Source: Prosthecobacter sp. (lineage in GTDB: Bacteria; Verrucomicrobiota; Verrucomicrobiia; Verrucomicrobiales; Verrucomicrobiaceae). Taken from it: DNA of 45,493 bases. Position numbers and translations under genes: made by a program. Location of the stretch: NCBI GenBank assembly GCA_021733925.1, contig JAIPJY010000055.1:1-45493 (forward strand), written 5' to 3'. How positions within the stretch are numbered: the stretch's first letter is position 1; each line of letters begins with the position of its first letter. Under the pieces are notes generated by a model. That model was given only the letters and a program-made list of their open reading frames with translations. It did no database searches and was not told where the DNA came from. Below, piece by piece: positions 1 through 45,493 of the stretch.

Positions 1-347
1 TGAAGGCCAACGGCCTTCCGTATCATAGCGAAGGGATGCCGAGCCTCGGCGAGGCTTCCCTGGTACTGGCCGACACCCTCCGGGCAGCAAACCCAGCGCG
101 CCCTTCGCACGCCGCGTCCGCCAGCAGCGCCTGCCCGCCTTTCCGCCGCACGCAGGCAGTGCTCCCCCAAGCCCCCATGTCTGCTCTCGATGCCTCCACC
201 CACTTCATGGGGGATCACTCGATCGCACAAATCTCGTCAGTCGGCTGAATGACAGACCCGTTTTCAATCCAGTGTGGTATGAGTCCTGTCTCAGGCACCA
301 GGATTCAAACCATGCGGGCTGTGTGATCCAGCCTGGACATGGCCTGA
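1..347. other. left-edge non-coding stretch with a short palindrome
   Basis: No convincing gene is seen here. The window opens with a perfect 7-bp inverted repeat, GAAGGCC-AAC-GGCCTTC, at about positions 2-18, followed by TATCATAGCGAAGGG. Text of this type recalls dispersed intergenic repeats of Planctomycetes and Verrucomicrobia, but that is from memory. A plus frame is open from the window edge to 248. Its translation is low-complexity Ala/Pro/Ser and matches nothing I recognise, so I do not call it. The 3' end of the minus-strand gene at 348 lies against this region, and I see no strong terminator for it. Confidence 0.35.
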
Positions 348-1550
348 TCAGCCGCCATCCGTGCGGATATGGTCGGCGATGATGCGATCCAGTTCGCGAA
401 CGCCAAATGGTTTGTTCAGATAGGCTGTCGCTCCTGCGGCCAGACACTTTTCTTTGTCTGAGGCACTCGCATGCCCCGAAAGGCTGACGATGGCAATGTC
501 ACGTGTTTTAGGATCTGTGGAAGCACGAATCTGCCGGATGGCGTTCAAGCCATCCACGACTGGCATGCGAACGTCCATCAGGATGAGATCGGGCTGCATC
601 GTACAGGCCTGTTGAATGGCTTCACTGCCATCCCGGGCGGTGATGACCTGGAAGCCAACGCTTTCAAGATAGTTGCGCGTGACGGCGATGAGTGCGGGCT
701 GATCATCGGCAATCAGAATGGTGGGCTGGCGGGAAGAGGCTGGAGGCGGAACTTCGCTGCTGACCGAAGACTCAGGCAGGCCCTGTTCCTGAACTGGCAC
801 CGCAGCCAATGACAGGCTCAGTGGCAGACGAATGGTCATGCCGACCTCCTGCCCAGCTGCTTCGCTCACCGCAAAGGTGCCGCCGTGGAGTTGCACCAAT
901 TGCTGCAGCAAGGCCAGGCCGATAGGTTTGACTTTTCTCAGCCGGTTGAGGAGATGCGCCGGCTCAGAGGGTGGCTGACCTGCACCGCCCAAAGTCTGGA
1001 GTTGCAGGCCGCCGCCGTCATGGATGATGCGGAGCCGCACCTGACCTCCTGTGTGCATGGATAAAGCAGCGGCCGAGAGCAGTTCCGAGATGATCTGCTG
1101 CAGCCGGCGTGCATCGGCAAGGACTGCGAGGTCGGGCGGCTGCACCTCCGTGACAATCTGAATGGATCGTGACTTCCCAAGCCCTGCCACCGCGGCCATG
1201 CTGCCGGCGCACATCTCACTCACCCTGCATGGGGTCTGCGACAGCGGTGATGCCCCAGCTTCGATCCTGCCGAGATCCACCACGTCAGTGATAAGCTGGA
1301 GCAACTGCTGCGCGCTGTCCTGAATGGCTGTGACAGCCTTTTTCTGCGCGCTTGCCAAAGGCCCGTAAACACCCTCCTGCAGCGTTTCCGCTTGAGCGAT
1401 AATGTTCGCGAGCGGATTGCGCAGCTCATGTCCCATGCTGCCAAGGAATTCATTTTTCTCCGCAATCGCCCCCTCCGTAACAGAGAAATTCGACCGCATC
1501 GAGTCATGCTGCCGAGGTTTAGGCGAGTCTAAATCATTATTCATTATCAT
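348..1550 (-). CDS. Degenerate histidine kinase-receiver hybrid (probable pseudokinase)
   Basis: This is a soluble 400-residue two-component protein: a short N-terminus, a HisKA-like dimerisation helix pair (about 30-100), an HATPase-like domain (about 105-245), a linker, and a receiver (about 275-395). The H-box MGHELRNPL is intact, with His41. The receiver is canonical, with DD near the start of strand 1, Asp326 in LMDVRMP and Lys in NKPF. The ATP-binding domain is eroded: the N-box Asn is Ala (about residue 160, LLSAA), and the G1 motif reads TLGGAG instead of DTGxG. Autophosphorylation is therefore doubtful; a scaffold, phosphatase or phosphotransfer role is possible. The ATG at 1550 is in the ORF, but the ATG at 1544 has better spacing (7 nt) from GGAAG and may be the real start. 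It is divergent from the lone receiver at 1627. Confidence 0.8.
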   Translation of the reverse strand: MIMNNDLDSPKPRQHDSMRSNFSVTEGAIAEKNEFLGSMGHELRNPLANIIAQAETLQEGVYGPLASAQKKAVTAIQDSAQQLLQLITDVVDLGRIEAGASPLSQTPCRVSEMCAGSMAAVAGLGKSRSIQIVTEVQPPDLAVLADARRLQQIISELLSAAALSMHTGGQVRLRIIHDGGGLQLQTLGGAGQPPSEPAHLLNRLRKVKPIGLALLQQLVQLHGGTFAVSEAAGQEVGMTIRLPLSLSLAAVPVQEQGLPESSVSSEVPPPASSRQPTILIADDQPALIAVTRNYLESVGFQVITARDGSEAIQQACTMQPDLILMDVRMPVVDGLNAIRQIRASTDPKTRDIAIVSLSGHASASDKEKCLAAGATAYLNKPFGVRELDRIIADHIRTDGG

Positions 1551-1626
1551 GCTTCCACGCTACACGTGTCAGATTTGCTGTATGTTACCGCTGATTCCAG
1601 TCATAATCAGAAACTAAAGAGCATTC
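1551..1626. promoter_or_regulatory. Divergent promoter region with two small palindromes
   Basis: This 76-bp gap separates divergent genes of a kinase-receiver and a receiver. It holds the perfect palindrome ACACGTGT at 1562-1569 and an inverted repeat CTGATT-8 nt-AATCAG at 1591-1610. CATAAT at 1602-1607 fits a -10 hexamer for the plus gene. The palindromes are seen; a regulator role is inferred. Confidence 0.3.
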
Positions 1627-2085
1627 ATGCAGCAGGCAAATTGCCATTCCAATCGTTCAGGAAAATCCGGGGTGATCCTGCTAGTGGAGGATCATGACCT
1701 CTATCGTGAGGTGGTGCGTGCCGCTCTGGGCAAATATCTGCCCGATTTTGAAATGTTGGAGGCGGACTGCGTGGCCGCCGCACTCCCTGTACTGCATTCA
1801 CGCCATATTGATGTGATGGTCGTTGACATGACTCTGCCGGACGGATCTGCCATTGATCTGGTGGAGCAAAGCGGGCATTTCATCCACCAAGGGGTCAAAG
1901 TCATCGTGCTGAGCAGCCATTCCAGCGCCGACATGCTGCCGGTTTTGAGCCGGGGTGATGTGCATGGCTACGTCTCGAAGGAGCAGGGGCTCAAGTTACT
2001 GGCAGAGACGATCACGGCCATCTGTGGCACCGAAGTCCCCGCGCCCAAGGCTTTGGAGGAAATGACACTGGAAAAGGCATTGTGA
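1627..2085 (+). CDS. Single-domain response regulator (CheY-like receiver)
   Basis: The 152-residue protein is almost entirely one receiver domain (about residues 15-140) with no DNA-binding or enzymatic output domain. The acidic pair is in LLVEDHD near residues 18-22, the phospho-acceptor is Asp67 in VVDMTLPDG, the Ser/Thr switch is in VLSSH, and the conserved Lys is in VSKEQ. VEDHxLYR at the start resembles NarL/FixJ-type receivers, so it may have lost an HTH tail. It stops 20 nt before the large PAS kinase at 2106 and very likely shares its transcript, so phosphotransfer between the two is the simplest guess. The start has only a weak AAAGAG upstream. Confidence 0.85.
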   Translation: MQQANCHSNRSGKSGVILLVEDHDLYREVVRAALGKYLPDFEMLEADCVAAALPVLHSRHIDVMVVDMTLPDGSAIDLVEQSGHFIHQGVKVIVLSSHSSADMLPVLSRGDVHGYVSKEQGLKLLAETITAICGTEVPAPKALEEMTLEKAL

Positions 2086-2105
2086 ATGCTTGAACTCTCT
2101 ACTGC

Positions 2106-5100
2106 ATGATCATTCCTACCATGACGAAGGCCGCCGCCACCGATGACCTGGACATTGAGGTGCAGGGGGACTGGTTTCGCAGTGTTTTTGACTGCCTCAA
2201 TGATGCGGTTTTTATCCACGATGTCGTCACTGGAGCCATTCTGGAAGTCAACCAGCGTGCCTGTGAAATGTATGGCTGCGATGCTGATGAAATGCGGCGG
2301 CTCTCCATAGCGGAGCTTAGCGTGAACACTCCGCCTTACACGCTGGATGAGTCGCTGTTCTGGATGCGAAAGGCCATGGATGAAGGCCCGCAGATGTTCG
2401 AATGGCAGGCCCGCGCACGATCTGGACGTGTGTTCTGGGTGGAGGTGAGCATGCGCAAGGCTGAGATCCTCGGGGAAGACAGGCTGATCGTCACGGTGCG
2501 TGACATTTCCAAGCGGAAGCATTCCGAGAGTGAACTGCGGCAGAGCGAGGAACGGTTTCGAACCGTGCTCGGCAACTCCAAGGACCCGGTGTACTGTCTC
2601 AGCCTGCCCACGCTGACCTATGATTACATCAGTCCAGCGGTGGAGCAGGTGCTGGGTTTCAGCATTGAAGAATGCATCGCGGGAGGACTTCGTTTCATGT
2701 TTTCGCGGATTCATCCCGAGGATTATCAGTCGAAGCGCGAGCGGCTGGAAAAATTGATGACTCGCGATTTGAACGGGGATTTTCAACCCGTCCTGGAATA
2801 TCGGTTCAAGCACAAGAACGAAGCTTACCGCTGGATCAGTGACAACCGATCCGTCGTCAGAGACAGTGAAGGCAAACCGGTGGCGATCATCGGCAACCTG
2901 CGTGATTTCACAACGCGACGCGAACAGGAGGAGGCACTGCAGCAGCAGGCGCATGCGACACTGCTGTACCATTTGGAAAACACCTCGCTGGCGCTGGTGG
3001 AGTGTGACACAAACGGCCGCATCTGCCGGTGGTCCCCCCAGGCGGAAAAAATCTTCGGCTGGACCGAGGCCGCCGTCATGGGGAACGATCACAGTAACTG
3101 GAACTTCGTGCATCCTGAGGATTTGCCACGGGTAAAGGCGACGCTGGGCCGGCTGCTGGACCGGTCGGAATCCCGCAACACCTGCATCAACCGCAATTTC
3201 ACCAGTGATGGGCGGGTGATTGTATGTGAGTGGCACAATTCCGCCTTGTTGAACGAAGAGGGAGAACTGCAGTCGATACTCTCCCTGGCCTCGGACATCA
3301 CAGTGGAGAAGAAAATGGAGGAAGCGTTGCGGGCGATGGCCGAGGGCGTGGATGCACGCAGCGGCGAGACTTTTTTCCAGTCGCTCTGCCTGCAGATGGC
3401 CCGAACCGTTGAGGCCAAATACGCCACCGTGGCGATGCTCCTGCCGGAGCGCGACCGGATGGTGCGGACACTGGGTTTCTGCGCTGACGGCAAGGTGCTG
3501 CCGAACAAGACCTGCTCCCTGATCGGCACGCCCTGTTACAACGTGACCAGTGGCGAGGTCTGTTATTATGACAGCAATGTGCGGCAGCACTTCCCAGATG
3601 ACCAAATCCTGCAGGAGCTGGGTGCGAACAGCTACATGGGCATGCCGCTCCACGCCACCGACGGGCGGGTGATCGGCATGATTGCGGTGTTCAGCGAAAA
3701 TACGCTGGACCACCGGGAGCGCTTGCAGGCCATGTTCCAGCTCTTTGCGGTGCGTGCGGCGGCGGAGATGGAACGCCACCAGGCAGAGCTGGCCCTGCGG
3801 CAGAGTGAAGAGCGCTATGCGCTGGCCGCCACGGGTTCCACCGGAGGTGTCTGGGACTGGGACATCCGCACCGGTGGTGTATACTATTCCGCACGTTTCC
3901 GTGAACTGCTCGGTTACAACCACGAGGAATTTCCCAGTCTGTTTTTTGCCTGGGAGCAGAAAATGCACCCGGTGGATCTGCAGCTGGTACGTGCGGCACT
4001 CGAGAGCCATCTGGAGCAACGCAGTGAATTTTGCATCGAATACCGCATTCAGGTGAAGTCGGGCGGATATCGCTGGTTTGAGGCGCGCGGCCAGGCCTTG
4101 TGGGACAAACACGGCGAGCCCTACCGCATGGCGGGGTCTGCACTGGACATTCACGAACGCAAGCTGGACGAGCAACGCCTGCTGCGTCTGAACCGGCTGC
4201 ATGCGATGTCCAGCAGCATCAACGAGGCGATCGTCCGCATCCGCGAGCCGCAGCTGCTCTACGAAGCGGCGGTAAGCATCGCGGTGGAGAAGGGCAACAT
4301 GAAGATGGCCTGGATAGCCTTCTTCGATGAAGCGACGCAAAGCTTGAAGCCGACCGCCTTCGCCGGTGTTTATCAGAACTATCTGGACGGGCTGACGCTG
4401 ATCACCGGCGGTGATCACCCCTCGGGACGTGGCCCGGCGGGACGCGCCTTTAGAAGCGGCACGCATGAGATCTCCAATGACATCGAGAAGGATGATACGT
4501 TCTATTATCGAGAGCGTGCCCTGGAGCGTGGCTTTCGTTCCTGCGCCGCCTTCCCTCTGAAGCCAGGCAACATTCCTGTGGGTGTGCTGCTGATCTATGC
4601 TGACGAGCGCGACTGCTTCCAGGAGGAGGAAATCCGCGTGCTCACCGCCCTGGCCAATGACCTGTCGTTCGCCATGGAAACGGTGGAGCGGGAGAAGGAA
4701 CGCCAGCGGGCCATCGACGCACTGCGCGAAAATGAACGCATGATTTCGACGCTGATGGGCAACCTTCCCGGCGCCGCCTACCGTTCTCTCATCGATGAAA
4801 AATGGACGCTGGAATTTATCAGTGAAGGCTGTTTGGAGCTCACAGGTTACGAGGCGGAAGTGTTCGCCGGCAACGGCGAGGTCTTCTTCGGTGATCTGAT
4901 TCATCCGGAGGATCGGGAACATGTACGTCAGTCGGTGGCGGAGGCCGTCACAGCCGGGAAACGCTTTGAGATGAGCTACCGCATCCGCACAGCGGAAGGC
5001 GCGGTGAAGTGGATCTGGGAACGCGGTCAGGGAATTCCATCCGAAGACGGCGTGATGCGGCACATCGAAGGCTTCATGACCGATGTGACAGAAAAGCGCC

Positions 5101-6260
5101 GCATGGAATCACAGTCTCTGCGCAATCAGCGTCTGGAAAGCATCGGCACACTCGCCGGCGGTGTGGCGCATGACTTGAACAATGTGCTCACCCCTATTCT
5201 GATGTCGCTCACAATTCTGCGCATGAAACTGCAGCAGCCGCGCGACGTCGATCTGCTGAACGCCATGGAGAACAGCGCGAACCGCGGCGCGGAAATGGTG
5301 AAGCAGATCCTCAGTTTTGCGCGTGGTGTCGAGGGCCGCAGCATGCGCCTGCGCCCGCAGGATGTGCTCCAGGAAATCGAGCAGCTCATCCATGAGACCT
5401 TCCCCAAGTTCATCAAATGCCGCATCTCCTGCTCCGAAGATACGTGGAACGTGGAGGGTGACCCCACTCAGCTGCACCAGGTGCTGCTCAATCTGTGCGT
5501 CAATGCCCGCGACGCCATGCCCGAGGGAGGCGAACTGGACATCACGATGAGCAATGTGGTCGTGGATGAGCAGTTTGCCAGCATGCACCCCGACGCCAAT
5601 ACGGGACCACATGTGGTGTTTGAAGTGAGGGACACCGGCACGGGTATTCCGCTCGACGTGCGGGATCGCATTTTTGACCCATTCTTCACCACCAAGGAAA
5701 TGGGCAAAGGCACCGGACTTGGACTCGCCACCACCCTGGGCATCGTCAAATCACACCACGGATTCATCGATCTCACGAGCCGGATGGGCAAGGGGACGGT
5801 GTTTCGCATTTATTTGCCGGCCAAAACGGACGTTGAACACCGGGAGATTCAAGTCGTCGAATCCAAGCGCTGCCTTGGCAAGGGGGAGCTGATCCTCGTC
5901 GTCGATGATGAATCAGCCATTCTGACCGCCACCAAGCACACCTTGGAAGCCTTTGGCTACCGGGTGATCGCCGCCTGCGACGGCACTGATGCCATCGCAA
6001 CCTTCCTGAAAAATTCTGAAAAGCCGGCCGCGCTCATCACGGACATGATGATGCCCAACATGGACGGACCGACGCTCATTCAGGCGCTGCTCAAAATTCA
6101 TCCTGACCTGCCAATCATTGGCGCGAGTGGGCTCAGCCATCAAATGCAGGCACAGGTCAACAGCCTGGGAGTGAAGCATTTCCTGCGCAAACCTTACAAC
6201 GCCGACGCCTTGCTGGAAGCGCTCGGTGACGTGCTGCAACTGGCACGGCAGGCAGCCTGA
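2106..6260 (+). CDS. Multi-PAS/GAF hybrid histidine kinase
   Basis: This 1384-residue soluble sensor kinase has no membrane segment. Approximate order: PAS (25-140), PAS (149-270), PAS (286-405), GAF (415-555), PAS (568-688), GAF (700-862), PAS (879-1000), HisKA (1008-1070), HATPase_c (1110-1238), receiver (1262-1380). The catalytic core is complete: phospho-His1022 in VAHDLNNVLTPI, N-box NLCVNARDAMPEGG, G1 DTGTGI, G2 GKGTGLGLATTLGIV. The receiver has VVDDE, Asp1313 in TDMMMPNMDG and Lys in RKPY. Several PAS units keep the C-terminal PAC signature, such as YRWF.ARGQALWD. Signals are likely cytoplasmic (redox, gas or small ligand), but no cofactor ligand can be assigned. It ends 12 bp from its convergent paralogue-like neighbour. 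Confidence 0.9.
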   Translation: MIIPTMTKAAATDDLDIEVQGDWFRSVFDCLNDAVFIHDVVTGAILEVNQRACEMYGCDADEMRRLSIAELSVNTPPYTLDESLFWMRKAMDEGPQMFEWQARARSGRVFWVEVSMRKAEILGEDRLIVTVRDISKRKHSESELRQSEERFRTVLGNSKDPVYCLSLPTLTYDYISPAVEQVLGFSIEECIAGGLRFMFSRIHPEDYQSKRERLEKLMTRDLNGDFQPVLEYRFKHKNEAYRWISDNRSVVRDSEGKPVAIIGNLRDFTTRREQEEALQQQAHATLLYHLENTSLALVECDTNGRICRWSPQAEKIFGWTEAAVMGNDHSNWNFVHPEDLPRVKATLGRLLDRSESRNTCINRNFTSDGRVIVCEWHNSALLNEEGELQSILSLASDITVEKKMEEALRAMAEGVDARSGETFFQSLCLQMARTVEAKYATVAMLLPERDRMVRTLGFCADGKVLPNKTCSLIGTPCYNVTSGEVCYYDSNVRQHFPDDQILQELGANSYMGMPLHATDGRVIGMIAVFSENTLDHRERLQAMFQLFAVRAAAEMERHQAELALRQSEERYALAATGSTGGVWDWDIRTGGVYYSARFRELLGYNHEEFPSLFFAWEQKMHPVDLQLVRAALESHLEQRSEFCIEYRIQVKSGGYRWFEARGQALWDKHGEPYRMAGSALDIHERKLDEQRLLRLNRLHAMSSSINEAIVRIREPQLLYEAAVSIAVEKGNMKMAWIAFFDEATQSLKPTAFAGVYQNYLDGLTLITGGDHPSGRGPAGRAFRSGTHEISNDIEKDDTFYYRERALERGFRSCAAFPLKPGNIPVGVLLIYADERDCFQEEEIRVLTALANDLSFAMETVEREKERQRAIDALRENERMISTLMGNLPGAAYRSLIDEKWTLEFISEGCLELTGYEAEVFAGNGEVFFGDLIHPEDREHVRQSVAEAVTAGKRFEMSYRIRTAEGAVKWIWERGQGIPSEDGVMRHIEGFMTDVTEKRRMESQSLRNQRLESIGTLAGGVAHDLNNVLTPILMSLTILRMKLQQPRDVDLLNAMENSANRGAEMVKQILSFARGVEGRSMRLRPQDVLQEIEQLIHETFPKFIKCRISCSEDTWNVEGDPTQLHQVLLNLCVNARDAMPEGGELDITMSNVVVDEQFASMHPDANTGPHVVFEVRDTGTGIPLDVRDRIFDPFFTTKEMGKGTGLGLATTLGIVKSHHGFIDLTSRMGKGTVFRIYLPAKTDVEHREIQVVESKRCLGKGELILVVDDESAILTATKHTLEAFGYRVIAACDGTDAIATFLKNSEKPAALITDMMMPNMDGPTLIQALLKIHPDLPIIGASGLSHQMQAQVNSLGVKHFLRKPYNADALLEALGDVLQLARQAA

Positions 6261-6272
6261 CTTGTGCGGTGC

Positions 6273-9200
6273 TCAATGCTCGTTCAACGCTTGGTGCAGG
6301 GCCCGTAGAATGGTTTCGGCAGTGTAGGGCTTGGGCAGAAACTGCCGCACCCCTGCACCGGCGGCCTTCGCAATGCCACTGTTGGAATTGATGCCGCTGG
6401 CGGCAATGATGCAGATCTGGGGGTTCATTTTCATCAACACCTGAATCGTGGTGGAGCCGTCCATGACCGGCATCCGCATGTCGGTCAAAACCAGGGCGAT
6501 GTCCTGTTGATGTTTGGAGTAGAGAGTGACCGCTTCCACTCCATCCGCAGCCAGCAGCACGCGGTAACCGTACGCTTCCAGTGTCTGGCGCGTGATTTCC
6601 CGCACGGCCGCCTCATCATCGACGAGAAGAACGAGTTCTTGATTGCCGCGCGGCAGCACCTGCTCTTCGACAACCGGCGGCTCCAAGACCTGAGTCGGCT
6701 GTGCTGGAAGATACACATGGAAGCTGGAGCCATGTCCCAGCTCACTGTAAACACGGATGAAGCCACCATGGCTTTTCATGATGGCCAGCGCCGTGGACAG
6801 CCCGAGTCCGGTCCCCTTGCCCATTTCCTTGGTGGTAAAAAAGGGGTCGAAGATTTTTGGAAGCATTTCCGACGCAATCCCCATCCCATCGTCTTCGACG
6901 CTGATCAGGATGTGCGGCCCTTCACGCGCCTCGATGTTCATGGCGGCGTATTGCGCATCGATCAGGATGTGTGCCGCGCTGATCGTGAGCGTGCCTCCGG
7001 CAGGCATCGCATCCCGCGCATTGACGCACAGATTGAGCAGCACCTGATGAATCTGCGTCGGGTCCCCTGAAACGACATCGATGTCACGCAGCTCATCCTG
7101 CAGCCGGAGATGGATGTTTTTTGGAAAGGTGTCACCGACGATGCGCGCCAGATCCTGCAGCAGGCGGCTGATCTTCAAGGGGGTCTTCTGACCTTCCATG
7201 CCCCTGGCAAAAGACAGCACCTGGTTGAGCATGTCGGCTCCACGACGCGCACTGGAGGCGATCATCCCCAGTGTCTCCCTGCAAACCTCATCCTTGATGC
7301 GCAGATTCAGCAGATCCACCGACATCATGATCGGAGTGAGAACGTTGTTGAGATCATGGGCGATTCCACCCGCCAGTGTGCCGATGCTTTCCATGCGCTG
7401 GGAACGGAGAATCTGATCTTCCAGCCGTTTTTGTTCCGTGATGTTCGTGTTGATGGCCAGTACGCATTTGGGCCTGCCTTCGCCATCGCGAACCAATGTC
7501 CAGCGCCCCTCCACAGTCACCATTTCACCCGTCTTGGTCACCTGCTGAATTTCTCCTGCCCATTCACCATCGGTCAGCACATTGCCGTTTTTTTCTATAA
7601 ACTGTGCATCATCGGCATAGAGCAGTTCGGACACCTTGCGCCCCTTCGCTTCTTCGGCGGTCCATCCATAGAGAGTTTCGGCGCTTTTGTTCCAGTAGGT
7701 GATGTGGTGGTCGAGATCACGCACCAGAATCGCATCGTTTGCCTTGTCGAGCAGTGACGCCTGCTGGCGTAGCATGTCCTCGGCCTCTCTGCGTTCCCAT
7801 TGAGCGAGCACCAGGGAGATGAAGTTGGCCATGGAAGTCGCAAAGCTTTTCTCCTCTGGCAGCCAGGGCCGCACCGGGCCGACATGCTCCTGACAAAGCA
7901 CTCCGGCCAGCACCCCGCCCACATGCAGCGGGGCATCCAGCATGGAGGTGATGCCCAGCGGTGAGAGGTAGTTTTCTGTGAACTCGCAAGTGCGCGGGTC
8001 AAGCCGCGCATCATCCGCTGCAATGGTGTCATTTTGCGCCATGGCACGGAAATAGGCCGGGTAATCTTCACCATGAAGCTCAAGGCCGGAAGAGTGGCGC
8101 CGCGCGCCAGCCTCAAACAGCATCTGGCAGATGATGCTGCTGCGGTTTTGATCGTACCGCCAGATGCTGACACGCTCCACGTCCATGGCGTGGGCGATTT
8201 CTTCAGTGATCAGACGAAATGCCGACTCGAGATGGACGGCCTGCATCACGCCTCCACGTATCATCCGGGCCAGAGCGACATGCTGCCTTTCGTAACGCAG
8301 ATTGCTCTTCCACAGCCGGTCTGCGGCCTCTTTGCGTGCGGTGACATCGCGCTGGACTGCCACAAAGTGTGTCGCCTGGCCGTTGAGGTCGGCGATCGGC
8401 ACGACATCAATCTCAACACTGAAGGCAGAGCCGTCTTTCTTGTAGTTGATCAGCTCCTCCTTGCATGGCAGCCCTTGGGCGAGGGCCGCGTGCATCCGGC
8501 CCAGTGCAAACTGGTCGGTTGCCGGCCCTTGCAGGAAGCGTGGGCTGCTCCCCAGTGCTTCTTCCCGGGAGTAGCCGGTCTGCCTGGTGAATGCGTCGTT
8601 CACAAAAACAATGCGCGGGCCGGGTTCATCCAAGGGTTCAGGCTCTGTGATGAGCACAATGTCATTGAGATGAGCCACACAGGCTTCCAGCAGTCGCAGC
8701 TGTTCCTGGTTGTGGCGTGACTTTGTGATGTCTTTGCAGAGCACCACCATGCTCAGAGCCACCCCGGATTCATCCCGAATGGCGGACACGCTGTTTTCCA
8801 CCCAGGCCACCTTGCCATTTTTGCAGAGATAGCGTTTCTCAACGATGAAGTCGTTGATCTCTCCATCCATCAACCTCTGGTTCAGGTCCTGCTTGCGTGC
8901 CACATCGTCCGGATGCGTGACGGCGGCAAAGGATCTGCCGATCATTTCATTTTCTGCATAGCCGATGATATGACAGTAGTGCTTGTTGATGTGGAGGATG
9001 ACTCCACTCATGTCCGTGATCGCAAAGCCTACGCTGGCATTCGTGAAGGCATGGCGGAAGCGCAGTTCACTGGCTTTAATCGCGTCCTCGGCCAGTTTGC
9101 GTTCCGTGATGTCATGTGCCGTGCCAACCATCCGCAATGGCTGGCCGGTTCGCTCATCAAGAAATATCTGGGCGTCTTCGTGGATGTGCCGCACTTCGCC

Positions 9201-10274
9201 GTTTGGCAGAATAATCCGGTGGTCGATCGAGTAGCGGCCATGGGTGCGGATGGCCTCGCTGACTGCCAGGCGGATCATTGCGCGGTCGTCAGGATGAACC
9301 GCATCAAAGAATTTCTCATTCGTGGTTTCGATGCCTCCCACTTCATGACCAAAGATGCGGAAAACCTCGTCAGACCAGCGCAAGGCGTTGTTTCCAGACT
9401 CCTCCAGGACCGTCAAATCAAGCTCCCAGCTGCCGAAATGTGAAATGCGCTGGGCCGCCGCCATGGTGGCCTCACTTTGCCGCAGGCGTTCCTCCACTTT
9501 TTTCCTCTCGGAAATATCACGGGCCACACTGAGCATCGAAATCACCCGGCCCTCGGAATCACGCAGGGGAACCGAATGCATTTCAATCCAGGACAGCGTG
9601 CCTTTGAGGCCAATAACGCGGAAAATCTGATGCCCCGGTTCGCCCCCAATGACCTGGCAATGATGCTGCTGAAGTTTTTCCCGGTCATCCGGATGCACCA
9701 GATCAACAATCTGTCCCCCCTTGACCTCAGCCAGTGACCCAGCTTCGATGATTTTCAGGCCCGCAGAGTTCATTTCCTGAAGCCTCCCATCGCAATCGAC
9801 GATTTTCACGCACTCGGGTTCGAGATCAACAATGGCCCGCCCTTGCGCTTCCCGGTGGCGCAGCTCCAGCTCCGCCAGCCTGCGAGAGGTGATGTCGATG
9901 CAGGTGATGAGCGCACCTGCGCTGCCATCCACCGGCAGCGGAATGATCGTGATTTCGATCCAGCACCTTGCATTGGAGTCTGACAGGCAAGATTCGATCC
10001 GGGCACCCGCCGATTGCTGATTCAACACCTCCTTCAGAGCTTGAGCCCATCTTGCCGCCCCTTCAAAACGGGGTTCGCACTCCATGGCAAAGAAATCAAA
10101 ACAGCTGCCCTTGCTCTCCGGCAGACGCAGATCCTGGCCAAAAACCTCCGCAAAGCGAACCCGCCCGCCACTCACCGCATGAATGATTCCATGGTTGTCC
10201 ACCATAATGACGAGGCTGCCGGCGAGGAGTTGCTCCTGCACATTCAGCGCCAAATCTGACAACTCAGACTTCAT
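6273..10274 (-). CDS. Multi-PAS/GAF hybrid histidine kinase
   Basis: This is a large soluble hybrid sensor kinase, 1333 residues from the ATG at 10274. Approximate order: PAS (5-105), PAS (140-260), PAS (268-394), PAS (405-520), PAS (524-648), GAF (660-825), PAS (835-950), HisKA (955-1020), HATPase_c (1060-1190), receiver (1211-1330). The fifth PAS has the RFLQGPATD motif seen in many PAS/LOV-like domains, but I see no LOV NCRFLQ cysteine. The kinase core is intact: His973 in IAHDLNNVLTPI, N-box NLCVNARDAMPAGG, and G2 GKGTGLGLSTALAIM. The receiver Asp1265 is in LTDMRMPVMDG. The core is very like that of the neighbour ending at 6260, so they look like paralogues. An in-frame ATG at 10352 would add 26 Gly-rich residues; neither start has a clear RBS. 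Confidence 0.88.
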   Translation of the reverse strand: MKSELSDLALNVQEQLLAGSLVIMVDNHGIIHAVSGGRVRFAEVFGQDLRLPESKGSCFDFFAMECEPRFEGAARWAQALKEVLNQQSAGARIESCLSDSNARCWIEITIIPLPVDGSAGALITCIDITSRRLAELELRHREAQGRAIVDLEPECVKIVDCDGRLQEMNSAGLKIIEAGSLAEVKGGQIVDLVHPDDREKLQQHHCQVIGGEPGHQIFRVIGLKGTLSWIEMHSVPLRDSEGRVISMLSVARDISERKKVEERLRQSEATMAAAQRISHFGSWELDLTVLEESGNNALRWSDEVFRIFGHEVGGIETTNEKFFDAVHPDDRAMIRLAVSEAIRTHGRYSIDHRIILPNGEVRHIHEDAQIFLDERTGQPLRMVGTAHDITERKLAEDAIKASELRFRHAFTNASVGFAITDMSGVILHINKHYCHIIGYAENEMIGRSFAAVTHPDDVARKQDLNQRLMDGEINDFIVEKRYLCKNGKVAWVENSVSAIRDESGVALSMVVLCKDITKSRHNQEQLRLLEACVAHLNDIVLITEPEPLDEPGPRIVFVNDAFTRQTGYSREEALGSSPRFLQGPATDQFALGRMHAALAQGLPCKEELINYKKDGSAFSVEIDVVPIADLNGQATHFVAVQRDVTARKEAADRLWKSNLRYERQHVALARMIRGGVMQAVHLESAFRLITEEIAHAMDVERVSIWRYDQNRSSIICQMLFEAGARRHSSGLELHGEDYPAYFRAMAQNDTIAADDARLDPRTCEFTENYLSPLGITSMLDAPLHVGGVLAGVLCQEHVGPVRPWLPEEKSFATSMANFISLVLAQWERREAEDMLRQQASLLDKANDAILVRDLDHHITYWNKSAETLYGWTAEEAKGRKVSELLYADDAQFIEKNGNVLTDGEWAGEIQQVTKTGEMVTVEGRWTLVRDGEGRPKCVLAINTNITEQKRLEDQILRSQRMESIGTLAGGIAHDLNNVLTPIMMSVDLLNLRIKDEVCRETLGMIASSARRGADMLNQVLSFARGMEGQKTPLKISRLLQDLARIVGDTFPKNIHLRLQDELRDIDVVSGDPTQIHQVLLNLCVNARDAMPAGGTLTISAAHILIDAQYAAMNIEAREGPHILISVEDDGMGIASEMLPKIFDPFFTTKEMGKGTGLGLSTALAIMKSHGGFIRVYSELGHGSSFHVYLPAQPTQVLEPPVVEEQVLPRGNQELVLLVDDEAAVREITRQTLEAYGYRVLLAADGVEAVTLYSKHQQDIALVLTDMRMPVMDGSTTIQVLMKMNPQICIIAASGINSNSGIAKAAGAGVRQFLPKPYTAETILRALHQALNEH

Positions 10275-10781
10275 GATTGTAGGGCACCCAAACCCGCCAC
10301 CTCCATAGGGTATGATTTCGCTCTCACCACTGGGCAGATAATACGTGGGCATTTCTTACGCCAGAGAGGTCTATGCGCAAAGAAAGACATGTTGGGAACA
10401 CAACGGCCAGGAGGAGTGCAACCTTGGAAGCGATTTGCCTTTGTAAGCAACACAAAGGCAATAAAATAAGGAGGTAACCATGCTGTTCCTTCGGTCATCG
10501 ACGGGTGCGGTCAAGATACTGTACGCGCCAAATAATTCAGGACCGACATTTTGAAAAAAAAATCCATGCCTACTATGCAGGCTGGAGGAATTTACCAGCT
10601 TCTTTATTTGCAGGTCCCGGCTGCCTCTATTTTCGCCCAATGCAACCCCGTTTCACTGTGACTGGCCTCTCGTGCATGGCCAAAAGTACCCCGCTTTGCA
10701 AAGGAGGACGATTTCTTCGTGTGGATATCGGGAAATCCGCAGCGCCGTTTCGATGCGGGCCTCCCTGAGCCGCCCGTCTTC
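10275..10781. other. Intergenic region with a candidate small ORF and weak terminator
   Basis: About 500 bp (430 bp if the 10352 start is used) lies between the 5' end of one minus-strand kinase gene and the 3' end of the next. It must hold the promoter of the gene starting at 10274. It also contains a 24-codon plus-strand ORF with an unusually good Shine-Dalgarno (listed separately). GCCT-7 nt-AGGC at 10568-10582 is followed on the minus strand by nine T (10562-10554). This is a weak terminator candidate for the 10782-12590 gene. A second AAGGAGG occurs at about 10701-10707 with no convincing ORF after it. Confidence 0.4.
10480..10554 (+). CDS. Candidate 24-residue small ORF with perfect Shine-Dalgarno
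   Basis: The ATG at 10480 sits 4 nt after AAGGAGGT (10468-10475), the strongest ribosome-binding site I noticed in the window, where most genes have none. It opens 24 codons ending in TGA at 10552-10554. The peptide begins MLFLRSSTGAVK and ends NNSGPTF. It resembles no family known to me. It could be a leader peptide, a small regulator, or chance. It is antisense to nothing annotated and lies in the gap between two kinase genes. Confidence 0.3.
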   Translation: MLFLRSSTGAVKILYAPNNSGPTF

Positions 10782-12590
10782 TTACAGCCTCGCCGGCTGC
10801 AGCAGGGCCTGGCCCACGATGTTGAGCAGCTCGACCATTCCGAAGGGCTTTGGTAGAAAATTTTCGCCGGCCTTCAGCTCCTTCGCGTTGCTCAGCGTGG
10901 TTGGAGAGTAGCCACAGGTGAAAATGACCGGGAGCGTGGGGTCTTCGGCGGCAAGAGCTTTTTCCAGATCGAAACCGCTGACACCACCGGGCAGCTTGAC
11001 GTCAATGAGCGCGAGTTTGATGACTGACGACTTCTCACGCCAGATGGCCCAGGCTTCATTGGCATCTGCCGCAGTCAGCACCTTGTGCCCCTGGCTGGTG
11101 AGCACATATTCCATCACCTGCCGCACGGAATCCTCATCATCAACGATCAGAATGGTTGATGCCTCGTCCGCAGTGTTGTTGCTCAGGAGTTTTTTCTCCG
11201 GCGTGGCGGGTGTGGGCGCGGTTCCGCTGGCGACTGGCAGGTAAATGGAGAACTCCGTGCCGACTTCCAAGACACTCCTGCCGTCGATCCAGCCACCTTG
11301 CATGCGCACCAACCCCTGCACCAGAAACAAAGCGATGTCCGCACCACCTGGTTGATCCGAAGAAAGCTTGGATGAGTCAAACAGACCTGCCAGCTCGGCG
11401 GGGCTCAACCCCTTGCCGGTGTCAGCAATCGTCATGACAACATATTCTCCAGGTTTTGCCTCCGCATGCAGCTGGCAGGCTGCCGCAGCGTCCGGTATGA
11501 GCATGGGTCTGGTTTGAATCATTAATCTGCCTCCCGTCGGCATGGATTCACGTGCATGGATGAGGAGATTAAAAAGGATCTGCTCCAAGGCGGCCTGATC
11601 TGCCATGACACTAGGCAGATCCGGGTTATGGCTGATCTGGATGGCGATCTGCTCTCCCATCGCTTTCTGCAGCATTGCGGCCTGGCCATCAATGATCTGA
11701 GCGAGATGCAGAGGAGTCGGCTGAAGATATTCGCGCCTGTTGAATGACACAAACTGTGAGGTGACGCCCGCCGCACGCTGCGTGGCGAGGATGAGTTCTC
11801 TTAAAGCAGAGGTCGGCAGCACACTTGAGCCCGTGCCATTCTGGTTGAGCTGCGCAACTTCAAGATTGCCTTGAATCACGGTCAGGTAGTTGTTAAAAAA
11901 GTGCGCCATCGCATCGGCGAAACGTCCCACGGTTTCCAGTCGCTGGTTCCGGCACAACTGGTCCTCCAACTGCTTGCGGTGGTCCTGCTCAAGCCGGAGC
12001 CGGTTGCTGACGTCTTCGAATCGGGAGGTCACCTCGAGCAGCTGAGCATTCAGGCTGAGATTGCGATGTGAGGTTTGATTCTCAGCACCGTGCTTGACCG
12101 TGAGGGTGCGAATGAGCTGGGTGATCTCAAAGGGAACCAGCCTGAACTTGAAGACTAGAAGATGCGGATTGGACCCCAGGTCGATCGGGATCTGTTCGAA
12201 TGATTCCAGCTGGGAAACAGCATGCAGCACGATGTGCAAGTCGCGCTGGGACTGCCACAAGCGATTGATGATATACCGATAATCTTTCCCGTAAAAAAGG
12301 CGACCATCCATAATTACCAAGGAGAATGGTTTGTGCCCTTGCGCCGCAGCTTCCACCAACCCCAAGGCTTCCTTCTCATTGGCAGTGCAGACAACGTCGG
12401 GGGCGGAAGCTGCAGCTCTAGCTTTGTTGCTGCCATGCTCAATACCCAGCGAAGCAGAGGAACTGCCACTATGGCTCATGTTCTGTAGTGCGTGGGAAAT
12501 ATGCAGATCCTCATTCAAGGAACGCTCTTCGGTCACAATCAGAATTCGACTGCAGGCACTAAGGTTGTGCTGAATGGTATTTAGATACAT
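10782..12590 (-). CDS. REC-kinase-REC hybrid with degenerate ATP-binding site
   Basis: This 602-residue soluble protein has an N-terminal divergent receiver-like domain (about 10-180), a short coiled coil (185-215), HisKA (220-290), HATPase (325-455) and a C-terminal receiver (478-598). The N-domain keeps LVIMDGRLF at the phospho-acceptor strand and LLVFKF near the Lys strand, matching a REC family that often precedes kinases. The H-box is His230 in MAHFFNNYLTVI (usually HDFNN). The N-box Asn is His345 (NLLIHARESMPTGG). G1 DTGKGL is intact, but G2 (GGADIALFLV) is poor. The C-terminal receiver has VDDED, Asp530 in LIDVKLPGG and Lys in PKPF. Kinase activity is doubtful. It is transcribed divergently from the kinase/NarL pair at 12765. 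Confidence 0.85.
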   Translation of the reverse strand: MYLNTIQHNLSACSRILIVTEERSLNEDLHISHALQNMSHSGSSSASLGIEHGSNKARAAASAPDVVCTANEKEALGLVEAAAQGHKPFSLVIMDGRLFYGKDYRYIINRLWQSQRDLHIVLHAVSQLESFEQIPIDLGSNPHLLVFKFRLVPFEITQLIRTLTVKHGAENQTSHRNLSLNAQLLEVTSRFEDVSNRLRLEQDHRKQLEDQLCRNQRLETVGRFADAMAHFFNNYLTVIQGNLEVAQLNQNGTGSSVLPTSALRELILATQRAAGVTSQFVSFNRREYLQPTPLHLAQIIDGQAAMLQKAMGEQIAIQISHNPDLPSVMADQAALEQILFNLLIHARESMPTGGRLMIQTRPMLIPDAAAACQLHAEAKPGEYVVMTIADTGKGLSPAELAGLFDSSKLSSDQPGGADIALFLVQGLVRMQGGWIDGRSVLEVGTEFSIYLPVASGTAPTPATPEKKLLSNNTADEASTILIVDDEDSVRQVMEYVLTSQGHKVLTAADANEAWAIWREKSSVIKLALIDVKLPGGVSGFDLEKALAAEDPTLPVIFTCGYSPTTLSNAKELKAGENFLPKPFGMVELLNIVGQALLQPARL

Positions 12591-12764
12591 GTGCCGAATA
12601 TTAGCCTCAAATTGTTATAATATTAATAAAAATAGATTTATTTTAACAAAAAGTTAGACCAGCCAGAGATTTCTGTGAAATGGCGTTACGATGTCAATTT
12701 AGGTTGCACCTAAATAATGAATCAACATTTAGGTACTAAGCACGGCGGAATATGGTTCTTCTAA
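12591..12764. promoter_or_regulatory. AT-rich divergent promoter with three ATTTAGGT half-sites
   Basis: This AT-rich gap lies between divergent signalling genes. It contains the perfect palindrome ATTTAGGT-TGC-ACCTAAAT at 12697-12715 and a third, direct ATTTAGGT at 12727-12734, exactly 30 bp from the first. For the minus gene, TTGTTA (12649-12644) and TAATAT (12625-12620), 18 bp apart, fit a sigma-70 promoter. TATAAT also occurs on plus at 12616-12621. The palindrome and repeats are seen directly. That they bind a regulator, perhaps the NarL-type protein encoded at 13538, is inference. Confidence 0.5.
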
Positions 12765-13511
12765 ATGCAGCGACATAATAATTTAAATTATTTAGCCCCA
12801 CACATGCATCCAACCGCCCTTGAAATGGAAAAAAACTCAGCCGCAATGCTGCTACAGGCGCTGAGCAGTCTGTTAAAAGAAGAAGATGCTCAGAGAGTCG
12901 ATCTTGCGCATTTGCTGCACAAAGACATGGCCGGCGGCTTGGTGGCCTGCGCCTCGCTGGGTGAAATGATGCGGCACGAACTTGCCAACGGTTGCGACAC
13001 GGCGAGCGTCGGCAAATTGCTGAGCAGCCTGGATTCGACTCTGCGGCAAACGCTGCAACTGGTCCGCGACATGACGGAAAAGCAGTTTCCGCCCGTTTTG
13101 AAAGCCTTCGGACTGCATGTGGCGCTGCAGCAGCTGGTGCGCAATGTTGGCGAAAATTTTGCAGGCTCACTGGTGCTGCACATCAGCGGTGATGAGCCGT
13201 CATTCGATCTCACCAGCCGGCTCAATCTGTTTCGCATCATGCAGGCACTGCTGAAACATTGCGTGCGATTTGCCAACACTTCATGGGTCGAGGTGACCTG
13301 CCGGGCGTCTGCTGAGAAGCTGGAAATCACCATTGATCACGATGGCGGTGACAGCATCTGGAAGGAGACGGGGGCCGGATCAGAAATGGCCGTCATCGAA
13401 GCCAGATGTGCTCTGCTGGGATCCCGCATGCAGGTCATGGGGGCCGGTCCCGGCGGCAGTTCACGCCTTTGCCTGATGGCGCTGCCATCAGCCCCGCAGT
13501 CCGCAGCATAA
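12765..13511 (+). CDS. Small sensor kinase-like protein, NarL-system type (HisKA_3-like)
   Basis: This soluble protein of up to 248 residues pairs with the NarL-type regulator 26 nt downstream. The segment LLHKDMAGGL (His52) matches the HDxxGQ/GG box of HisKA_3 kinases, followed by a helical dimerisation region to about 115 and an HATPase-like domain (about 140-245) with FRIMQALLK, DHDGGD and a Gly-rich GAGPGGSSRL end. The N-box Asn residues are replaced (LLKH instead of LTNN/LNN), so ATP binding through Mg may be impaired. No sensor domain is seen. The start is uncertain: the first 13 codons are very AT-rich and contain a 16-bp palindrome, so ATG 12804 or 12825 may be the real start. Confidence 0.72.
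   Translation: MQRHNNLNYLAPHMHPTALEMEKNSAAMLLQALSSLLKEEDAQRVDLAHLLHKDMAGGLVACASLGEMMRHELANGCDTASVGKLLSSLDSTLRQTLQLVRDMTEKQFPPVLKAFGLHVALQQLVRNVGENFAGSLVLHISGDEPSFDLTSRLNLFRIMQALLKHCVRFANTSWVEVTCRASAEKLEITIDHDGGDSIWKETGAGSEMAVIEARCALLGSRMQVMGAGPGGSSRLCLMALPSAPQSAA
12777..12792. repeat. 16-bp perfect palindrome
   Basis: AATAATTTAAATTATT is a perfect palindrome at the extreme 5' end of the called kinase gene. In a GC-rich genome this fits a promoter/operator better than coding sequence, and argues for a downstream start of that gene. Confidence 0.5.
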
Positions 13512-13537
13512 ACCTCTATCCGGTATTGAACACTCTC

Positions 13538-14185
13538 ATGCAATCTCCACCACCCTTCCGCATTCTAGTTGTCGATGATCATGCGCTGGTACGTGAGGCC
13601 TTCACCAGCATGCTGAAAGGGGAGTTTCCTCAGGCCACCGTGGTCTCCACGGGCACCTGTGCGGAGGCGATGGTTGAAGCCCGCCTGCACAATTATGAAA
13701 TCGCCTTGGTGGATATTGAGCTGGGGGACCGGTCGGGCATGGAACTGACCACGGAACTGCGCACACTGCCCACCCCGCCCAGAATCATCGCTGTTTCGAT
13801 GCATCAGGAGGAAACTTTTGTCTCACGTACCATGCAACTCGGAGCGCGCTCCTATGTGACCAAGGACGCCCCTCCGCATGAGCTGTTTGATGCGATTCGC
13901 TGCACCTTGGAGGGACGCAGCTACATTTCCAGAGAGCTTGCGCAAAACTTCGCCGACCGGTCCATCCGCAAAGGCTCCTCCGGGCAGGTGCATGAGAAAC
14001 TTTCCAACCGTGAGCTGGAAGTCCTCATGCAGCTGGCACGGGGCAAAAGCCTCAAACAGGTGGCGCTGGATCTCTCTCTCAGCCCGCGAACCGTCGCCGT
14101 GCACAAGCACAACCTGTGTCGCAAGACCGGGCTCAAAGGAACTGTCGAAATTCTCCGCTACTGCCAGTCCAACGGACTGGCTTAA
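13538..14185 (+). CDS. NarL/FixJ-family response regulator (REC-LuxR HTH)
   Basis: This is a 215-residue transcriptional regulator. The receiver (about 5-125) has VVDDH, phospho-acceptor Asp59 in LVDIELGDRSG, a Ser in AVSMH and Lys in VTKDAPP. A LuxR-type helix-turn-helix fills about 150-212: LSNRELEVLMQLARG then SLKQVALDLSLSPRTVAVHK, the usual NarL signature with minor changes. The frame is open upstream to 13406, but those codons overlap the kinase gene, and ATG 13538 gives the standard N-terminus. It follows the small kinase by 26 nt, so they form a two-component pair. Its targets may include the ATTTAGGT sites upstream of the pair or the FadL gene just downstream. Confidence 0.9.
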   Translation: MQSPPPFRILVVDDHALVREAFTSMLKGEFPQATVVSTGTCAEAMVEARLHNYEIALVDIELGDRSGMELTTELRTLPTPPRIIAVSMHQEETFVSRTMQLGARSYVTKDAPPHELFDAIRCTLEGRSYISRELAQNFADRSIRKGSSGQVHEKLSNRELEVLMQLARGKSLKQVALDLSLSPRTVAVHKHNLCRKTGLKGTVEILRYCQSNGLA

Positions 14186-14202
14186 CTCCACCCATACCAA
14201 CC

Positions 14203-15462
14203 ATGAAAAATCGAGTCGTCCATTTCATTCTCTCCCTGGGTTTGACCTCAGCAGCGGTGCAGGCATCCGAAACGTTCTCCGTGGTGCCTGATTCCGCCCA
14301 GGCGCTGGGCATCGTGGGCGGCAGGTATGCCAATCTGAGCGACGCTTCAGCCGTGCGGGTCGCACCGGCCAACATCTTGAAGATCGAAAAAAGCGAACTG
14401 CTGATCAACACGGCTCTTTGGCATGGTGACATTTACTTCACGCAAAATGGCGGGCAAGGGGTGCCGATGAACCGTCCGTGGGTGTTTCCCGCGAGCATGT
14501 ACTTTGTGCAGCCAGTCATTCCAGGCAGGTTGTCTTTCGGCCTCGGTGTCAGCACCCCCTATGGCATGGCCGCCTCCTATCCCAAAGGCATGGGCGGTGC
14601 CCTGCGCTATGCACTGCCCTATGAGGCGACTTTGCTGACGGTGGACATCACCCCGGCGGTGGCGGTGAAGATCACCGATGATCTCAGCTTTGCCGTCGGA
14701 CTCGACATCTTGTACGCCGACCTGACGCTGAAGCAGTTCTACTCCTGGAACAATATCATTCCCGGTTCGCCAGAAGGAGACATCAAGATACGCGGCCAAG
14801 GCTGGGGCATGGGCGCTTATGCCGGCATCAACTGGACCTTTGCCAAAAGACATCGTTTCGCAGTAATCGGACGGCTGCCAGTGAAGGTCAATCTCAGCGG
14901 TGATTTCAAAGCCTCCAACATTCCGCCAGCACTGGCGGGCACCTTCAGCCAGTCCAGCAGCTTTCAGTCCGACACAACCTTTCCGGGCTCCATCTCCGTC
15001 GGCTATGGGTTTGATGTGACGGACCGCTTCACTGTGGGTTTTGACTTCAAATGGGCCCAGAACTCATCCCATGATGATCTTCCCATCCTGATCGGCAACA
15101 ACCAGCCTCTGCTGGGGGGCTCGACCGGCAGCGTCTTTGGCTGGAGAAACTCCATCGATCTCGGGACCGGGATGTCGTATCAGCTGAATGAAAACTGGGC
15201 GCTGCGAGGTGGCTATCTCTTTTCAGAAAACTCCCAGCCGCAGAACAGCTACACTCCACTGGTCCCTGGCAATGACAGGCACGTCTTCAGCCTGGGTGTT
15301 GGCTGGCGGGGCAAAACGCGGGGGGTGGATCTCACTTATGCCTACGTTTACTACCCCACTCGCGTGATCAGCGGGGCCGCCTCCACTCCTGCCAACCAGT
15401 ACGATGGGAGCTACACCCATCAATGGCACGTGCTGTCTCTGAGTGTCACGCAGCGGTTTTAA
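14203..15462 (+). CDS. FadL/OmpP1-family outer-membrane lipid transporter
   Basis: This 419-residue outer-membrane protein has a signal peptide of about 22 residues ending VQA-SE. After it comes the FadL-family N-terminal pattern: an Ala/Gly-rich segment with SDASAVRVAPANI, equivalent to the DASAxFxNPAG motif that forms the hatch. The rest alternates short amphipathic strands with Gly/Asn/Ser loops and ends in Phe (VTQRF), typical of a beta-barrel. FadL proteins carry long-chain fatty acids and other hydrophobic molecules across the outer membrane. It starts 17 nt after the NarL-type regulator gene, so it is probably co-transcribed with the kinase pair, and it lies 141 bp before the PhcB-like methyltransferase. 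The likely substrate is a fatty acid or its methyl ester (inference). Confidence 0.85.
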   Translation: MKNRVVHFILSLGLTSAAVQASETFSVVPDSAQALGIVGGRYANLSDASAVRVAPANILKIEKSELLINTALWHGDIYFTQNGGQGVPMNRPWVFPASMYFVQPVIPGRLSFGLGVSTPYGMAASYPKGMGGALRYALPYEATLLTVDITPAVAVKITDDLSFAVGLDILYADLTLKQFYSWNNIIPGSPEGDIKIRGQGWGMGAYAGINWTFAKRHRFAVIGRLPVKVNLSGDFKASNIPPALAGTFSQSSSFQSDTTFPGSISVGYGFDVTDRFTVGFDFKWAQNSSHDDLPILIGNNQPLLGGSTGSVFGWRNSIDLGTGMSYQLNENWALRGGYLFSENSQPQNSYTPLVPGNDRHVFSLGVGWRGKTRGVDLTYAYVYYPTRVISGAASTPANQYDGSYTHQWHVLSLSVTQRF

Positions 15463-15603
15463 TTCAAAAAAATGACAGTATGCATATTTACCTCGCATGT
15501 CTCCACCACCACTGTGGTGCCATGCCAGAACGCGCGGCGATCTTTTTCAACAAGGCTTGTGTTGTCATCAAGGCGCTAACCGCTTTAGCAGAGGATTCGT
15601 AAC
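15463..15603 (+). promoter_or_regulatory. Intergenic region before the methyltransferase operon
   Basis: This 141-bp gap starts with an A-run (TTCAAAAAAATGACAG). It ends with the Shine-Dalgarno GAGGA at 15591-15595, 8 nt before the ATG at 15604. I see no strong hairpin terminator, so read-through from the FadL gene is possible, but a promoter may also lie here. Confidence 0.35.
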
Positions 15604-17052
15604 ATGGAGAACAACGACAACGCACTGCCCAATCTCGCTTCCTCAGGGGAGCGGCTCAGTTTCATCATCTGCCGCAACAGCCAGGGCGCTGAAGTGCGCG
15701 GCACGTTGCACCGGCTCACACGCTATCTAGGCGTGTTCGAGGTTTATAATCCCTACAGCATCGTACAGCTCTCTGAAGTTCTGAATGACTTCAGGATCAT
15801 GATGAACGACCGCGTGGTCTACACCGGCCGGGCCACGATCGCCAATTTGGTGAACACCGGCATCATGCTCATCTGCGAGGCATCGCTGTCGGATGAAGGC
15901 TGGATCGACATCGACATCCTGTCCCCCTCGCAGAATAAAGGCCGCCTGCTGACCGAGTTCGCCGAGTTCCTGCGGGAGACGGAAAAAAGCTATCGCGTCA
16001 TGCCCGATTTCAAAATTGTGGTGGCGGACATGCACACCATGCTTTCCGACCTTCGCCGCTGGATGGAGCAGGTGGAGCTGGGCGTGCGCTCGCTGCCTAC
16101 GGGAGATCGCATTCAGGCGGAGCGTGAAGTCCTCCTGCAAATGGAAGAGCCCATCGTTCCCACCGTGTATCCATTGATGAAACGGTTTGAGGAATCAGCC
16201 GCCATCATACCGCTGGAGCAGCAGCCGGTGCACCGCAGCTACATCAAGCGCCAGTTGCACCCGCTGGTGCTCTGCGCCCCGTTTGTTTACCGAACCTATC
16301 ACAAGCCGCTGGGCTATGCCGGTGACTATGAAATGGTCAGCATGATGCTGCGTGATCCATACGAAGGCAGCTCGATCTTTGCGAAGCTGCTCAACAAGCT
16401 TTATCTGGACATCCCGCCGGTCATTGCCCACCGCAACCGCATCGTTTACCTCGTCGAACAGCTCAAGGCTGAGACGACGCGTGCGTCCTCCGCAAACCGT
16501 GTCGCCCGCATCTACAACCTGGGTTGCGGCCCGGCGCAGGAGATTCAAAACTTCCTCACCCATGAGCCCATCTCCGACTCGGCTGACTTGCTGCTGCTTG
16601 ACTTCAATGATGAGACCATCATGCACACGACGCGGTCCCTGGAAGAACTGCGCAACCGACATCGTCGCCGCACCGGCCTGCGCTTTGAGAAAAAATCTGT
16701 GCATCAAGTTTTGAAAGAGTCCGGACGTGCGGCCGCCCAGGCCGGCACCTACGACATGGTCTATTGTGCCGGTTTGTTCGACTACCTCTCGGACCGCATC
16801 TGCCGACGGCTCCTTGAGATCTTCTACGATCTGCTCGCCCCCGGCGGATTGTTGATCGCCACGAATGTGCACCCCAGCAATCCCTGGCGGAACTGGATGG
16901 AGTATCTCGCTGAATGGCATCTGGTGTACCGTGACGAGGAACAGTTCCTCAAACTCGCGCCTGATCGCGCGCCGCCCGGGTCCGTTGTGGTGAAACCAGA
17001 CGCCACCGGCGTGAACATCTTCCTCGAAGTACGCAAACCTCTCGATGCCTGA
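15604..17052 (+). CDS. PhcB-like SAM-dependent methyltransferase with PilZ-like N-terminal domain
   Basis: This is a 482-residue cytoplasmic protein. Residues about 14-110 form a small beta-rich domain (LSFIICRNSQG..., VFEVYNPYSIVQLSEV) that looks PilZ-like but lacks a clear RxxxR...DxSxxG c-di-GMP signature. A helical part (120-300) carries PLGYAGDYEMV at about 235, a motif I associate with PhcB-type proteins. A class I methyltransferase fold follows, with SAM motif IYNLGCGPA at about 301-309, acidic LLLDFND, and AGLFDYLSDR then LAPGGLLIATNVHPSNPW. PhcB of Ralstonia makes 3-hydroxypalmitate methyl ester, a quorum signal. The substrate here is not known. The stop overlaps the next ATG by 8 nt, and the next two genes are two-component proteins, as in phcBSR. 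Confidence 0.75.
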   Translation: MENNDNALPNLASSGERLSFIICRNSQGAEVRGTLHRLTRYLGVFEVYNPYSIVQLSEVLNDFRIMMNDRVVYTGRATIANLVNTGIMLICEASLSDEGWIDIDILSPSQNKGRLLTEFAEFLRETEKSYRVMPDFKIVVADMHTMLSDLRRWMEQVELGVRSLPTGDRIQAEREVLLQMEEPIVPTVYPLMKRFEESAAIIPLEQQPVHRSYIKRQLHPLVLCAPFVYRTYHKPLGYAGDYEMVSMMLRDPYEGSSIFAKLLNKLYLDIPPVIAHRNRIVYLVEQLKAETTRASSANRVARIYNLGCGPAQEIQNFLTHEPISDSADLLLLDFNDETIMHTTRSLEELRNRHRRRTGLRFEKKSVHQVLKESGRAAAQAGTYDMVYCAGLFDYLSDRICRRLLEIFYDLLAPGGLLIATNVHPSNPWRNWMEYLAEWHLVYRDEEQFLKLAPDRAPPGSVVVKPDATGVNIFLEVRKPLDA

Positions 17053-19729
17053 TGCTTCTCCAGTTTTAGCTGGTGGCCTGAAAGGAAACTTTCAGGCCTA
17101 CGAGCAGGACATCCGAGTCCGCAACTATCAGCTCTGCGGCATCCTCGCCGTCGTGTTTATGCTGGCGGGGAGTTCCTTGGACTGGGTCGTGTTTCAAGAG
17201 GAGGGCGTTAAACGCTTCTTCCCCGCACGTGTAATTTCCGCCGTGATCAGCGTCCTTGTCTGGCTGGCTTTGACCACCGCCTGGGGCAAGCGCATGCACC
17301 GCCTGCTCGGCCTGCTCATGGCCATGCCTCTCATTGTCGGAATTGCATGGATGATTTACGCCAAGGGCGGTGCCGAATCACCCTATTATGCCGGGTTGAA
17401 CCTGGTGATGCTGGGAGCTGCAATCCTCATGCGCTGGACGCTGCAGGACAGCATTCTGGTCGTGGTCCTGACCGTGGCTTCCTATCTGCTGGCCTGTTAT
17501 TTCCATGGTCCGATCGTCAATCGCAGCATCTTCTTCAACAACTTGTACTTCCTGTTTGTCACGGGGGTCTTCACCACGGCCGGCACCTGGTTTTACAACA
17601 GCATTCGCTTTTCCGAGTTCAAACTGCGGCACGATCTGGACCTCAACCGCGCCGAGCTTGAGGCCAGCAACCAGAAACTGCGTGAGCTCGATGAAGCCAA
17701 AAGCCGCTTCTTCGCCAACATCAGTCATGAACTTCGCACTCCGCTGACCCTGCTCATTGCTCCGCTGGAAAGCCTGATCCAAGGTGCTGAATCCACCCGG
17801 CCTCAGGAAGAGCGAGACCTGATGGCCACGATGCATGGCAACTCCATGCGCCTGCTCAAGCTCATCAATGACCTGCTGGATCTGGTGCGCATGGAATCCG
17901 GCCGTGCTCAGGTCAACACCAAGCGCGTGAACGTGAACGATTTCATTGGCGGTCTCGCCAATGCCGTCGGCAGTGTCGCGAAGGACAAGCGCATCCATCT
18001 GCATTCTCATGTGGATGAGGATCTCGGCAACGTGCTTGCCGATCCGGATAAGCTGGAGCGCATCTGCCTCAACCTGCTCTTCAACGCCCTGAAATTCACC
18101 GCCGCCAATGGTCATGTCAATTTCAGCGCCCTCAAGACCGACGGCTGGCTGGCCATTGAAGTGCGTGACACCGGCATGGGCATTCCGGCGGATCAACTGC
18201 CGCACATCTTCAACCGCTTCTGGCAGGCGGACACCTCATCCCAGCGCAAATTCCAGGGCATGGGCATCGGCTTGGCCCTCGTCAAAGAGCTCGCGGAAGC
18301 GCAGGGCGGCAATGTGGTGGCCACCAGTGAAGTCGGCAAGGGCACGACCATGACGGTGAACATTCCCCTCCTCCAAGGCGAGCCGACCGACACTGAAGAA
18401 GAATTGGGTGAAACGACCGAGGAAACTGACCCCGACAGTCACCAGAATAAAGACTGGATCGCCGAACTCTACCGCCGCGCCGAACTCTTCCCGGCCATGA
18501 CTTCGCTGCAAGCCACCCTCCGTCCGGTGGAAACCGGCGTTGGCCGCAGCCGCAAGCCCAAGCTGCTCATCGCTGACGATGAGCCCGACATGCTGCGCTT
18601 CCTCAAGAGCCAGCTCAGCGGCACCTTCGAAATTCTTGAGGCCGTGGACGGACAGCAGGCCGTGGAAAAAGCTGCGCAGTTCCTCCCGGACATCATTCTC
18701 TCAGACATGATGATGCCGGAAAAGGACGGCCTGCAGGTCTGCCGCGAGTTGCGTGAACGCAGCATCACGCGTTCCATCCCCGTGGTGCTGCTCACCGCAC
18801 GGGCTGATGAAAAAACCAAGATCGAATGCCTCGCCGCCGGGGCCAGCGACTTTCTGGCCAAACCGTTCTCACTCACGGAGATCATGGTGCGCTTGAAAAA
18901 TCTCGTCGATTCCCGCCTGTTCCAGAAAGAGCTCGTGGTGCAAAAGCAACAGCTCGAAAATGCGCTGGAGCAGATCAAGGAGACGGAATCCATGCTCGTG
19001 CAGAACGAGAAGCTCGCCTCGCTCGGACGCCTGAGCGCCGGCTTGATCCACGAGATCAACAATCCGCTCAACTACGCCCGTCAGGGCCTGGGCATCATCA
19101 GTCGCTCCACCAAATCCCTGCCCGAGGACAAACGCGCCGACTTTGCCGACACCGTCAAAGATGTGGAGGAAGGGGTGAACCGAGTCATCCAGATCATTTC
19201 CGACCTGCGTGGTTTCACCCGCACCACCAACCAGCTCAATCACGCCTTTGACCTGAAGAGCGTGGTGAACACCTGCATGCGCTTCTTTGCTCATGTCTGG
19301 AAAGACGGCATCCAGCGTGAGGTGGACATTCCCGACGAACTTGAAGTCCGGGGCGACAGCAACCAGTTCGTGCAAGTGCTCATCAATTTCATCCAGAACG
19401 CTCTGGATGCCATGGCGACCAAGGAATACCCGGAGGGAGAGTCGGCCTGCATCAAGCTTTCCGCGTTCGCCCGTGGAGACAGAACCATTTTCTCCATCAA
19501 GGACAACGGGCCCGGCATCCCGCAGGAGATCCGGGACAAGATCTTCGATCCCTTCTTCACCACCAAGGACGTGGGCCAGGGCATGGGGCTTGGACTTTCC
19601 ATTTGCAACCGCATCATTGCCGACCATGGCGGACGCATTGAAGTACGCAGCCAGCCCGGTCAGTTTACCGAGTTCATTCTCGAGCTACCCTCTACCGACA
19701 GCACCAACAACAACCACGCCGATACCTAG
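17045..19729 (+). CDS. Six-TM sensor hybrid kinase with HK-REC-HK architecture (PhcS-like context)
   Basis: This is an 894-residue inner-membrane sensor. About six hydrophobic segments fill residues 28-185, with little periplasmic sequence, so a lipid-soluble or membrane signal is plausible. Then come a coiled coil and HisKA-1 with His228 (NISHELRTPLTLLIAPLE), HATPase-1 (330-442, NLLFNALKFT, DTGMGI, GMGIGLALV), and a receiver (505-622) with ADDEP, Asp554 in LSDMMMPEKDG and Lys in AKPF. After another coiled coil come HisKA-2 with His669 (AGLIHEINNPLNYA) and HATPase-2 (767-882, NFIQNALDAM, DNGPGI, GQGMGLGLSI). Both kinase cores look complete, which is rare in one chain. Its start overlaps the methyltransferase gene end, and the next gene follows after 14 nt, so the three form one operon. 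Confidence 0.88.
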   Translation: MPDASPVLAGGLKGNFQAYEQDIRVRNYQLCGILAVVFMLAGSSLDWVVFQEEGVKRFFPARVISAVISVLVWLALTTAWGKRMHRLLGLLMAMPLIVGIAWMIYAKGGAESPYYAGLNLVMLGAAILMRWTLQDSILVVVLTVASYLLACYFHGPIVNRSIFFNNLYFLFVTGVFTTAGTWFYNSIRFSEFKLRHDLDLNRAELEASNQKLRELDEAKSRFFANISHELRTPLTLLIAPLESLIQGAESTRPQEERDLMATMHGNSMRLLKLINDLLDLVRMESGRAQVNTKRVNVNDFIGGLANAVGSVAKDKRIHLHSHVDEDLGNVLADPDKLERICLNLLFNALKFTAANGHVNFSALKTDGWLAIEVRDTGMGIPADQLPHIFNRFWQADTSSQRKFQGMGIGLALVKELAEAQGGNVVATSEVGKGTTMTVNIPLLQGEPTDTEEELGETTEETDPDSHQNKDWIAELYRRAELFPAMTSLQATLRPVETGVGRSRKPKLLIADDEPDMLRFLKSQLSGTFEILEAVDGQQAVEKAAQFLPDIILSDMMMPEKDGLQVCRELRERSITRSIPVVLLTARADEKTKIECLAAGASDFLAKPFSLTEIMVRLKNLVDSRLFQKELVVQKQQLENALEQIKETESMLVQNEKLASLGRLSAGLIHEINNPLNYARQGLGIISRSTKSLPEDKRADFADTVKDVEEGVNRVIQIISDLRGFTRTTNQLNHAFDLKSVVNTCMRFFAHVWKDGIQREVDIPDELEVRGDSNQFVQVLINFIQNALDAMATKEYPEGESACIKLSAFARGDRTIFSIKDNGPGIPQEIRDKIFDPFFTTKDVGQGMGLGLSICNRIIADHGGRIEVRSQPGQFTEFILELPSTDSTNNNHADT

Positions 19730-19743
19730 AAGGACTCCCCCAT

Positions 19744-20994
19744 ATGCAAAACCAATACGACCTCAAACGCTATGCCGTTCTCTATGTCGATGATGAAGAG
19801 AAGGCGTTGAAGTACTTCGAAAAAACTTTCGGAGACGAATTCCGCATCTTCACCGCCATCAGCGCGGCCGAGGGGCTCAAGCTCATCGAGCAGCACGGTG
19901 AGGACATCGGCGTGCTGCTGTCTGACCAGCGCATGCCCGGAGAAAAAGGGGTGCAGTTGCTTGAGCGCGCCCGCCAGCTCCGCCCCCGCCTCGTGCGCAT
20001 GATGGTCACGGCTTATGCCGACTACGATGTCACGGTCGATGCGGTCAACCTCGGCAGCATCTTCCGCTACATCTCCAAGCCCATCCAGATGGACGATGTG
20101 CGCAACACCCTGCACCGCGCCATGGAGTTCTACATCCTCCAGCAGGAGCGTGACGGACTGCTGCAGGAAAAACTCTCCGTGCTGCAAAACCTCCTCATCA
20201 CCGACCGCGTCATGGGTCTGGGGGTCGTCGCAGCCGGGCTGAACCAGAAGCTGAACCAGCCTCTGCGCGCCGTACATGCCTTCCTGGACATCACGCCAGG
20301 CAGACTCGGTCAGCAGAACTTTGACCTCGACCGTCTGCGTCAGGCCACCTTCTGGCGCGACTTCCATGCGCATGTGGTGCGTCAGGCCGCCCGCATTGCT
20401 GATCTCCTCGGTGAACTGCAGTCCGCCTCCGGCCCAGAACACAAGATGGATGCGGCGAATGTGCTGACGGCTTTGATTGACCAGCAGCGCTCCGCCTTCA
20501 CCGCCAAAGGCATCGAATTGAAATTCGAAGCCGCCGGCGCACTCCCTGCCCTTCAGGCCAGCCGCCCCGCATTTGAAAAAATGCTGTACCTGCTGCTCCA
20601 GACAGAACTCGCATTGCTCTCCTCCGGCACGCAGGTCACCCTCTCTGCCAAAACAGCGACCGAGGCTGCCGACGCCGGAGCCCTGCACCTCACCCTCACC
20701 GACACCGGTCCTGGACTTGCAAGCGAAGTGCTGCGCTCTGTGTTTGATCCCTTCTTCACGCACGATGATGCTACCACAGATGGCCCCGGCCTCACCCTCA
20801 TGGGGGCGTTTTTCCTCGCCTACCACCTCGGCGGGCGCATCACCTCCCAGCGGACCGCCAAGGGCCTGATCCTCGACATCGTCGTGCCGGCCGTGGCTCC
20901 AGCCCCGATCGCTCCAGTGGACAGCAGCCGTGAATTCATCACCAACGTCCTCATGAATGACGTTCTCTGGGAGCGTCTGCTGCCCAACGGCTGA
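19744..20994 (+). CDS. Response regulator with kinase-like C-terminus lacking the phospho-His (PhcR-like)
   Basis: This is a 416-residue soluble protein. The receiver (about 5-125) has YVDDEEKALKYFEK, phospho-acceptor Asp61 in LLSDQRMPGEKG, TAYAD and Lys in ISKPI. The SDQRMPG text is typical of PhcR/PhcQ- and RpfG-type receivers. The C-terminal part (about 150-400) follows a kinase template, but the H-box reads AAGLNQKLNQPL, with Gln168 where His is expected. The N-box is also lost (LLLQTELALL), while the G1 motif DTGPGL and FDPFFTHDD remain. It cannot autophosphorylate in the normal way and may use its HATPase fold as an allosteric output. GAAGGA lies 9 nt before ATG 19744. It is last in the operon with the methyltransferase and HK-REC-HK genes. 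Confidence 0.82.
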   Translation: MQNQYDLKRYAVLYVDDEEKALKYFEKTFGDEFRIFTAISAAEGLKLIEQHGEDIGVLLSDQRMPGEKGVQLLERARQLRPRLVRMMVTAYADYDVTVDAVNLGSIFRYISKPIQMDDVRNTLHRAMEFYILQQERDGLLQEKLSVLQNLLITDRVMGLGVVAAGLNQKLNQPLRAVHAFLDITPGRLGQQNFDLDRLRQATFWRDFHAHVVRQAARIADLLGELQSASGPEHKMDAANVLTALIDQQRSAFTAKGIELKFEAAGALPALQASRPAFEKMLYLLLQTELALLSSGTQVTLSAKTATEAADAGALHLTLTDTGPGLASEVLRSVFDPFFTHDDATTDGPGLTLMGAFFLAYHLGGRITSQRTAKGLILDIVVPAVAPAPIAPVDSSREFITNVLMNDVLWERLLPNG

Positions 20995-21030
20995 TCGTCC
21001 GAAAGAGCCTCTCTGCATGGAAGGTGCGCA

Positions 21031-22398
21031 TTGAGCCGTCGTTTAATGACGGCCATGCGCACCTTCTTCTTTTTCCTCCTCCTCTGCCCCGCCCTTTTCG
21101 CGGCACAGCCCAACATCGTCTTCATCCTCGCGGATGACTTCGGCTACGGCGATCTCGGCTGCATGGGCTGCAAGGACATCGCCACGCCAAACATCGACCG
21201 CCTCGCCGCGGAAGGCGTGAAGTTCACCGACTTCTACGCCAACGCCCCCGTCTGCACACCGACACGCGCCGGATTCATCACCGGGCGCTGGCAGCAGCGC
21301 TGCGGCATCGAGTTCGCCTTCGGCTATCAGGTCGAGCAGTTCCGCCGCGTGAAGGACGCCTGGGTCCCGGAACCGGACATCCACGGTCTTGGCCTGCCCT
21401 TGGGAGAAACCACCATCGCCCAGCGTCTCAAGACCGCGAACTATGCCACCGGCGCCTTCGGCAAATGGCATCTGGGCTACAAAGACGAGTACAACCCCAC
21501 CAAGCGCGGCTTCGACGAATACTTCGGCGAACTCCTGGGCCACGCCGACTACTACAAGCACACCTACTACGACGGCACCTATGCCCTGCGCGACGGCCTG
21601 GAACCGGTGAAACGCGAAGGCTACTTCACCGATCTCATCAACGACCGTGCCGTAAAGTTCATCCGTGACCACAAGTCGGCGCCGTTTTTCATGTACGTCC
21701 CTCATCTCGCCGTCCACTCGCCGTTTGAAGCACCTGACGCGCCTGAGACACCCATGGTCACCAAGGAAAGCATGCTCAAAGGCAGCCGCGCCATCTACAA
21801 GGCCATGGTGGAACGCATCGACCTCGGCGTCGGCATGATTCTTGCCGAATTAGACACACTTAAGCTGGCTGAAAACACGCTCGTCGTCTTCTCCAGCGAC
21901 AACGGCGGCGAGCGCTACAGCCGCAATTCTCCCCTCTTCCACCACAAAGCCACCGTCTGGGAAGGCGGCATCCGCGTGCCCTGCCTGATGCGCTGGCCGG
22001 GCAAACTGCCCAAAGGCAAGGTCACCTCCCAAATGGCCATCACCATGGACCTCCACGCCACCTTCCTCGCCGTCGCCGGAGTCACCGCGCCTGCACCTAA
22101 ACCATTGGATGGCATCAATTTACTACCCCTCATCACCGGAGATTCCAAGCCCGTCGAACGCACCTTTTTCTGGCGCATCGACCGCTCCAACCGCAAGCAG
22201 CGCGCCATTCGCCAGGGCCCGTGGAAGTACATCAACGACGGCAACAGCATGGACCTGCTCTTCAACCTCGACTCCGACATCGGCGAACGCACCGACCTCG
22301 GCTACCAGCACCCCGACATCCTCGCCGACCTCAAAGCCAAGCTCAAAGCCTGGGAGGCCGAGATCGACGCCACCGAACGCGAGATTTGGGTGCGCTGA
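21031..22398 (+). CDS. Secreted sulfatase (arylsulfatase family, S1-type)
   Basis: This alkaline-phosphatase-fold sulfatase of about 455 residues is exported by a signal peptide (MRTFFFFLLLCPALFAA or slightly longer). It would act on sulfated polysaccharides or esters in the periplasm or outside. Key features: metal ligands ADDFGYGD near the N-terminus, the formylglycine motif CTPTRAGFITGR (Cys converted to FGly; the usual form is CxPSR), GKWHLG, and DNGGE with downstream H/K residues. The TTG at 21031 has GGAAGG at a 6-nt spacing and is my preferred start; ATG 21046 and 21055 lack an RBS but give a more standard signal peptide. The DUF1080 gene follows after 53 bp, suggesting a small catabolic operon. 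A formylglycine-generating enzyme is not in the window. Confidence 0.92.
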   Translation: MSRRLMTAMRTFFFFLLLCPALFAAQPNIVFILADDFGYGDLGCMGCKDIATPNIDRLAAEGVKFTDFYANAPVCTPTRAGFITGRWQQRCGIEFAFGYQVEQFRRVKDAWVPEPDIHGLGLPLGETTIAQRLKTANYATGAFGKWHLGYKDEYNPTKRGFDEYFGELLGHADYYKHTYYDGTYALRDGLEPVKREGYFTDLINDRAVKFIRDHKSAPFFMYVPHLAVHSPFEAPDAPETPMVTKESMLKGSRAIYKAMVERIDLGVGMILAELDTLKLAENTLVVFSSDNGGERYSRNSPLFHHKATVWEGGIRVPCLMRWPGKLPKGKVTSQMAITMDLHATFLAVAGVTAPAPKPLDGINLLPLITGDSKPVERTFFWRIDRSNRKQRAIRQGPWKYINDGNSMDLLFNLDSDIGERTDLGYQHPDILADLKAKLKAWEAEIDATEREIWVR

Positions 22399-22451
22399 GT
22401 GTGTGAATCCTCATTGCTCCCCGCCTCTTCCCATCTACCTCTCTTACCACC

Positions 22452-23630
22452 ATGAACCGACCCACGCTTCACACTCTCGCCCTGTCACTGCTCACCACCG
22501 CTGCGCTCGCTGACGGCGCGTTCTACGGCGATCCGCCGGACGCGACGCATCCGTGGGCGATCCATGACATGAACCGGCCGCAGCCCGTGCGTGTGGAGCC
22601 GGGCACATTCAGCTCTCAGGAAAAGCCAGGAACACCACCTTCGGATGCGGTCATTCTCTTCGGCGGGAAGCCGGAGGAGATTGAAAAATGGCAGGCAGAC
22701 AAAAATCCCGCTGAGCCGACCAAGTGGGAAGTCAAAGACGGTGTGCTGCAATGTGTTCCAGGCAGCGGCTACGTCCGCACCAAGGAACAATTCTCCGACT
22801 GCCAGCTTCACATTGAATGGAGCGCCCCCTCCAAGGTCGAGGGCAACAGCCAGGGCCGCGGCAACAGCGGCATCTTCCTCATGGGCCAGGTCGAAGTGCA
22901 GGTGCTGGACAATTACAACAACCCCAGCTACCCCGACGGCATGGCTTCATCCATCTACGGCATCAATCCGCCGATGGCGAATCCGCTGCGTGCGCCCGGT
23001 GAATGGCAGACCTACGACATCGTCTTCCGCCGCCCGATCTTCAAAGATGGCAAGGAACTCGATCCTGGCTACATCACCGTGTTCGTCAATGGCGTGCTCA
23101 CGCAGGACCACACCCCGCTCGAAGGCGGTGGTGGTCACATGCGCCGCTCCTCCCCGAAAGCCTTCCCAGACCAGGGCCCGCTCAAACTGCAGGACCACGG
23201 CAATCCAGTGCGCTACCGCAACATCTGGTACCGCCCGCTGCCCAAGCGCGCCATCGACGGCGGTGAAGCCAGCCACATGACCGAAGCCGCCACCGCTGCG
23301 AAGCGTGCGGAGATCGCCAAGAACATCCGCGAATCGGCCGCCAAACTCGAAGGCAACGAAAAGATGCTGCACCTCTTTGAATCCCTCTGCTACGAAGACA
23401 ATGCCGAGGCCCGGAAGTCTGCCCTCGCCGCTGTCAACGATTTCACCAGCGTGATCAAGGAGGTGCCCCCCGGCAAGATCGAATCCAAGAAGGGCGAGAT
23501 CCTGCAGGTGGCCAAGGCGCTGCGCTACCTGACCAAGTTCAAAATCCTGCCGGAAGACATCGCCGCCAAGAAGGATTTGGAAGCCATCATCAAGGTGGAG
23601 GATTGGGAGCCCAAGCCGAAGAAGAAGTAG
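22452..23630 (+). CDS. Secreted DUF1080 (3-keto-disaccharide hydrolase family) protein
   Basis: This is a 392-residue exported protein. A signal peptide (about 1-20, LTTAALADG) is followed by a short Pro-rich stretch and one DUF1080 concanavalin-like beta-sandwich (about 60-265): LFGGKPEEIEKW, WEVKDGVLQCVPGSGYVRTKEQFSDCQLHIEW, GNSGIFLMGQVEVQVLD, GEWQTYDIVFRRP and NPVRYRNIWYRPL. A Lys/Glu-rich helical tail runs from 270 to the end. Members of this family act on 3-keto sugars or glycosides, and are abundant in Verrucomicrobiota and Planctomycetota. With the sulfatase upstream it probably works on environmental polysaccharide fragments; the precise substrate is unknown. Confidence 0.9.
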   Translation: MNRPTLHTLALSLLTTAALADGAFYGDPPDATHPWAIHDMNRPQPVRVEPGTFSSQEKPGTPPSDAVILFGGKPEEIEKWQADKNPAEPTKWEVKDGVLQCVPGSGYVRTKEQFSDCQLHIEWSAPSKVEGNSQGRGNSGIFLMGQVEVQVLDNYNNPSYPDGMASSIYGINPPMANPLRAPGEWQTYDIVFRRPIFKDGKELDPGYITVFVNGVLTQDHTPLEGGGGHMRRSSPKAFPDQGPLKLQDHGNPVRYRNIWYRPLPKRAIDGGEASHMTEAATAAKRAEIAKNIRESAAKLEGNEKMLHLFESLCYEDNAEARKSALAAVNDFTSVIKEVPPGKIESKKGEILQVAKALRYLTKFKILPEDIAAKKDLEAIIKVEDWEPKPKKK

Positions 23631-23631
23631 C

Positions 23632-23677
23632 CTTGTTGCTGGGCAACAAGACAGCCCTGTTCCACGGGAACAGGGCT
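23632..23677. terminator. Two tandem perfect hairpins between convergent genes
   Basis: CTTGTTGC-TGG-GCAACAAG (23632-23650) is followed by an 11-bp perfect stem, AGCCCTGTTCC-ACG-GGAACAGGGCT (23653-23677). They lie between the stop codons of the DUF1080 and ROK genes, so they probably form a bidirectional terminator. No long T-run follows, so the mechanism is uncertain. Confidence 0.6.
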
Positions 23678-23680
23678 GCT

Positions 23681-24619
23681 TTACACCGCATCCGCCGCCA
23701 GCGCGGCATTGCCAATGATCCCGGCTTCGTTGCTGAAGCGGGCGGGCAGAATCTGCAGGCGCTCCCAGACCACGGTACTGAGCATGCTCTGCACCTTGTT
23801 CTTGAGCGGCGTGAAGATCAGATCTCCCGCCTGGGCCACACCCCCGCCGATCACGAAGGCATCGGGATTCAACAGCCAGGCGATGCTGGAAAGCGCGGTG
23901 CCAAGCCAGTCGGCGATTTCACCCCAGATCTGACGCGCGATGTCATCCCCCGCCTGCGCGGCGTCGGCGATCTTTTTGGGCGTGCAGTCGGCGATGTCTT
24001 TTTCGATCCCGGCCTCCGCGTAGCGAAACACGGCGTGTTCAGCGATCTGCTGGTTGCCGGTGTACTTTTCCAGAGCACCGAGATTGCCGTAGTGGCCGGG
24101 TTTGCCGTCGAAGTGAATGCTCATCTGGCCGATTTCGCCCGCAACGAAGCCGCTGCCACGAAACATCTTGCCATCCAGGACCAGACCACCGCCGATGCCG
24201 GTGCCCATGGTGAGGCCAATGACGTTTTTCAGGCCGCGTGCCGCCCCATGACGGAACTCCGCGTAAGTCATCGCATTCGCATCATTTTCGACGAGCACGG
24301 GCAGGCCGGTCTTTTCGCCGAGAATGGCCTTGAGCGGCACATGCTTCCAGCCGGGAACGTTCGTCAGCTCATGCACAAAACCGTGATCGAAATCCACAAG
24401 GCCGGGAACCCCCACGCCGATGGCACAAATGGCAGGATAGGTCTTTTGCAGCTTCGCGACACGTGCAGCCATCTCGCCAATGAGCGCGGCAGGCCCGTGG
24501 AACTGCGTGGTGGGGATGGGCTCGTCGGTGACGAGAAGTTCATCGCCACGACACACACCGAGTTTCACGGAGGTGCCGCCAAAGTCGATGCCAATAGAGG
24601 TTTTATCAGTTTCAGCCAT
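23681..24619 (-). CDS. ROK-family sugar kinase / glucokinase-like, zinc site lost
   Basis: This 312-residue cytoplasmic protein has the ROK fold: phosphate-1 motif GIDFGGTSVKLGV at the N-terminus, VENDANAMTYAE with the catalytic Asp, GLTMGTGIGGGLVLDG, AGEIGQMSIHF, and a C-terminal GGGVAQAGD. ROK glucokinases normally bind zinc with CxCGxxGCxE and the His of AGEIGH. Here the segment reads GHYGNLGALEKYTG and the His is Gln (GEIGQ), so all zinc ligands appear replaced together. It probably phosphorylates a hexose (glucose or similar), giving the 6-phosphate, but substrate specificity cannot be read. It is convergent with the DUF1080 gene. Confidence 0.85.
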   Translation of the reverse strand: MAETDKTSIGIDFGGTSVKLGVCRGDELLVTDEPIPTTQFHGPAALIGEMAARVAKLQKTYPAICAIGVGVPGLVDFDHGFVHELTNVPGWKHVPLKAILGEKTGLPVLVENDANAMTYAEFRHGAARGLKNVIGLTMGTGIGGGLVLDGKMFRGSGFVAGEIGQMSIHFDGKPGHYGNLGALEKYTGNQQIAEHAVFRYAEAGIEKDIADCTPKKIADAAQAGDDIARQIWGEIADWLGTALSSIAWLLNPDAFVIGGGVAQAGDLIFTPLKNKVQSMLSTVVWERLQILPARFSNEAGIIGNAALAADAV

Positions 24620-24713
24620 AACGCGTCCCGCCTTCAGAGCGGGGCGCGGAGATTGCCCACCAAACGCAATCCGTGCAAGGTCAAATCAGGGGCTAGGGGA
24701 TTGCGAGTCCGTT

Positions 24714-25010
24714 TCAGCGGATGGTCATTCTCAGGGGCCAGATGAGATGTTCCTGATCCACTCTCCCCTTCATCCCGCCTTTTTTGACGATGATGGAATG
24801 GATGCCGTTGAAGTCCTTAACATTCAGTCTGGCATAGCCGCGTTTGTCTGTGATGAATTCCGGCGCATGCGCAACTGAGGGGTAGCTCACCCAGACGGAG
24901 GCTCCGGCGACGGCCTTGCCAGATGGATCAACCACGTACACGTCACCTTGTGCATCACATCCAGACAGACAGATAACACTCAGCAAAATGAGGTAGGCGA
25001 GGCGGCTCAT
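24714..25010 (-). CDS. Small lipoprotein with carboxypeptidase-regulatory-like fold
   Basis: This is a 98-residue lipoprotein. A signal peptide ends in the lipobox LSGC at about residues 15-18. The mature part DVYVVDPSGKAVAGASVWVS...TDKRGYARLNV follows the CarboxypepD_reg / Ig-like pattern. I chose ATG 25010 because it gives the lipoprotein signal; the frame is open to 25082 but would overlap the coaX 3' end. The function is unknown; such domains often occur in surface proteins. It lies directly downstream of coaX. Confidence 0.6.
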   Translation of the reverse strand: MSRLAYLILLSVICLSGCDAQGDVYVVDPSGKAVAGASVWVSYPSVAHAPEFITDKRGYARLNVKDFNGIHSIIVKKGGMKGRVDQEHLIWPLRMTIR

Positions 25011-25059
25011 TGTGTGATCAGAGGTTGTTTCGGCGCTGAACACCTGCTTGCACCGCCAG

Positions 25060-25794
25060 TCAAGAATGCAGGTTCCCGACAATGCGCAGTCCGTGCAAGG
25101 TCAAATCGGGGTCCGTGATGATGTCTTCGCCCATGCCGGAGATGATCCATTCCGCATCCCCACCTGTGGCGACGATGCTGACCTTCTCCCCTCTGAGCTC
25201 TTTCTTCAGTGCCTCCAGGATGCCTTTCACCATGCCGCGATAGCCAATGGCAGCCCCGGCGAGGATGGCCCCTTCGGTGGACTGGCCGATGGCGCTGGCG
25301 GGTTCACTCAAATCAACCCGGGGCAGCAGGGCGGTTCGTTCGTGCAGGTAATCGGTCATCAATCGCAGTCCCGGGGCGATCACCCCACCGATGTAGAACT
25401 TGTCGGCGGAGAGGATGTCGAAGGTCACAGCGGTACCAAAGTCGATCACGATGCCGGGTGCGCCATGCATGTGTGCCAGTGCGACCGCGTTTGCCAGGCG
25501 GTCAGGGCCGATGCTCTCGGGCTTCGGGTAGCGAATGCCAATGCCCATGGGGGTGTCGTGCCGCAGTTCGATGAGCTGGTCGCCCAACACCTCGCGAAAT
25601 GCAGGCACCGCCTTCGGTACGACACTGCAAATCACAGCGCTTTCAAACTGCCAGCCTTGCGTGACCTCACGAACGGCGTCGGGCGAAAGCTCACGCGTGG
25701 CATGCTCACGTCGTTCGAGAATGGTCTCGCTCGTCGCGAGGCCGAATTTCGTGCGACCGTTACCAACGTCGATGAGCAACTGCCTCCGGCTCAT
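25060..25794 (-). CDS. coaX: Type III pantothenate kinase CoaX
   Basis: CoaX phosphorylates pantothenate in the first step of coenzyme A synthesis. The 244-residue length is normal. The ASKHA motifs are present: LIDVGNGRTKFGL at the N-terminus (phosphate 1), GIGIRYPKPESIGPDRLANAVAL (the conserved GxDR), IDFGTAVTFDIL (phosphate 2), GGVIAPGLRLM, and a C-terminal VATGGDAEWI. The type III enzyme is insensitive to CoA feedback and uses a monovalent cation. The start codon overlaps the stop of the upstream secreted-protein gene (ATGA), so translation is probably coupled. Confidence 0.95.
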   Translation of the reverse strand: MSRRQLLIDVGNGRTKFGLATSETILERREHATRELSPDAVREVTQGWQFESAVICSVVPKAVPAFREVLGDQLIELRHDTPMGIGIRYPKPESIGPDRLANAVALAHMHGAPGIVIDFGTAVTFDILSADKFYIGGVIAPGLRLMTDYLHERTALLPRVDLSEPASAIGQSTEGAILAGAAIGYRGMVKGILEALKKELRGEKVSIVATGGDAEWIISGMGEDIITDPDLTLHGLRIVGNLHS

Positions 25795-26519
25795 GGTTTG
25801 GCGGGATCGGCGGAGGCGGCTTCCTTTTTGGGCTCTTCCTTCTTCTCTTCCTTGGGGGCCTCGCCAAAAGTGTGCAGGTCGAACATATTTTCAGGAGCGC
25901 CTTTGGGAGCTTCTTCCTTGGGGCGAATGGGATCGCCTTCGACGACGAGGGCCTTGGGCGGGTCCTTGACGAATTTCACGCATTGATAGAGCAGATTGTA
26001 GTTGTGCCGAAGGGCGGAGGGGTAGGCAATGCGGCCAGGTTCGGTGACGTTTTCCCGGAGAAGCTTGCCGGCGAGGCTGGCAAAGACATTGCTGCTGAGC
26101 TTGGCGGCTTTTTCAACGGTGCCGCCAGCGAGTTCACCTGCGGCCTTGGCAGCGGAACTGCCGCCACTGCGAAACATGTCGCTGCTGATGCGACGCGACT
26201 GAATGGAGATGGCTGCCTGGGAGGAAAGGAGGGTGCCGTCTGGCGCGAAGCTCATCTCAAGACTGGCATGGTCGTCAGAGGAAAACATACCGCGAATGTG
26301 GTCCACACGGACGGAGATGAAAACGCCGCCATCAGGCGCAGCGGTGACCTCAGGCTTGTAGGTGCGGTAATCGACCTCAGAAAATTTGTACTCGGCGGCC
26401 TTCTTTTTTTCTTTGGTCCAACCCCCAAGACTCTCGCCGAATTTTTCAATGTCCACCTCCACGCCCGCGTGGGCAACGCTGGCGGTGAGAAAGAGCAGGA
26501 CAAGGGGGCGGAGATTCAT
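25791..26519 (-). CDS. Secreted protein of unknown function
   Basis: This 242-residue protein has a signal peptide (MNLRPLVLLFLTASVAHA, cleaved before GVEVD). The mature part is mixed alpha/beta with no motif I recognise and ends in a Lys/Glu/Pro/Ala-rich tail (about 215-242) that is probably disordered. The frame extends to 26555, but ATG 26519 gives the signal peptide. Its 3' end overlaps the coaX start by 4 nt, so they are co-transcribed. The functional link to CoA synthesis is not evident. Confidence 0.7.
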   Translation of the reverse strand: MNLRPLVLLFLTASVAHAGVEVDIEKFGESLGGWTKEKKKAAEYKFSEVDYRTYKPEVTAAPDGGVFISVRVDHIRGMFSSDDHASLEMSFAPDGTLLSSQAAISIQSRRISSDMFRSGGSSAAKAAGELAGGTVEKAAKLSSNVFASLAGKLLRENVTEPGRIAYPSALRHNYNLLYQCVKFVKDPPKALVVEGDPIRPKEEAPKGAPENMFDLHTFGEAPKEEKKEEPKKEAASADPAKP

Positions 26520-26603
26520 GCGGCCCCAAAGTGACGCAGAAAACAACTTTTTCAACTTTGGGGTGGGGGCGGCCCATTCCAGCCCGCCGCAGAGCCTGCG
26601 CCC

Positions 26604-27392
26604 TCAGGTCAGACGCCCCGTGATGTAAGCCTCGGTCTGCGGATCGCGCGGGTGATTGAAGATGTTCATCGTTTCATCCTCCTCGATCAGCCGGCCTTTG
26701 TAGAAGAACGCGGTGCGGTCCGCGATGCGCTTGGCCTGCTCCATGTTGTGCGTGACGATGACAAAGGTGTACTGGCCACGCAGCTGATGAATCAGCTCCT
26801 CAATGCGTGCGGTGGCGATGGGATCAAGCGCGGCGCAGGGCTCGTCCATCAACAGAATGCGTGGCTGCAAGGCGATGGCACGGGCGATGCACAAACGCTG
26901 CTGCTGACCGCCGGAAAGGCCGGTGGCCACTTCGTGGAGGCGGTCCTTCACTTCATCCCACAGGGCGGCGGAACGCAGGCTGCGCTCGGCGGCTTCTTCG
27001 AGATCATGGCGGTCTTTGATCCCGGCGACCCGCAGGCCGTACACGGCGTTTTCAAAAATGGAACGCGGGAAGGGATTGTACTTCTGGAAGACCATGCCCA
27101 CGTTGCGACGCAGGCTGATCACATCGACGTCAGGCGCATAGAGATCGACGCCGTCGATCTTGATTTTGCCGCTGACGACGCGGGCGGAATCCACGAGGTC
27201 GTTGATGCGATTGATGGAGCGCAGCAGGGTGCTCTTGCCGCAGCCGGAGGGACCGATGAGGGCCATCACATCATCGCTGTGCATGTTCAGATCGACATCA
27301 AAGAGCACATGGTTGTCGCCATAGGCATAGTTGAATTTTTCCACCTGAATGAGCGGCTCTGCGGCAGTGGGGGCTGGGGTGTCGGCGGCCAT
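26604..27392 (-). CDS. pstB: Phosphate ABC transporter ATP-binding protein PstB (second copy)
   Basis: This 262-residue ABC ATPase energises phosphate import. It has Walker [13 protein letters not shown]-loop VFQKYNPFP, signature [14 protein letters not shown], Walker [13 protein letters not shown] and an H-loop His in VTHNMEQA, all in PstB-typical context. I chose ATG 27392, one nt after the upstream pstB stop; the longer frame to 27476 would overlap that gene. It is one of two tandem, related pstB genes in the operon. The copies may form a heterodimer or serve different PstCA pairs; this cannot be decided from sequence. Confidence 0.93.
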
Positions 27393-27393
27393 T

Positions 27394-28182
27394 TTAACTG
27401 AAAGTGCCGCGCAAATAAGCCTCAGTGAGCTTTTCGCGCGGATTGGTGAAGAGCTCCTCCGTGGGGGCAAACTCAATCAGCTTGCCGAGGTGAAGGAAGG
27501 CCGTGTAGTCCGAGACACGCACGGCCTGCTGCATGTTGTGAGTGACGATGACCACGGTGAACTCGTGGGCGAGCTGGTGCATCAGCTCTTCAATCTTGAG
27601 CGTCGAGATGGGATCGAGCGCCGAGCAGGGTTCGTCCATCAAGAGCACATCAGGCACCGTGGCGATGGCACGGGCGATGCACAGGCGCTGCTGCTGGCCG
27701 CCGGAGAGGGCGAGGGCGTTCGCATGGAGGCGGTCTTTGAGCTCCTCCCACAGCGCAGCATGTGTCAGCGAGCGTTCGACGGCTTCATCGAGCACGCTTT
27801 TGTTTTTCTCCCCATGGATGCGCAGGCCGTAGGCCACGTTTTCGTAGATGCTCTTGGGAAAGGGATTCGACTTCTGGAACACCATCCCGACCTGCTTGCG
27901 CAGCTGCGTGAGATCGACGTCGGCATCGTGGATGTTTTTGCCTTTGACCAGCACTTCACCCTTCGTCACGCGGGCGCTGGGCACACGGTCGTTCATGCGG
28001 TTGATGCAGCGCAGCAGCGTGCTCTTGCCACAGCCCGAAGGTCCGATGAGAGCGGTGACGCGGTGGTATTTGACCTTCAGGCTGATGTCAAACAAGGCCT
28101 GGCTGGCACCGTAGCAAAAATCCATGTCACGCACCTGGACAACAGGCGGCGGAGTGGACTGGGCGGTGGGATCGGCGGACAT
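27394..28182 (-). CDS. pstB: Phosphate ABC transporter ATP-binding protein PstB (first copy)
   Basis: This 262-residue ABC ATPase is of the same size as its downstream neighbour. It has Walker [13 protein letters not shown]-loop [11 protein letters not shown], signature [14 protein letters not shown], Walker [13 protein letters not shown] and H-loop VTHNMQQA. It differs from the second copy throughout the helical domain, so the duplication is old. It starts 14 nt after pstA, and the second pstB begins 1 nt after its stop. Their partner permeases are PstC and PstA encoded upstream. Confidence 0.95.
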
Positions 28183-28196
28183 GAAATGAGAAGCAA

Positions 28197-29378
28197 TTAC
28201 CAGCGATACTTGGCGCGCAGCCGTTTGCGCAGCAGCACAGAGCTGGCGGCCAGAGCAGCGACGAGAACGAGGAACACGAAAACGGACCCGTATTGCGCAC
28301 GCTCGGCGTACTCGTTTTGCGGGATTTTGGCGGCAAGCGTGTAGATGTGGTAGGGCAGGGCCTGCACGGACTCGGTGAAGATGCCGAGGAAGCGTGACAC
28401 GCTCTGCTCCCAGTGGGCAAAGATCGAAGCATCCGCCGGCAGCGGCGGCAGGTCCTTCTGCCAGGGCAGCTTGTCTTTGAAGGCCAGCGCGGCGGTGAAC
28501 ATGATCGGGGCGGTTTCACCGGCGGCACGGGCGATGCCAAGGATGCTGGAGGTCAGAATGCCCGGAGTGGCAAAGGGCAGCACGCTGTAGCGGATGGTCT
28601 GCCAGCGCGTGGCTCCGAGCGCCATGCTGGTTTCACGGAACCCCTGCGGCACCGCCTGCAGGCACTGCTCGCTGGCGGTGATGATGACGGGCAGGATGAC
28701 GAAGGCGAGCGTGAAGCCGCCGGAAAGCACGCAGGTGTCCCAGCCTTCAAAGCTGAGCGTGGTGAAGCCGAGCGGAATGGAAAACACGGAGCGCTCCGCC
28801 GGCACATCGACAAAGGTCGGCGCGGTCAAAACGAACGCGCCCAGGCCAAACAGGCCGAACACGACCGAGGGCACACCCGCTAGATTCAGAATCGCCAACC
28901 GCACCATTTCGAGGAACTTGCCATGCTTGGCATACTCACTGAGATAGATCGCACAAGCGACGCCAAGGAAGAGCGCGACGCCGACGCTGACGATCACCAG
29001 CAAGGCCGTGCCAACAATCGGCCCCAGAATGCCGCCGCCCGAGTAGGAGATGGTTTTCTCCGAACGGAAGTCGTCGCCCAGCTTCTTTTTGACTGCGTCG
29101 GCGCCATTCACATCGGTTTCAATGTGATGGCCTTCCTGGTCCTCGATGACGTGCAGCGTGGCGGGCAGTTCGGTGAGGAACTGCGTGTTCACAAAAGGCC
29201 ACTCCGACCGGAACACGACGGGCGCACCTTTGACGAAAATATGCAGCATGATCGCCAATGTGATGATGACGACGATGTAGCTGCCGACGCGCAGCGCCCA
29301 GCGTGCAGCGGTCTCGCGCTGCTGAATGCCGGAGTTGTCACCGGCGAAGGGGTTGTCGTTGGAGGGGGCAGGATTCAT
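28197..29378 (-). CDS. pstA: Phosphate ABC transporter permease PstA
   Basis: This 393-residue inner-membrane permease is longer than typical PstA. An N-terminal tail (1-30) leads to TM1 (about 33-50), then a periplasmic insertion of about 70 residues ([13 protein letters not shown] to [11 protein letters not shown]), then the five-helix permease core. The EAA loop is visible as [26 protein letters not shown], which contacts PstB. The ATG overlaps the pstC stop by 4 nt, indicating translational coupling. Confidence 0.95.
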
Positions 29379-31363
29379 GCCTTGTGGGGTTCAAAGCGGC
29401 GGGCCACGGCGCGGGCGCACCAGTTGACCAGCAGAGAGATGGCAAACAGAACGATGCCGACCATGAAGAGCGCCTGCCAGTGTGAGCTGCCGCGCGAGAC
29501 TTCGCCGAGTTCCTGCGCGATGATGCCGGTCAGGGTGTGAGCCGGCTGGAAGATGACGCCGGGCCCGGCGCTGAAGTCGGGAATGGCGATGCGGTTACCC
29601 GCGACAAGCAGCACGACCATCGTTTCGCCAACGACACGGCCAAGTCCGAGCAGGATGGCCGAGAGAATGCCGGAGATGCCCGCCGGAACGATGACGCGGA
29701 ACACGGTTTGCAGCTTGGTGGCTCCCAGTGCGTCCGAAGCATCAATGTAGGCACGCGGGACGTTGTTCAGCGCATCCTCTGAGAGACTGAACATGGTTGG
29801 CACGGCCATGAAGGCGAGCAGGCAGCCCGCATTGAACATGTTGAGCCGCTCCTGGATCGGAAAGCCGGGCACCCATTGCAGCCAGCTCCATTCACTGAAG
29901 TCTTTGATCAGATCGCCGACCAGCGAGATGCCAATGAAACCCAGCACGACGGAGGGAATGGCCTGAATGAATTCAATCACCGGCTTGATCAGTTCCTTCT
30001 CCCGCTCACTGGCGAACTGGTTCGTGTAAATGGCAGCCACCACACTGACCGGCGTGGCGATCAAAATGGCAATGGCGGCAATGACGAGAGAGCCGGTCAG
30101 CAACGGAACAAACCCATAAAAATCCTGCCACGAACTGTTCGTGATCCACTGGGTGCCGAAGAAGAAGGCACCAATGACTCTGAAAATGGAAACCGGCTTG
30201 TCCCAGCGCCAGTCTTCAAGCGTGGCAGAAGCGGCCCGCATTTCACGGGCATGTTCCGGGATTTTTTCACGCACTTCGTTGACCATCTTCCGTGCGGCAC
30301 CGGTTCCCGCGTCTTTGGGCAGCACCGCCGCAGCCTTTTCGATGACCACGGCATATTTTTCGACCTGTTCGCGCAGTTCGGCGGTGCGGCCGGTGATTTC
30401 CTTGATGCTCTCCTCCAGATTGACGGCTTCAGAGACAGATTCCTCCGCCTCCTTGGTCAGACTGGCCTTCTCTTTCGGGTCGGTTTCTGTGGCGGCGGCT
30501 TCGAGGAGACGCTGGCGGTTTATTTCGAGCACTTCAAACTCAACAGCTTTCTCCTTGGTCTCCAGCGCTTTCGCCTTGAGCTCGTCCAGAACTTCCTGAA
30601 GCGGCTCCGCAGCCTCTTCAAATTCCTCCTGCGCCGTCACGAGTTCGGCAAACTGGGTGCGCGCTTCGCGATCTTTGACAGTGAATTCCTCCACGAGGAT
30701 CAGCAGCAGCGGCGGCAGATCGGTGACCTCGGGGGTGAGCGCGGAGAATTCGCGCTGCATCTGCTCGACTTCTGCCGCGCTGAAGAAGGCTGGATATTTC
30801 AGCGCTTTCGCGGCGGCGGTGGAAGCCACCGCCAGTTCAGCACGTAAAACTTCGATCTGGTCCGGTGCCGGAGGTGTCTTTTCGAGCGCCTGCCTGAGCG
30901 ATTCGCGGGGCCGGGCGGATTTGTCCTCCACCTGCCGCTTCAGCAGGAAGGCGGCGTCACGCCGGTCACGCGCCTGCTTGCTGAGTGTTTCCAACGAAGC
31001 CCCGACCGCCTGGCGCAGGCTGCTGGACAGCGCCTGGTTGCGCTGCAACGGCTTGTCGATGATGTCACAGAACTCCAACCCCGCACGGCGGTAGGTTTGG
31101 AGCTCGCGCTGGTAGGTGGGCAGGAAGTCGATGCCCTCACGCAGCAGGAACACCATGATGAGCACCAGCACGATGATGGCGACGCTGGCATTGCTGCCGA
31201 AGAAATATTTGATCAGCTTCTGGGGGTCGAGCCCGAGAATCGTGCGTTTGCGACTCCTGAGCAGCACGCTGCGCAGCGGCGGTCTGCTGGGCGTCGGGAG
31301 GCTGTTCATGCGGCGGGAGGCTTGTTCACCGGAGATCAAACAAAAACCGGCGGTCGAGAACAT
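29375..31363 (-). CDS. pstC: Phosphate ABC transporter permease PstC with coiled-coil insertion
   Basis: This is a 662-residue inner-membrane permease, about twice the usual PstC length. An N-terminal cytoplasmic tail and TM1 (about 60-78, VAIIVLVLIMVFLL) are followed by about 300 residues rich in Glu/Ala/Lys/Leu (82-385) that should form a long periplasmic coiled coil. The permease core follows (390-655), with the EAA loop DASDALGATKLQTVFRVIVPAGISG and GLGRVVGETMVVLLVAGN. ATG 31363 has GGAAG upstream; ATG 31309 is the alternative and gives a more ordinary N-terminus. It lies 38 nt after pstS and overlaps pstA by 4 nt. The role of the insertion, perhaps spanning the periplasm or docking PstS, is inference. 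Confidence 0.92.
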   Translation of the reverse strand: MFSTAGFCLISGEQASRRMNSLPTPSRPPLRSVLLRSRKRTILGLDPQKLIKYFFGSNASVAIIVLVLIMVFLLREGIDFLPTYQRELQTYRRAGLEFCDIIDKPLQRNQALSSSLRQAVGASLETLSKQARDRRDAAFLLKRQVEDKSARPRESLRQALEKTPPAPDQIEVLRAELAVASTAAAKALKYPAFFSAAEVEQMQREFSALTPEVTDLPPLLLILVEEFTVKDREARTQFAELVTAQEEFEEAAEPLQEVLDELKAKALETKEKAVEFEVLEINRQRLLEAAATETDPKEKASLTKEAEESVSEAVNLEESIKEITGRTAELREQVEKYAVVIEKAAAVLPKDAGTGAARKMVNEVREKIPEHAREMRAASATLEDWRWDKPVSIFRVIGAFFFGTQWITNSSWQDFYGFVPLLTGSLVIAAIAILIATPVSVVAAIYTNQFASEREKELIKPVIEFIQAIPSVVLGFIGISLVGDLIKDFSEWSWLQWVPGFPIQERLNMFNAGCLLAFMAVPTMFSLSEDALNNVPRAYIDASDALGATKLQTVFRVIVPAGISGILSAILLGLGRVVGETMVVLLVAGNRIAIPDFSAGPGVIFQPAHTLTGIIAQELGEVSRGSSHWQALFMVGIVLFAISLLVNWCARAVARRFEPHKA

Positions 31364-31401
31364 GTCTCTTCCGCCGGACTGCTTAATCGGTCAACCAACA
31401 G

Positions 31402-32217
31402 TTATTTTGCAATGCTAAGAGGAACGAAACCTGCCTTGTTGACAATGGCGTCACCCGCTGGGCTGAGACAAAAGTCGATGAATTCCTTGGTGGTGCCGGT
31501 GGGCTCGCCGCTGGTGTAGAGGAAGGTCGGGCGGGACAGCGGGTAGGATTTCACCGACGCCGGGTTGGGCGCGGAGCCTGCAATGGTGACGACCTTGATG
31601 CCTTTGGCGCCTGAGTAGGCGTAACCGACATAACCAATGCCGTTCGGATTGGAGCCCACTTCAGCGGCGATCTGTTCATTGCCGGCCATTTTCTGGCTGT
31701 TTTTGCCATATTCGCGGCCCTTCATGGCCAGACCGATGAAGTCTTTGTACGTACCCGAGGAAGTATTGCGGGTGTAAACGGAGATCGGGCCGGGGGTGCC
31801 ACCGACTTCGCTCCAGTCCTTGATGTCGCCGGCAAAAATCTGCAGAAGCTGCTTCTTGGAGAGATCGGCGATGGGGTTGTTCTTGTTTACCACCACGGAG
31901 ATCATGTCCCACGCGACTTCGTATTCCTTGAGAGACACCCCTTTGCTGCGGCAGAGGGTGCGTTCGTCCGCCTTCACCTTGCGGCTGGACATGCCCACTT
32001 CAGCGGTGCCGGAGGCCAGATTCGTGAAAGCGGTGGAGGAACCTTCCGCAGCGATGTCAAAGCTGACTTTGCCCCCCTGTTTCTTGAAGGATTCGGCCAG
32101 CTGCGGGACGAGCTTGGCTCCGAGGGTGTCGGATCCGCGAATACGCAGGGTGGTCTGAGCCTGAAGCGAAAGCGCTGCGGTCAGGGTGGTGACAAGAGTG
32201 AGGAAGGCGATCTTCAT
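31402..32217 (-). CDS. pstS: Phosphate-binding protein PstS
   Basis: This is a 271-residue periplasmic phosphate-binding protein, the first gene of the pst operon. The signal peptide is MKIAFLTLVTTLTAALSLQA. The mature part starts TTLRIRGSDTLGAKLVPQLAESF, and the binding loops include EGSSTAFTNLASGTAEVGMSSRKV and YTRNTSSGTYKDF, typical of PBP-like PstS. The ORF is open to 32316, but ATG 32217 is the first giving a signal peptide. A promoter region with two palindromes lies upstream, shared with the divergent porin gene. Confidence 0.95.
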   Translation of the reverse strand: MKIAFLTLVTTLTAALSLQAQTTLRIRGSDTLGAKLVPQLAESFKKQGGKVSFDIAAEGSSTAFTNLASGTAEVGMSSRKVKADERTLCRSKGVSLKEYEVAWDMISVVVNKNNPIADLSKKQLLQIFAGDIKDWSEVGGTPGPISVYTRNTSSGTYKDFIGLAMKGREYGKNSQKMAGNEQIAAEVGSNPNGIGYVGYAYSGAKGIKVVTIAGSAPNPASVKSYPLSRPTFLYTSGEPTGTTKEFIDFCLSPAGDAIVNKAGFVPLSIAK

Positions 32218-32318
32218 GAGGGTTGTAGGATAGGATGGGGCAATGCGATTGTCCGCCGCCAGTTTGCGGGTGACAGGGCGGATATTGGAGGAAGGGGGCA
32301 AGTGGTCAAAATGCACAC

Positions 32319-32336
32319 TGTGACGAAAGCGTCACA
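32319..32336. promoter_or_regulatory. Palindromic operator candidate A (pstS side)
   Basis: A perfect 7-bp inverted repeat TGTGACG-AAAG-CGTCACA lies about 100 bp upstream of the pstS start. The core GTGAC-N6-GTCAC is shared with the site at 32400. Confidence 0.6.
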
Positions 32337-32399
32337 ATCAAAATACGGAGCCAAACGCCACCCCTCAAGTGGCATTTGCAATGTGAATAACCTCCTGAA

Positions 32400-32417
32400 C
32401 GTGACAAAAGCGTCACA
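32400..32417. promoter_or_regulatory. Palindromic operator candidate B (porin side)
   Basis: CGTGACAAAAGCGTCACA shares 16 of 18 bases with site A and sits where an activator would overlap the -35 region of the porin promoter. Confidence 0.6.
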
Positions 32418-32522
32418 TTAAGAATCTAGCAGGGGTATAAGGTTACAGGCATGTGACATTCCTTTCCGAGGGGCATCAAATCGCCTTGGGGAGCTTCTTA
32501 ACCACACCTGAACACCTCACAC

Positions 32523-34139
32523 ATGCGCCTCAAACATTCCCGCATCTCCCGTGTACTGGCTGCCCTTGCAGCCGGCGCCATCGCCTTGCCGCCATCCTTG
32601 CCCGTTGCCGCCGGCCCGGCCATGGAAAAGCTCTTTTTCATCATGAAGGCCAAGGGCTCTTTGAGCCAGGAGGAGTATGACTTGCTGGTCGCCGCATCCC
32701 GCGAAGAAGACAAGGAGAGGGACAAAGCCGCAGTGGCAGCCGCTCCGGCTCCGGCTCCGGCTCCTGCCGAGGGCCAGACGCCCAACACCGCCGCGCTGGA
32801 AAAACGCCTCGCTCAGGCTGAATCCAAGGTGAATAATCTCGAAAACGCGCTTGCGCCGGGGCACCTGGAAAAACGCCTCGCTCAAACCGAATCCAAGGTG
32901 GGCAATCTTGAAAACGTCCTGACCAGCACCCGCGGGCAGATAGAGGACATCTCCAGAATCACTGACAACACCTCGCCATCCACCATGTCTTCCGCCGAGC
33001 TTGATGTGCTGCTGGCAGACAAATGGTATGAACGCCTGAAAATGAAAGGCTACCTGCAGGTGCGTACGGATTCCGTGATGCATGAGGATGGCGGTCAGCT
33101 GCATGTTCAGAATGACTCGTTCGCCAATGGCCAGTCAAGCCTCGGCATTCGCCGCGGTCGTATGGCCTTTAGCGGTGACTTGACCAACCATGTCTATCTC
33201 TATTTCCAGGCAGACTTGCTTGGCGGCGTCAATGGCAGCGGCGGAGTACAGGCGCGCGACTATTACGCCGACGTCTCGCTGGATCCCGCTCGTGAACATC
33301 GTGTCCGCCTGGGTCTGTCCAAAGTTCCCTATGGCCATTCCATATTGCAATCATCCCAGAATCGGCTCGCCTTGGAGCGCCCTGAAGCCCTCAGCACGGC
33401 TGTGGAAGGTGAGCGTGACTTTGGCATCTACTACATGTATGCTCCTTATGAAATTCGCGAGCGTTTCAAAAGCCTGGTCAAAATGGGTCTGCGCGGTTCG
33501 GGCGATTATGGGATGATCGCATTAGGTGCTTACTCCGGTCAAGGGATCAACAGGCCTGACACGAACGGACAGCCGCATTGGGTGGCCCGCGCCACCTATC
33601 CCTTTGAGTTCGACAACGGTCAATTCCTCGAGCTAAGCGTCCAGGGCTATGCTGGGAAATTCAACACCACCACGGCGAACATTCCCGGCGTGGGCACACC
33701 AGCCAATGGGAACGGTTCCAACCGCGGTTTTACCGATGCTCGCGTCGGCATTTCCGCCATTCTCTATCCGCAGCCGTTCGGCATCGAAACCGAATGGAAC
33801 TGGGGTAAAGGCCCACAGCTTTCCAATGACATGCGCACCATCACTTCCTCCAGTCTGAGTGGCGGCTATGTGCAGGCAAATTACCGCCACGTGTTTGCCA
33901 ATCAGAGAGAATTCATTCCTTTCGCCCGCTGGCAGACCTACAATGGTGGCCGTAAATTCGCGACCAATGCCCCCAAGGACAAGGTGAACGAAGTAGGCAT
34001 CGGCTTCCGCTTCATCCCCTACCCGGAACTGGAGCTCACCGCCATGTTCATGCACGGCATGCGCACCAACACGAGCGTGGCACCCTACAACACTGTGAAT
34101 TACGACTACCTCGGCATTCAGGCCCAGGTCAATTTCTAA
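32523..34139 (+). CDS. Phosphate-selective porin OprO/OprP family
   Basis: This is a 538-residue outer-membrane porin. A signal peptide (about 1-30, Ala-rich) is followed by a helical region with SQEEYDLLVAASREEDKERD, a Pro/Ala linker and two copies of a 23-residue coiled-coil unit (EKRLAQAESKVNNLENAL-like, about residues 92-137). The barrel (about 165-538) has LGIRRGRMAFSGDLTNHVYLYFQ, VRLGLSKVPYGHSI, strand/loop alternation, and ends in Phe (QAQVNF). The family forms trimeric anion- or phosphate-selective channels. It is transcribed away from the pst operon through a common regulatory region, which supports a role in phosphate uptake. A rho-independent terminator follows the gene. Confidence 0.9.
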   Translation: MRLKHSRISRVLAALAAGAIALPPSLPVAAGPAMEKLFFIMKAKGSLSQEEYDLLVAASREEDKERDKAAVAAAPAPAPAPAEGQTPNTAALEKRLAQAESKVNNLENALAPGHLEKRLAQTESKVGNLENVLTSTRGQIEDISRITDNTSPSTMSSAELDVLLADKWYERLKMKGYLQVRTDSVMHEDGGQLHVQNDSFANGQSSLGIRRGRMAFSGDLTNHVYLYFQADLLGGVNGSGGVQARDYYADVSLDPAREHRVRLGLSKVPYGHSILQSSQNRLALERPEALSTAVEGERDFGIYYMYAPYEIRERFKSLVKMGLRGSGDYGMIALGAYSGQGINRPDTNGQPHWVARATYPFEFDNGQFLELSVQGYAGKFNTTTANIPGVGTPANGNGSNRGFTDARVGISAILYPQPFGIETEWNWGKGPQLSNDMRTITSSSLSGGYVQANYRHVFANQREFIPFARWQTYNGGRKFATNAPKDKVNEVGIGFRFIPYPELELTAMFMHGMRTNTSVAPYNTVNYDYLGIQAQVNF

Positions 34140-34167
34140 GCGACATTTTTTGGTTCAGGTTGAGTTG

Positions 34168-34208
34168 GAGGCCGGATGCACTGGGAGTGCGTCCGGCCTC
34201 TTCGTTTT
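34168..34208 (+). terminator. Rho-independent terminator after the porin gene
   Basis: A 14-bp stem GAGGCCGGATGCAC-TGGGA-GTGCGTCCGGCCTC with one G-T wobble (34168-34200) is followed by TTCGTTTT. It sits about 30 bp after the porin stop codon. Confidence 0.8.
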
Positions 34209-34291
34209 CAGGCAGTTAGGACGAACGGATGCAGGGTTGCTTTGTCTCACGTCATCCCTTAGTTTCACCTTCGCTCCAAACCAAGCGGCCT

Positions 34292-35116
34292 ATGGAAACC
34301 ACACTCCAGCAGATTCTGTATGTTGCGGCGGCCCTCGTCTTCGCCGTCGCCTGCCGTTCCTTCAACAACCGCTTCATTCAGAAGCTGGGCTGGCTTGCTT
34401 TGCTGGGCGCCTCCTATCTCAGCGGCTACTTCCTGACCTACTCGCACGTCGGCGGCGCCATCTTTGTCGGAGCCTGGTTCATGCTGCCGTGGATGGAAAT
34501 CGTCTTCCGCGTGCGTCGGCTGCGCTTCCCGATCAAAAGCGAGGTCAAACACCGCTTTCCACCGACACGTGAGGTCTTCCCTGAACTCTCTGAGCTCAGC
34601 AGAGAAGCGGATGATGACGGATTCACCGAAGTCGGTGACACCGGCTGGAAGTTCAGCCAGACGGACTACTTCATGCGTCTGTTCTACCATGGGGAAAAAC
34701 GCATGCAGGCCGCCATCGCGCTGGCGCAGCAGGGAGAGTTTGGCTTTTCGTACGTCAGCCTCACCTCACGCGCCAACAGCGGAGTCACCTTCACCACGAC
34801 GAACTACCCCTTCGCCGCCACGATGAAGCACTCGCCCAAGCAGCGGCTGAACCGCTTCACCCATGCGGGCTCGTTCACGGACCTGCTGGAGCGTCATGAA
34901 ACCTTCCTGCACAACGAAGGCATCCACCTCGAAGATCTGGCCCTGCAGGACACCGAGTTCCTCCACGCCTACATCGAGCGCGACATGAGCGTGCTGATTG
35001 ACCACAACATCACCGCCGGCGTCATCGAGCCCACCGGCAACGGTGAATTCCGCTACTCCTGGCGCGGCTGCATCTTCCTCTACTGGCAGGTGGTAAAGGA
35101 CATGCTGCGGGTGTGA
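34292..35116 (+). CDS. Membrane-anchored protein of unknown function
   Basis: This 274-residue protein has an N-terminal pair or triplet of membrane helices (about 7-24, 33-50, 52-70). Basic RVRRLRFPIKSEVKHR follows, then a soluble domain (about 90-274) expected in the cytoplasm. The soluble part has no motif I recognise; it contains FSQTDYFMRLFYHGEKRMQ and TDLLERHETFLHNEGI. I chose ATG 34292 as the frame-consistent start before the first helix; the frame is open to 34229. It is convergent with the hydrolase gene, with 2 nt between stops. Confidence 0.65.
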   Translation: METTLQQILYVAAALVFAVACRSFNNRFIQKLGWLALLGASYLSGYFLTYSHVGGAIFVGAWFMLPWMEIVFRVRRLRFPIKSEVKHRFPPTREVFPELSELSREADDDGFTEVGDTGWKFSQTDYFMRLFYHGEKRMQAAIALAQQGEFGFSYVSLTSRANSGVTFTTTNYPFAATMKHSPKQRLNRFTHAGSFTDLLERHETFLHNEGIHLEDLALQDTEFLHAYIERDMSVLIDHNITAGVIEPTGNGEFRYSWRGCIFLYWQVVKDMLRV

Positions 35117-35118
35117 AG

Positions 35119-36030
35119 TCAGGGGCGGGGCATCCACTCGCGCAGCTTGGCCATCGTCAGCGTTGTGTGGGTGAGCAGGAAGAAATGATCCGCCTCCGGC
35201 ACGGTGAAGGCCTGCGTGACAGGTGCGAACTGCCGTACTTTCGCGATGCGCCGGGCAAAATCTCCCGACTTCACAAAGTACTCGTTGCCGCCAGCGATGA
35301 AGGCAGCCCTCGCCTCTCGTGAAAATTTCAGCAGCAGGTCCTCGGGTGGGTACGCAGCCATGCAGATCAGGCGGTCAAAGTGTTCCGGGTGCTTCGTGTA
35401 CACATCACACGCGCCAAAGCCACCCGCTGACAGCCCCATCAAAACCGGCTTCAGCGCCGGTCGTCCCAGCCGTACGCCCACGGCTTGCACGCACTCCTGC
35501 ACATACTCGCTGGGAATGGTGGATGTGTTGATGCCATAGGCCGGACAGATGATGATGTGGGAGGTGAAATGTTCGGCCAGCAAATGCTGATACCAGAGAA
35601 AGCTGCCGCCATAGCCGTGCAGAAACAGCAGCACCGGCGTACGAGCATTTACACCTTCGGGCACATGCACCAGCGCCAGACCTTCCTGCGGACGTTTTTC
35701 CGCGAAACAAAACGGCAGCGCCGACCCCACACTGGAATACACCGGTGACTTCGCGATCAATGCATAACGCTCCGCCACCAAGGGGCGCATCATGGCCGCC
35801 TGCGCAGGGGTCAGTCCTAACATCGCTGGTTGTGAAAGAGCCAGGGTGACGATCGCAGACTCAGGCAGCGTGTTCAGTGCCAGCCGAAACACCGGCAGGT
35901 AATCAGCCGCTGGACGAGTGAACTGCGGCGGTGCTGCCGCATACCCCGTCTTCCAAGTGACCCGGATGACCTCATCCGCACGCAGCGCCAACGCACTGCA
36001 AAACAGGAATATCGTCAACAGCCAGCGCAT
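35119..36030 (-). CDS. Exported alpha/beta-hydrolase (esterase-like)
   Basis: This is a 303-residue secreted or periplasmic protein. The signal peptide is MRWLLTIFLFCSALALRA. The alpha/beta-hydrolase fold shows an oxyanion loop LFLHGYGGSFLWYQ, a nucleophile elbow MGLSAGGFGA (Ser), an acid probably in a later strand, and a likely catalytic His in VPEADHFFLL. It resembles esterase D / LpqC / feruloyl-esterase-type polyhydroxyalkanoate-like esterases with a Ser-Asp-His triad. The substrate is unknown. The frame is open to 36060, but ATG 36030 begins the signal peptide. Confidence 0.78.
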   Translation of the reverse strand: MRWLLTIFLFCSALALRADEVIRVTWKTGYAAAPPQFTRPAADYLPVFRLALNTLPESAIVTLALSQPAMLGLTPAQAAMMRPLVAERYALIAKSPVYSSVGSALPFCFAEKRPQEGLALVHVPEGVNARTPVLLFLHGYGGSFLWYQHLLAEHFTSHIIICPAYGINTSTIPSEYVQECVQAVGVRLGRPALKPVLMGLSAGGFGACDVYTKHPEHFDRLICMAAYPPEDLLLKFSREARAAFIAGGNEYFVKSGDFARRIAKVRQFAPVTQAFTVPEADHFFLLTHTTLTMAKLREWMPRP

Positions 36031-36105
36031 TCCAAATGCTACTGTGCCTGCATACCGCATGACAATAAGGAAGTGCGGCGGATCAAGGCTGAACGATGCA
36101 TCCGA

Positions 36106-39096
36106 TCACGATCCAGGCTGCGGCTGATTGCGGGCGGCTTCGGCGGCAGCGCGTTGTGCAGCTTCGGCTGCGGCACGCTGGGCGTCTTCCTGGGCCCGAC
36201 GAGCCTGCTCTTCGGCCTGCCGTTGAGCCTGCTCCTGCGCACGGCGGGCCTGCTCTTCCGCCTGACGCTGGGCCATTTCTTGCGCCCGTTGGGCAGCCTC
36301 CTGCTGGGCGCGCATCTGCTGCTCAGCGGCCTGGCGTTGAGCCTGCTCCTGAGCACGCTGCATTTCGGCCTCCTGCTGGCGGCGTGCGGCTTCTTCAGCC
36401 TGACGCTGGGCCATCTCCTGCGCACGTTGTGCGGCTTCCTGCTGGGCACGTGCCTGCTCCTGAGCACGCTGCATTTCAGCCTCCTGCTGAAGACGTGCGG
36501 CTTGTTCAGCCTGGCGTTGCGCCATCTCCTGGGCACGGCGCTCTGTTTCCTGCTGGGCACGCATCTGCTGCTCTTCAGCGGCACGGCGTGCGACTTCCTC
36601 CTGCTGGCGCTGCATGGCAGCGGCTTCAGTCTGCTGCCGGACGCGTTCGGCTTCCGCAGCAGCGGCCTGTTCGGTGGCCATGCGTTCAGCGGTGGCACGC
36701 TGCTGCTGGGCCGCCAGCTCCTGTTGCTGCTGCATGGCGGCAGCTTCGGCCTGCTGGCGTGTTTTTTCAGTCTCGACGGCAGCTTGGTCAGCAGCCATGC
36801 GTTGCTGCTGGGCGGCAATCTCCTGTTTCTGCTGCATCGCGGCAGCTTCGGCCTGCTGGCGTACCTTTTCAGTCTCGGCGGCAGCTTGGTCAGCGGCCAT
36901 GCGCTGTTGCTGGGCCGCCAGCTCCTGTTGCTGCTGCATGACGGCAGCTTCGGCCTGCTGGCGTGCTTTTTCAGTCTCGGTGGCAGCTTGGTCAGCGGCC
37001 ATGCGTTGCTGCTGGGCGGCGAGAGCCTCCTGCTGCTGAGCAGTGGCGGCTGCCTGCATGCGGTTTTTTTCCGCTTCGGCATTCGCAGCGGCCTGTTCAG
37101 CGGCCCTTTTTCCTGCCATGCCACGTTCTTGCACCCCCTGCTGCTGGCGCTGCTCCATGGCGGCGGCACGGGCCTGTTCCCGGGCAGCGTGCATTTGAGC
37201 TCTTTCAGCTTCGGCGGATGCAGCGGCGGTCGCTTGATCGGCTGCCATTTTCTCCACTGCCACTGGTTGCTGTGAAGCGCTGGGTTCAGCAGGCGGCGTC
37301 ATGACTGCTGGCGGAGCGGTCACCACGGCCGGGGCGGTCCGTTCAGGCTCACTGACTGGCACGACTGCGGCAGCCGCAGGTTCAGCGGCCTTATTCTCGA
37401 CCATGGCTGGCACATCAGAGGGTGCTGCTGGCGCTGCGGCAGGAGCGCCGCTCTCCACGACCTTGCTCTCAGGCGGCATTTCCGGCGTGCGCGGTGCTCC
37501 CCTTGTGGGACGTTCCTGATGCCTAGGCTCCCTTGTTGAACCCGAAGTGGGCTCCACAGCGACGGCGGGACGCACGGTTTCCTGCGGCGGAGCGTTCGGC
37601 GCAGACGGCAGATTGGCGACAGCCGGAGTTTCACCTGAATGACGAGGAAACTGATGCGGCATGTTCCCCTGCCCCGGCCTGTGTTGCACCACAGGCGTCT
37701 CCGCCGGTGTTACGACTTGAGCAGTCGCGGGTTTTTCCGGAGCGATGGCAGAACTCACGGCCGCCTGCGGCGGAGCGTTCGGGCCCCTTGGTGCACCATT
37801 GGCGACAGCAGGCACTTCTCCCGGATGCCGGCCAGGTTGATGCGGCATGCGCCCATGTGCCGGCGGCTGCTGCACCGCTGCAGTCTCTTTCTCTCTGGCA
37901 AGGGTCTCACGAATCTCCGTGGCGACGCGCTGCGGCACGCCGTCAAATCCACTCGTCCGGACTGGGCGTTGGATGTGTTCTTTGACGTCAGGGCGCCTCA
38001 TATGGGCACCGGGGGCCATGGCGGGCAGATCAACCATGGCCATGGGTGCATCGGCGTCCCTGCGCCCATGATGCGGCCGTTGCTCAGGCATCTGCTCGGC
38101 ATGCATCCTTTGCACCTGCCGCTGAGGCACGGGGCGACCGCAGGCCTGCTCCATCTGGGCGCGGGGAGGTCCTCCATGATTGGTAAAAGCATGACCCTGG
38201 CCTCGGCTGGGGACGATCTGTGTCACATTCACGCTGTTCTGAAAGATCGTGGTCTGCCGCGTCACCGGCGCATACACATTGATATAGCTCGAACTCACAA
38301 ACTGGTTCGAGTTGATGAAAGTGTAGCTGTTGGGGCCGAGGCCATAGCGTGAATCACAGTCGCGATACACTCCGCTGAACGCTCCCGGCTCCGGCGGCAG
38401 GGGAGCCCACCCCACGCAATCGCGGCTTTGACGCCACGCGACCCATGCCGGAGCCCAATCGCTGCCCGGCACCCAGATCCAGCCGTAGCGCGCCAGATTC
38501 ACCCAGCGGCCGTAGTGATAGGTGGCCCAGCCAAAAGGCTCGTTCGTCTGCCATGCCCAGCCGTACGATGACCAGACCCAGCAGCCATCCACATAGGGCC
38601 GCCAGCCCGCCACAGTGATCGTAGGCCGCCAGCAGTAGCCATAGCCATTCACCTCAAACCAGCGGCCGTATGGCGAAAGTCCATCATAGAACAACGAGTA
38701 ATCAGGCAGCGCCATGGGCTGCGGCGCTACATCTTGCTGCGGTGGTGCAACGGTGATGCGCTGGGTGATGGCATTGCTCTGCTGGCGCGCTGCTTCCGCC
38801 TGCATACGCAGTTCGTCATTCTGTTGCGTCAGGGCGTCCAGCGAACTGCGCAACTCCGTATTTTCACGATCCTTGAGAGACTGCGCCATCTCCGCCAGCT
38901 GCTTGTCCATCAAGGCCGTCTTCGTTTCAATATCCAAAGCCTGGCGCTGCAAGGCATCGCGCGCCTCAGCGAGCTGGTTGTCCGTTTCTGCCGCAACGGG
39001 CGCAGCAGCGGCAGGCGGCACGGGTTTGTCACAGTTCGCCAGCGACAAGGCGGCCGAAACGACGAGGAGCAGGCGAAGACGAGATTTCATAAACAT
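36106..39096 (-). CDS. Giant lipoprotein: DUF6600-like domain plus repeat-rich coiled-coil tail
   Basis: This is a 996-residue lipoprotein. The lipobox LSLANC is at about residues 17-22, followed by a short coiled coil (about 40-110). A Trp/Tyr/Gly-rich domain (about 130-260) has SLFYDGLSPYGRWFEV, GWRPYVDGCWVW, GWATYHYGRWV and DWAPAWVAW, the pattern of DUF6600. A Pro/His-rich disordered stretch (about 290-600) leads to a long Ala/Gln/Glu/Arg tail (about 630-990) with 34-residue repeats (AAQQQRMAADQAA.ETEK), giving 102-bp DNA repeats. ATG 39090 (MKSRLR) is an alternative start. The tail suggests an extended, anchor-like role at the envelope; this is inference. The 3' repeats make the opposite strand look open, but I regard that as an artefact. 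Confidence 0.8.
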   Translation of the reverse strand: MFMKSRLRLLLVVSAALSLANCDKPVPPAAAAPVAAETDNQLAEARDALQRQALDIETKTALMDKQLAEMAQSLKDRENTELRSSLDALTQQNDELRMQAEAARQQSNAITQRITVAPPQQDVAPQPMALPDYSLFYDGLSPYGRWFEVNGYGYCWRPTITVAGWRPYVDGCWVWSSYGWAWQTNEPFGWATYHYGRWVNLARYGWIWVPGSDWAPAWVAWRQSRDCVGWAPLPPEPGAFSGVYRDCDSRYGLGPNSYTFINSNQFVSSSYINVYAPVTRQTTIFQNSVNVTQIVPSRGQGHAFTNHGGPPRAQMEQACGRPVPQRQVQRMHAEQMPEQRPHHGRRDADAPMAMVDLPAMAPGAHMRRPDVKEHIQRPVRTSGFDGVPQRVATEIRETLAREKETAAVQQPPAHGRMPHQPGRHPGEVPAVANGAPRGPNAPPQAAVSSAIAPEKPATAQVVTPAETPVVQHRPGQGNMPHQFPRHSGETPAVANLPSAPNAPPQETVRPAVAVEPTSGSTREPRHQERPTRGAPRTPEMPPESKVVESGAPAAAPAAPSDVPAMVENKAAEPAAAAVVPVSEPERTAPAVVTAPPAVMTPPAEPSASQQPVAVEKMAADQATAAASAEAERAQMHAAREQARAAAMEQRQQQGVQERGMAGKRAAEQAAANAEAEKNRMQAAATAQQQEALAAQQQRMAADQAATETEKARQQAEAAVMQQQQELAAQQQRMAADQAAAETEKVRQQAEAAAMQQKQEIAAQQQRMAADQAAVETEKTRQQAEAAAMQQQQELAAQQQRATAERMATEQAAAAEAERVRQQTEAAAMQRQQEEVARRAAEEQQMRAQQETERRAQEMAQRQAEQAARLQQEAEMQRAQEQARAQQEAAQRAQEMAQRQAEEAARRQQEAEMQRAQEQAQRQAAEQQMRAQQEAAQRAQEMAQRQAEEQARRAQEQAQRQAEEQARRAQEDAQRAAAEAAQRAAAEAARNQPQPGS
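36130..37080. repeat. Tandem coding repeats, about 102-bp period
   Basis: Within the lipoprotein tail the nucleotide sequence repeats with period 102 bp (for example near 36796, 36898 and 37000). The units encode QAEAAAMQQQQELAAQQQRM-type text. Towards the 3' end (36130-36600) the units degenerate into shorter AQRQAEEQARR-like repeats. No direct repeat suggestive of CRISPR is present. Confidence 0.75.
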
Positions 39097-39144
39097 GGGA
39101 TGTTGCTCTGACTCCCACGACTCGCATTGTATTCACTCCTACTG

Positions 39145-39822
39145 CTACTTCCGCCGCTTCACCACCTGCTGGGTCTGCCGCGTCTTGAGCATCAGATCAG
39201 CCTCCAGCACACCGCTGAAATGCGACAGCGGATAGATGATGCAACGGCGGCCAATGATGCTGCCGGGGCTGATCACGCTGTTGCAGCCGATCTCGGCGTA
39301 GTCGCCCACGATCGCGCCGAATTTTCGCAGGCTGGTGGGAAAGATATCCGTGTCGGTCTTCACGGTGACCTCCAGGCGGTCCAGCCGTGTGTTGGAAAGG
39401 ATCACGCCGGCGGCCAGATGCGCCTTGTGGCCAAGGATCGAGTCGCCCACGTAGTTGTAATGCGGGATCTCACAGCCGTCGAAGACCACGCAGTTCTTGA
39501 ACTCGCAGGAGTTCCCGAGCACGCAGCCGTCTCCGATGATCACGTTCTCACGGATGTAGCAGCCCGAACGGATCTGGCAGTTGCGGCCGATCCATGCCGG
39601 ACCTTTGATCACCGCGCCGGGCTCGATCGTCGTGCCTTCATCAATGAACACATCCTCGCCAATGAACGCCCCTGGCGGCACCTGGACGCGGATTTCGCGC
39701 TGCAGCCGGAAGTCCAGATACGATTCGATCCGCGTCAACGCCGTCCACACGGGCGAGTCATCCGGAAACAGGATGCCATGCTTCGTGTGAGTGAGGTCGA
39801 GGTAGTCGCGGGCGGGAAACAT
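39145..39822 (-). CDS. Left-handed beta-helix nucleotidyl/acyltransferase-like protein
   Basis: This 225-residue protein is built largely of hexapeptide repeats of a left-handed beta helix (about 55-210): IGEDVFIDEGTTIEPGAVIKGPAWIGRNCQIRSGCYIRENVIIGDGCVLG, then GHKAHLAAGVILSN, then AIVGDYAEIGCNSVISPGSIIG. An N-terminal helix segment with LTRIESYLDFR precedes it. It matches the C-terminal acetyltransferase half of GlmU-like sugar-nucleotide enzymes, so a sugar-phosphate acyl- or nucleotidyl-related role is likely, but the substrate is unclear. The GlmU N-terminal uridylyltransferase domain is absent. The start is ATG 39822; a TTG lies one codon upstream. It sits between the repeat lipoprotein and frr. 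Confidence 0.75.
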   Translation of the reverse strand: MFPARDYLDLTHTKHGILFPDDSPVWTALTRIESYLDFRLQREIRVQVPPGAFIGEDVFIDEGTTIEPGAVIKGPAWIGRNCQIRSGCYIRENVIIGDGCVLGNSCEFKNCVVFDGCEIPHYNYVGDSILGHKAHLAAGVILSNTRLDRLEVTVKTDTDIFPTSLRKFGAIVGDYAEIGCNSVISPGSIIGRRCIIYPLSHFSGVLEADLMLKTRQTQQVVKRRK

Positions 39823-39837
39823 CAATAAAGTTCAAAG

Positions 39838-39916
39838 TTTCAGGCTCAAAGTTTCAAGTTATCCCAAGGCTTCCTTTCAAGTGAACTTGAAACCTTAAAC
39901 TTGAAACTTGAAACCC
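39838..39916. repeat. GTTTCAAGTT / AACTTGAAAC intergenic repeat cluster
   Basis: In a 101-bp gap the decamer GTTTCAAGTT (39851-39860) and its reverse complement AACTTGAAAC (39884-39893) form a perfect 10-bp stem with a 23-nt loop. Further copies occur as TTCAAAGTTTC on the left and TTAAACTTGAAACTTGAAAC (about 39895-39914) on the right. It may be a terminator, or a dispersed genomic repeat family. Confidence 0.6.
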
Positions 39917-39923
39917 GTTTTGG

Positions 39924-40490
39924 CTAGACCGTCATGATTTCTTTCTCTTTCGACGCCACATGCTGGTCGATTTCGGCGATCTTCTTGTCGGTCATGACCT
40001 GGATTTCCTTCTCCATGCGATGGAGGTCGTCCTCGGTAATGAAGCCTTCCTTCTCACCTTTCTTGATGGTTTCGAGGCTGTCACGACGGGCGGAGCGCAC
40101 GCGAACACGGGCGTCTTCACCGAGGGTCTTGCACATCTTTACCATCTGCTCGCGGCGTTCGGTGGAAAGAGAGGGGATCGGCAGGCGGATCACCTTGCCT
40201 TCAATGCTGCCGTTCAAGCCGAGGCGTGACTCACGGATCGCGCGGTCAATGTCCTGCAACGTGGAGGAATCAAACGGCTCGATGCGGATCAGACGTGCAT
40301 CCGGCGTGGTGATCATGGCCAACTGCTTCAGCTTCATGTGGCTGCCGTAGCTCATCACATGAATGTCCATGTTTTCCACCAGCGTCGGCGAAGCCTTGCC
40401 CGTGCGCACGGTGGCAAATTCATGAATGGCGTGCTCCACCGCCTTCGTCATGGCCTCGTCGGCCTCCATCATCGTCAATTCAGGGTCCAT
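39924..40490 (-). CDS. frr: Ribosome recycling factor Frr
   Basis: This 188-residue protein releases ribosomes from mRNA after termination, working with EF-G. It has the usual three-helix bundle plus beta/alpha/beta head. Conserved stretches are HEFATVRTGKASPTLVE, VMSYGSHMKLKQLAMITTPDARLI, RAIRESRLGLNGSIEGKVIRLPIPSLSTERR and VRVRSARRDSLETIKK. It is 22 nt downstream of pyrH, a common bacterial gene order (rpsB-tsf-pyrH-frr), although rpsB and tsf are not in the window. Confidence 0.97.
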   Translation of the reverse strand: MDPELTMMEADEAMTKAVEHAIHEFATVRTGKASPTLVENMDIHVMSYGSHMKLKQLAMITTPDARLIRIEPFDSSTLQDIDRAIRESRLGLNGSIEGKVIRLPIPSLSTERREQMVKMCKTLGEDARVRVRSARRDSLETIKKGEKEGFITEDDLHRMEKEIQVMTDKKIAEIDQHVASKEKEIMTV

Positions 40491-40512
40491 ATCAGTCTTG
40501 TGTTAAATTTGT

Positions 40513-41250
40513 TCAGCCTTTCGCATCGACCATTGTACCAATGTATTCGCCGATGAGAGCGCGGCGGATGTTGTCAGGTTCGTTCATGCTGAAAACGCCG
40601 ATGGGCATGTTGTTCTCCATGCACAGCGAAAAGGCGGTCGAGTCCATCACCTTGAGCTGGCGCGTCAGGCACTCATGAAAGCTGACGCGCTCGAACTTGA
40701 CCGCGTCCGGATTTTTGTTGGGATCAGAATCGTAGATGCCGTCCACCTTGGTGGCCTTGAGCACGATCTCGGCATTGATCTCGCTGGCACGCAGCGCCGC
40801 CGTGGTGTCGGTGGAGAAAAAGGGATTGCCCGTGCCTGCGGCAAAGATGACCACGCGGCCCAGTTCCAAATGGCGCATCGCCTTACGGCGGATAAAGGGT
40901 TCGGCCACGTTGTCCATCTTGATCGCGCTTTGCACCCGCGTCGGCACATCCATCGCTTCCAGCATGCTTTGCACCGCGAGCGAATTCATCACCGTGGCCA
41001 GCATGCCCATGTAGTCCGCCGTGGCACGCTCCATGCCCTTGTTGCTGGCGGTCACGCCGCGCCAGAAGTTGCCGCCACCCACCACGAGGGCGATTTCGAG
41101 ACCGGTTTGGTGAGCCGCCTTGATCTGCGCCGCCATGTCCTCAACAATGGGCGGAGAAATATTGTCATGGCTGCCCGGCTCTCTCAGCGCTTCACCGCTG
41201 AGTTTGAGCAGAACGCGACGGAATTTTCGAGGGGCGGTGGAGTCAGGCAT
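40513..41250 (-). CDS. pyrH: UMP kinase PyrH
   Basis: This is a 245-residue amino-acid-kinase-fold enzyme converting UMP to UDP with ATP. It has [13 protein letters not shown] (N-terminal Gly-rich phosphate loop), [70 protein letters not shown] and [20 protein letters not shown]. It starts a unit with frr downstream and is divergent from the PLP gene at 41328, so the 77-bp gap must contain promoters for both directions. Confidence 0.97.
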
Positions 41251-41327
41251 GAAAGATCAGAGTATAACTCATAAAGCATGCACGCAGGGGCCTTGCAAAG
41301 CTAAATCTGCATGTCACACATCCCGTT

Positions 41328-42494
41328 ATGAAAGACGACCCTTCCATCCCCGCCGACGCGCGCTTCGAAACGCGCGCCATTCATGTGGGCCAGGACTACC
41401 GCAGCGAGACCGGCGCCGTGATTCCGCCGATCTACATGACCTCGACGTTTGAGAGCGGAAATCCCACCGGCTTTGACTACACACGCTCCGGCAATCCGAA
41501 CTTCCGCAACCTCCAGACCACGCTCGCCAGCCTGGAAAACGCGAAGCACAGCACCGTCTTCGCCAGCGGCCTCAGCGCCATCTCCGCCATCCTGTTTTCG
41601 CTCAAAACGGGGGACACGATTCTCTCCGAGCAGCAGATCTACGGCTGCACCTACCGCATCTTCGAAAAGGTGCTCAAGCGCTTCGGCGTCAAAATCAAAT
41701 ACGCCAACCTCACCAATCCCGAAAACTACGAGCTCATCACGCGCCTCAAGCCTGCGCTCGTGTGGCTCGAATCGCCGACAAATCCACTGCTGAAAATCCT
41801 GGACATCAAGACCATCAGCGAAGCCGCGCACAAGGTGGGCAGCATCGTCGCCATGGACAACACCTTTGCCTCCAGCCTGCTGCAGCAGCCGCTGGATCTG
41901 GGTGCCGATCTTTCCCTGCTCAGCACCACCAAGTACACCAATGGTCACAGCGACGCCCTCGGCGGTGCCGTTTGCACCAATTCCGACGAGTGGCAGGAGA
42001 AAATGATCTTCGCGCAGAAAGCCATCGGCCTGCAACCAAGTCCCTTCGACACCTGGCTCATCTCCCGGGGTGCGAAAACCGAAGCCATCCGCATGGAGCG
42101 CCACTGCTCCAATGCCCTCGAACTGGCCCAGCGTCTGGAAGGCCGCAAAGGCGTCAAGAGCGTCAAATACCCCTTCTTGAAAAGCCATCCGCAGCACAAG
42201 CTCGCCAAGAAGCAGATGACCGCCGGCGGCGGCATGCTCCTGGCCGATTTCGGCCTCAGCTACGCCGACACCCTCGCCTTCATCCGCCGCCTGCGCCTCT
42301 TCACCCAGGCGGAAAGCCTCGGCGGCATCGAAAGCCTCGTCGCCCATCCCGCCAGCATGACCCACGCCTCCATCCCCAAAGACGCCCGCGAAGCCGCCGG
42401 CGTCACCGACGGCCTGGTGCGCTTTTCTGTGGGCATTGAGCACGTTGAGGACTTGTGGAAGGACATTGATGCGGCATTAAAGAACCGCAAATGA
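41328..42494 (+). CDS. Cys/Met-metabolism PLP enzyme (cystathionine gamma-synthase/lyase-type)
   Basis: This 388-residue PLP enzyme is of the trans-sulfuration family. Motifs are IPPIYMTSTFE, YTRSGNPNFRNLQTTLASLE, FASGLSAISAIL (PLP phosphate), LVWLESPTNPLL, VAMDNTFASSLLQQPLDLGAD, and the Schiff-base Lys in STTKYTNGHSDALGG (about residue 205). It could be cystathionine gamma-synthase, gamma-lyase, or O-acetylhomoserine sulfhydrylase; sequence alone does not decide. The next gene overlaps it by 4 nt and is a second family member, so the two probably act in one sulfur-amino-acid pathway. Confidence 0.92.
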   Translation: MKDDPSIPADARFETRAIHVGQDYRSETGAVIPPIYMTSTFESGNPTGFDYTRSGNPNFRNLQTTLASLENAKHSTVFASGLSAISAILFSLKTGDTILSEQQIYGCTYRIFEKVLKRFGVKIKYANLTNPENYELITRLKPALVWLESPTNPLLKILDIKTISEAAHKVGSIVAMDNTFASSLLQQPLDLGADLSLLSTTKYTNGHSDALGGAVCTNSDEWQEKMIFAQKAIGLQPSPFDTWLISRGAKTEAIRMERHCSNALELAQRLEGRKGVKSVKYPFLKSHPQHKLAKKQMTAGGGMLLADFGLSYADTLAFIRRLRLFTQAESLGGIESLVAHPASMTHASIPKDAREAAGVTDGLVRFSVGIEHVEDLWKDIDAALKNRK

Positions 42495-43975
42495 CCGACC
42501 TTTTCACCCACCCCCTCTGCAACGCCGAAGACCTCGGCAAGGCCATCCCCGACCACGACCTCGGCGTGTCCGTGTGCCTGCCGCTGTGGGAGCATGTGAT
42601 CGGCTATGAAGAAGGCGATCAGGAAATAGTCGCGAAGTTCAAATCTGGCTACCCGCGCTTCTGCTGCCCGCCCGCCATCTCGCGGCTGTTTGCAGCCGCG
42701 GAAAAGGAATTCGCCGCTCCTGGCGAGCGCTGCTTGGTGTTTCCGCGACTCGTTCATGCGGAGCGCTGCGTGAAATTCATCGGAACCGGCCGCGCCATCG
42801 AATGGACGGCGCATAACCTCGGCGTCGCTGTGTTTCCAGCAGACAGCTACGTGCAGGCCCGCAAATTCTGGCGCTTCTGCGGCGAATGCGCCAGCACGCG
42901 CCAGGCCTGCGATGCTTTGGGCGAACACAAGAGCGATGCCACCTTCGAAGACGGCAAGGCCGCCAACCGCACCATCCGCGAGCGCATCGCGCAACTCGCC
43001 GGGCAGCAGCCAGAGGACGTGTTTCTCTTCCCGTCCGGCATGGCGGCAAACTTCGCCGTGCATCGCATGCTCACGCAGCTTTTCCCAGATCGCAAAACGG
43101 TGCAGCTCGATTTCCCCTATGTCGATGTGCTGAAGCTGCAGCAGTTCTTCGGCACCGGCGTGCATTTCATGCCTCTGATCAAGGACAGCGAGTATGATGA
43201 TCTGAGCACGTTGCTGCAAAGCGAGCCGATCGCAGGCATCTTCTGCGAAGCCCCGAGCAATCCCCTGCTCCGCTGCGTCGATTTCGAACGCCTTCTCGCG
43301 ATCCGTGCCGCCGCACAACCCGGCGTCCCGATCATCATCGACGACACCATCTCCACCGTCGCGCATGTGGATGCGCATCGCGTGGCCGATGTCGTCACAA
43401 CAAGCCTCACGAAAAGCTTCTCCGGCGTGGGCGATGTCCTCGCTGGCAGCGTCGTGCTGAATCACAAATCCCCACATCACGCCACCTTCTCCGCCTTCCT
43501 GACGGCCCATGCCGACCACGAACTCTGGCGCGGCGATGCCGTGGCTCTCGAACTCAACAGCCGCGACTTCGCACAACGTGCCGCAACGATGAGCCACAAC
43601 GCCCAGGCGCTCACCAATCATCTGCGCTCGCACCCGAAAGTGGATCGTGTCTGGCACGCCAGCAGCGAAGGCGGCAGCGGCTACGAACACATCCGCCGCG
43701 CCAACGGCGGCTACGGCTGCCTGTTTTCCTTCACACTCAAGAACCCGGAGCAGACCAGCGCAAAGTTCTACGATGCCCTGCGCGTCTGCAAAGGCCCGAG
43801 CCTCGGCACCAACTTCACCCTCGTCTGCCCATACACGCTCCTCGCCCACTACGAAGAACTCGACTGGGCCGAAAGCTGCGGCGTCAGCCGCTGGCTCATC
43901 CGCGTGTCCGCCGGCCTGGAAGAAACCGCCGATTTGATCGCTCGATTTGATGCAGCGTTAGCGGCGGTTTCTTAG
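42491..43975 (+). CDS. Fungal STR2-like cystathionine gamma-synthase-type PLP enzyme
   Basis: This is a 494-residue PLP-dependent enzyme with an N-terminal extension of about 110 residues: VSVCLPLWEHVIGYEEGD then SGYPRFCCPPAI, like yeast STR2 and fungal cystathionine gamma-synthases, which share LPxWxxxVGYEEGD and GYPRFF. The catalytic fold follows: FPSGMAANFAVHRM, FCEAPSNPLLRCVDF, IIIDDTISTVAH and the Schiff-base Lys in TTSLTKSFSG (about 312). The ATG overlaps the upstream gene stop (ATGA). The pair may represent synthesis and breakdown steps, or two parallel enzymes. The substrate is inferred: O-acyl-homoserine plus cysteine. Confidence 0.88.
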   Translation: MTDLFTHPLCNAEDLGKAIPDHDLGVSVCLPLWEHVIGYEEGDQEIVAKFKSGYPRFCCPPAISRLFAAAEKEFAAPGERCLVFPRLVHAERCVKFIGTGRAIEWTAHNLGVAVFPADSYVQARKFWRFCGECASTRQACDALGEHKSDATFEDGKAANRTIRERIAQLAGQQPEDVFLFPSGMAANFAVHRMLTQLFPDRKTVQLDFPYVDVLKLQQFFGTGVHFMPLIKDSEYDDLSTLLQSEPIAGIFCEAPSNPLLRCVDFERLLAIRAAAQPGVPIIIDDTISTVAHVDAHRVADVVTTSLTKSFSGVGDVLAGSVVLNHKSPHHATFSAFLTAHADHELWRGDAVALELNSRDFAQRAATMSHNAQALTNHLRSHPKVDRVWHASSEGGSGYEHIRRANGGYGCLFSFTLKNPEQTSAKFYDALRVCKGPSLGTNFTLVCPYTLLAHYEELDWAESCGVSRWLIRVSAGLEETADLIARFDAALAAVS

Positions 43976-44208
43976 GTTGCAGCCCCCCATAAGCGCCTGC
44001 CGATGCTCCAGACCTCGGGGCAAAAGTCTTCCTACAGCCCATGCTTACTTCCAAGTGGAGGTGCTTGCGGTAAAGGATTGCCTGGGAGACGCGTTTTCTT
44101 TCCTTGCGAGAATCAGGTCGACGCTTAATAAAGGTGATGACAATTGATTAACAATTTCGTAAAAACGGCGAAATATTTTTTCTTCTATTTAAAAATAAAC
44201 CCATTTGT
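43976..44208 (+). promoter_or_regulatory. Intergenic region, AT-rich near the next gene
   Basis: The left part (43976-44090) has no evident gene or hairpin. The right part (about 44120-44208) is strongly AT-rich, with the inverted repeat ATTGATTAACAAT and TATTTAAAAATAAAC. It is the likely promoter of the 44209 gene, but I cannot assign hexamers with confidence. Confidence 0.35.
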
Positions 44209-45390
44209 ATGTCGCGAGTTCGCTTTGCTCGATTCGTCTTTCTGGTCATCCTCTTCTTTTCACAGCCTGCTTGGGCTGCGGTGGTGAGTTCGACTCAACA
44301 TGCCGGCACAGCCTGGTTTTTGCATGACACGCCTGCGAGAATCGTGCGCTATGACATGACCACCCGCCAGTGGCTGGCAGATATTGTGCTGCCTGTGGCA
44401 CGAGGAACCGCCACCACTTTTCACGTCGATGCAGACGGAATCTACGTGAGCTATGGACCCAGTGTTTACCGCTACAACTCCGCAGGAGGAGCCGAAACAC
44501 AGCTGGTGAACGCTACGCAGACAGTTCAGGCCATCCATTCCGACGGCAATTTGCTGTTCATCAACTATTCCTCGGGCCTCTACGCCAGGCTTATCAGCCT
44601 GAACAAAACGACCAACGCACAAATAGCGACTTTCGAAAAATATATCGACAGCGTCTATGGCTCGTCGATCGCGATGTCAGGGAACAAAATTTTTGGCCGC
44701 ATTCAGGGCGTCAGTCCTTCGGACATCTCGTATGTGAGCTACACCGATGCCGGTGCCTTTGTAATCGGAGGACAAAGTGGGTATCATGGGGATTATCCAT
44801 CAGCTACCAGGACATGGGTTTTCCCGAACGATGCCAAAGTGGTGGATGATTCCGGCACAGTTTATAGCACGGGTGACCTGACCTATGCTGGCAGTTTCGG
44901 AGGGACGATCACCGACCTGAGCTTTTATGGAACTGATGTCCCGATTGTCTTGCGAAACAACGCACTGATTTCGTATTCATCCAGCCTTCTGCCATCCGGA
45001 AGCAAATCGTTGGTTTACACTCCTTTCCGCATTTTTGTGGCTTCAACCGATGTTCTCACATTCACAACAGATGTGAGTGAAGCCTCTGGAATCAAAGCAC
45101 GGGCAGAACCCCTGGTGGATCTGGCGGCACCGACTCCAGGACTGCCCGTAAACCCGGTGGGCCTGCCCTTCACCCCAAACTTGGTGTTTCAAGATGTGAC
45201 CGGCATCATCTGTCTCTTTGACAAGAACTCACAGAGCATTTTTCGCTGGAATCCTGCGACCCAGCAGTACCTGCCCACCATCCCATTGATCGGCATTCCG
45301 TCCTATGCCGCCTACTCATCCTCCCTGCACAGAGTTTATCTGGCGTACCCTTCGGGACGGTTCGGACCGGGCACATGGGTGACAAGCTGA
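44209..45390 (+). CDS. Secreted beta-propeller-like protein, truncated by an IS element
   Basis: This 393-residue ORF has a signal peptide (about 1-23, VFLVILFFSQPAWA). The rest is made of repeated beta-strand blocks such as ARIVRYDMTTRQWLADIVLP, DADGIYVSYGPSVYRY, DGNLLFINYSSG and QSIFRWNPATQQYLPTIPL, as in WD/YVTN-type propellers. Its reading frame ends inside sequence of the insertion element: the last residues FGPGTWVTS come from the element's GACCGGGCACATGGGTGAC end. The natural protein was therefore longer, and this copy is probably broken. Local base composition is less GC-rich than the neighbours. The ligand is unknown. Confidence 0.72.
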   Translation: MSRVRFARFVFLVILFFSQPAWAAVVSSTQHAGTAWFLHDTPARIVRYDMTTRQWLADIVLPVARGTATTFHVDADGIYVSYGPSVYRYNSAGGAETQLVNATQTVQAIHSDGNLLFINYSSGLYARLISLNKTTNAQIATFEKYIDSVYGSSIAMSGNKIFGRIQGVSPSDISYVSYTDAGAFVIGGQSGYHGDYPSATRTWVFPNDAKVVDDSGTVYSTGDLTYAGSFGGTITDLSFYGTDVPIVLRNNALISYSSSLLPSGSKSLVYTPFRIFVASTDVLTFTTDVSEASGIKARAEPLVDLAAPTPGLPVNPVGLPFTPNLVFQDVTGIICLFDKNSQSIFRWNPATQQYLPTIPLIGIPSYAAYSSSLHRVYLAYPSGRFGPGTWVTS

Positions 45391-45493
45391 CCGGGGACAT
45401 GGGTTACACTGTATGGGTTGGTCTATGCCTTGGACCAACACCCCTACGACGGAGCAGCGACAGAAGTTTGTCACCTTAGCCAACAGCGGAAGG
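45365..45493 (+). mobile_element. Left end of an IS481-like insertion sequence (partial)
   Basis: Two direct copies of a 20-bp terminal motif, GACCGGGCACATGGGTGACA (45365-45384) and GACCGGGGACATGGGTTACA (45389-45408), 24 bp apart and 18 of 20 identical, resemble the ends of IS481-family elements. A transposase start follows at 45425 and runs off the window. The exact outer end and target duplication cannot be seen because the right end is outside. Confidence 0.6.
45425..45493 (+). CDS. IS481-like transposase, N-terminal fragment (runs off window)
   Basis: ATG 45425 opens 23 codons to the window edge. The peptide begins MPWTNTPTTEQRQKFVTLAN, close to the MPWxxxxxMxQRxxFV start of IS481-family DDE transposases, whose HTH and integrase core would follow. 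It is partial here because of the window end. Confidence 0.6.
   Translation, partial: MPWTNTPTTEQRQKFVTLANSGR

Follow-up and report, generated by a model that had tools for sequence, protein, structure and literature searches.

Does a run of genes in Prosthecobacter sp. encode an apparatus for making, importing and sensing a lipid signal? The window, by which we mean the whole 45,493 nucleotide stretch of DNA analysed, contains on its forward strand a FadL-type outer membrane channel followed by a methyltransferase, a membrane-bound hybrid histidine kinase and a receiver protein, in which the original prediction saw a possible lipid quorum-sensing locus. We consider it probable that the cluster is a Phc-type cell-cell signalling operon, one that, judged by homology, would make, import and sense a fatty-acid methyl ester. 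Because a PhcB-type methyltransferase is joined by the PhcS sensor and phospho-histidine in the kinase and by the PhcQ receiver and linker in the gene after it (the third of the cassette), we read the cluster as phcB-phcS-phcQ in which an additional kinase-receiver module has been inserted into the receptor.

Gene order and the PhcB-type methyltransferase

Open reading frame coordinates agree with the predicted gene positions and spacing. The FadL gene (14203..15462, ATG at 14203) lies 141 nt upstream of the methyltransferase gene (15604..17052, 482 aa), which overlaps the hybrid kinase gene (17045..19729, 894 aa) by 8 nt; a 14 nt gap then precedes the third gene (19744..20994). Upstream on the same strand, a response regulator with receiver and LuxR-type DNA-binding domains (13493..14185; PF00072 E 2.2e-21, PF00196 E 1.5e-14) ends 17 nt before FadL and overlaps a preceding small, degenerate kinase gene (12765..13511) that is NarX-like by eye, has no Pfam match at E<=0.001 (weak HATPase_c, E 0.028) and may be an upstream part of the same gene run. 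Of 13 loci of the genus, 6 (L034-L038, L053) are syntenic for both genes. Scans for promoters and terminators found 2 and 10 sites, respectively, against 3.0 and 7.1 expected, and the spacer between FadL and methyltransferase is poorly conserved past the nearest species.

The methyltransferase, our proposed signal synthase, is 40-43% identical to PhcB over nearly all residues and groups with PhcB in trees, which bears out its predicted PhcB-like character; the PhcB reference is a Cupriavidus rather than a Ralstonia solanacearum sequence, phcBSRQ having been reported in Cupriavidus (PMC2842291, PMC2864759). Both motifs named beforehand were located, the SAM motif NLGCGPA at residues 305-311 (16516..16536, forward strand) and PLGYAGDYEMV at residues 235-245, and within the former N305, C308, G309 and P310 are invariant across 45 aligned sequences. 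Pfam returns generic methyltransferase models only (best PF08242, E 3.8e-07), and the best phmmer hit among PDB sequences has an E-value of only 0.055. The structure model (pLDDT 86.6) comprises an N-terminal beta domain, a helical part and a class I methyltransferase, for which Foldseek finds methyltransferase cores (best 3ocj, E 2.3e-10, TM by query 0.40). That the protein is merely a generic SAM methyltransferase is ruled out by the full-length homology to PhcB.

The PhcS-type receptor and PhcQ-like protein

Pfam resolves the hybrid kinase into a HisKA domain, two HATPase stretches and one receiver, and the phosphorylation residues are kept in both kinase cores and in the receiver. Along the gene these parts are a six-TM sensor (residues 1-220 as aligned and modelled, 17045..17704), a first kinase core, HK1 (17696..18373, phospho-acceptor H228), the receiver (18566..18895, D554; PF00072 E 2.2e-26) and a second core, HK2 (18977..19699, H669). 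The sensor aligns with that of PhcS (hhalign probability 100, E 3.7e-39, 196 columns, 30% identity), and H669 corresponds to H231 of three Cupriavidus loci and to H230, the phospho-histidine of Ralstonia pseudosolanacearum PhcS (PMC11960443). The domains of the predicted six-TM HK-REC-HK protein are thus all present, with the correction that it is better read as PhcS (six-TM plus HK2) carrying an HK1-receiver insert. A head-to-tail fusion of PhcS with PhcR was considered and rejected: the PhcS core matches HK2 (~130-175 bits) and HK1 with only ~45-55, and the PhcR receiver matches that of the third gene, the middle receiver appearing once, weakly, among the top matches listed. No separate receiver-kinase gene of PhcR type lies between the PhcS and PhcQ counterparts in the window, the kinase-receiver module being part of the sensor kinase. 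PhcR is not universal in Betaproteobacteria either: at the threshold applied, 22 of 80 loci from that group lack a PhcR-like kinase.

The six-TM model (pLDDT 89.7) has no Foldseek match at E 0.001 or better; by E-value it shows a weak likeness to the membrane anchors of ImcA and adenylyl cyclase 9, enzymes that to our knowledge are not known as quorum sensors. Pfam MASE8 is found in 7 of 17 related sensor domains; it matches neither the window's own domain nor, at E 0.01, C. pinatubonensis PhcS.

In the third protein Pfam finds a receiver and a partial HATPase match. The receiver aspartate (D61) is kept and, since N occupies the H-box position (GLNQKL), the earlier label of pseudokinase is a fair one. 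Receiver and linker together are 42% identical to C. pinatubonensis PhcQ and 39% to PhcR, and the linker EKLSVLQ...R is common to this protein and PhcQ and missing from PhcR. R155 aligns with the linker arginine of PhcQ (R154 in GMI1000; PMC6989110). The C-terminal part aligns with PhcQ at an hhalign probability of 80, with conservation mostly in the linker. Among nine betaproteobacterial loci checked at published GMI1000 mutation sites, PhcB R22 is arginine in all nine and the PhcQ linker arginine falls 2-3 residues past position 154; eight Cupriavidus-type loci have serine rather than leucine at PhcS position 161, and nucleotide spacings of 1830-1873 and 2444-2462, close but not identical to the 1835 and 2501 of GMI1000.

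Distribution, neighbours and alternative readings

The family of the methyltransferase and the neighbourhood of its homologues had been set beforehand as comparisons able to refute the original prediction, and neither did so. Within Verrucomicrobiota the methyltransferase occurs in 22 of 387 sampled genomes and is adjoined by the kinase in 21 of these (G282 has it without a kinase), the pair being present in 12 of the 13 sampled genera that have the methyltransferase. The three-gene cassette recurs in 13 of 14 annotated phc loci of the genus (L034-L045, L053), counting L042, where two ORFs share the receiver gene between them; the fourteenth, L052, has a truncated methyltransferase and no kinase. 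Given these genus loci and the 12 of 13 genera, the arrangement is not due to chance. The kinase likewise adjoins the methyltransferase in 79 of 80 betaproteobacterial loci; a 2023 survey covering Pseudomonadota described phc from Betaproteobacteria, as a system of restricted distribution (PMC10653808).

In the methyltransferase tree (built without the long branches L177 and L178 and several near-duplicate rows) the betaproteobacterial clade is nested among verrucomicrobial sequences with support of 99/96 and 100/99; the AU test does not reject a topology in which the phylum forms one clade (p 0.06). The kinase tree has no outgroup and omits L169, where the kinase is split, and L178, which has none. 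In the verrucomicrobial clade nearest to betaproteobacterial PhcB, synthases that make acyl chains lie directly upstream of the methyltransferase in all five loci (L167, L168, L170-L172); the synthase of this sister clade is a polyketide synthase (PKS). Such a synthase also lies directly upstream of the methyltransferase in L173, whose order (AMP-ligase, ACP, KS, AT, methyltransferase, KR, ACP) indicates that its end product should be a 3-hydroxyacyl chain. The retrieved loci of the window's own genus have no synthase-like gene of at least 1,200 aa beside the methyltransferase, and those of the f2 genera no synthase.

FadL proteins are general channels for hydrophobic molecules. That of the window scores 155.2 bits against a cut-off of 29.7 (PF03349, E 2.4e-45) and is the only FadL match in its genome. 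As predicted, methyltransferase homologues tend to lie beside FadL genes: directly downstream of one in 18 of the 25 genus genomes with a full-length methyltransferase, and within 7 kb of one in 7 of 18 methyltransferase genomes outside the genus, against 0.11 expected within 10 kb (kinship not corrected for), by which adjacency through chance is rejected. FadL is not essential, since five of the 25 genus genomes have no match (G009, G012, whose contig ends beside the methyltransferase, G017, G018 and G033) and in two others (G236, G247) the match lies only elsewhere in the genome, the corresponding counts outside the genus being 5 and 6 of 18. A profile trained on 17 FadLs adjacent to the methyltransferase, whose recovery of the same 17 is therefore circular, found none in the retrieved flanks of the 80 betaproteobacterial loci, some of them shorter than 8 kb. 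On the FadL tree (in which L207 is a mis-framed ORF) the adjacent FadLs fall in several unrelated branches and six label changes are needed, so a single block inherited unchanged throughout is rejected; at least five of the six are forced by well-supported branches, with gains indistinguishable from losses or moves. It is conceivable, if somewhat doubtful, that Phc is old and widespread in this phylum, fed by a PKS of its own in some lineages and with FadL channels recruited repeatedly as its gate, and that the betaproteobacterial version, including the Ralstonia virulence switch, is a trimmed offshoot.

The alternative that survives best is that the locus senses nutrients or membrane lipids, FadL importing outside fatty acids, the kinase sensing them or the state of the membrane, and the methyltransferase detoxifying or modifying them, with no communication between cells. 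The breadth of FadL channels (PMC9938287) favours it, as does the weak resemblance of the six-TM model to the ImcA and adenylyl cyclase 9 anchors; being the sole FadL of its genome, the channel may also serve nutrition. Yet a proven signal system has relatives of both the methyltransferase and the sensor in this same order, four genus genomes (G009, G017, G018, G033) have methyltransferase and kinase with no FadL match, and the PKS beside the methyltransferase in the sister lineage makes a product of the cell's own more likely than food; we regard this reading as improbable. Less probable again is that the methyltransferase completes a lipid or polyketide antibiotic, a pigment or a membrane component, the kinase being a mere regulator of biosynthesis: the synthase neighbours in L167, L168 and L170-L173 and a PhcB-like domain within a gene annotated as a type I PKS on Enterobacter plasmids are consistent with it, but no synthase occurs in the retrieved loci of the window's genus and the f2 genera, and a cassette of methyltransferase, sensor and receiver is the minimum for a signal and its response. 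That the enzyme instead modifies the receptor or receiver, as CheR does for adaptation in chemotaxis, and makes no signal is the least credible, by a little: receiver-methyltransferase fusions (L046, L047, L177) could be feedback on receptor state, one distant relative is annotated as CheR and PF01739 matches L046 (E 0.12) and L178 (E 0.068) weakly, but the window's enzyme has no CheR match at E<=0.001, synthase genes adjoin the methyltransferase in the sister lineage, and the product of PhcB, the nearest characterised relative, is a small-molecule ester (PMC8578825).

A proposed signalling route and its relation to known systems

For a Phc-type signalling operon, we infer the following substrate and product, import, sensing, phosphotransfer and output. 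By esterification the methyltransferase would turn an acyl chain, 3-hydroxy or related, into a membrane-permeable signal, which would leave the cell, return through the FadL channel and reach the hybrid kinase's six-TM domain; a phosphorelay through HK1, D554 and HK2 (H669) may then act on the PhcQ-like receiver protein. This protein has no DNA-binding domain and probably works through contact with other proteins, the methyltransferase perhaps among them; receivers fused directly to PhcB-like methyltransferases in L046, L047 and L177 appear to link the two-component path with the synthase. A candidate for the DNA-binding output is the LuxR-type regulator encoded upstream, and Pfam found no PhcA LysR-type regulator among the nine window proteins scanned, none being seen in the cluster. 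Cupriavidus metallidurans CH34, which has all phc genes, is reported to have yielded an activity like that of 3-OH PAME but not the compound as such (PMC2864759), and the exact ester is therefore not readable from the genes.

Ralstonia and Cupriavidus phcBSRQ (3-OH PAME / 3-OH MAME) share with the window the full-length PhcB-type methyltransferase, the six-TM PhcS sensor, the PhcS kinase core with its phospho-histidine, the PhcQ receiver and linker with its arginine, and gene order and strand. The window differs in the HK1-receiver insert and lack of a separate PhcR, in the degenerate kinase of its third gene (the PhcQ C-terminus being uncharacterised), in the FadL upstream, in having no PhcA seen in the cluster, and in its phylum. 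RpfF, the DSF synthase, is a crotonase, and no crotonase match occurs among the nine window proteins scanned with Pfam. The Rpf/DSF system is alike in coupling a fatty-acid signal to a histidine kinase, RpfC (PMC5391125). In Lqs and Cqs a membrane kinase (LqsS, CqsS) is likewise the receptor of a small signal, six-TM in Vibrio (PMC4821796), but the synthase LqsA is a PLP enzyme (PMC10653808) rather than a methyltransferase, and the likeness noted is one of receptor design. Rhizobia are described as taking up long-chain AHL signals through FadL, the Sinorhizobium fredii channel being proposed for signal entry (PMC9938287); that fadL is not placed in a signal operon in the available part of the report, whereas the window's FadL adjoins the proposed synthase and FadLs so placed come from several branches.

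If this reading is true, Phc signalling, surveyed as betaproteobacterial within Pseudomonadota (PMC10653808), would extend to another phylum, with candidate synthase, receptor and import channel encoded side by side. Two ideas about Phc itself are suggested by it: the ester may have a step of its own for crossing the outer membrane, and the receiver branch may act directly on the synthase, as the receiver-methyltransferase fusions hint and as Ralstonia work proposed for PhcQ and PhcB (PMC6989110).

Predicted components of the cluster

The cluster comprises four forward-strand genes, encoding a FadL (14203-15462), a methyltransferase (MT, 15604-17052), a hybrid kinase (17045-19729) and a receiver protein (19744-20994); both these open reading frames and the domains assigned to them in the original prediction agree with the sequence and our domain scan. 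Two further forward-strand genes run almost gaplessly toward FadL: 12765-13511 encodes a small degenerate kinase, and 13493-14185 a receiver-LuxR regulator. Divergent from the cluster, on the reverse strand, are a kinase-receiver protein (10782-12590), a relative of which immediately precedes FadL, with the same orientation, at three loci (L041, L042, L045), and a 1359-aa sensor kinase-like protein (6273-10352), PAS-like by eye. Downstream (21031-23630) are a sulfatase gene and then a 3-keto-disaccharide hydrolase-type gene, a close relative of which also follows the cluster at loci L036 and L053.

The MT, earlier described as PhcB-like, is 40-43% identical over nearly its full length to Cupriavidus MTs, which rather than Ralstonia solanacearum PhcB served as the reference for identity figures. 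Cupriavidus is reported to carry phcBSRQ (PMC2842291, PMC2864759), and its gene order (MT, six-TM kinase, receiver-kinase, receiver protein) is the one described for phcBSRQ (PMC8578825, PMC6989110). One such MT apiece (E 0.001 or better) is present in the three genomes searched, of which two are Cupriavidus. When genome contigs were searched with a profile, the best 80 of 569 relatives were all Betaproteobacteria by title, nearly all Burkholderiales, and a plasmid search turned up a 38.8% match with 94% coverage from Paraburkholderia graminis, within an MT - kinase - receiver - receiver operon. A change at R22 of GMI1000 PhcB delays quorum sensing (PMC6989110); this position is R in 9/9 betaproteobacterial loci checked, where other GMI1000 fingerprints are near, if inexact. 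Judged by sequence, the window MT is PhcB-type. A second, shorter relative of the MT domain (genome G000, contig C57, 13341-14036, reverse strand; 26-32% identity) has matches in many genomes of the genus, including some without the full phc cassette, with open frames mostly of ~320-380 aa and some with an internal stop.

The sensor domain of PhcS aligns with the six-TM domain of the window kinase at probability 100 (E 3.7e-39), and an AlphaFold model of this domain (pLDDT 89.7) resembles six-TM anchors with weak E-values (TM by query 0.70-0.72 for ImcA, 0.57-0.63 for adenylyl cyclase 9). Because the PhcS kinase core matches the second kinase core (HK2) far better than the first (HK1), because H230 of PhcS, on which signal transfer depends in R. 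pseudosolanacearum (PMC11960443), aligns with H231 in Cupriavidus and H669 in HK2, and because one genome (G343, locus L175) encodes a plain 453-aa six-TM-HK2 kinase and another (G170, locus L169) a kinase split into six-TM-HK1 and receiver-HK2, HK1 and the receiver look like an insert between the sensor and kinase of PhcS.

Over receiver and linker the third protein has 42% identity to the PhcQ of C. pinatubonensis against 39% to PhcR, a narrow margin; we nevertheless class it as PhcQ-like because its linker, EKLSVLQ...R, in which the R is the counterpart of R154 in PhcQ, is one that it has in common with PhcQ alone. Its C-terminus is a degenerate kinase, which the PhcQ C-terminus matches weakly and mostly via the linker.

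Distribution and the FadL partner

Full-length MT occurs in 25 of 37 genomes examined in the genus, and a truncated MT in one more (G003), where the cassette (L052, contig C93) has apparently decayed, the MT adjoining a receiver gene without the hybrid kinase. Across an even sample of the phylum, MT is present in 22/387 genomes and 13/197 genera (E 1e-20 or better). A one-piece hybrid kinase adjoins it in 19 of the 22, the others having a split kinase, a short kinase and an MT alone (G282), so that 21 of the 22 have a kinase next to it. Matches in Pseudomonadota number 9 among 398 sampled genomes (centre included), 7 of them full-length. A six-TM kinase lies within 500 nt downstream of MT in 79/80 betaproteobacterial loci; at the exception, L087, the MT frame is short and the kinase is 530 nt further.

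The cluster's FadL is the only PF03349 match in its 7.3 Mb genome. FadL lies 125-173 nt upstream of MT (profile coordinates) in 18 of the 25 genus genomes with full-length MT, only elsewhere in 2, and has no match in 5, among them G012, whose contig ends beside MT. One genome (G007) has FadL but no MT, and 11 lack both FadL and full-length MT (Fisher p 5e-5 for co-occurrence, relatedness not corrected). Outside the genus, FadL is within 7 kb of MT in 7 of 18 MT genomes (0.11 expected within 10 kb), only elsewhere in 6 and absent from 5; in five f2 genomes it comes after the receiver gene (2 with the same orientation, 3 convergent), and in two others it precedes a synthase. With FadL near MT in many genomes and elsewhere or absent in others, it is a recurrent yet dispensable partner of MT in this phylum. 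MT-adjacent FadLs are spread over several branches of the FadL tree, the adjacency label needing six changes, at least five of them forced; this fits repeated recruitment, though losses or moves could be among the changes. Of the 80 betaproteobacterial loci, 0 have FadL in the flanking sequence covered, which reaches at most 8 kb.

Phylogeny, synthase partners and signalling

In trees covering this phylum and betaproteobacterial sequences, betaproteobacterial PhcB forms one MT clade (100/100). Its sister is the phylum's synthase-linked clade (99/96), and a further level of nesting has support of 100/99, but the AU test does not reject a tree that unites the phylum's sequences in one clade (p 0.06). 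The two groups come apart in the kinase tree, where the betaproteobacterial branch joins near L168/L172; having no outgroup, this tree leaves nesting undecided.

All five loci of the sister clade have a gene of ~2,100 aa whose end lies immediately before MT. The two scanned against Pfam, L167:2549-8827 and L168:9720-15968 (reverse strand), encode polyketide synthases with KS-AT-DH-ER-KR-ACP and no thioesterase match in the domain scan; L170:3267-9539 and L172:10660-17004 (reverse strand) are polyketide synthases by similarity, and L171:2378-8713 is putatively one, as a long ORF only. At L173 the upstream gene (1770-9581, Pfam scan) starts with an AMP-ligase (AMP-ligase-ACP-KS-AT-methyltransferase-KR-ACP), and its product after the last reduction should be a 3-hydroxyacyl chain. 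These synthases fit an MT that would work on acyl chains. In the loci examined from the window's genus no synthase lies beside MT; the window's genome has two type I PKS genes away from it (L217:6170-13870, contig C11; L218:114-7034, reverse strand, contig C120), whose first halves are 37-40% identical to the MT-adjacent synthases of L167, L168, L170 and L172. Two Enterobacter ludwigii plasmids (NZ_CP134637, NZ_CP134634; matches H3, H4) carry a PhcB-like MT domain within a gene annotated as type I polyketide synthase.

A direct PhcQ-PhcB link has been raised as speculation (PMC6989110). Receivers fused N-terminally to PhcB-like MTs (L046:7600-9471; L047:8498-10507, reverse strand; L177:2089-4146) support a two-component path linked directly to the putative signal synthase.

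A survey reporting phc in Betaproteobacteria places phyla other than Pseudomonadota outside its scope (PMC10653808), a term search of PMC8895600 finds no mention of PhcS, and among the matches listed in open-licence literature (titles and abstract starts; no subscription papers or preprints) we found no description of Phc-type signalling in this phylum. Compared with phcBSRQ, the window has an HK1-receiver insert in the receptor, no separate PhcR, and a FadL partner; because a separate PhcR is absent, we call the cluster Phc-type rather than phcBSRQ itself. By its anatomy this is an operon of the Phc signalling type, and it probably serves in signalling.
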